From the NCBI GenBank assembly GCA_902774145.1, contig CACYHC010000033.1, forward strand, positions 1 through 32,758: a DNA stretch of 32,758 bases, written 5' to 3'. The translations under genes were made by a program, and so were the position numbers. The notes under the pieces were generated by a model, which was given only the letters and a program-made list of their open reading frames with translations, did not search any database and had not been told where the DNA came from. Below are positions 1 to 32,758 of this stretch, piece by piece. Position 1 is the stretch's first letter; every line of letters starts with the position of its first letter. The DNA is from an uncultured Bacteroidia bacterium. Lineage in GTDB: Bacteria > Bacteroidota > Bacteroidia > Bacteroidales > UBA932.

Positions 1-50
1 CCCTTGAACAGGGCCTCAATCCGGGATTCTATCTGCTTTTCGGAAATCAT
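1..50 (-). CDS. N-terminal fragment of a gene leaving the window (possibly RimP)
   Basis: An ATG at 50-48 on the minus strand opens a frame of 16 complete codons (MISEKQIESRIEALFK) that runs off the left edge without a stop. A good -7 promoter box (TATATTTG, 57-64) lies seven bases upstream, so the start is credible and the transcript would be nearly leaderless. The start of Bacteroidota ribosome maturation factor RimP often looks similar (a short charged helix), but sixteen residues cannot establish that. The RimP suggestion is a weak inference. Confidence 0.45.
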   Translation of the reverse strand, partial: MISEKQIESRIEALFK

Positions 51-56
51 AACCTA

Positions 57-64
57 CAAATATA
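57..64 (-). promoter_or_regulatory. Bacteroidota -7 promoter box (TATATTTG) for the left-edge gene
   Basis: Read on the minus strand, 64-57 is TATATTTG, a full match to the Bacteroidota sigma-ABfr -7 consensus TAnnTTTG. It is followed seven bases later by the ATG of the left-edge gene. No clean TTTG -33 element is at ideal spacing; a TTTTGG about 27 bases upstream is too far. Confidence 0.5.
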
Positions 65-133
65 GCAAGAATCTTGCAGAATCAAGAAGGCCAAAAGTAG
101 CAGGCCCCGTAAGTCGCTAGGATACAGGACCCG

Positions 134-164
134 TTGGAATATTGCAAACAATTTTTTAACTTTG
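134..164 (+). promoter_or_regulatory. Promoter of the PUL regulator (-33 TTGG, -7 TAACTTTG)
   Basis: TAACTTTG at 157-164 matches the TAnnTTTG -7 consensus exactly. A TTG at 134-136 sits 20 bases upstream, in the place of the -33 TTTG element. Transcription would start near 168-171, about 40 bases before the ATG at 212. A perfect inverted repeat (171-186) begins at the predicted start site. Confidence 0.6.
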
Positions 165-170
165 ACTTTT

Positions 171-186
171 GAAGTGCGTGCACTTC
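171..186. repeat. Perfect 6-4-6 inverted repeat at the predicted transcription start
   Basis: GAAGTG-CGTG-CACTTC is a perfect dyad placed immediately downstream of the regulator's -7 box, in the untranslated leader. It could be an operator for autoregulation or a small hairpin at the 5' end of the mRNA. The sequence shows the dyad; the function is inferred. Confidence 0.5.
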
Positions 187-211
187 TAATGAGAATTTAC
201 CACTAAAATTA

Positions 212-2680
212 ATGAACCAACTTGTCAAATATCTTGCAGTCACGGCTTTCCTTCTTTTGGGAGCATCCGGATATTGCCTTGCAGATTTCGACAACGGACT
301 ATTGTTCAAGTCATACGAAGTGAGCCCGTCCGAGAGGACATCTCTCATTCTTCCATCCGACCCCGAAAGGCCTCTTACCTTCAGCGACTCGCTGGAAGTT
401 TCTTTTCTCCTCCAGGTAAACCTCGACCTGAGCCGTTACGGATATATCTTCCGGACAATCCTGAACAACAGCGAATCTGTGGATGTTCTCCTGTACACCC
501 CTTATAGAGAACCCACTTCAATCTGTGCAACCGGAGACCATGAAAATTTAATCCGGATCCCCATATCCGGGGATCGCTGGCAGAAGATCAGACTGGTATT
601 GAAGAACAGTGACGGGACTACAGCAGCATTCCTGAACGGCCTGAATGTTGCCGCAGTCAAATGCACTTCCTGTCCGGTATCGGCCACGCTCTGCTTCGGG
701 AAGAACAACATTGGCTATTTCGTCACCAACGATGTGGCTCCAATGACAATAAAGGACCTTACGATAGCCAGAGACGGGGGGCGTCCCGAGTTCTTCAAGT
801 TGGATGGCATCTCCTCGCTATCGAAGAATGCCACGATTCCGGCCGCGGTAGAGAATCCCGTCTGGAGAAAGAATCTGAACAGCCATTGGAATCTTATCTG
901 GAGAGCGAAATTGCCGTCGGTTTCGTATATCTGCCCTGATTCGGAAAGATCGGTCGTATACATAATATCTGACAAGCAGGTTACGGCCTATGATCTGCGC
1001 CGCTTGAGCGCCTCGCAGTGGGACACCGCCAAAGACATCAGAATCCACTTGATAGACAATGATTTCGTGATTCTGAAAGACGGCACGCTCGCATATCACG
1101 ACATAGACAGCCGGGAACTCATCAAATTCGACCGGACCTGTCATGATTGGGAGAGGGACAACCCCATTGCGAAGCACTCCACCCATCTTCATGACAACTT
1201 GATCTATCACAGGGCAAGCGGCAACTTCATAGAAATGTTCGGATACGGCCAGTACAGGTATTCAAACAACCTGTTCGTCTGGAATCCCGAAGACGGGAGT
1301 TCCTTCTCGACTGTGATACCGGAACTGGGCCCGAGATATATGGCGGCCGCCGGAATACGCGACGACAAGATTTATATCTTCAGCGGCAGGGGGAATACCC
1401 AGGGTGCGCAGGAACTCGGAACAAAAATTTATGGAGATCTCGTTGAAATCGACGTGAATGATTTCAGCGCGAAGGTCATCTGGAGTGAGAATACAAATAA
1501 CACCGAAGTTGCAGCCGCCGACCTCTTGTTCGAACGCAACAAAGATTCATTCCTCACGCTCTGCTATAACCCCAGCGAATACAAGACCTGCCTTCAGTTA
1601 AGGCGTTACGACATGGACGGTTCATACGAGAGTCTCGGAGAAAGCCTCCCATACAACTTCCTGGACATCGAGTCGGAAGCGAGACTGGTATTCAGTGAGC
1701 ATACCCAATGTTACTATGCCTTCATCACCCAGAAAGAGGATGATAATACATTTTCGGTTCGTGCATATTCGATACTGAGTCCGGTTCTGGCCTCCGAAGA
1801 CCAGGGCAGGAGCTCAAATAAAGCACTGCCCTGGATATGGGCTGCCCTGGGCGTCCTGCTTGCAGCAGCGGCAATCGTCTTCAAAAAATATCCGGCAAAG
1901 AAAACATCGGAAGAAAGCCTGGAAGCGGCGGAAGAGGCCATCGGGACAAAAGCTGAGGAGCCTATTGGTCCGGGCATCCATCTCCTGGGCGTGTTCAAAG
2001 TCATCTCGGCAGACGGCGTGGACATCAGCGCAAACTTTTCTCCCCTGATGAAACAGATTCTCTGCATCCTCATCCTCAATTCCGGCTCGAAGCAGGGGAT
2101 ATCCAACGCCAATCTCAAGGAGGCTCTCTGGTTCGACAAATCAGACGAAAGCTTTCACAACAACAAAGGCGTAATGATCAAGAAGATCAGGTTATTCCTT
2201 GAACAGGTGGACCCCGGTCTTGTCATAGTGTCCAACAAAGGCTGCTGGAGCCTCGAAGACCAGAATGGCAAATGCGACTATCTGACCGCAATGGATACCT
2301 TGCTCTCCCCTTCCGTCCAGCCCAAGGACATCATGAAGACCGCCGTTCTGGGCAACCTCCTTACGGATATGCATTTCGAATGGCTCGATGCCTACAAATC
2401 CCAATACGAGAATCTGGTCATCGGAAAGCTTGAGGCAATACCGGTCAGCACCATCGATGAGGAAAGCGCCCATCAAGCCATCAACTGGGCAGACGCGATG
2501 CTTGCCTTCGACAGCCTCGACGAAGACAGCATCCGGGTAAAATGCCGCGCTCTAATCACACTGAAAAGAAACGGTACGGCCAAACGCGTATTTGAAAACT
2601 TCAGAGAGTATTATCGGCAGACGCTGGACGAAGAATTCGACGAAAGTTTCAACGATTTTCTTAAAAATTCAAGGCGTTAA
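212..2680 (+). CDS. Membrane-spanning one-component regulator: LamG/beta-propeller sensor, TM helix, SARP-like winged-helix and BTAD C-terminus
   Basis: This is probably the transcriptional switch of the adjacent PUL. The 822-aa protein starts with a signal peptide (about 1-25). A LamG/concanavalin-like beta region follows (about 30-200), then a kelch/propeller-like stretch (about 235-530). There is one transmembrane helix at about 539-557 (PWIWAALGVLLAAAAIVF) followed by a KK-rich positive-inside flank. The cytoplasmic part has an OmpR/SARP-like winged helix at about 585-690 (typical segment with LKEALWF and NNKGVMIKKIR) and a helical BTAD/TPR-like tail to 822. The sensor outside and DNA-binding domain inside resemble a ToxR-like layout rather than the usual hybrid two-component or sigma/anti-sigma PUL regulators. 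It lies 77 bp upstream of susC on the same strand, and dyads in both leaders are candidate binding sites. Domain names rest on pattern recognition, not a search. Confidence 0.7.
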   Translation: MNQLVKYLAVTAFLLLGASGYCLADFDNGLLFKSYEVSPSERTSLILPSDPERPLTFSDSLEVSFLLQVNLDLSRYGYIFRTILNNSESVDVLLYTPYREPTSICATGDHENLIRIPISGDRWQKIRLVLKNSDGTTAAFLNGLNVAAVKCTSCPVSATLCFGKNNIGYFVTNDVAPMTIKDLTIARDGGRPEFFKLDGISSLSKNATIPAAVENPVWRKNLNSHWNLIWRAKLPSVSYICPDSERSVVYIISDKQVTAYDLRRLSASQWDTAKDIRIHLIDNDFVILKDGTLAYHDIDSRELIKFDRTCHDWERDNPIAKHSTHLHDNLIYHRASGNFIEMFGYGQYRYSNNLFVWNPEDGSSFSTVIPELGPRYMAAAGIRDDKIYIFSGRGNTQGAQELGTKIYGDLVEIDVNDFSAKVIWSENTNNTEVAAADLLFERNKDSFLTLCYNPSEYKTCLQLRRYDMDGSYESLGESLPYNFLDIESEARLVFSEHTQCYYAFITQKEDDNTFSVRAYSILSPVLASEDQGRSSNKALPWIWAALGVLLAAAAIVFKKYPAKKTSEESLEAAEEAIGTKAEEPIGPGIHLLGVFKVISADGVDISANFSPLMKQILCILILNSGSKQGISNANLKEALWFDKSDESFHNNKGVMIKKIRLFLEQVDPGLVIVSNKGCWSLEDQNGKCDYLTAMDTLLSPSVQPKDIMKTAVLGNLLTDMHFEWLDAYKSQYENLVIGKLEAIPVSTIDEESAHQAINWADAMLAFDSLDEDSIRVKCRALITLKRNGTAKRVFENFREYYRQTLDEEFDESFNDFLKNSRR

Positions 2681-2712
2681 TCCTTTTATTAATACATACG
2701 CTAATTAAGGCA

Positions 2713-2747
2713 ATATAGTTTGGCGCTCTAAACACGTAAAACTATAT
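2713..2747. promoter_or_regulatory. 9-bp inverted repeat in the susC leader (candidate operator)
   Basis: ATATAGTTT (2713-2721) and its exact reverse complement AAACTATAT (2739-2747) are separated by 17 bases, placing the half-sites 26 bp centre to centre. The left arm contains TAtaGTTTG, a near match to the -7 box with one extra spacer base. The pair ends 10 bases before the susC ATG. This fits a dimeric binding site for the neighbouring regulator; a hairpin masking the susC start is the alternative. Confidence 0.5.
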
Positions 2748-2757
2748 CAAAGATCTT

Positions 2758-5700
2758 ATGTTACACTCAAAAACTGCATTTTGGTTGCATGCTTTTGCCA
2801 TTGTCGTACTGTCCGCAGCGACAGCTGGATCCGGCACGGAAGCAATTGCCAAAGCCAACAAAAATGCCAAAGTCGTCGGGTCGGTCACCGGCACGGTTTC
2901 TGCCGGAGAGCCCATGCCCGGTCCCCTTGCAGGAGCGACCGTGATGAACGTCACCACAGGTGAAGGCGTCACCACAGACGTCGATGGCAACTACAAGATC
3001 GGAATTACCGGTCCCAAGGACATTCTCCAGTTCCGATTCCTCGGCTTCAAGGATGTCGACAAGATCGTCGGCATCGCAACGAGGATCGATGTCGAGATGG
3101 AAGACAGCTACAACACCCTCGACGATGTGATCGTCGTCGGCTACGGTACGACAAAGAAGAGAGACATCACCGGTTCGATCGTTTCCGTCTCGAAGGAAGA
3201 CATCGAATCCAAGATGCCCACGAACATCTATGATGTCCTTCAAGGAACCGCTGCAGGTGTCCAGGTCACTTCCGGTTCAGGTCAGCCCGGTGAAGGTTCA
3301 TCTGTCATCATCCGTGGCACATCTACCATGAACGACGCCGGCGTAGGCCCCCTTTGGGTCGTAGACGGCGTCCCCAGCACCGATATCGACCAGATCAATC
3401 CCTACGACATCGAGAGCATAGAAGTCCTCAAGGATGCAGCGTCTGCCGCAATCTACGGCGCCCGCTCGGCAAATGGCGTCATCCTCGTCACCACCAAGAG
3501 AGGCAACGAAAGCACTCCTGTCCTCGAGGTAAGATACCAGCACTCGATGGCGAACCTCACCCACAAGCTTCCCCAGCTGAATGCCAACGAATACCGCCAG
3601 ATGCAGAACCAGTACATGGAATATGCCCTTGGCGAGGGTGACGGCCTGGTGAGCCAGGCTGTCATCAATGTGCTCAATTCCCAGCTCGGAGATCCCTACA
3701 ATGTACTTTTGAACGCCGACAACGACTATCAGGACATCGCATACCGTCTTGCTCACAAGGACCAGGTCGACCTCAACTTCGGCGGAGCGACAAAACAGTT
3801 CAAGTATATGGTGATGGGAGGGTTCTACAACGAGCAGGGCATCATCAAGAAAACCAATTTCACTCGCGGGAACATCCGTCTGAATGCAGACTACAAGGCC
3901 AGCAAGATTCTTTCCGTCGGCACGAAAATCAACATGAGCTATGCCAAGAAAGACGGTGTGGACGAGGCCGGCTACCTGAACAGCATCCTCTCACGTAAAC
4001 CTACGCTCAGCCTCTACTACCCCGACGGGGCGCTCATCGGCACGCTCTGGGGGATCAGTCCCCTGTCTGCAAGTCTCCAGACCAACTTCAACGAGTACTA
4101 CAGGGCATCACTTTTCCAGTATATCGAGCTCAACTTCTCAGAGAAGGTGAAGTGGACGACAAACCTGAATGCCAACTTCGGCCTGGTCAGGTACACGTTC
4201 ATGCGCCCCACAGCGCTCAGTGACCAATACCGGACAAACAGCGGCCAGCACCGCAGCACGATGAGCTACGACCTGATGAACGAGAATTACATCAGCTACA
4301 ACGACACCTTCGACGGGAAACACAACCTCCAGGTTATGGCCGGCTTTTCTTTCCAATGGTGGAGAACGGCGCTTGAGTATTTCAAGGGCAAGGATTCCGC
4401 AACGGATTCAATCTACACCATGAACGCCTTCGCAGCGAACTTCGACCTCACGGCGACAGGTTCGACTGAAACGGCGCACAATATGGTCTCAGGCTTCGCC
4501 CGAGTAACATACAACTACCGATCCCGCTACATTCTTTCCGCTAATTTCCGCGCTGACGGATCATCCCGTTTCGCAAAAGACAAAAAAGTAGGATTCTTCC
4601 CTTCCGTATCGGCAGCATGGCGTATAACTGACGAGAAGTTTATGAACCCGGTGAAAAAAGCCCTCAAACTTACGGACTGGAAGATCCGCGCAAGCTACGG
4701 TGTAACCGGAAACGAGGCAATCGGCGATTACGACGCACAGCTGAGCTATGCCGTCGGAGGCATTTACGACGGCATAGCCGACAACCTCCTCGCGAATTAT
4801 GAGATTCCCAAGGAATGGGGGTTCAATACGGTCAGAAAGAATATCGGATCCATCAAGAACAATGGCTTTGAGCTGGCATTCAAGGGGACCTTCCTGAATA
4901 AGAAGCACACCTATATCCACATAGATGCCAACCTTACATACAGCCGCAACATCGTTTCCGAACTCGCAAACCACCAGAACTACATCCACAGCAACAACTG
5001 GTATATCTCCGAAGGACGGCCACTCGGCGACTTCTACGGCTACAAATACCTCGGAGTGTTCGCTTACGACGAGTCCAACGCCTTCACCGACGACTGGAAG
5101 CAACTTACGCCCGTATTCAACAGCGAAGGCCAATTCAGCCACTATACGCTTGACGGCCAGGTGTATGCCGGAACAGTCAATAAAAAGACCCTTCCCAACG
5201 GCAAGGCCTTCCGTGGTGGCGACATCAACTGGGATGAGCTGAATCCCGAGCACAGGAACGGTATCATCGATGATAAGGACCGCGGGATTCTTGGAAACGC
5301 CCAGCCCTTCCTCACCGGAGGTCTTGCCCTCACATTCCGTTTCTACCAGTTCACCCTTTCCGCATCCGGCTTCTTCTCCGTTGGCGGCAAGATTTACAAC
5401 TATGCACGCTACAATATGGACCAGAACAGTATGCAGGCGTGGTCGACGACTCCTTCAGTATACTGGAAGAACAACTTCTGGGTAAAGCAGGGAGATGTTG
5501 TGGACTATCCCAGGCCTTACCACGACAGTTGGCAGAACGACAGAAGCGTGAACTCATACTACATAGAAGACGGTTCATTTATCAAAATCAAAAATGTCCG
5601 TCTCACCTACCGTTTCAAGCAGCAGATTGTAAAGAAGATGAACATCAAGGGACTCGCTACTTACATTTATGTGACCAACCCGTTCACTTTCACTGCATAC

Positions 5701-5811
5701 AAAGGATACGATCCAGAGTTCTCTTCTTATAGCGCACTCTCGATCGGCATGGATACAAACCGGTTCCCCCGCAACAGGGAGTACGGCCTGGGTATTACCG
5801 TCAACTTCTAA
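2758..5811 (+). CDS. susC-like: SusC/RagA-type TonB-dependent outer-membrane transporter
   Basis: This outer-membrane channel imports oligosaccharides with its SusD partner, powered by TonB. The 1017-aa protein has a signal peptide (about 1-25), then a carboxypeptidase-D-like plug extension (about 40-115, with GATVMNVTTGEG and DVDGNYKIGI). A SusC signature follows with DDVIVVGYGTTKKRD, SVSKEDIESKMP and a plug domain containing IIRGTS, PLWVVDGVP and IESIEVLKDAASAAIYGARS. The rest is a long beta-barrel ending in an aromatic C-terminal strand (GLGITVNF). Length is normal for the family. The susD gene starts 12 bp downstream, and the candidate operator 2713-2747 lies immediately upstream. The glycan specificity cannot be read from the sequence; the neighbouring GH92 and GH97 suggest alpha-mannosyl/alpha-galactosyl substrates. 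Confidence 0.95.
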   Translation: MLHSKTAFWLHAFAIVVLSAATAGSGTEAIAKANKNAKVVGSVTGTVSAGEPMPGPLAGATVMNVTTGEGVTTDVDGNYKIGITGPKDILQFRFLGFKDVDKIVGIATRIDVEMEDSYNTLDDVIVVGYGTTKKRDITGSIVSVSKEDIESKMPTNIYDVLQGTAAGVQVTSGSGQPGEGSSVIIRGTSTMNDAGVGPLWVVDGVPSTDIDQINPYDIESIEVLKDAASAAIYGARSANGVILVTTKRGNESTPVLEVRYQHSMANLTHKLPQLNANEYRQMQNQYMEYALGEGDGLVSQAVINVLNSQLGDPYNVLLNADNDYQDIAYRLAHKDQVDLNFGGATKQFKYMVMGGFYNEQGIIKKTNFTRGNIRLNADYKASKILSVGTKINMSYAKKDGVDEAGYLNSILSRKPTLSLYYPDGALIGTLWGISPLSASLQTNFNEYYRASLFQYIELNFSEKVKWTTNLNANFGLVRYTFMRPTALSDQYRTNSGQHRSTMSYDLMNENYISYNDTFDGKHNLQVMAGFSFQWWRTALEYFKGKDSATDSIYTMNAFAANFDLTATGSTETAHNMVSGFARVTYNYRSRYILSANFRADGSSRFAKDKKVGFFPSVSAAWRITDEKFMNPVKKALKLTDWKIRASYGVTGNEAIGDYDAQLSYAVGGIYDGIADNLLANYEIPKEWGFNTVRKNIGSIKNNGFELAFKGTFLNKKHTYIHIDANLTYSRNIVSELANHQNYIHSNNWYISEGRPLGDFYGYKYLGVFAYDESNAFTDDWKQLTPVFNSEGQFSHYTLDGQVYAGTVNKKTLPNGKAFRGGDINWDELNPEHRNGIIDDKDRGILGNAQPFLTGGLALTFRFYQFTLSASGFFSVGGKIYNYARYNMDQNSMQAWSTTPSVYWKNNFWVKQGDVVDYPRPYHDSWQNDRSVNSYYIEDGSFIKIKNVRLTYRFKQQIVKKMNIKGLATYIYVTNPFTFTAYKGYDPEFSSYSALSIGMDTNRFPRNREYGLGITVNF

Positions 5812-5823
5812 AAGAGCTGCAAC

Positions 5824-7159
5824 ATGAAAAGCATTATCAGATATTCAACCCTAAGCCTCATTGGCATATCGTTGGCTGTGTCGTCCTGCAACATCCTGGA
5901 CTCCAATCCCATAAGCGAGATTCCGGAGAATCAGATGTGGCAGAACGAGCGCGACGTCAACGCAGGCATAGCCGAAATCTATTCCTCCTTCCGAACAGCG
6001 CTCAGGACCAACTGGTTCTGCTGGGGAGAGATGCGTTCAGACAACTTTGTACTTGCACAGGAACTTCCTTCCGAGTACTCGAATCTCATCCTGAACCAGA
6101 TGACGACCTTCGCAATCAAGCACATCCCCGATGCGAACATCACGGACCAGGCACTCAAAAGCGACTACCTCGGTCAAGCCTATGCGATGAGGGCGCTCTG
6201 CTATTTCTATGCGACCCGCGTGTGGGGCGCGGTTCCGGTATATACGGAGCCCGTCGACAATATCGCAAACGCAGTGGTGAAGGGCCGCACTGACAAGGAA
6301 GAAGTGATGCGCAACATCATACTTCCCGACCTCGAACGGGCCCTCGAACTCATCAACCCCGCCAATGTAGAGCGCAAGCGTATCAGCCGCAATGCAATCT
6401 ATGCCATCATGGCTGACGTACAGATGTGGCTGGGAGAGTGGGAAGCCGCCGATGCCACCATCGACCTTTTCATGGCTGCGAACGGCAGCCCCAGTGCTGC
6501 CACCTCAAACTCAAAGGTAAAATTCCAGAAAGACATCGTCGAACTAAAGAATACCTTTGTCTTCCCTCATCTGGAGCATCCTCGGATGCGGCATGGGCCA
6601 GGGAGCGACAGTCGTCCTCTCTCCAAAGCTCCAGGCAATCTATGAGGCGGGAATTGCGAAAGCTCCTGTAGACAAGAGGTTCGAACAGTATCTTTGCCCC
6701 AACAGAAGCAGCGCAGAGACTTATCAAGTCCATAAATATATGGCAAACGGAACGGCGGTCAAATACCAGGACTACATCAACTGCCAGGTGGCATATCCCA
6801 TCTACCGATACACCGATGTCCTGCTCATGCAGGCAGAGGTGAAGGCCCAGCTCTCCAAGTGGCAGGACGCCCTCAATCTCATCCAGTTTGTGGCAGAGCG
6901 TGCAGGCGTCGCTTCAAAGCTCCCTCCGGTAAGCGCCTTCGCTTCCACAGACGAGCTCATCGACTTCATCCTGGACCAGAAACAGATAGAGCAGGTAGGC
7001 GAAGGCAAGAGGTGGTTCGACCTTGTAAAATATCACAAAGCCGTCGAGGTCATGAACCCTATCAACGGCCTGAGCAGCCAGGACGAAGAACTCTTCCCCA
7101 TCCATCAGAGCGTACTCAACCTCTGTCAGGGCGCATACGAGCAGAACAAGGGTTATTAA
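5824..7159 (+). pseudogene. susD-like: SusD/RagB-like glycan-binding lipoprotein, interrupted by a frameshift
   Basis: This is the SusD partner of the preceding SusC: a surface lipoprotein lid that captures glycan. Frame 1 begins with a lipoprotein signal (lipobox AVSSC, Cys22), includes the SusD-typical YLGQAYAMRALCYFYATRVWG, and stops at 6645. The rest (PIYRYTDVLLMQAEV, then EQVGEGKRWFDLVKYHK) continues in frame 2 to 7159. The two frames join well near the CCC at 6564-6566: dropping one C gives NTFVFLIWSIL and a 444-aa protein. That is either a real 1-base insertion or a sequencing/assembly error. A tryptophan-rich helix usually found before the IPDANIT segment seems to be missing (QMTT runs straight into FAIKHIPD), so the protein is also short for the family. 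A downstream fragment could only start at an internal ATG and would lack a signal peptide. Confidence 0.85.
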
Positions 7160-7174
7160 TATTTCTGCAAAGCA

Positions 7175-7825
7175 ATGAAAATGAAAAGATTTATATTCGG
7201 CTCCATGGCAGCTTTCGTTCTTTTGGCCATGACCTCCTGCGAAGGATTCAAGCTCCAGACGGACTACCACTACACCAGCCAGCCTCTTGATCCTCACGTG
7301 AACATGACGGCCTGGGAGTATATGCAGTCGCGCGCCGACCTCAGTGAAATGGTCGATGCGGTGAAATACGCAGAAATGGAAGATTACTACAGCCAGACGG
7401 AGAATGTCGTGACATACCTCTTCATCAACAATGACGGTATGGCAAACTTCCGCGAGAGTCATGCTCAAGTGCAGAAAATCGAATATTGCGACAAGGAGCA
7501 GGTACAAAGGCTTCTCCTGTACCACATGGTACTCGGAGAATACCACTCGATGAACAAGAAGCTCCCCGTCGAACCTATCTATGTGAAGACATTCCTTGAA
7601 GGAGAGTGGGGGTTGATGACCATCAAGGTCAACAAATCTTCTTCCAATTCCATCGGATCCCCGATCGCCAACGGGAACATTGTCTGCAACGAGACTTCCA
7701 GCAATTTCAGGTCAAAGAGAATCAGTTCTGTGACTTCGAACATCCTCCCCACCAACGGAGTAATCCACATCTTCAACGACTACTCGATGTTCCGCAAGAC
7801 CAGCACAGACGTCACACCTTATTAA
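7175..7825 (+). CDS. Fasciclin (FAS1)-like lipoprotein
   Basis: A 216-aa predicted surface or periplasmic lipoprotein: signal peptide with lipobox AMTSC, Cys22. The body fits a single FAS1 fold. Expected elements are an early helical stretch (MTAWEYMQSRADLSEMVDAV), a TYLFINNDGMANF strand in place of the usual TVFAPTDDAF, the H1-like LLLYHMVLGEY, and a C-terminal NGVIHIFNDYSMF matching the H2 NGVIHVID motif. FAS1 domains mediate adhesion or ligand binding, and Bacteroidota PULs often carry such lipoproteins beside SusCD, where a role in glycan capture is presumed. It starts 15 bp after the susD stop and ends two bases before the next gene, so it is in the operon. The function within the PUL is inferred. 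Confidence 0.7.
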   Translation: MKMKRFIFGSMAAFVLLAMTSCEGFKLQTDYHYTSQPLDPHVNMTAWEYMQSRADLSEMVDAVKYAEMEDYYSQTENVVTYLFINNDGMANFRESHAQVQKIEYCDKEQVQRLLLYHMVLGEYHSMNKKLPVEPIYVKTFLEGEWGLMTIKVNKSSSNSIGSPIANGNIVCNETSSNFRSKRISSVTSNILPTNGVIHIFNDYSMFRKTSTDVTPY

Positions 7826-7827
7826 TA

Positions 7828-9498
7828 ATGAAAGTTTACATGAAGAATATATTCAGCAAAATAGCGTTCATCGCTGTGGCATCGCTCGCATTGTCATCGT
7901 GCAATAAAGAGCCTGATTACAGCAAAACGTCGGAACCCCGGATCAGCCTCATGATGGAGGAACTCCGTCCCGACCTAAACAGAGTGGACAACACCCCTGT
8001 CGTATGCGTTGTCTTCTCCGAGGCCGGTCTCAAGAGCGTCAATGTCTACATCACGGAAAATGAGACTGAGATTCTTCTCAACTCCATCACCGAATTCAAG
8101 GATGTACATCAGTATTCCGTAAAGGAATCACCCTTATGGAACGAAGGAATCAACAGCGTACGCATCGTAGCGACGGACGTTGCAAACCGCAGTGTGGAAG
8201 CGACGATGGGAGTTGTCGTGACTCCGGTACTTCCCGCTCCGGCAATCAGCTTCGGCACGGAAATCATCGTGATTGACGAGCGGAAGGAAGACCCGACATC
8301 TGTGGAAACCACCTTCGACGTAGTGTCGTCCAATACACTTGTGAGCGTTTCCGCAAAGCTCTTCAGGGCGGAGGGAGCCCAGGATGTTGTTCTCACCCCT
8401 TCTTTCAAACCTGGTTCAGCGTCCTATTCATTCAGCCAGACTATCGACTACGCCAACGGCGACCGGGCCTTCCAGGTTACAGCCACCGACAACAACGGCA
8501 AGATGAAGATCGAGACGCTTCCTATCAACTACATCCCGGCGCCCGCGCCCGAATTCAAGTGCAAAGGCACGACGACGCTCGACCCCATCACGGTACGCAG
8601 TTCCGAAACCAGGACATACACTTTCAATGTCACTTCGGAGACTGGTCTGAGTGCCGTAGAGGTATTCAAGGTTATGAAGGACATACAGGGCAATGACAAG
8701 GACGAACTCCTTGATGTCAAGTACTATGAGGCGTCCACGGATTTCGATGTCGAGTACGCGTATACGTTCGAAGGCTTCGACAATGCAAGCCACGCCATCA
8801 AGTTCGTAGCCACAGACCGCCTGAACCACTCTTCTGCAGTCAGGATTCCTGCAACGGTCGATCTTCGTCTCGGCGAGAGCATCATCATCGGTTCACAATA
8901 TAACTCGAAGAACCCTCTTATATTGGAAGGCTATCCCGGAGAGGCATACTGCTTCTTCTCTGTAAGGGACTTCAAGACCTACAGCCTCTTCTACTTCTGG
9001 GAGCCGTCCAACAGAAGAAACATAGACTTGTTCTACTTTGCATGGAACTACGGAAGTGCAAGCGACAACGGCGTACGTATCATGCGTGCAAATGAGGACC
9101 GTTCGGGTAACGATGCAGAGCGTTACCTGGCATACACAGATCCCGAAGATCCTTCAAAGAACATTCCTGAACTCGTTTCTACCGGTGACTGGGCGCAAAA
9201 CAGAAATGCGACCCTCATCAAGAAGTTGACGGATACCTATAAGTTCAACTTCGACAATGCCACCGTTGCCGACCTCACAAGCCCCCAGATTCTCTCTTAC
9301 CTCAATCAGGGCAAGACAAGTGCCGACTGGGTAGGTCTCAAGGCCGGCGACTGTCTCGTTTTCAAGACAGGGACACTCTCGACGGCACCCAGTTGCTGCG
9401 GTATCATAAAGTTCGAGACCGTTTCAGGTTCCAAGAACGACTTCGGGAAATCACCCGTATACATCGAGATTTCCATCAAAGCACAGTTAGTAGACTAG
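7828..9498 (+). CDS. Ig-rich lipoprotein, putative surface glycan-binding protein
   Basis: A 556-aa lipoprotein with signal peptide and lipobox ALSSC (Cys25). The ATG at 7828 is chosen because it follows the previous stop by two bases and gives a normal SPII signal; 7840 (MKNIFSK) is an equally plausible start. After the cysteine come about three beta-sandwich (Ig/bacterial-cadherin-like) repeats, each ending in a strand such as SVRIVATDVANRS, AFQVTATDNNGK or AIKFVATDRLNHS. A distinct C-terminal domain (about 360-556) is rich in aromatic residues (YCFFSVRDFKTYSLFYFWEP), which suits carbohydrate stacking. The position after SusCD, the lipidation and the Ig stalk fit a surface glycan-binding protein (SusE/F-position). 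I do not recognise a named family for the C-terminal domain. Confidence 0.65.
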   Translation: MKVYMKNIFSKIAFIAVASLALSSCNKEPDYSKTSEPRISLMMEELRPDLNRVDNTPVVCVVFSEAGLKSVNVYITENETEILLNSITEFKDVHQYSVKESPLWNEGINSVRIVATDVANRSVEATMGVVVTPVLPAPAISFGTEIIVIDERKEDPTSVETTFDVVSSNTLVSVSAKLFRAEGAQDVVLTPSFKPGSASYSFSQTIDYANGDRAFQVTATDNNGKMKIETLPINYIPAPAPEFKCKGTTTLDPITVRSSETRTYTFNVTSETGLSAVEVFKVMKDIQGNDKDELLDVKYYEASTDFDVEYAYTFEGFDNASHAIKFVATDRLNHSSAVRIPATVDLRLGESIIIGSQYNSKNPLILEGYPGEAYCFFSVRDFKTYSLFYFWEPSNRRNIDLFYFAWNYGSASDNGVRIMRANEDRSGNDAERYLAYTDPEDPSKNIPELVSTGDWAQNRNATLIKKLTDTYKFNFDNATVADLTSPQILSYLNQGKTSADWVGLKAGDCLVFKTGTLSTAPSCCGIIKFETVSGSKNDFGKSPVYIEISIKAQLVD

Positions 9499-9500
9499 AT

Positions 9501-12500
9501 ATGAAGAAATTTTTGACCTGTCTGCCAGCGCTCATGCTGTCATTCTCCGCACTTGCGGAGGAGGTCGTCTATGATGTTGTCATATACGGAGGCAATTCCT
9601 CCGGTGTCATTGCCGCTTACAGCGCTGCCAAAACCAAGCTGAAAGTTGCTCTCATCGAGCAGACGCGGCACATCGGAGGACTTACCACAAGCGGAATCGG
9701 CCATATAGACATTGGCTGGCCTCAAACAGTGGGCGGTTACACGCGCGAATTCCTTCGCCGTGCAGGAAAACATTACGGCAAGGCAGATGCCATCGCCACC
9801 GACATAGAATGCAGCGTTGGCGAAACGGTCTTCAAGGAAATGCTTGAGGAGACGGATGTCGATGTATTCTATCAGACCAGGCTCCGGCAAAAGGATGGGG
9901 TCAGGAAAGACGGAACCACAATCACAGGTATCGTAATGGAGGACGGCCGTGAATTCAAGGCCCGGACCTTTATCGACGCCAGCTACGAAGGAGATCTGAT
10001 GGCCCAGGCCGGAGTTACCTACATCGTTGGGCGCGAACCCGCCGACTTGTACGGAGAGTCGGCCGCCGGCGTCCAGTCGTACAAGACACTCACGGTACTG
10101 AACCGCGGACAACTCGATACGGTGCTCATGCTCCGACGCCGCTTCCCCATGGATGTCGTTCCCGGTGAAAAGCAGGCCAAGGGTGCAGGAGACGGCAGAA
10201 GCCAGGCTTATGTATACAGGCTTTGCGTAACGGACAACCCCGACAACAGGGTTGCATTCCCCAAACCGGCCAACTATGTACCCGAACGTTATCTCCTCAA
10301 GTTGAGAAGAATTCAGAGACTCAACCTTACGAAGTTCAAGCAGGTTCTGACGCTGTACCCTCTCCCCAACCACAAGTATGACCTGAACCATATGGATCTG
10401 CTCAACGCCTCGTGGAACTACCCTGAAGGTGATTATGCCACCAGAAAGATGATTGACGAGTACCACAGGGCGTACCAGCAGGGCTATCTCTATTTTCTGG
10501 CGAACGATCCCCGCGTTCCCGCAGCGCTTCAAGAAGATGTGCGCCGTTACGGTCTGGCAAAAGACGAATTCGCGGACAACGAGAACTGGCCTTATCAGCT
10601 CTATATACGTGAGGGCAGGAGGATGGTCGGAGAGTATGTCATGAAACAGTTCGATGCCTGGGACAGGCCTCACAAAGACGATGCCGTGGCCATCGGGTCC
10701 TATTTTCTCGATTGCCACCTCGTGTCGTCCATCCTCACGGGGGAAGGAAGGATAGAAGAGGAAGGCGTGTTCGAAAATACACCTTACCGTCCCTATCAGA
10801 TTCCTTACCGAAGCATTGTCCCCAGAAAGGATCAGTGTACGAATCTGTTCGTCACCTCATGCATATCGGCTTCCCATGTCATTTATGCATCTTTGCGCAT
10901 GGAACCGGTATATATGATGCTCGGTCAAGCTGCAGCGGCGGCTTCCTCGCTCGCCATCGGGAAGGGAACCACCGTCCAGAACGTCAATATAGAGGAACTT
11001 CAGGCCCTGCTTAAACAGCATGGCCAGATCATCAGCTATGATCCGCCTGCAAACATGTATCTGAGACAGCAGGATTACGATGGAATCGTCCTCGACGACA
11101 CCAACGCCACTCTCGTAGGAAATTGGGGGCACTCCGTAGCTCAGGGACCCTTCATGAAGGTCGACTATGTATTCGCGCATGCCAATAAAAATGGAACGGC
11201 GACGGCAACCTATAATCCTTTCATTGAAGAGAAGGGGAGCTACGAGGTATTCGTGATGTACGCAGCCGGCGGAAACCGGTGCGGAAGCGTGCCGGTGACC
11301 GTCATCGACAGGAAAGGATCGCATACGGTCTATATCAACCAGAAGACAGCGCCTTCAGATGGGGAATGGGAGAGCCTGGGCATCTTTGAGTTCGCTCCCG
11401 ACAAGGAACACAAGGTGATAATCAGTAACCGAAGCGAGAGCCCGGGGGTAGTCATTGCCGACGGGGTAAGGGTCGTAAGGAAAGAAACGGCAGGGAAGAA
11501 AGCCGTGAACCCCAAAACGAAAGTCGCTCCGATAGTTGCAGTCAAGGTCCCCGCCGGCGAGAAACAGAGCGGTCTCTTCCGCGCCGAGGCTCTTGGCGTA
11601 AAGCTGCCCGTATATGAACTCAAAGTCTCCCCTGTCGACAGGAAGGACCGGCTCAAGGGAATGGATGACAAGAAGAACACGCATCAGTTCTATGAGATGG
11701 CCGCTTTCACCTATTTCGATATCCAGGGAAAGACCACCGTCAAGGTAAGTTCAGACAGCGGCATCAAGAGTGTGAAGGTTCTCCCCTCTTCTTACGGCAT
11801 CAAGGCAGAGATCAGGGACGGCGCGGCGTTCGTCGATGTGCTGCCGGGGCAGAATCTTACCGTGGAGATAAACGGAGACGAATACCATTCGCTCCACATT
11901 TTTGCCAATAAAATGGAGACGGAGAAAGTTGACAGAAGTAATCCGAATGTCATCTACTTCGGTCCCGGAGTCCATAAAATCGGCCGTCTGGTCGTTCGCG
12001 ACAACCAGACCCTCTATGTTGCAGCCGGGGCGGTTCTCATGTGCGACACATCCGACAAGCCCGACGGAGGGCCTTACCTTCCAAGCATCACCCTTGCCGG
12101 CAAGAACATCAGAGTTTGCGGACGTGGTATCATCGACGGTTCGCTCTGCCCCAATCTCGGAAGGAACCTGATGTGCGTGGAAAAATGCGGAAATGTCACC
12201 ATAGAGGGTGTAATTCTCAGGGACAGCGGCGTATGGACACTCCCCGTAAGGCATAGCGAGAATGTTACCATAGACAACGTCAAGATACTCGGATACAGGG
12301 CAAACTCCGACGGAATTGACATTTGCAACAGCAGAACAGTTCTTGTCCAGAACTGTTTTATCCGCACGCTGGATGACCTGATCGTCCTCAAGACGCTTCT
12401 GAACGGCGGCGAGTGCCGCGACGTCACCGTACGCAAGAATGTACTTTGGAACGAGGTTGCGCATGCCCTCAGCATAGGTGCGGAAATCAACCATGACATC

Positions 12501-12884
12501 AGCAACGTTGTCTTTGAGGATTGCGATGTTATCCACGACAAGGGGCGCGAATGGAGCCTCAGGGTTTATCATTGCGACAACGCCCTCGTCAAAAATGTCC
12601 TTTTCAGGAATATAAGGATAGAGGAAAGCCAGAGTTTCATATCGCTTTGGATCAACAAGGCGGTATGGAGTTCCGGGAACGGCCGCGGCCATATCGATGG
12701 CGTTTCGTTCAAGGACATCACCGCCTCCAGGATAAGCAACCCTGTGATAGAGATTCTCGGCTATGACGGGGACCATAAAGTAGAGAACGTTTCATTCTCC
12801 AACATCAAGGTGGAAGGAAAGAGTGCGGGCGACGAGATGCTGCGCACAAATGAATTCACAGACAAAATAGGCAAACTGCGATGA
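9501..12884 (+). CDS. Fusion: exported FAD-dependent oxidoreductase, golvesin-like domain, GH28-like beta-helix
   Basis: This 1127-aa fusion has a signal peptide (about 1-19, ALA cleavage). A PF12831-type FAD oxidoreductase follows, with Rossmann GGNSSG at 30-35, RHIGGLTTSGIG and FIDASYEGD. A golvesin/xanthan-lyase-like beta domain (about 530-660) begins GIVLDDTNATLVGNW. A dextranase-like sandwich (YFGPGVHKIG, YVAAGAVL) leads into a right-handed beta-helix (about 790-1127). The helix has GH28-like acids: N935-S-D937, D958-D959, H988 and R1021. D937 to D958 (21) and H988 to R1021 (33) match the spacing in Aspergillus polygalacturonase II (D180/D201, H223/R256). The RIK lysine is a tyrosine and the GHG glycines are alanines, so the substrate probably is not polygalacturonate. 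The ATG at 9501 gives the signal peptide; an upstream start at 9393 does not. Its last codon and stop overlap the GH97 ATG (ATGA). Confidence 0.8.
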   Translation: MKKFLTCLPALMLSFSALAEEVVYDVVIYGGNSSGVIAAYSAAKTKLKVALIEQTRHIGGLTTSGIGHIDIGWPQTVGGYTREFLRRAGKHYGKADAIATDIECSVGETVFKEMLEETDVDVFYQTRLRQKDGVRKDGTTITGIVMEDGREFKARTFIDASYEGDLMAQAGVTYIVGREPADLYGESAAGVQSYKTLTVLNRGQLDTVLMLRRRFPMDVVPGEKQAKGAGDGRSQAYVYRLCVTDNPDNRVAFPKPANYVPERYLLKLRRIQRLNLTKFKQVLTLYPLPNHKYDLNHMDLLNASWNYPEGDYATRKMIDEYHRAYQQGYLYFLANDPRVPAALQEDVRRYGLAKDEFADNENWPYQLYIREGRRMVGEYVMKQFDAWDRPHKDDAVAIGSYFLDCHLVSSILTGEGRIEEEGVFENTPYRPYQIPYRSIVPRKDQCTNLFVTSCISASHVIYASLRMEPVYMMLGQAAAAASSLAIGKGTTVQNVNIEELQALLKQHGQIISYDPPANMYLRQQDYDGIVLDDTNATLVGNWGHSVAQGPFMKVDYVFAHANKNGTATATYNPFIEEKGSYEVFVMYAAGGNRCGSVPVTVIDRKGSHTVYINQKTAPSDGEWESLGIFEFAPDKEHKVIISNRSESPGVVIADGVRVVRKETAGKKAVNPKTKVAPIVAVKVPAGEKQSGLFRAEALGVKLPVYELKVSPVDRKDRLKGMDDKKNTHQFYEMAAFTYFDIQGKTTVKVSSDSGIKSVKVLPSSYGIKAEIRDGAAFVDVLPGQNLTVEINGDEYHSLHIFANKMETEKVDRSNPNVIYFGPGVHKIGRLVVRDNQTLYVAAGAVLMCDTSDKPDGGPYLPSITLAGKNIRVCGRGIIDGSLCPNLGRNLMCVEKCGNVTIEGVILRDSGVWTLPVRHSENVTIDNVKILGYRANSDGIDICNSRTVLVQNCFIRTLDDLIVLKTLLNGGECRDVTVRKNVLWNEVAHALSIGAEINHDISNVVFEDCDVIHDKGREWSLRVYHCDNALVKNVLFRNIRIEESQSFISLWINKAVWSSGNGRGHIDGVSFKDITASRISNPVIEILGYDGDHKVENVSFSNIKVEGKSAGDEMLRTNEFTDKIGKLR

Positions 12885-14881
12885 GAAGATTGTTGATTAT
12901 ACTTGGCGCAGCCCTTCTGGCCCTTCCCGTTCAGGCCAGAGACTATATTCTTAGCTCGCCCGACGGCAAGCTGAACGTCACTGTACAGACAGAACCTGTC
13001 CTTGCATACACGCTCTGTCATGAGGGCGAAATCCTGATCGCGCCTTCTGCAATCTCCATGGAAACGGACCAGGGCGTCTGGGGCGGGAAAATGAAAGTCA
13101 AGAAGTTCCGGAAAAGCAGTGTGAACACTACTTTTGAGACGCCACTCTACAAAAGGGCTCAGGAGACCGACATCTACAACGAGATGGTCCTCGAGAGTAC
13201 TGGATATAAAGTGGTCATGCGCCTCTATGACGAAGGCTTTGCGTACCGTTTCGTTGCAACCGGGAAGAGTGACGTCATTGTGAATTCCGAAAAGGCGGAT
13301 TTCAATTTTGCCGGGGACCACATGGCCTGGGTGCCGTATGTAAGGAAGATGGGAGATTTCAACCAGCAGTTCTTCAACACTTTCGAGAACACCTATGTGC
13401 ACGACAACATCAGCAAATGGGAAAGCGGTCGCCTTGCGTTCCTTCCCCTGATGGTGGAGTATGCATCCGGAAAGAAAATCTGCATCAGTGAATCCGATCT
13501 CAACCATTATCCCGGAATGTACCTGTACAATCCCGACGGAGGGACTTCCCTAGAGGCGGTTTTCGCCCCCTATCCCAAAAAAGAACGTCAGGGCAGCCAT
13601 GATCCGTCTGTCACCATCGGCGGCCATAACAAGGTCGTCGTAGAGAGGGAATCCTATATCGCAAAGTGCGACAAGGGTCAGGCCTTTCCCTGGAGAGTCG
13701 TATGCGTTGCGACAGAAGATGTCCAGCTCCTCGACAACAACCTTGTCTACAAGCTTGCAAGTCCCAGTGTCATCAAGGATCCTTCATGGATCAAACCTGG
13801 ACTCGTCGCCTGGGAATGGTGGAACGACCGGAACATCATTGGAGTGGACTTTGAAGCAGGGGTAAACAATGAGACCTACGAATACTACATCGACTTTGCA
13901 GCTGAAAACGGTATTCCTTATGTCGTTCTCGACGATGGCTGGTATGATGCAAAGGCAGGCAGCGCTTTCGCGGTCGTACCGGAGATTGACCTCAAGCGGC
14001 TCGTCAAATATGCCGGCGAGAGGAATGTAGGTCTTATGCTCTGGGTAGGATACTATGTATTCGACAAGGACATGGAAAAGATCATCGGCGACTACGCCCG
14101 AATGGGAATCAAGGGCTTCAAGCTCGATGCGATCGGACGCGACGACCAGAAGCTCAACGAGTTCTACTATAAAGCGGCCGACATTGCACTCAGGAACAAG
14201 GTCATTCTCGATTTCCACGGCGGAGCAAAGCCTGCCGGGCTCAACAGGACCTACCCCAATGTCCTGAACTTTGAAGGCGTACACGGCCTTGAGCAGTTGA
14301 AAAACAAATCGTACGACTGCGACCTCGTTTCATACGACCTCCAATTCCCCTTCATCCGCAGCGTAGCAGGCCCTGCCGACTACACCCAAGGTGCGATGAA
14401 GAACGGAACCAGGGCAAGCTACCGTTCAATCTGGTCTGAGCCCATGAGCCAGGGAACCCGTTGCCGCCAGCTCGCGGAATACATCGTATTCGACTCCCCC
14501 CTCAACATGCTTTGCGACAGCCCGAGCAACTACATCCGGGAGCAGGAATGCACCGATTTCATCACTTCCCTCCCCACCGTGTGGAAAGAGACGAAAGCGA
14601 TAGATGGAAAGATAGGCGAGTACATAACGATGGCCCGCAAAGATGAAGAAGGCAACTGGTATATGGCCGGCCTTGCTTCCTGGGAAGGAAGAACCGCAGA
14701 ATTCGACCTCTCATTCCTGGACAAGGGCAACTACAAGGCGCTTATTTTCCGCGATGGCGTAAATGCCGGGAGAAACGGCAACGACTACAAACGCGTCGAG
14801 AAGACCGTTCACTCCAGCGAAAAACTCGAAATCGTGATGGCGCCCGGTGGTGGTTTCGCAGTCAAATTATCCAAACTATAA
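12881..14881 (+). CDS. GH97 glycoside hydrolase, retaining (alpha-galactosidase-like) type
   Basis: An exo-acting alpha-glycosidase, predicted periplasmic from its signal peptide (about 1-19, cleavage after VQA). The 666-aa protein has the GH97 order: N-terminal beta-sandwich (about 20-285), a TIM barrel (GIPYVVLDDGWYD, LMLWVGYYVF, GIKGFKLDAIGRDDQ) and a C-terminal beta-domain. D416 in FKLD and E465/E471 in FEGVHGLE correspond, one residue offset, to the nucleophile D415 and E464/E470 of the retaining BtGH97b alpha-galactosidase. The inverting SusB type has glycine at the aspartate position. This mapping uses recalled literature positions. The ATG overlaps the previous stop by four bases (ATGA), implying translational coupling. 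Several positions around the acid/base are unusual: FEGVHGLE where REGVRGQE-like sequence is common. Confidence 0.9.
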   Translation: MRRLLIILGAALLALPVQARDYILSSPDGKLNVTVQTEPVLAYTLCHEGEILIAPSAISMETDQGVWGGKMKVKKFRKSSVNTTFETPLYKRAQETDIYNEMVLESTGYKVVMRLYDEGFAYRFVATGKSDVIVNSEKADFNFAGDHMAWVPYVRKMGDFNQQFFNTFENTYVHDNISKWESGRLAFLPLMVEYASGKKICISESDLNHYPGMYLYNPDGGTSLEAVFAPYPKKERQGSHDPSVTIGGHNKVVVERESYIAKCDKGQAFPWRVVCVATEDVQLLDNNLVYKLASPSVIKDPSWIKPGLVAWEWWNDRNIIGVDFEAGVNNETYEYYIDFAAENGIPYVVLDDGWYDAKAGSAFAVVPEIDLKRLVKYAGERNVGLMLWVGYYVFDKDMEKIIGDYARMGIKGFKLDAIGRDDQKLNEFYYKAADIALRNKVILDFHGGAKPAGLNRTYPNVLNFEGVHGLEQLKNKSYDCDLVSYDLQFPFIRSVAGPADYTQGAMKNGTRASYRSIWSEPMSQGTRCRQLAEYIVFDSPLNMLCDSPSNYIREQECTDFITSLPTVWKETKAIDGKIGEYITMARKDEEGNWYMAGLASWEGRTAEFDLSFLDKGNYKALIFRDGVNAGRNGNDYKRVEKTVHSSEKLEIVMAPGGGFAVKLSKL

Positions 14882-14887
14882 AGAATC

Positions 14888-15868
14888 ATGAAGTTTTTCA
14901 GGTCAATATTCAGCATCGCCCTGCTTTTTGCGGCGATCGCGCCAGCCTCGTCGCAGAGGATTATAAACAGGTACAGCCTTGACCTCGTGAAAATCAAGGA
15001 CGGCTACCGTCTTCAGGATGAGAGCAAGATCCGCAGGTACCAGTTGTTCGATATCGACAACGCGCCCGCAGACATGTTCGTACCCTTCGAGCGCAAGCGT
15101 CTTTTTATCAAGGATGACGACTATCACCAGGCCGAGACCAAGGTGGTCGTATTCAAGCAATACCCCGGATATGATCTCAAAATGGCCATCGACCTTCCAA
15201 AGGAAAGGACAGGCGAGAAACTTCCTTTCATCATCTGGATCCATGGCGGAGGCTGGCATATGGGCGACTTCAACGGCCATAGCCTCCATTCCCGCTACCT
15301 GGCCGGCAACGGCATTGCCGGCGTGAGGATTTCCTACTCTCTGCTCACCCAGGATGCAACATTCGAAGACAGCTGGTCCGACATCCAGGATGCTGTGAAA
15401 TATATCCGTGAGCATGCAGAAGAATATGGGCTGGATCCCTCACGCTTCGGCTTTGCAGGCCACTCTGCCGGCGGCCACCTCGCCGCTTATGCTGCGATGA
15501 GAACCCCGGGAACCAAGCTTCTTGTGGCTTTCAACGGAATCTACGATCTCGTCCACACGGTAAATGAGTTTGTACCCTCCAGCCGTCACGACAAATATTT
15601 CGGACTTTCCTCACTCGAATCCCGCAAGAATGCATCTCCGGTTACGTTCGTTCATCCGGACGCTCCCTACTGCCTTCTTACCTACAGTTCAGGAGATGTG
15701 CTCGTTGACAAGGCACAGGTTGTAACCTTCACCCAAGCCCTCCGCGAGAACAATGTCAAATACGACCTTCTCTACAAAGACTACTATTCACACATGGGAT
15801 TCATCGACACCGACCTGCTGGAACCCACACTCATGCGCGTACTCATCGAAGCGAAAAAAAGACTCTGA
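14888..15868 (+). CDS. Secreted alpha/beta-hydrolase, carbohydrate esterase-like
   Basis: Probably removes acetyl or other acyl groups from a glycan. The 326-aa protein has a signal peptide (about 1-22, SSQ). Its alpha/beta-hydrolase fold shows the oxyanion loop WIHGGGW, the nucleophile elbow FAGHSAGGH (Ser193), the acid in SSGDVLVD and the histidine in YYSHMGF. This matches the BD-FAE/Axe-type esterase families found in PULs, and the length is typical. It starts six bases after the GH97 stop and ends three bases before the next ATG. The pairing with glycosidases suggests deacylation before cleavage; a peptidase of the same fold is less likely because the His-Gly-Gly-Gly-Trp motif favours esterases. 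Confidence 0.85.
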   Translation: MKFFRSIFSIALLFAAIAPASSQRIINRYSLDLVKIKDGYRLQDESKIRRYQLFDIDNAPADMFVPFERKRLFIKDDDYHQAETKVVVFKQYPGYDLKMAIDLPKERTGEKLPFIIWIHGGGWHMGDFNGHSLHSRYLAGNGIAGVRISYSLLTQDATFEDSWSDIQDAVKYIREHAEEYGLDPSRFGFAGHSAGGHLAAYAAMRTPGTKLLVAFNGIYDLVHTVNEFVPSSRHDKYFGLSSLESRKNASPVTFVHPDAPYCLLTYSSGDVLVDKAQVVTFTQALRENNVKYDLLYKDYYSHMGFIDTDLLEPTLMRVLIEAKKRL

Positions 15869-15871
15869 AGA

Positions 15872-17773
15872 ATGATCAGGAGGATTCTATCGACACTTGT
15901 GGCAGTTGTTGCCTGCATTCAGGTCTGCGCCGCATCCGGCTACGACCTCGTTGTGGTTGGCGGTACGCCCGGCGGAATCATGACCGCCATCTCTGCGGCA
16001 AGGGAGGGATGCAATGTACTTATCCTGGAGCGTACGAACCACATCGGGGGCCTTCCCGCCAACGGACTTGGCGCTACGGATATAACGACCAGAGGGGCGA
16101 CTACAGGACTGTTCCTGGAGTTTACCGAGAGGAACTACCAGCACTATCTCAGAACCTATGGGCCCGATTCCAGGCAGGTCAAGGATTGCAGCGGCGGTTA
16201 CCATTTCGAACCTTCGGTGGCCGAACAGACCCTTCTGCAGATGATCGGTGCGTATTCGGACAAAATCACGGTTCTGCTTGGCAGGCAGTTCGATTCCGAC
16301 CCTGCAAATGTAAGCATGAATGGACGCAAGGTCGAATCCATCAGAGTGGTGGAAAGGACAAGCGGCAAGGTCGAAGAGTATTCGGCTGCAATCTTCATTG
16401 ACGCGACCTATGAAGGAGACCTCGGTGCGGCAGCCGGTATCCCCTATCGCATCGGAAGGGAAGGCAGGAGCGAATTCGGCGAGCCCTGCGCGGGAAAGAT
16501 ATACCGCCACTGGGGAGTCCAGTTCGACAAAGGTGAAAAACAGGTCCACAACGGTTATGAAGGATATGAAAGCGACGGCACCACCTATCAGGGCGACAAT
16601 GCCGTCCAGGCATACAACTACCGCTTGTGCCTCACCACAGACAAGACGCAGCAGAAACCTGTCGTGAAACCTGCCGGATACAATCGCGACGAATATGCAT
16701 CCATCGTAGAAGATGTCTGGACCGGCCGCAATACAGGGATAGACATGGAAAGCGTGACTGCCGAAATGATGGAAGCGAACAGGGAAGCTTTGAAGAAAGG
16801 CGGAAAGACCCGGATACCCGGGGACCCCTGGGGAATGGCCAAGGTAACAAACATGGTTCCCCTCCCCAACGGCAAGACAGATGCGAACAACCAGCACATG
16901 GCATTCGTGTCCACCGACCTGCCCGAAGAGAACTGGGCATGGCCCACTGCCTCCTGGGAGTGGAGGGACAAGTTTGCGCAGAGGCTCAAGGACTACACGC
17001 TCGGCCTTCTCTGGTTTGTTCAAAACGACAAGCAACTCCCCGAACAGTTCAGGAAGGAGTGTCAGCGCTGGGGTCTTTCATCTACTGAATACGTAGACAA
17101 CGACAACTTCCCCCGTCAGGTTTACGTACGCGAGGGACGCAGGCTCGAGGGGACCTGTCTTTTCACCGCAAACGACGCTATTCCGGTGACATACGACCAG
17201 CGCCCTCCCATACACGGGACCAGCATTACCGCGAGCCACTACGCACTCGATTCTCACGCCGCCCTCAAGCGGGAGGAGGGCAAGGTCCATCTCGACGGAT
17301 TTTTCGGATACGAGAGCAAGCCCTATACCGTTCCCCTCGGCGTGATGATCCCTAAGCAGATATCCAACCTTATCTTCCCCGTCCCTGTGTCCGGAACCCA
17401 TATCGGATTCTCCACAATGAGGATGGAGCCCTGCTGGATGGCGCTTGGCGAGGCTGCCGGCATTGCCGCGGCACAAGCCGTCAAGAAGAGGCTCGAGGTT
17501 CAGTACCTTGACACGGAGGATATCCAGAAGATTCTTGTCGGGCACAAGGCGACACTCATCTATTACTATGACATCGACAGCACATCAGCAGAATGGGAAA
17601 TGGTACAGATGATGGGGGTAAAGGGATATCTCCCCGGGTGGAAAGCCGATCTCGATTCGGCAGCCACGGCCGAAGACCTGTCCGGTTGGAGAAGGCTCTC
17701 CGGGATCGACATCCCCGGGGGAATGAAGACAAGAAGGGAAATTCTCACATATATTTATTCAAGAATCAGATAA
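15872..17773 (+). CDS. Exported FAD-dependent oxidoreductase (PF12831 type), stand-alone
   Basis: A 633-aa paralogue of the oxidoreductase part of the 9501-12884 fusion. The signal peptide (about 1-21) is followed by a Rossmann FAD motif VVVGGTPGG (30-35), ERTNHIGGLPANGLG, and the family blocks FIDATYEGDLGAAAG, VYVREGRRLEGT and MRMEPCWMALGEAAG. It ends with a helical tail (WEMVQMMGVKGYLPGWKAD) and lacks the golvesin and beta-helix modules. The family is mostly annotated only as FAD-dependent oxidoreductase; the electron acceptor and substrate are unknown. Signal peptide and operon position suggest periplasmic oxidation of a sugar or aglycone. No covalent-FAD histidine/cysteine signature or obvious partner redox protein was seen. 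It starts three bases after the esterase stop and ends four bases before GH92. Confidence 0.8.
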   Translation: MIRRILSTLVAVVACIQVCAASGYDLVVVGGTPGGIMTAISAAREGCNVLILERTNHIGGLPANGLGATDITTRGATTGLFLEFTERNYQHYLRTYGPDSRQVKDCSGGYHFEPSVAEQTLLQMIGAYSDKITVLLGRQFDSDPANVSMNGRKVESIRVVERTSGKVEEYSAAIFIDATYEGDLGAAAGIPYRIGREGRSEFGEPCAGKIYRHWGVQFDKGEKQVHNGYEGYESDGTTYQGDNAVQAYNYRLCLTTDKTQQKPVVKPAGYNRDEYASIVEDVWTGRNTGIDMESVTAEMMEANREALKKGGKTRIPGDPWGMAKVTNMVPLPNGKTDANNQHMAFVSTDLPEENWAWPTASWEWRDKFAQRLKDYTLGLLWFVQNDKQLPEQFRKECQRWGLSSTEYVDNDNFPRQVYVREGRRLEGTCLFTANDAIPVTYDQRPPIHGTSITASHYALDSHAALKREEGKVHLDGFFGYESKPYTVPLGVMIPKQISNLIFPVPVSGTHIGFSTMRMEPCWMALGEAAGIAAAQAVKKRLEVQYLDTEDIQKILVGHKATLIYYYDIDSTSAEWEMVQMMGVKGYLPGWKADLDSAATAEDLSGWRRLSGIDIPGGMKTRREILTYIYSRIR

Positions 17774-17777
17774 ACTG

Positions 17778-20012
17778 ATGAAAAAGCACATAACCATACT
17801 CGCATTCCTGACCCTGTCTGTCGTCTGTGGAATCCTGCTGGCACAGTGTTGGGTGAAGAAGGATACAAAACCTGTCGATTATGTCGATACGACCATTGGA
17901 GGCATCAGCCATCTCCTTGTACCGACATTCCCCACGACCCAGCTGCCGTGCAGCATGCTGCGCGTTTTCCCCGTCCGCCGGGATCTCACTTCCGAGTATG
18001 TGAACGGACTCCCCATCGCAGTCACCAACCACAGGGAGCAGTCCGCCCTCAAGCTCCTGCCTCTCAAGGGAGAAACGGTGTCGTTGCCGGTGCAATACAA
18101 TTTTGATCACGAAACAATCACGCCGTACGATTTCAGTGTTGAACTTGCAGACAATACGATCTCCGTATACTATGCCCTGTCCCATCAGAGCGCAATCTAC
18201 GAGATTGATTTCAAGGATGCGGATAAACCCTGCATTGCGCTCTGCACGGACGACGGTACGCTGAACTACGATGACCACAGCATCTTTGGTTATCAGCAGC
18301 TTCCGGGAGACACCAGGGTATATGTCTATCTAGAGAGCGAGGCCGGCCCTGAATCCGTATCTGGTTTCCCTTCCAAATCTTCCACCGACTGCATACTGAT
18401 GTCTTTTTCATCCGGGCGGAAGACAATACGCCTCCGCTACGGCATTTCCCTGATAAGTTGCAAGCAGGCAGAAAAAAACCTTCGCCGAGAGATCGGCAGC
18501 TATGACGCAAGGTCTCTTGCCCAGGAAGGAAGAAAAGCCTGGAATGATGTCCTTGGAAGAATCATAGTGGAGGGTCTGGATGAGCAGGAAAAAGTAAAAT
18601 TCTACTCTTCCTACTACAGAACCTTCGAAAGACCGGTCTGCATAAGCGAGGACGGACATTACTACAGCGCCTATGACCATGCTGTCCATGAAGACAACGG
18701 TCAGCCGTTTTACGTAGATGACTGGCTCTGGGACACCTATAGGGCGGCACACCCTCTTCGCAGCCTTACAGACACTACGATGCAGGAGGACATACTTGCC
18801 TCCTTCTTAAGGATGGCCCGGCAGAAGGGCGACAATTGGATGCCGACCTTCCCTGAGGCAAATGGCGACACTCGAAGGATGAACAGCAACCACGGCGTGT
18901 CGGTTGTCGCTGAAGCGCAAGCGCTTGGCATCAAGGCAGATTACAATGCGCTGTATGAAATCTGTGCTAAAGGAATCGACGAGAAGACGCTCGCCCCCTG
19001 GTCGTCAAAGCCCGCCGGCTGGATAGACGGATTCTATAAGCAGAACGGTTACATCCCCGCACTACGCCCCGGTGAAGCGGAAGAAGACCCCAATGTCGAT
19101 TCTTTCGAGAAACGCCAGCCCGTGGCGGTCACGCTGGGAACAGCCTACGATCAGTGGTGTCTGCACCGGATTGCCAAGAATCTTGGCCTGAAGGATGAAA
19201 CCGGGTTCAGAGGTTCCAGAGCCTTGGATTATAGGAATCTTTTCAACCCTGAAACGCTTTTCTTCCACCCGAAGGACAAGGATGGAGCATTCATCGAGCC
19301 CATAGATTACAGTTTCTGCGGTGGACTCGGGGCCAGAGAGTATTACGGAGAGAATAATGGCTGGGTATACCGATGGGATGTACAGCACAACATAGCCGAC
19401 CTCGTGGACCTGATGGGGGGAAGAGACAAGTTCTGCGAGGAGTTGGACAGGACCTTCGGCACCCCTATCTCCAGGAGCAAGTTCGCTTTCTATGCCATGT
19501 TGCCTGACCATACGGGGAATGTCGGACAGTTTTCGATGGCCAACGAGCCCTCGCTCCATATTCCCTACCTCTACAATTACGCAGGGAAGCCGTGGAAGAC
19601 GCAGAAGCGCATTCGCCAGATGCTTGACACCTGGTTCAGAACCGATCCCATGGGCATCCCCGGAGATGAAGACGGCGGCGCCATGACCTCGTTCGTAGTA
19701 TTCAGCATGATGGGATTCTACCCTGTTACACCCGGCACTGCGACATACAACATCGGCTCTCCGGTATTTGAAAAGGTAAGCCTCCGCCTTGCGAACGGCA
19801 ATACATTCAAGATTATGGCGGATGGTTCCAGCAAGGAAAACAAATACATCCAGACTGCAGAACTCAACGGAAAAATCTGGGACAAGCCTTGGTTCAGCTA
19901 TGATGACATCAAGGATGGCGCAGTCCTGAAGCTAAAGATGGGACCCGAACCCAATAAAGAATGGGGCACGGACATAAGCTGCGCCCCTCCCTCGGCAGAG
20001 ATTCCCATGTAA
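17778..20012 (+). CDS. GH92 exo-alpha-mannosidase family protein (divergent N-terminus)
   Basis: The GH92 family removes terminal alpha-mannose by a calcium-dependent inverting mechanism. The 744-aa protein has a hydrophobic N-terminus (about 1-22) with a weak lipobox (LLAQC, Gln before Cys), so export is clear but lipidation is not. Family blocks are WDTYRAAHPLRS, ENNGWVYRWDVQHN, MANEPSLHIPYLYNYAGKPW and a GFYPV segment after GDEDGG. E525 (ENNGW) is the predicted acid; D630 and D632 (GDEDGG) match the base pair of BT3990 (E533, D642, D644, recalled). The N-terminal domain departs from the usual DPxIGT...GxTxPGA start (DTTIGGISHLLVPTFPTTQLP) and may change the substrate pocket. It ends one base before the stop of the opposing operon. 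Confidence 0.88.
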   Translation: MKKHITILAFLTLSVVCGILLAQCWVKKDTKPVDYVDTTIGGISHLLVPTFPTTQLPCSMLRVFPVRRDLTSEYVNGLPIAVTNHREQSALKLLPLKGETVSLPVQYNFDHETITPYDFSVELADNTISVYYALSHQSAIYEIDFKDADKPCIALCTDDGTLNYDDHSIFGYQQLPGDTRVYVYLESEAGPESVSGFPSKSSTDCILMSFSSGRKTIRLRYGISLISCKQAEKNLRREIGSYDARSLAQEGRKAWNDVLGRIIVEGLDEQEKVKFYSSYYRTFERPVCISEDGHYYSAYDHAVHEDNGQPFYVDDWLWDTYRAAHPLRSLTDTTMQEDILASFLRMARQKGDNWMPTFPEANGDTRRMNSNHGVSVVAEAQALGIKADYNALYEICAKGIDEKTLAPWSSKPAGWIDGFYKQNGYIPALRPGEAEEDPNVDSFEKRQPVAVTLGTAYDQWCLHRIAKNLGLKDETGFRGSRALDYRNLFNPETLFFHPKDKDGAFIEPIDYSFCGGLGAREYYGENNGWVYRWDVQHNIADLVDLMGGRDKFCEELDRTFGTPISRSKFAFYAMLPDHTGNVGQFSMANEPSLHIPYLYNYAGKPWKTQKRIRQMLDTWFRTDPMGIPGDEDGGAMTSFVVFSMMGFYPVTPGTATYNIGSPVFEKVSLRLANGNTFKIMADGSSKENKYIQTAELNGKIWDKPWFSYDDIKDGAVLKLKMGPEPNKEWGTDISCAPPSAEIPM

Positions 20013-20013
20013 T

Positions 20014-21324
20014 TTACTCTGAAAGCATATGGTATAGCCAACAGACGACCTGCCAGGCAGAAGTCTGCAAGCCCATGAAACCGGTATGAACATCCTCTTT
20101 GCTGCAGTCCAGCACGGAGGATGTCATGGTTTCATCCAGCTGCGAAGCGGGATACTGGCAATGCCATACATCAAGCTCATAGAGCTGAGGCGTCTCAAGC
20201 GCAACCTCGCGCCACTTTTCCTGAAGGCGAAGAAGATTTGCAGTATTCCCGGCCACCCTATATTGCCTGGGCTTGAAACCATCCCATAAACGCTTGTCAC
20301 ATACCCCGGGCCAGCGGTTGACAAAATGGGCTGAAGGAATACCTCCAAAGCACTTCACAAGGCGGGCGTAGCACTCCTTAGCACTTTCGAGAGAATTCGC
20401 GCCGTCTCCATCATTGATTCCTATATTGAACACAATGAAATCAGGGCGTTTCTCATGATATCTCCTGAGGTATGCCTCAAGGGAAAAGGCATGATTCCCC
20501 TTCGCAGCGGTCTTCCTGTCGTAAAATTCATTGATCGGATTGTCCATAAGGTCTTCCGCCCAGGAATTGAGCGCATCAATCTGATGCTTGCTTCCGTCAT
20601 ATTCTTCCTCCAGCCCGAAGGCAGGATATCCATCCCGTTTCCCAAGTAGCCTTACAAGGTCCCACAAGGCCTTGGAGCCATCCATTCTGTTCTTCCCGAA
20701 TGGCGTCAGAATAATTCTGTCCAGCTGATCCCTGCACCCGGTGAAGCTCTCCCCCGTTTCCGTTGCCAGGCCAAGGGCATACCACATGGTTTCAGGTTTG
20801 AAGAATGACCGGGGGGCGTTGGGATCTATCTTTGCTGCACAAGGCCAGTTCAGATAGGTGTATGTCGCCCAGCCGCCATGGCTGATGTTTCCCCTCAGGT
20901 GAACACTCCGGGGAAGCAGTTTCTCCGCCATCTGTACCCAATTTTGTGGCCTGGACAAAGGATCGCGGGGATCCTTGCACCGTATTTCCGTAGTACTCTC
21001 CCCGAAGCAGAGCACATTGAAACTCTTACCTTTCCGGGGATTAGGATAGTCGGAAAGCAAATAGGTCACGGGGATGACGCTCGTCCTGCCGCTTGCGTCA
21101 GTCAGGGGCACCTCCCTGGAATCCGCGGAAAGGGGGAACTCGCGTTGCCCCGCGATTGTCAGAACCGGATTGCTTCCCGTTGCAAATCCTTCAGGGAAAA
21201 GGACAGTCTTTCCGGGATTCTGCCTGCACCCATACAGGGTAAAAGGGAGAAAGAAATCCTGACCTTCTACGGATAAGGAAACACCGAGGAAGGTCAGGGT
21301 CGTCAATAAAATATTTCTAAGCAT
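20014..21324 (-). CDS. Secreted SGNH/GDSL-type esterase
   Basis: The 436-aa protein has a signal peptide (about 1-22, VEGQ). A beta-rich N-terminal domain (about 23-100) precedes an SGNH fold: block I FGESTTE with Ser110 (GEST instead of GDS), block II GNISHGGW, block III NIGINDGDG and a C-terminal block V KEDVHTGFMG. In block V the residue three before the catalytic histidine is Glu (E410-D-V-H413) rather than the usual Asp, so E410 or D411 must serve. SGNH esterases in PULs typically deacetylate glycans. It is last in the minus operon, six bases after the CotH gene, and its stop faces the GH92 stop across one base. Confidence 0.8.
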   Translation of the reverse strand: MLRNILLTTLTFLGVSLSVEGQDFFLPFTLYGCRQNPGKTVLFPEGFATGSNPVLTIAGQREFPLSADSREVPLTDASGRTSVIPVTYLLSDYPNPRKGKSFNVLCFGESTTEIRCKDPRDPLSRPQNWVQMAEKLLPRSVHLRGNISHGGWATYTYLNWPCAAKIDPNAPRSFFKPETMWYALGLATETGESFTGCRDQLDRIILTPFGKNRMDGSKALWDLVRLLGKRDGYPAFGLEEEYDGSKHQIDALNSWAEDLMDNPINEFYDRKTAAKGNHAFSLEAYLRRYHEKRPDFIVFNIGINDGDGANSLESAKECYARLVKCFGGIPSAHFVNRWPGVCDKRLWDGFKPRQYRVAGNTANLLRLQEKWREVALETPQLYELDVWHCQYPASQLDETMTSSVLDCSKEDVHTGFMGLQTSAWQVVCWLYHMLSE

Positions 21325-21330
21325 ACCGCT

Positions 21331-24300
21331 CTAGAAATGCCAGTTGCTGATTTGATTGTCCATGAACTCGAACTTGCCCTGGTAAGCCTCCTTAAGGCGG
21401 GTTACCGCATCATCGAATGAGAGCGTCTCGTCATGACTCGTGGTACGGGTGTCTATCGGCCACATTGTGTGGTTTACAGACTCCGACGCACGTATAATAT
21501 CCGCCTGTTGCTCTATGTAAGCGGGGATGGTGGCAAAATCCGCACGGACAGCTTCCCAACGCTCCTTCATAAGTATCTTGAATTCCCGGTCCTTCATCAG
21601 CTGGCCGTAGTAGTGGCCGTGCACCGTGCTCTGATACATGAAATTGTAACCGAGTCTGCGCAGTTCTGGATCCGGATTGTACATCAGGGGATCCTTGATG
21701 AAAGTGGCATAGTCGAAGTCCCATACCGGTCCGGCGGTCATCTTTCCTCCGAGATCCCTGTACATATAGACGCTCTTGGGCACATTCGCCTCATTGTTCT
21801 GCGTGAGTTCAATCACGAAATAGTAATCAACGAATGACTGGAGATCCATATAATCGGCAAATTCACGGGCTGCGAACCGGGTCTCGTCATACAGGGCGTC
21901 TTCCATATTGTTGATATAATCCCGCATGAAATTGAACTGCACATCATCGACCTCATCGGGGTCTTTGAACTGGCAGGGAAGGTTCTTCCTGGCTGTACGG
22001 AACTTGTACATTTCGTCGAAGTAGTCGTCAAACTCAACGATGTAACCGCCATCTCCGACACCCGACTTGGGAGAACTGATGTTGACACGATTGGGGTCCT
22101 GCTTGATCTGCTCGGAGAGGTAGTAATTGCCTTTGTGTTCTCCATTAAGTACCAGTTCGACGAACTTGCCGCTTGGTGTATAGGCAAGGGAAGTCTTGCG
22201 GGAGATTTCAAACGCCACATCATTGCGAAGAAGGGTCCGATCCACATAGTTTGCAAGCAGGCACCATCTCTTGTGGCTCTTCATGCCGAGGATTTCGGAT
22301 TTTTTGTCGAGTTTGAGGGCATAAGGTTTCTTTGCGTGAAGCCAGGTATTATTGCCCCTGCCCTTGACGCTGAGCGCACCGTTATAACTGACACTGAAAT
22401 CCGGGTTGAGGATGGTGAGACTTGCCCCGGCGATCCAGTTCTCCTTGTCCAGGATTTCAACGGCATCAGGAGTATTGAGTATCACGATGGGAAGGCCTGT
22501 GCCAAGGACATTCACGGGAGAAGACCCGACAGTCAGATCCCTGCTGAATTCGCCACCGTCGTATGTTGCCGTAAGGCTGACAGACTCGTTGTATTCGAAA
22601 GCGTTCATGGAATCTTCGAGCGTAATTACATACTCGCCTGAATTTCCCGTTGGGGTGACGGACGAGGTAAAGTTCACGGAAGGCTCCACAGAGATGTTCA
22701 CGTCCTGAAGATTGCCGGGGACGACTTTGAACCGGACAGTGGCCTTCTGGCCCCTGATGAGAACGGCAGGATCACCGGACAGTATAATGATACCCGGGGT
22801 GATGAAATTCATACTATACTGGGCGGGGACGAAATTCGACTTATCCGCCCTTGCAACCGCAAGGTCATCGTAAGCATCCTGGGTCATCCACAGCTCGCAG
22901 ACCGCCGGATTGGAACCACGGTACCACATATTGCTCAGATTGCCGGCATCCGTAACAGCCGAAGCCGTGAAGTATATACCCAGCCTGCACTCGTTCAATG
23001 CCTTGCACCCCAAAAGGAACCCCTTGAAGTTGGCAACCTTGTCCGTATTGGCGGACTCGAAGTTGAGTTTCTGGAGAGAAGCACATCCGGAAAAAGCCAA
23101 TGAGCAGTCAGTAAGGGCCTTGCCGGAAAAATTGCAGAGGTTCACGTCGAGAAGTTCCGTACAGTTCTCAAACATATAATTGATTGTCGTCACTTTGTCA
23201 CCGACAAAGGAAGACAGGTCGAGAGCGGTAAACCCGCTCTGGGCGAAGGCCCGCGTCATATTGGTCACTCTCTCATCTGAGAAAGAGGCAAAATCGATGG
23301 TCCCGAGAGCCTTGAAATTGCGGAAGATACCGGCACTGACTTCATTAAGTTCAAGTGAACGGCCTGATGTCATGAGGGTTACTTCAGTACCGCTAAGTCT
23401 TGCATAGACAGGATGTGGGGACAATCCGGAACTGATAATCTTCGCATCCGGCAGGCATCCGCCAAGGGACATGGTTTCCACATGGATGGCAGTGATGGTG
23501 TTGTCATCTGTCGTAACGGCTGAGACTGCATCGTTGACGAGTTGTTTCAGGGCGATATTCACATTCCCTCCCGTCGTCAGGAGAGCCGATGCCGTTTCAT
23601 CCGTAAATGTTTCCGTACTCAATGTCCCCGCCTTGAGGATATGCGATTTCTCAAGCGTATTGTCGACCGTGGACCGGCGGACATAAAAGCGATCGTCTTC
23701 CGTAACGAAGGCGATGACCACCCTGTATGTGCCGGGACGGACGGCAATGTAATATTCTCCGGCAGGAATGGTTGTCTGATTCTTTGCAGGCACAAGACGG
23801 ACAGAGGTGCTTCTGTTCTCTCCGAGGGTTATATTGCCATTCTCATCAAGAATGATGTCTCCCGCAATTGTCTGGTTAAGGGCAGGTTTCTCTCCAGCAC
23901 TGCCTTTTGCGGCACAAGCGACTTCAATCTTCTTGTACTGCTGCCCCGGAGGAACGGTGACCTTCAAAAGCGACACGGCATTTTTGAGGAAAACCATATC
24001 TCCGCTCCTGAAGGCTGCGGCGCAGACAAATGCTTTGGGATCAGCGCTTCCGGGGGTTGCCTTCTGCTCCTGCGGAATAACCACATGCATCCTGTTCTCG
24101 TCATCGATGGTAAACGCTTTCTTGTAAGGACTCGCAACGTAATAGGTATCCTCTATTTCAGGCGCGGAACCTGTGAAGACAGCCATTTCGCCGCCTTCCG
24201 CAGTTTCGAACTTGTAGTTCTTTCCATTTGCAAAGACCGATATCGCATCGCCTGCCTGGAAGATGACATTCTTATAGCCCTCCTCGCCATCAGCAAGTTC

Positions 24301-24435
24301 CGCCCTGGTCTGCTCGACGCCAACGGAAATCGTCATCGTGGGAAGCTGAGGATCCGGTTGCTGCGGTACTATTTCATTCTGGCAGGCCTGAAGGCCGGAC
24401 AGAAGCAAAATTGAAAAGCGTAATTTCTTCTTCAT
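21331..24435 (-). CDS. Surface lipoprotein: fimbrillin-like, BspA leucine-rich, Ig-like and CotH-kinase domains
   Basis: A 1034-aa lipoprotein with lipobox SGLQAC (Cys18). Residues about 30-270 match the fimbrillin/Mfa-like fold (TRAELADG, VIFQAGDAISVF, QKATPGSADPKAF). About 300-520 is a DUF285/BspA leucine-rich region (NMTRAFAQSGFTALDLSSF, INYMFENCTELLDVNL). An Ig-like linker (about 545-630) leads to a CotH spore-coat-kinase-like domain (about 650-1030) with GRGNNTWLHAKKPYALKL, RTLLRNDVAFEIS, LNGEHKGNYYLSEQIKQ and the metal-binding-like GPVWDFDYATF. CotH proteins are atypical kinases in spores; in Bacteroidota their substrate is unknown. The fimbrillin and BspA modules are shared with the upstream gene, five bases away, so the two may act on the same target or assemble together at the surface. 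Confidence 0.85.
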   Translation of the reverse strand: MKKKLRFSILLLSGLQACQNEIVPQQPDPQLPTMTISVGVEQTRAELADGEEGYKNVIFQAGDAISVFANGKNYKFETAEGGEMAVFTGSAPEIEDTYYVASPYKKAFTIDDENRMHVVIPQEQKATPGSADPKAFVCAAAFRSGDMVFLKNAVSLLKVTVPPGQQYKKIEVACAAKGSAGEKPALNQTIAGDIILDENGNITLGENRSTSVRLVPAKNQTTIPAGEYYIAVRPGTYRVVIAFVTEDDRFYVRRSTVDNTLEKSHILKAGTLSTETFTDETASALLTTGGNVNIALKQLVNDAVSAVTTDDNTITAIHVETMSLGGCLPDAKIISSGLSPHPVYARLSGTEVTLMTSGRSLELNEVSAGIFRNFKALGTIDFASFSDERVTNMTRAFAQSGFTALDLSSFVGDKVTTINYMFENCTELLDVNLCNFSGKALTDCSLAFSGCASLQKLNFESANTDKVANFKGFLLGCKALNECRLGIYFTASAVTDAGNLSNMWYRGSNPAVCELWMTQDAYDDLAVARADKSNFVPAQYSMNFITPGIIILSGDPAVLIRGQKATVRFKVVPGNLQDVNISVEPSVNFTSSVTPTGNSGEYVITLEDSMNAFEYNESVSLTATYDGGEFSRDLTVGSSPVNVLGTGLPIVILNTPDAVEILDKENWIAGASLTILNPDFSVSYNGALSVKGRGNNTWLHAKKPYALKLDKKSEILGMKSHKRWCLLANYVDRTLLRNDVAFEISRKTSLAYTPSGKFVELVLNGEHKGNYYLSEQIKQDPNRVNISSPKSGVGDGGYIVEFDDYFDEMYKFRTARKNLPCQFKDPDEVDDVQFNFMRDYINNMEDALYDETRFAAREFADYMDLQSFVDYYFVIELTQNNEANVPKSVYMYRDLGGKMTAGPVWDFDYATFIKDPLMYNPDPELRRLGYNFMYQSTVHGHYYGQLMKDREFKILMKERWEAVRADFATIPAYIEQQADIIRASESVNHTMWPIDTRTTSHDETLSFDDAVTRLKEAYQGKFEFMDNQISNWHF

Positions 24436-24440
24436 GGAAA

Positions 24441-27400
24441 TTAAATCCAGTCTTTTATCTCGTTATAAATGAGGTTGGCCATATAGGTCATGCCCGCGTC
24501 GTTCGGATGGACGCCTGCTACTTTGGGGATATTGGGATCATATTGCTTTCCGTCGTAGTTTCCTGCATTGTGGAAGCTGACCGTCTTTATGCGCCCCGCA
24601 TACCCGTGATTGGCAAAATACTCCGTCACTCCTTTGATCCACGCATCCTGCGCATCCGTCATGCCGTCTCCGACAAGACATACGATCTTTACATCAGCAT
24701 GGTCATTGAAGATTCTCCTGAGCAGCTCGACATAGGCCGGCATGAAGTAATCGAGATCCAGATTTGCAGAAGCAGTGGCGCACAATGCCTCCACCTCACC
24801 GGAAGCGGGACTGTATTGGCCCAAGCCGCCATCCTCGGAGTAATAGTACTTGCCGGTCTCATTATAATAGTCTCCGGGTCTGGGAACATTTCCTTTACAG
24901 AACACCCTGTCGTTGGTCCCGCCATAAAGGATCAGCACATCGGGGTCTCCTATCCCGGATTCGGCATAGCGGGTCAGGAAACAACGGGTCTTTCTTGATT
25001 TAAGCGCATAACTCTTACGAGAACCGACACACTCGAAAGTCTCTTCGGCATAGGAAACGCAAGAGCCGGAATAGGAGATATTCTTCTCCAGGGCTGCACC
25101 GTCGAACTTGGCGATCAGCTTCATCCAATAGGTCATGTTCACATCGTTCAATGTGCCGTAGGGATAGTAGGTCGTGTAGCCCTGGATATACCCGGCATAG
25201 GTCGATATCGAATCCCCGAAGATGCTGAACCTCAGGCCTGTCGAAGGAGTGGGGCCGGGAGGATCGATCGGATCGACTGGATCGACCGGGTTGAGCCAGA
25301 AACGGGCCGGGACAAGAGCGGAGTTCGCACAGACGCCGCCCTGATCGTAACGGGCCGCATCATACTCCGCCTGTGACATATACAGGCGGCATTTCTTGGA
25401 AACGTCAGAACCGGCAGCCTGGTTGGAGTCCTTCGCAGTGTCGTAGAACATATTGTTGCACTGCGTCTTGTCCGTCAGGTGCGTGATAGTGAAATTGGGG
25501 CCCAGATTGAGTTCCGTCATCCAGGTACAGCCCCTGAACACGGCCTTGCAGAATTGGAGCGACGTAGTGTAGGTCTGGCCGAACCTGGCGACCTTAAGGT
25601 TTGAACAAGCGTCGCACATGAACTGCATGTTCGACACATTGGAGAAATCACAATTCCCGAAATCGACGGACTCAAGCTTCGTGCAATTGCGGAACATGTA
25701 CTCGAAGTTTGCACCGGCCATGGCGTCCACGTCGTTGAAGGATACTTCCTCCAGCGCTGCGAAATCGCGGAAAAGGTTGCCGCTGGTGCTGTGGAGGGTG
25801 ATGACGGGGGCCTCAGTATATATATAGGCGGTGCCTCCGTCAATCCAGGCGCGGATCTGGATGTCGCTGTTGGGGCCGTTGGAGATGAGGGTGCCTCCTG
25901 TCTTATATGCCAACGTGTGAGCCCTAAATACAAACTTCTTGATTACGTTATCGGTAGCGGTGGCGCTACCGGAGCCACCTGCCAGCTTCTTGATGAGTCC
26001 GGTGAACTGGTCCGCGTCTCCGGCGTAACGCAGGGTGGCACGCCCGGTAACAGCGGCGAAGTCGGTCGTGTTGAGAGCACCGAGAGGGCGGATGTGATTG
26101 CGTTCCACGGCGACAGATTTTGCCGTCATACGCTTGCAAAGCTGGTTGTCCGCATTCACAAAGGCAAGGGTGAGACCTTGGGCATATGTCCAGGGACGTA
26201 CGGCGATATAGTATATGCCGGGAGCGATCTCGCTCTGACCGGCCTGCGGAACAAGTGTGATGCTCGTGCGCATGCTGCCGGCATCGACATAGTTCACAAC
26301 CTTATCGTTGGTATTAAAGGTAAAGGAGCCGCAGATGCCCACTGACGAATCTGTTCCGCCACCGACATGGATCTCCTTGACCGTAAGCCCGTCGGGTACC
26401 GTAACCTTTACAAGACCTACGCAGTTGTAAAGGACGGCCTCGCCCGATGTTCCGGTGACCTTGGCCATGCTGACAAGCGCGTTGGGGTCCGCGCTGCCGG
26501 GGGTGGCCACCTGAATCTCAGGGATTGAGTAAGTTACGATTGAACCATTTACAGAATAGTTTTCGCTGTAAGGGCTTACCAGGATGTAAGTTGCAGCGGA
26601 GGCTGCAGTACCCGAGAAACTCGCGTGCGCGCCACCCGACACTGTGGTAAAGCAGTTCATGCTGGTACCGTCCCACACGCCAATCTGATCACCAGCTTCG
26701 AATTCGACGGCATTCTCATTGAGGGCCGCCTTTGAAGCGGAGGCCTCATTGGCTACATTGAAGGTAAGACTGACCTTGGGGGTCTCAAGAATATCCTCCT
26801 TCATGCAGGACACGGGGACAAAGTAGAAACGGGCCGGATTAAGAGCGGAGTTCGCGCATACGCCGCCCTGATCGGCACGGGCCGCATTATACTCCGCCTG
26901 TGACATATACAGGTGGCATTTCTTGGAAACGTCAGAACCGGCAGCCTGGTTGGAGTTCTTCGCGGTATCTTCAAACATATTGTTGCACTCCGTCTTGTCC
27001 GAGAGATGCGAGATGGTGAAATTAGGGCCCAGATTGAGTTCCGTCATCCAGGTACAGTACCTGAACATAGCCTTGCAGTGTTGGAGTGACGTAGTGTAGG
27101 TCTTGCCGAATCTGGCAACCTTGAGGTTGGGACAATTTTCGAACATAAACTGCATGTTCACCACATTGGAGAAATCACAATCCCCGAAATCTACCGATTC
27201 AAGATTCGTACAGCCGGAGAACATTCTTTCAAGCGAGGTGGTTGCGGTTGCCTCTGCATCTACATTATTGAATGTAACGGTCTTCAGATTGGTGAAATCG
27301 CGGAACAGATAGTTGCTGGCAGCCTGAAGCTGAATTTTGGGTGCCTCCGTGCAGACATAAAGGGTATTGCCCTTGATATATGCAAAGATCTTGGTATTGC

Positions 27401-28256
27401 CTTTACCGCTCGAAACCAGATTGTTATCCGTACTAAAATTCCCGTCAAAGAGGGTATGTGCCTTGATTACGGCATGCTCGATGGTGGTGTTCACTTCGGC
27501 TGCAGTACCTGATCCGCCCGCGATTTTCTTCACACGGCCGGTGAACTGAACCTCATCGCCGCACGTTCTGAGAACTGCAGTGCCCGTATTGGCCACGTAG
27601 TCGGTGGTGTTGAGGGAGCCGACAGGACGGATGTGATTGCGTTCCACGGCGACAGAATTCGCCGTTGTACGCTTGCAAAGCTGGTTTTCCGCATTCACAT
27701 AGGCAATGGCGAGACCGGCGCTATAGGTAAAGGGACGGACGGCAATATAGTATGTGCCGGGGGCAATAACGCTCTGACCGGCCTGCGGAACAAGTGTGAT
27801 GCTCGTGCGCATGCTGCCCGTACTGACATAGTTCAATGCCTTGGTATTGGTGTTGAATGTGAAATCGCCACAGATGCCCACTGTCGTGCCCTTTCCGCCA
27901 CCGACATGGACCTCCTTGACCGTAAGCCCGTCAGGGACCTCAACCTTTAAAAGACCCACGCAGTTGTAAAGGACGGCTTCGCCCAATGTTCCGGTGACCT
28001 TAACCATGCTGACAAGAGCGTTGGGGTCCGCGCTGCCGGGGGTGGCCACCTGGATCTCAGGGATTGAGTAAGTTACGACTGAACCACTTACAGAATAGTT
28101 TTCGCTGTAAGGGCTTACCAGGATGTACGATGCAGCGGAGGCCGCAGTACCCGAAAAACTCGCGTGCGCGCCGCCCGCCACTGTGGTAAAGCAGTTCATG
28201 CTGGTACCGTCCCACACGCCGATCTGATCACCAGCTTCGAATTCGACATCATTCAA
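24441..28256 (-). CDS. Tandemly duplicated fimbrillin/BspA protein with C-terminal SGNH domain; 5'-truncated
   Basis: Two near-identical modules (about residues 3-475 and 505-985) each combine a fimbrillin-like beta domain (VEFEAGDQIGVWDGTSMNCF) with a BspA/DUF285 leucine-rich region. A proline linker (VDPVDPIDPPGPTP) leads to an SGNH hydrolase domain (about 1005-1271; FGDSIST with Ser1016, YSGSC, YGGTND). The block V aspartate is replaced: A1247-G-V-H1250. There is no signal peptide. The frame is open only from 28268, the best in-frame start is a TTG (28256), and the ATG with a good AGGAGG site (28272) is in another frame and stops after seven codons. A lipobox-like VPVSCMKED between the two modules looks like the lost mature N-terminus. 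As read, this gene would not be exported; it may be a pseudogene, a rearrangement or an assembly artefact. Confidence 0.75.
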   Translation of the reverse strand: MNDVEFEAGDQIGVWDGTSMNCFTTVAGGAHASFSGTAASAASYILVSPYSENYSVSGSVVTYSIPEIQVATPGSADPNALVSMVKVTGTLGEAVLYNCVGLLKVEVPDGLTVKEVHVGGGKGTTVGICGDFTFNTNTKALNYVSTGSMRTSITLVPQAGQSVIAPGTYYIAVRPFTYSAGLAIAYVNAENQLCKRTTANSVAVERNHIRPVGSLNTTDYVANTGTAVLRTCGDEVQFTGRVKKIAGGSGTAAEVNTTIEHAVIKAHTLFDGNFSTDNNLVSSGKGNTKIFAYIKGNTLYVCTEAPKIQLQAASNYLFRDFTNLKTVTFNNVDAEATATTSLERMFSGCTNLESVDFGDCDFSNVVNMQFMFENCPNLKVARFGKTYTTSLQHCKAMFRYCTWMTELNLGPNFTISHLSDKTECNNMFEDTAKNSNQAAGSDVSKKCHLYMSQAEYNAARADQGGVCANSALNPARFYFVPVSCMKEDILETPKVSLTFNVANEASASKAALNENAVEFEAGDQIGVWDGTSMNCFTTVSGGAHASFSGTAASAATYILVSPYSENYSVNGSIVTYSIPEIQVATPGSADPNALVSMAKVTGTSGEAVLYNCVGLVKVTVPDGLTVKEIHVGGGTDSSVGICGSFTFNTNDKVVNYVDAGSMRTSITLVPQAGQSEIAPGIYYIAVRPWTYAQGLTLAFVNADNQLCKRMTAKSVAVERNHIRPLGALNTTDFAAVTGRATLRYAGDADQFTGLIKKLAGGSGSATATDNVIKKFVFRAHTLAYKTGGTLISNGPNSDIQIRAWIDGGTAYIYTEAPVITLHSTSGNLFRDFAALEEVSFNDVDAMAGANFEYMFRNCTKLESVDFGNCDFSNVSNMQFMCDACSNLKVARFGQTYTTSLQFCKAVFRGCTWMTELNLGPNFTITHLTDKTQCNNMFYDTAKDSNQAAGSDVSKKCRLYMSQAEYDAARYDQGGVCANSALVPARFWLNPVDPVDPIDPPGPTPSTGLRFSIFGDSISTYAGYIQGYTTYYPYGTLNDVNMTYWMKLIAKFDGAALEKNISYSGSCVSYAEETFECVGSRKSYALKSRKTRCFLTRYAESGIGDPDVLILYGGTNDRVFCKGNVPRPGDYYNETGKYYYSEDGGLGQYSPASGEVEALCATASANLDLDYFMPAYVELLRRIFNDHADVKIVCLVGDGMTDAQDAWIKGVTEYFANHGYAGRIKTVSFHNAGNYDGKQYDPNIPKVAGVHPNDAGMTYMANLIYNEIKDWI
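25299..26708 (-). repeat. Tandem repeat unit 2 of the fimbrillin/BspA gene
   Basis: This is the second copy of the 1.4-kb module, in direct orientation with unit 1. The fimbrillin half is more conserved than the leucine-rich half; for example the second LRR segment reads VDAMAGANFEYMFRN where the first has VDAEATATTSLERMFSG. The unit is followed by the proline linker and the SGNH domain. Confidence 0.85.
26826..28247 (-). repeat. Tandem repeat unit 1 of the fimbrillin/BspA gene
   Basis: This 1.42-kb segment encodes module 1 and repeats as unit 2 at 25299-26708. The offset is 1539 bp at the N-terminal end and 1527 bp at the C-terminal end, so small in-frame indels have accumulated in the leucine-rich part. 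In one checked 60-base stretch (28021-28080 against 26482-26541) 58 bases are identical, pointing to a fairly recent duplication or gene conversion. Confidence 0.85.
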
Positions 28257-28271
28257 TTCTTGAAATTTTCA

Positions 28272-28286
28272 TAATTGCATCCTCCT
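28272..28286 (-). promoter_or_regulatory. Strong Shine-Dalgarno (AGGAGG) and orphaned ATG
   Basis: On the minus strand AGGAGG (28286-28281) is followed after eight bases by an ATG (28272). Such a perfect site is unusual in this phylum. The ATG reads only MKISRIE and stops at 28251-28249. MKISRI looks like the start of a lipoprotein signal peptide, so this was probably the original start of the downstream fimbrillin/BspA gene before a deletion or frameshift. Confidence 0.6.
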
Positions 28287-28429
28287 TATAACCATTCCAG
28301 TTCATCATCTTCTACGAAAGATTCAATAGATGATGCAGTACTTTGGCTTGCGCATATCACGGAAATTTCAGGCAAGCTGATAAACGTTGTTTTAGGAGCG
28401 TGATACTCCATTCTGAGAATTTTGTTCAT
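28286..28429 (-). CDS. 47-aa small protein between GH92 and the fimbrillin gene
   Basis: This short frame starts with an ATG sharing one base with the GH92 stop (TAATG, 28431-28427) and ends at TAA 28288-28286, just before the strong ribosome-binding site. The product has an N-terminal basic part (MNKILRMEYHAPKTTF), a central ISVICASQS and a very acidic end (VEDDELEWL). This layout, with a Pro near residue 12, a single Cys-Ala-Ser and an acidic tail, resembles short uncharacterised proteins seen next to surface-protein operons in Bacteroidales. There is no signal peptide. The coupling to GH92 and tight packing support it being real; the function is unknown. Confidence 0.6.
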   Translation of the reverse strand: MNKILRMEYHAPKTTFISLPEISVICASQSTASSIESFVEDDELEWL

Positions 28430-30618
28430 TATTTATTAGAAATTTTGGGTTGATTTGTCATTTCGAACTCCAGAATGCCTCCGGAAACGATATCCTCGTG
28501 TGAAATCCTGAATCCGTCAAGCGTTCTTCCATTGAGCCTTGCGCTTGCAACATACCTGTTCTCATCGCTGAGGTTCCTGGCCTTGACAGTAAAGTCTTTA
28601 CCGCCGGGAAGATGGAGAGTCATCCGGGGAATCTGGGGTGCACCTATTATATATTGACCGCTCACAGGGTCCACAGGGTAAAAGCCCATTGCAGAGAAAA
28701 GATACCATGCACTCATCTGGCCGCAGTCATCGTTTCCGCAAAGTCCGTCAGGAAGAGGTCGATAGAAGCGGTCGAACACTTCCCTGATGATGGATTCGGT
28801 CTTCCAGGGCCTGCCTGCAAACTGATAGAGATATGCGACATGATGGCTGGGCTCGTTTCCATGGGCATACTGACCGATGAGTCCGGTCACATCTCCTACG
28901 AAGCCGGCATTGTTCTCACTCACCGTATCAAGGAAGAACAGAGAGTCGAGTTTTGTTTCAAAGTCGTCTTCTCCGCCCATCAGTTCGATGAGTTTTTCAG
29001 GATTCTGCTGCACATGCCAGGTGTACTGCCATGCATTGCCTTCCGTGTAATCTCCTCCGTGGGTCGCTGCATGCGAGAGCTGGAAACGGTCAAATGGAGT
29101 TCTCCACTCCCCTTTCGAATCCTTTCCTCTCACGAGTTTTGACTCGGGATCAAAGAGATTGAGCCAGTTCTCAGACCTTTTGCGGAAGAATTCAGCATCT
29201 TCGGCATGGCCAAGGGCATCGGCAAAAACGGAAGCGCAGTAATCATCGTAGCACATTTCCATGGTGCGGGACACTGACTCCCTTTCTACGATGTCATAAG
29301 GATAGTATCCATAATTGTCAAGGATATCAAACTGCGACGAGCGCATATGATTGGTGGTAAGGCTGCCCTTGACCGCCTGATAGGCATGCTCCGCGTCAAA
29401 TCCACGGAATCCTTTCATGTAGGCTTCCACAACCGTGGGGACGGCATGGTTGCCGATCATGCAGAACGTCTCCTGTCCCCAAAGACTCCAGATGGGGAGG
29501 AAGCCCTGGACATCATACTGTTCAAGCATGCTCTGCACAAAATCATCCACCATCTCCGGGTTGAGAATGGTATATAAAGGATTGGCGGCGCGGTAAGTAT
29601 CCCAAAGGGAGAATGTAGAGAAGAATTTACCATTTTTTGACTGGCGCACTTCCCTCCTGGCATCGCGGTATCTGCCATCCACATCGGAGATGTCGTTGGG
29701 TTGGATATAGAGGTGATACAACGAAGTGTACACATTCTTTTTCTGCTCCACGGAGCCCTCCACTTCAACCCTCGAGAGAAGCTCGCGCCACTGATCCGCA
29801 GCAGCTTTGCGCACATCCCGGAAGTTCCATCCGGGGAGTTCAGCTTCAAGGGCGGCATTGGCGCCCTCCGTGCTGACCGTGGACATGGCAACCTTGACGG
29901 ACAGGGGCCTGTCGGATTCGGCAAATTCCAGTATCACCTTGTCGGCCTTTTCCTGACCTGCGGGTTCGAGCTTGACACGGCTGAGGCAGGGTTCTGAAAA
30001 CCGTACCGTGAAGTACCACTCCCTTGTTGTCCAGTTCCTGGTCACAAGACGTCCGGAGATGGTCTGATTATCCGGATACGCGATTTCTGCGTCGAGAACA
30101 TGGGTCAGAAGGTTGGCAGGACCGTTCACCATACCATTCTGGAAATCCACGTAAAGCTTCCGCGATGCGGAATCCGGATACCTTATATTATAAATGGCCA
30201 CACGCCGGGTTGCCGTCGATTCCACCGAAATGCCGTTGCAGAAATCGACGCTGCAGTAACCGGGCGTTGCATACAGGGACTCCTTCACATAAGGATTGTC
30301 ACGGAGCAGCGTGTCACCGGTGAAAGGCAACAGGAGGATGTCTCCAAGATCGGAGCATCCGGTACCGTTAAGATGGTTCTGGGAAAAACCGATGAGGGTG
30401 CTGTCGGCAATATTGAAGCCGGAAGTATATTTCCAGCTACTGTTGCCGGAATCGGGGCCGGGCTGCACGAAACCGAAGGGCACGCAGGCTGCGGGGAAAG
30501 TATGTCCATTGTCAGCTGTTCCGACGAGAGGATCAGCGTACTGGAGTACATCTTCGGCGCAGGAGGCGGAGAGCAGCAAAGCAATCGCCGGTGCAGCGTA
30601 TGCCAGAAGTTTACGCAT
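28429..30618 (-). CDS. GH92 exo-alpha-mannosidase family lipoprotein
   Basis: A 729-aa canonical GH92 with lipobox SASC (Cys20), so likely anchored to a membrane. The ATG at 30618 is chosen because it shares a base with the previous stop (TAATG) and gives the SPII signal; the longer upstream frame does not. Blocks: YADPLVGTADNGHTFPAACVP, SQNHLNGTGCSD, WDTYRAANPLY, EGNAWQYTWHVQQN (acid E526), HGNEPSHHVAYLYQFAGRPW and GNDDCGQMSAWYLFSAMGFYPV (base D631; N629 where the other GH92 has D630). The family hydrolyses terminal alpha-mannosides with calcium. It differs from the plus-strand GH92 in the N-terminal domain and in this base region, so the two probably cut different linkages of the same glycan. 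Confidence 0.92.
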   Translation of the reverse strand: MRKLLAYAAPAIALLLSASCAEDVLQYADPLVGTADNGHTFPAACVPFGFVQPGPDSGNSSWKYTSGFNIADSTLIGFSQNHLNGTGCSDLGDILLLPFTGDTLLRDNPYVKESLYATPGYCSVDFCNGISVESTATRRVAIYNIRYPDSASRKLYVDFQNGMVNGPANLLTHVLDAEIAYPDNQTISGRLVTRNWTTREWYFTVRFSEPCLSRVKLEPAGQEKADKVILEFAESDRPLSVKVAMSTVSTEGANAALEAELPGWNFRDVRKAAADQWRELLSRVEVEGSVEQKKNVYTSLYHLYIQPNDISDVDGRYRDARREVRQSKNGKFFSTFSLWDTYRAANPLYTILNPEMVDDFVQSMLEQYDVQGFLPIWSLWGQETFCMIGNHAVPTVVEAYMKGFRGFDAEHAYQAVKGSLTTNHMRSSQFDILDNYGYYPYDIVERESVSRTMEMCYDDYCASVFADALGHAEDAEFFRKRSENWLNLFDPESKLVRGKDSKGEWRTPFDRFQLSHAATHGGDYTEGNAWQYTWHVQQNPEKLIELMGGEDDFETKLDSLFFLDTVSENNAGFVGDVTGLIGQYAHGNEPSHHVAYLYQFAGRPWKTESIIREVFDRFYRPLPDGLCGNDDCGQMSAWYLFSAMGFYPVDPVSGQYIIGAPQIPRMTLHLPGGKDFTVKARNLSDENRYVASARLNGRTLDGFRISHEDIVSGGILEFEMTNQPKISNK

Positions 30619-31211
30619 TACTTCTTCTTTGCATTTTTCCCACAGACGCAAACGTCATCGATTCTGAAGACGCAGCCATAGCCGTTCTGACGGAACCTGA
30701 TGCAAAGAACAGGAACAGACGGAAGGGATGATGTCTTGCGATACATGAACACAAGTTCCGATCCCTCATCCGTAGGCAGAGGTTCGAAAGCCAGATCGGT
30801 CCAGTTCACACCGTCGGTCGAATACTCCACGGCAAGGTCGGTGCCGTCGAAACGTCTTACCCCCTTGAGGAGGGCGAAGCCGACATAGGGCTTCTTCATA
30901 TCGGAGGTATTGATTCCGTTTATCTGGAAATAGCAGTTGTGCTTGTCGGAGATGCGGACGTTGCACCCCATTGAAGGATTGCTGCCAAGGGCTGTGACGT
31001 AGTCTGTATTCCTGGGACTTGCTCCGATGGGCTGGACGAGCGCATCGCCCTCGAACGTGAATTTATCGTTATTGGCAAATCCCTTCTCCGCGTTGAGATT
31101 GGAAACCGTCATCTCAACCGGAATGTTTCCCATTGTTTCTTCAAAAACCTGAGCTTTTGCAAGCGGTGCAGCTGCGAGAACAAGCAGCGATGCGATGAGC
31201 GTTTTTTTCAT
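30618..31211 (-). CDS. Secreted jelly-roll protein of unknown function, first gene of the minus operon
   Basis: A 197-aa protein with a signal peptide (about 1-20, AKAQ). The rest looks like a single beta jelly roll of the kind found in Bacteroidota carbohydrate-binding or choice-of-anchor modules: NCYFQINGINTSD, YVGFALLKG, LAVEYSTDGVNWTDLAFEPL, LCIRFRQNG and a closing FRIDDVCVCG. Six cysteines lie in the mature part, possibly as disulphides. No catalytic motif was seen. It opens the operon behind a good promoter and its stop overlaps the GH92 ATG (TAATG), so it is made with the mannosidase and could be its glycan-binding partner. The binding role is inferred. Confidence 0.7.
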   Translation of the reverse strand: MKKTLIASLLVLAAAPLAKAQVFEETMGNIPVEMTVSNLNAEKGFANNDKFTFEGDALVQPIGASPRNTDYVTALGSNPSMGCNVRISDKHNCYFQINGINTSDMKKPYVGFALLKGVRRFDGTDLAVEYSTDGVNWTDLAFEPLPTDEGSELVFMYRKTSSLPSVPVLCIRFRQNGYGCVFRIDDVCVCGKNAKKK

Positions 31212-31235
31212 GGCTTTGTCGTGTTATTACGGCGA

Positions 31236-31243
31236 CAAAGGTA
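31236..31243 (-). promoter_or_regulatory. Promoter -7 box (TACCTTTG) of the minus-strand operon
   Basis: On the minus strand 31243-31236 reads TACCTTTG, a full TAnnTTTG match, 24 bases before the ATG at 31211. The nearest upstream TTTG is about 27 bases away, longer than the usual 19-21. A perfect palindrome occupies the spacer (31246-31267), which may mean the promoter needs an activator or is blocked by a repressor. Confidence 0.6.
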
Positions 31244-31245
31244 CC

Positions 31246-31267
31246 ACGGGCATATTAACATGCCCGT
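31246..31267. repeat. Perfect 8-bp inverted repeat in the promoter spacer of the minus operon
   Basis: ACGGGCAT-ATTAAC-ATGCCCGT is an exact dyad lying between the -7 box and the -33 region of the operon promoter. It is about 40 bases past the stop of the phosphatase gene, so it could also be that gene's terminator stem. No run of T follows on either strand (minus strand continues GGTACC), which argues for an operator. Confidence 0.55.
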
Positions 31268-31308
31268 TAACAAAAGGATTAATGAAAAATTAAACTCAGG
31301 TCAATGCG

Positions 31309-32598
31309 TCAAAAACTTCGGTTCTCCCAAAATTTTCGCACATCTTTCCACAGATAGTAGTGCCCTTCGAAGGGTTTAAGATCAGCTATCGCGCACTCCT
31401 TTTCATTGAGCATGGGCTTGACCAGAATGACGCCTTTTGCATTCCTGTAGAATACCAGCTGCAGGTTGCTTCCGGTCCTCACAAGTTCGAAATCGCGCGC
31501 TTTTTCGCCGACTTCTTCCGCACTCCCGGCATTAGCACCTTCTATGTCCAGGAAACAGAGCAGGGGGTGAAGGTCGCCGTCATGGCCGAAACGCAGAGTA
31601 GCTGCCGTCTTGCCCGGATTCTTGATGGCAGACTGCACATCATCGATGATTGCTTCAGTGATCAGACGCCCCTTGATATCGGAGCGGATGCCTCTGTTGT
31701 CTTCGCTGATCCCATGGCGGGCGAACCATACCAAATTACTCCTCCACCAGAGGTTGCAGAGTTCGTAAGCTGAGAAATAAGATGCGATGTCGGGCATGTC
31801 GCCATCCATGCAATACACGCATTTGGTCACAGCTACAATCTGATACATGAACATCTTTACATTGCCTGCCCGGGAAGGTTCCTTGAAAATTTCCTCTGGA
31901 AATTGATCCGGGGTCCACTCTGCCCATTTTCTTTCCCGCACGGCTGCGACGGTCCCGTCATTGTTCAAAACGGCCATCTCATCCCTGGTCATATTGCGTC
32001 CGCACACCTCCTGAAGATTGCGGGCATCATCCCTGGAGTAATTCAACTCGATTTTGATATCCGGGACCTTTGCGGACAACACCCCGATGAAATTGTCGCG
32101 ACTCTCCACCACGCGCGGGACCATCGTCGTGTAGGTCTCAATCTTTTTGGCGCCGGAGAAAACCGACCGGTAATGACGGCACATCCTTTCCGCTATCTGT
32201 CTCTGTTCCAGAGCTCCACGCCTTGTCAGCATTCCATTCTTCCCGTCTGTCTGCTCCCTCACATAAAGTACATCTCTGTAGAGTTGCTCGCCTTTTTCCG
32301 TAAACAGTCCGGTATCATGATACTTCTTCAAAGTTTCCAGGATATGGTACTTTGAAGTTTCCTCCGTATCGTACCTGCTGCCATGTCGTCCGAAGTGACT
32401 GATGTAAAACGGTTCGAAACCACCCGGCGCCTGGCTCACGGTGGTATCCATCGGCTGATAGGGATACATGTTGCCGAAGGCAAGTCTCGGGTCGGTCGCT
32501 ATAAGTTCGAATGCAGTCTGAGCGGAAAGGCACCAGAATGACAGTGAGAAAAAAAAGACACAAAGGATTCGTTTATGTATTCCCGTCGGATAAAGCAT
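31309..32598 (-). CDS. Histidine acid phosphatase (MINPP/phytase-like)
   Basis: A secreted phosphatase acting on phosphate esters such as inositol phosphates. The 429-aa protein has a signal peptide (about 1-27; ILCVFFFSLSFWCLSAQ). Catalytic HFGRHGSRYD carries the RHG nucleophile histidine (His72), and FGHDGDLHPL is the distal His-Asp motif replacing HAE, as in MINPP-type enzymes. Middle blocks include TRRGALEQRQIAERM and MVPRVVESRDNFI. The start at 32598 is preferred over the longer frames (32691, 32652) because the -7 box TAACTTTG at 32632-32625 puts the transcript start near 32618. It stands between the rRNA operon and the PUL with its own promoter, so it need not be part of glycan use, although phosphorylated mannans would make it relevant. 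Confidence 0.88.
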   Translation of the reverse strand: MLYPTGIHKRILCVFFFSLSFWCLSAQTAFELIATDPRLAFGNMYPYQPMDTTVSQAPGGFEPFYISHFGRHGSRYDTEETSKYHILETLKKYHDTGLFTEKGEQLYRDVLYVREQTDGKNGMLTRRGALEQRQIAERMCRHYRSVFSGAKKIETYTTMVPRVVESRDNFIGVLSAKVPDIKIELNYSRDDARNLQEVCGRNMTRDEMAVLNNDGTVAAVRERKWAEWTPDQFPEEIFKEPSRAGNVKMFMYQIVAVTKCVYCMDGDMPDIASYFSAYELCNLWWRSNLVWFARHGISEDNRGIRSDIKGRLITEAIIDDVQSAIKNPGKTAATLRFGHDGDLHPLLCFLDIEGANAGSAEEVGEKARDFELVRTGSNLQLVFYRNAKGVILVKPMLNEKECAIADLKPFEGHYYLWKDVRKFWENRSF

Positions 32599-32624
32599 TT
32601 TTGGGGCTCTTTCATCAGTACTTG

Positions 32625-32632
32625 CAAAGTTA
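32625..32632 (-). promoter_or_regulatory. Promoter -7 box (TAACTTTG) of the phosphatase gene
   Basis: On the minus strand 32632-32625 reads TAACTTTG, a full TAnnTTTG match, 26 bases before the ATG at 32598. It fixes that start against upstream alternatives. No clear TTTG -33 element was found. Confidence 0.6.
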
Positions 32633-32659
32633 AGATTAATTTTTGAATTCATCGTCGGT

Positions 32660-32701
32660 AAAAAAAAGAATCCCCGACTGTCGATTGACAATCGGGGATT
32701 C
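32660..32701 (-). terminator. Rho-independent terminator of the rRNA operon
   Basis: On the minus strand a hairpin with 10-bp outer stem (GAATCCCCGA / TCGGGGATTC, 32701-32668), an inner 4-bp stem (TGTC/GACA) and a four-base loop is followed by eight T residues (32667-32660). It comes directly after the 5S rRNA end and insulates the phosphatase gene from rRNA transcription. Confidence 0.85.
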
Positions 32702-32707
32702 CGAAAA

Positions 32708-32758
32708 GCGGCGGCTACCTACTCTCCCACCTGGTGGGGCAGTACCATCGGCGCCGGT
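32708..32758 (-). rRNA. rrf: 5S rRNA, 3' part
   Basis: On the minus strand the window's right end reads as the 3' part of a 5S rRNA: GATGGTACTGCCCC, GGTGGGAGAGTAGGTAGCCGCC. The GGGAGAGTAGGT block is the hallmark of bacterial 5S helices IV/V and I. The 5' half lies beyond the window. The exact 3' end (near 32708) is estimated from the closing-stem sequence. A terminator follows, so this is the last gene of an rRNA operon. Confidence 0.85.

Follow-up and report, generated by a model that had tools for sequence, protein, structure and literature searches.

A predicted fusion of a PF12831 flavoenzyme and a clan GH-N glycosidase in a polysaccharide utilisation locus of an uncultured Bacteroidales bacterium

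LPMO-GH fusions and, reportedly, a CE15-GH8 multicatalytic CAZyme place a pair of activities on a single exported polypeptide that takes part in glycan degradation; neither contains a PF12831 part. Glycosides are also said to be broken down by oxidation followed by elimination, the sugar being oxidised and then cleaved, by enzymes of other families. In the openly licensed literature, the name or accession of PF12831 turned up only in a listing of the Brucella flavoproteome, and we found there neither a role for PF12831 flavoenzymes in glycan breakdown nor a flavoenzyme–glycosidase fusion of the kind described here, in agreement with the original prediction from the DNA letters, which knew of no characterised enzyme with this domain order. 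A term search of PMC4071793 found nothing on FAD enzymes.

The gene considered here lies in a 32,758-nucleotide stretch of the genome of an uncultured member of the Bacteroidales (hereafter, the window; contig CACYHC010000033.1). Its features are collected in Table 1, together with other PF12831 fusions of the genus. Translation gives a single open frame of 1127 aa from ATG to stop, with no internal stops; an alternative TTG start 108 bases upstream of 9501 would yield a frame of 1163 aa. The ATG at 9501 opens a stretch that, judged by eye, resembles a signal peptide and is common to the fused relative described below. The uninterrupted frame, the export and the order oxidoreductase, golvesin domain, glycosidase, all of which had been proposed from the sequence, are borne out, with each of the three Pfam matches exceeding its cut-off. 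An AlphaFold2 model of the whole chain, built on an 84-row alignment, has a mean pLDDT of 91.8 and a pTM of 0.64, and its low-confidence linkers fall at residues 517-521, 544-555 and 664-673. In this model the individual domains are confidently predicted and, given the pTM, their mutual arrangement is not. Rows of distant flavoenzymes in the combined alignment were cut to about 520 residues, and a stray tail of ~20-25 residues stays in many of them.

Table 1. Features of the window, and other long PF12831 proteins of the genus with the domains joined to them.
Feature	Position or locus	Strand	Basis
SusC-type transporter, same locus	2758..5811	+	Pfam
SusD-type gene, two overlapping frames (5824-6645 and 6557-7159)	5824..7159	+	
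Fasciclin-domain protein	7175..7825	+	
Fused gene: signal-like start, FAD_oxidored, Golvesin_C, linker, beta-sandwich, GH28/GH49-like beta-helix	9501..12884	+	Translation, Pfam, AlphaFold2
FAD_oxidored domain (PF12831), residues 25-504	9573..11012	+	Pfam, 325.2 bits vs cut-off 27
Golvesin_C domain (PF25275), residues 532-660	11094..11480	+	Pfam; match to xanthan lyase 6f2p C-terminus
Linker, residues 661-683, replacing stop, start and signal peptide of split relatives' second gene	11481..11549	+	Alignment, AlphaFold2
Beta-sandwich, about residues 684-816	11550..11948	+	AlphaFold2; aligns with GH49 structures
Right-handed beta-helix, about residues 817-1123	11949..12869	+	Pfam, AlphaFold2, structure alignment
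Clan GH-N acid D937 (within beta-helix)	12309..12311	+	
Clan GH-N acids D958-D959 (within beta-helix)	12372..12377	+	
GH97, nearest to retaining alpha-galactosidase 3a24	12881..14881	+	
BD-FAE type esterase	14888..15868	+	Pfam
Second FAD_oxidored protein	15872..17773	+	Pfam
GH92	17778..20012	+	
GH92, counterpart of operon-ending GH92 in split relatives	28429..30651	-	
Small exported protein, 197 aa; homologue lies between GH28/49-like gene and GH97 in split relatives examined	30618..31211	-	
PF12831 with GH3 and golvesin	L157, G368		
PF12831 with SASA esterase and GH2	L158, G296		
PF12831 with GHL10 and DUF4985	L170, G296		
PF12831 with GH130	L172, G041		
PF12831 with melibiase, barely over cut-off	L177, G041		
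PF12831 with GH29	L174, G240; L176, G129; L178, G215		
PF12831 with DUF4886	L159, G454; L163, G422		
PF12831 with FGE-sulfatase	L173, G460; L175, G289		
PF12831 with beta-lactamase-family domain N-terminal to it	L160:2315-4777, G182		

In the flavin half, the FAD_oxidored match (E 1.1e-96) covers the profile in full (1-416), and the dinucleotide-binding FAD core that characterises PF12831 is present; Golvesin_C follows with 88.6 bits (E 4.9e-25, cut-off 31.6). A structure search with the model of the FAD part matched this core only (most rows covered 170-290 of 520 residues, so that the rest was barely probed), and the core resembles widely differing flavoenzymes, among them fumarate reductase, HI0933 and Thi4. 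The same search returned no close solved relative for the region outside the core, and the substrate of the flavin part therefore cannot be named.

The Glyco_hydro_28 profile matches residues 889-1108 (E 9.1e-16; 58.3 bits with the whole protein and 60.9 bits with the C-terminal half, cut-off 22.9) and all 44 members of the hydrolase-half family at E 0.01. In a 40-row alignment of this half, which counts the window in and leaves out one short row (L047), N935, D937, D958, D959, K964 and E995 are kept in every row; H988 and R1021 are kept in 35, the exceptions coming from a planctomycete (L040) and Clostridia (L041-L044). The residues N935, D937, D958 and D959 align to the same residues of GH28 structures, whose NxD and DD motifs we take to supply the three catalytic aspartates. 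GHG and RIK are marks of polygalacturonases; the window has A987-H988-A989 (AHA) and RVY at these positions, with Y1023 in place of the lysine. Both halves of the original prediction thus hold here, namely that the acids, H988 and R1021 are retained and that the GHG glycines and the polygalacturonate-binding lysine are replaced. Because GHG and RIK are absent, we assign the hydrolase half to clan GH-N as a GH28-like protein and not as a polygalacturonase.

The beta-helix had been called GH28-like, which stands for the sequence and needs amending for the fold, since a beta-sandwich precedes the helix in a two-domain arrangement as in GH49 (AlphaFold2 model and structure comparison). Among solved structures, the family profile finds its best sequence matches in two GH28 enzymes, galacturonidase 5olp (4e-30) and exopolygalacturonase 3jur (2.9e-28); both share NxD and DD, but the match leaves out the beta-sandwich of the window protein. 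The GH49 isopullulanase and dextranases (3wwg, 1wmr, 6nzs, 1ogm) share both beta-sandwich and beta-helix, at 18-20% identity. A plain GH28 polygalacturonase is ruled out by the two motif changes together with the extra beta-sandwich, and the window protein scores far under the cut-offs of the NCBIfam GH28 equivalogs. Membership of GH49 was set aside despite the shared fold: the Glyco_hydro_49 profile (PF03718) gives no match to the window at E 0.01 and weak ones in 6/44 relatives (best 1.6e-4). The hydrolase half is GH49-like in its two-domain shape, with a sequence that scores best with GH28.

Close relatives were sought in the genomes of 84,980 species with six peptide patterns, by which distant relatives are missed. 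The scan returned 41 loci, one of which (L010, on contig C22 of G041) spans residues 1-1123 and all others one half only. L010 belongs to a second species of the genus and encodes 1112 aa with no internal stops, ~70% identical to the window protein and in the same operon. The fused pair forms a clade in both the flavin tree (support 97/96) and the hydrolase tree (94/91). Phylum- and order-wide searches (393 and 395 genomes) added no full-length match, G000 and, in the 393-genome search, G041 being the only genomes to show one.

Eight genomes of the genus (G358, G244, G209, G430, G364, G913, G873 and G894) carry the halves as two adjacent genes; overlapping draws of 300 and 400 genus genomes yielded five and then three more of these, with high similarity in both halves. 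The first gene ends in TGA in all eight, a candidate start of the second overlaps this TGA in seven (ATG in five genomes; in the other two either GTG or ATG) and follows it directly in G913, and the second gene opens with a stretch that looks signal-like by eye. The flavin gene of G364 is cut by a contig end, and G919 has the hydrolase homologue alone. The two fused proteins lack both the stop and the second signal-like stretch, and have a linker after the golvesin domain instead. At the level of sequence, the single frame, the presence of both folds with their conserved residues, the split relatives and the loss of stop and second signal support a scenario in which an exported PF12831-golvesin flavoenzyme and an exported clan GH-N hydrolase, neighbours in a polysaccharide utilisation locus, would have merged into a single gene in one lineage of the genus.

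Wherever the contigs of split relatives reach far enough, the genes come in the order SusC, SusD, fasciclin protein, lipoprotein-like protein, flavin gene, hydrolase gene, small protein, GH97, esterase, second PF12831 gene and GH92. The same order is found in the window, apart from the small protein and that last GH92, which are encoded on the opposite strand at 28429-31211; the small protein has no match in G041 at E 0.001, and its homologues are without a Pfam match. The SusD-type gene is one frame in L010 (491 aa) and L138 (499 aa), and its frameshift in the window is either real or an error. Between two operons, the minus strand at 21331-28256 encodes two large LRR/BspA-type proteins, one with CotH and one with a GDSL-like domain. 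G743 and G811, which belong to a different family of the order, have a PF12831-golvesin gene (L095 and L102) followed by a homologue (58-60%) of the window's second flavoenzyme. The GH97 scores 713 bits against alpha-galactosidase 3a24 and 181 against the next kind, and both GH92 proteins are nearest to solved GH92 entries of the alpha-mannosidase type. The target may fairly be guessed to be an alpha-linked glycan that contains mannose and galactose; for mannan, the two GH92 genes give no more than a weak hint.

When PF12831 profiles were run on the fetched flanks of 39 hydrolase-holding loci among L010-L050, a PF12831 frame was found near the unfused hydrolase in 2/38 (L021 and L036), at a distance of 5-6 kb, and a general pairing of the hydrolase family with PF12831 is rejected. 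The neighbours of the unfused hydrolases (GH29, GH43, GH95, GH30, sulfatases, GH39, DUF6250, apiosidase-like and 3-keto-disaccharide hydrolase) are varied and so name no substrate. In G711 a gene of the 3-keto-disaccharide hydrolase family (L120:7925-8806) precedes the unfused GH28/49-like gene by 30 bases, a single case that hints at chemistry on oxidised sugars.

Many glycan loci contain PF12831 flavoenzymes, with up to 16 per genome (E 1e-40) in 30 genomes hand-picked for many PF12831 matches, and in many loci PF12831 stands alone. Long frames sought in this set of 30 gave at least 21 rows of at least 840 aa; four were set aside, and G483 and G402 were left out of the scan. Another domain is borne by 13 of the 15 distinct long PF12831 proteins of the genus that were scanned for domains (Table 1), and no partner domain was found in the other two, L166 (728 aa) and L171 (841 aa). 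A frame in G240 given as 1071 aa is in fact two, of 539 and 531 aa, and no single frame of more than 800 aa was found at the G231 place. When 39 flavin domains are placed on a tree, fusion has to change 8 times, and well-supported branches force 7 of these changes; they may be gains or losses, but the partners differ. L170 and L171 sit on very long branches, and the places where they join the tree may therefore be wrong. Fused proteins are more clustered on this tree than in shuffles (3/500 as low). In G177 a flavin gene and a GH3 gene adjoin, their coding ends sharing one base, and that flavin gene is the sister of the GH3-fused one of G368 (support 100/99). When 119 genomes were drawn evenly from the order, 21 had PF12831 matches at E 1e-60, and among the 38 matches listed the only frame of at least 800 aa was that of the window; within this sampling, PF12831 fusions therefore look characteristic of the genus. 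Their recurrence with unrelated glycosidases suggests that the pairing of PF12831 with glycosidases may be general in the genus.

We put at roughly one in two the probability that the fused protein is bifunctional and that both of its activities serve a single glycan. Placed in the cell envelope, its flavin part would oxidise a sugar hydroxyl, either of an oligosaccharide or of a released unit, and its beta-helix, using the inverting mechanism of clan GH-N, would hydrolyse an alpha-glycosidic bond in that glycan, while the golvesin domain may serve as spacer or binding module. The two steps might run in either order, and channelling between them, which the original prediction had suggested, is conjectural. 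The eight split-pair relatives and the other PF12831-glycosidase fusions strengthen the reading as a putative flavoenzyme plus glycosidase, and suggest that oxidation and cutting may work together. Gene neighbourhood, the clean fusion and the recurrence of fusions to other glycosidases lend good support to a functional link between the two; the case loses weight because PF12831 is rare near unfused hydrolases and because some of its partners (FGE-sulfatase, DUF4886, the beta-lactamase-family domain) are not glycosidases. We regard as rather doubtful a wider, genus-wide class of 'oxido-glycosidases', in which PF12831 flavoenzymes acting on glycan sugars would be repeatedly joined to unrelated hydrolases, oxidation preparing or completing cleavage of the same bond, with the window protein as the clan GH-N member.

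The main rival, somewhat unlikely in our judgement, is that fusion merely fixes stoichiometry and location, the two parts serving the same locus on different compounds in uncoupled reactions. That the halves adjoin unfused in one operon in eight relatives, that most GH-N homologues have no PF12831 gene close by and that the pTM gives no firm contact between the parts are all compatible with such co-location, whereas the joining of several unrelated carbohydrate modules to PF12831 in the genus argues for more. So does the tree, on which fusion changed seven times or more, in excess of the expectation for neutral accident, yet operon neighbours also fuse by chance. Quite improbable is action of the flavin part on a non-sugar group (an aglycone, phenolic ester, lipid or oxidised side group), which the hydrolase would then free or follow: an esterase gene and a second PF12831 gene share the operon, and the FAD core is of a kind found in very different flavoenzymes, but the PF12831 partners in the genus are mostly sugar-cleaving modules. 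It is very improbable that the beta-helix is a binding or structural domain that hydrolyses nothing, for which the replaced GHG and RIK residues might speak, against the invariance of N935, D937, D958 and D959 and their alignment to GH28 structures. An assembly or sequencing error that joined two genes, an outcome that the original prediction had named against itself and that the two-frame SusD gene makes conceivable in this contig, is excluded for practical purposes because a second species, at ~70% identity, has the same fusion in the same operon and because the linker replaces a second signal peptide, more than a missing stop would bring.

The PF12831 fusions name likely partners, and so what PF12831 enzymes oxidise becomes testable; the bifunctional proteins and the matching split pairs are defined test material, with natural controls, for that question. 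Compared with known proteins, the N-terminal two thirds of the window protein correspond to the PF12831-golvesin proteins that are separate genes in many Bacteroidota genomes, of which we found no characterised member in the openly licensed literature or by structure search; those end after the golvesin domain, whereas the window chain runs on into the hydrolase. The C-terminal domain of xanthan lyase 6f2p is golvesin-like and corresponds to residues 532-660, but is borne there by a polysaccharide lyase without a flavin part. Set against the oxidation-then-elimination systems, the window protein differs in its second part, which bears the residues of a hydrolase.
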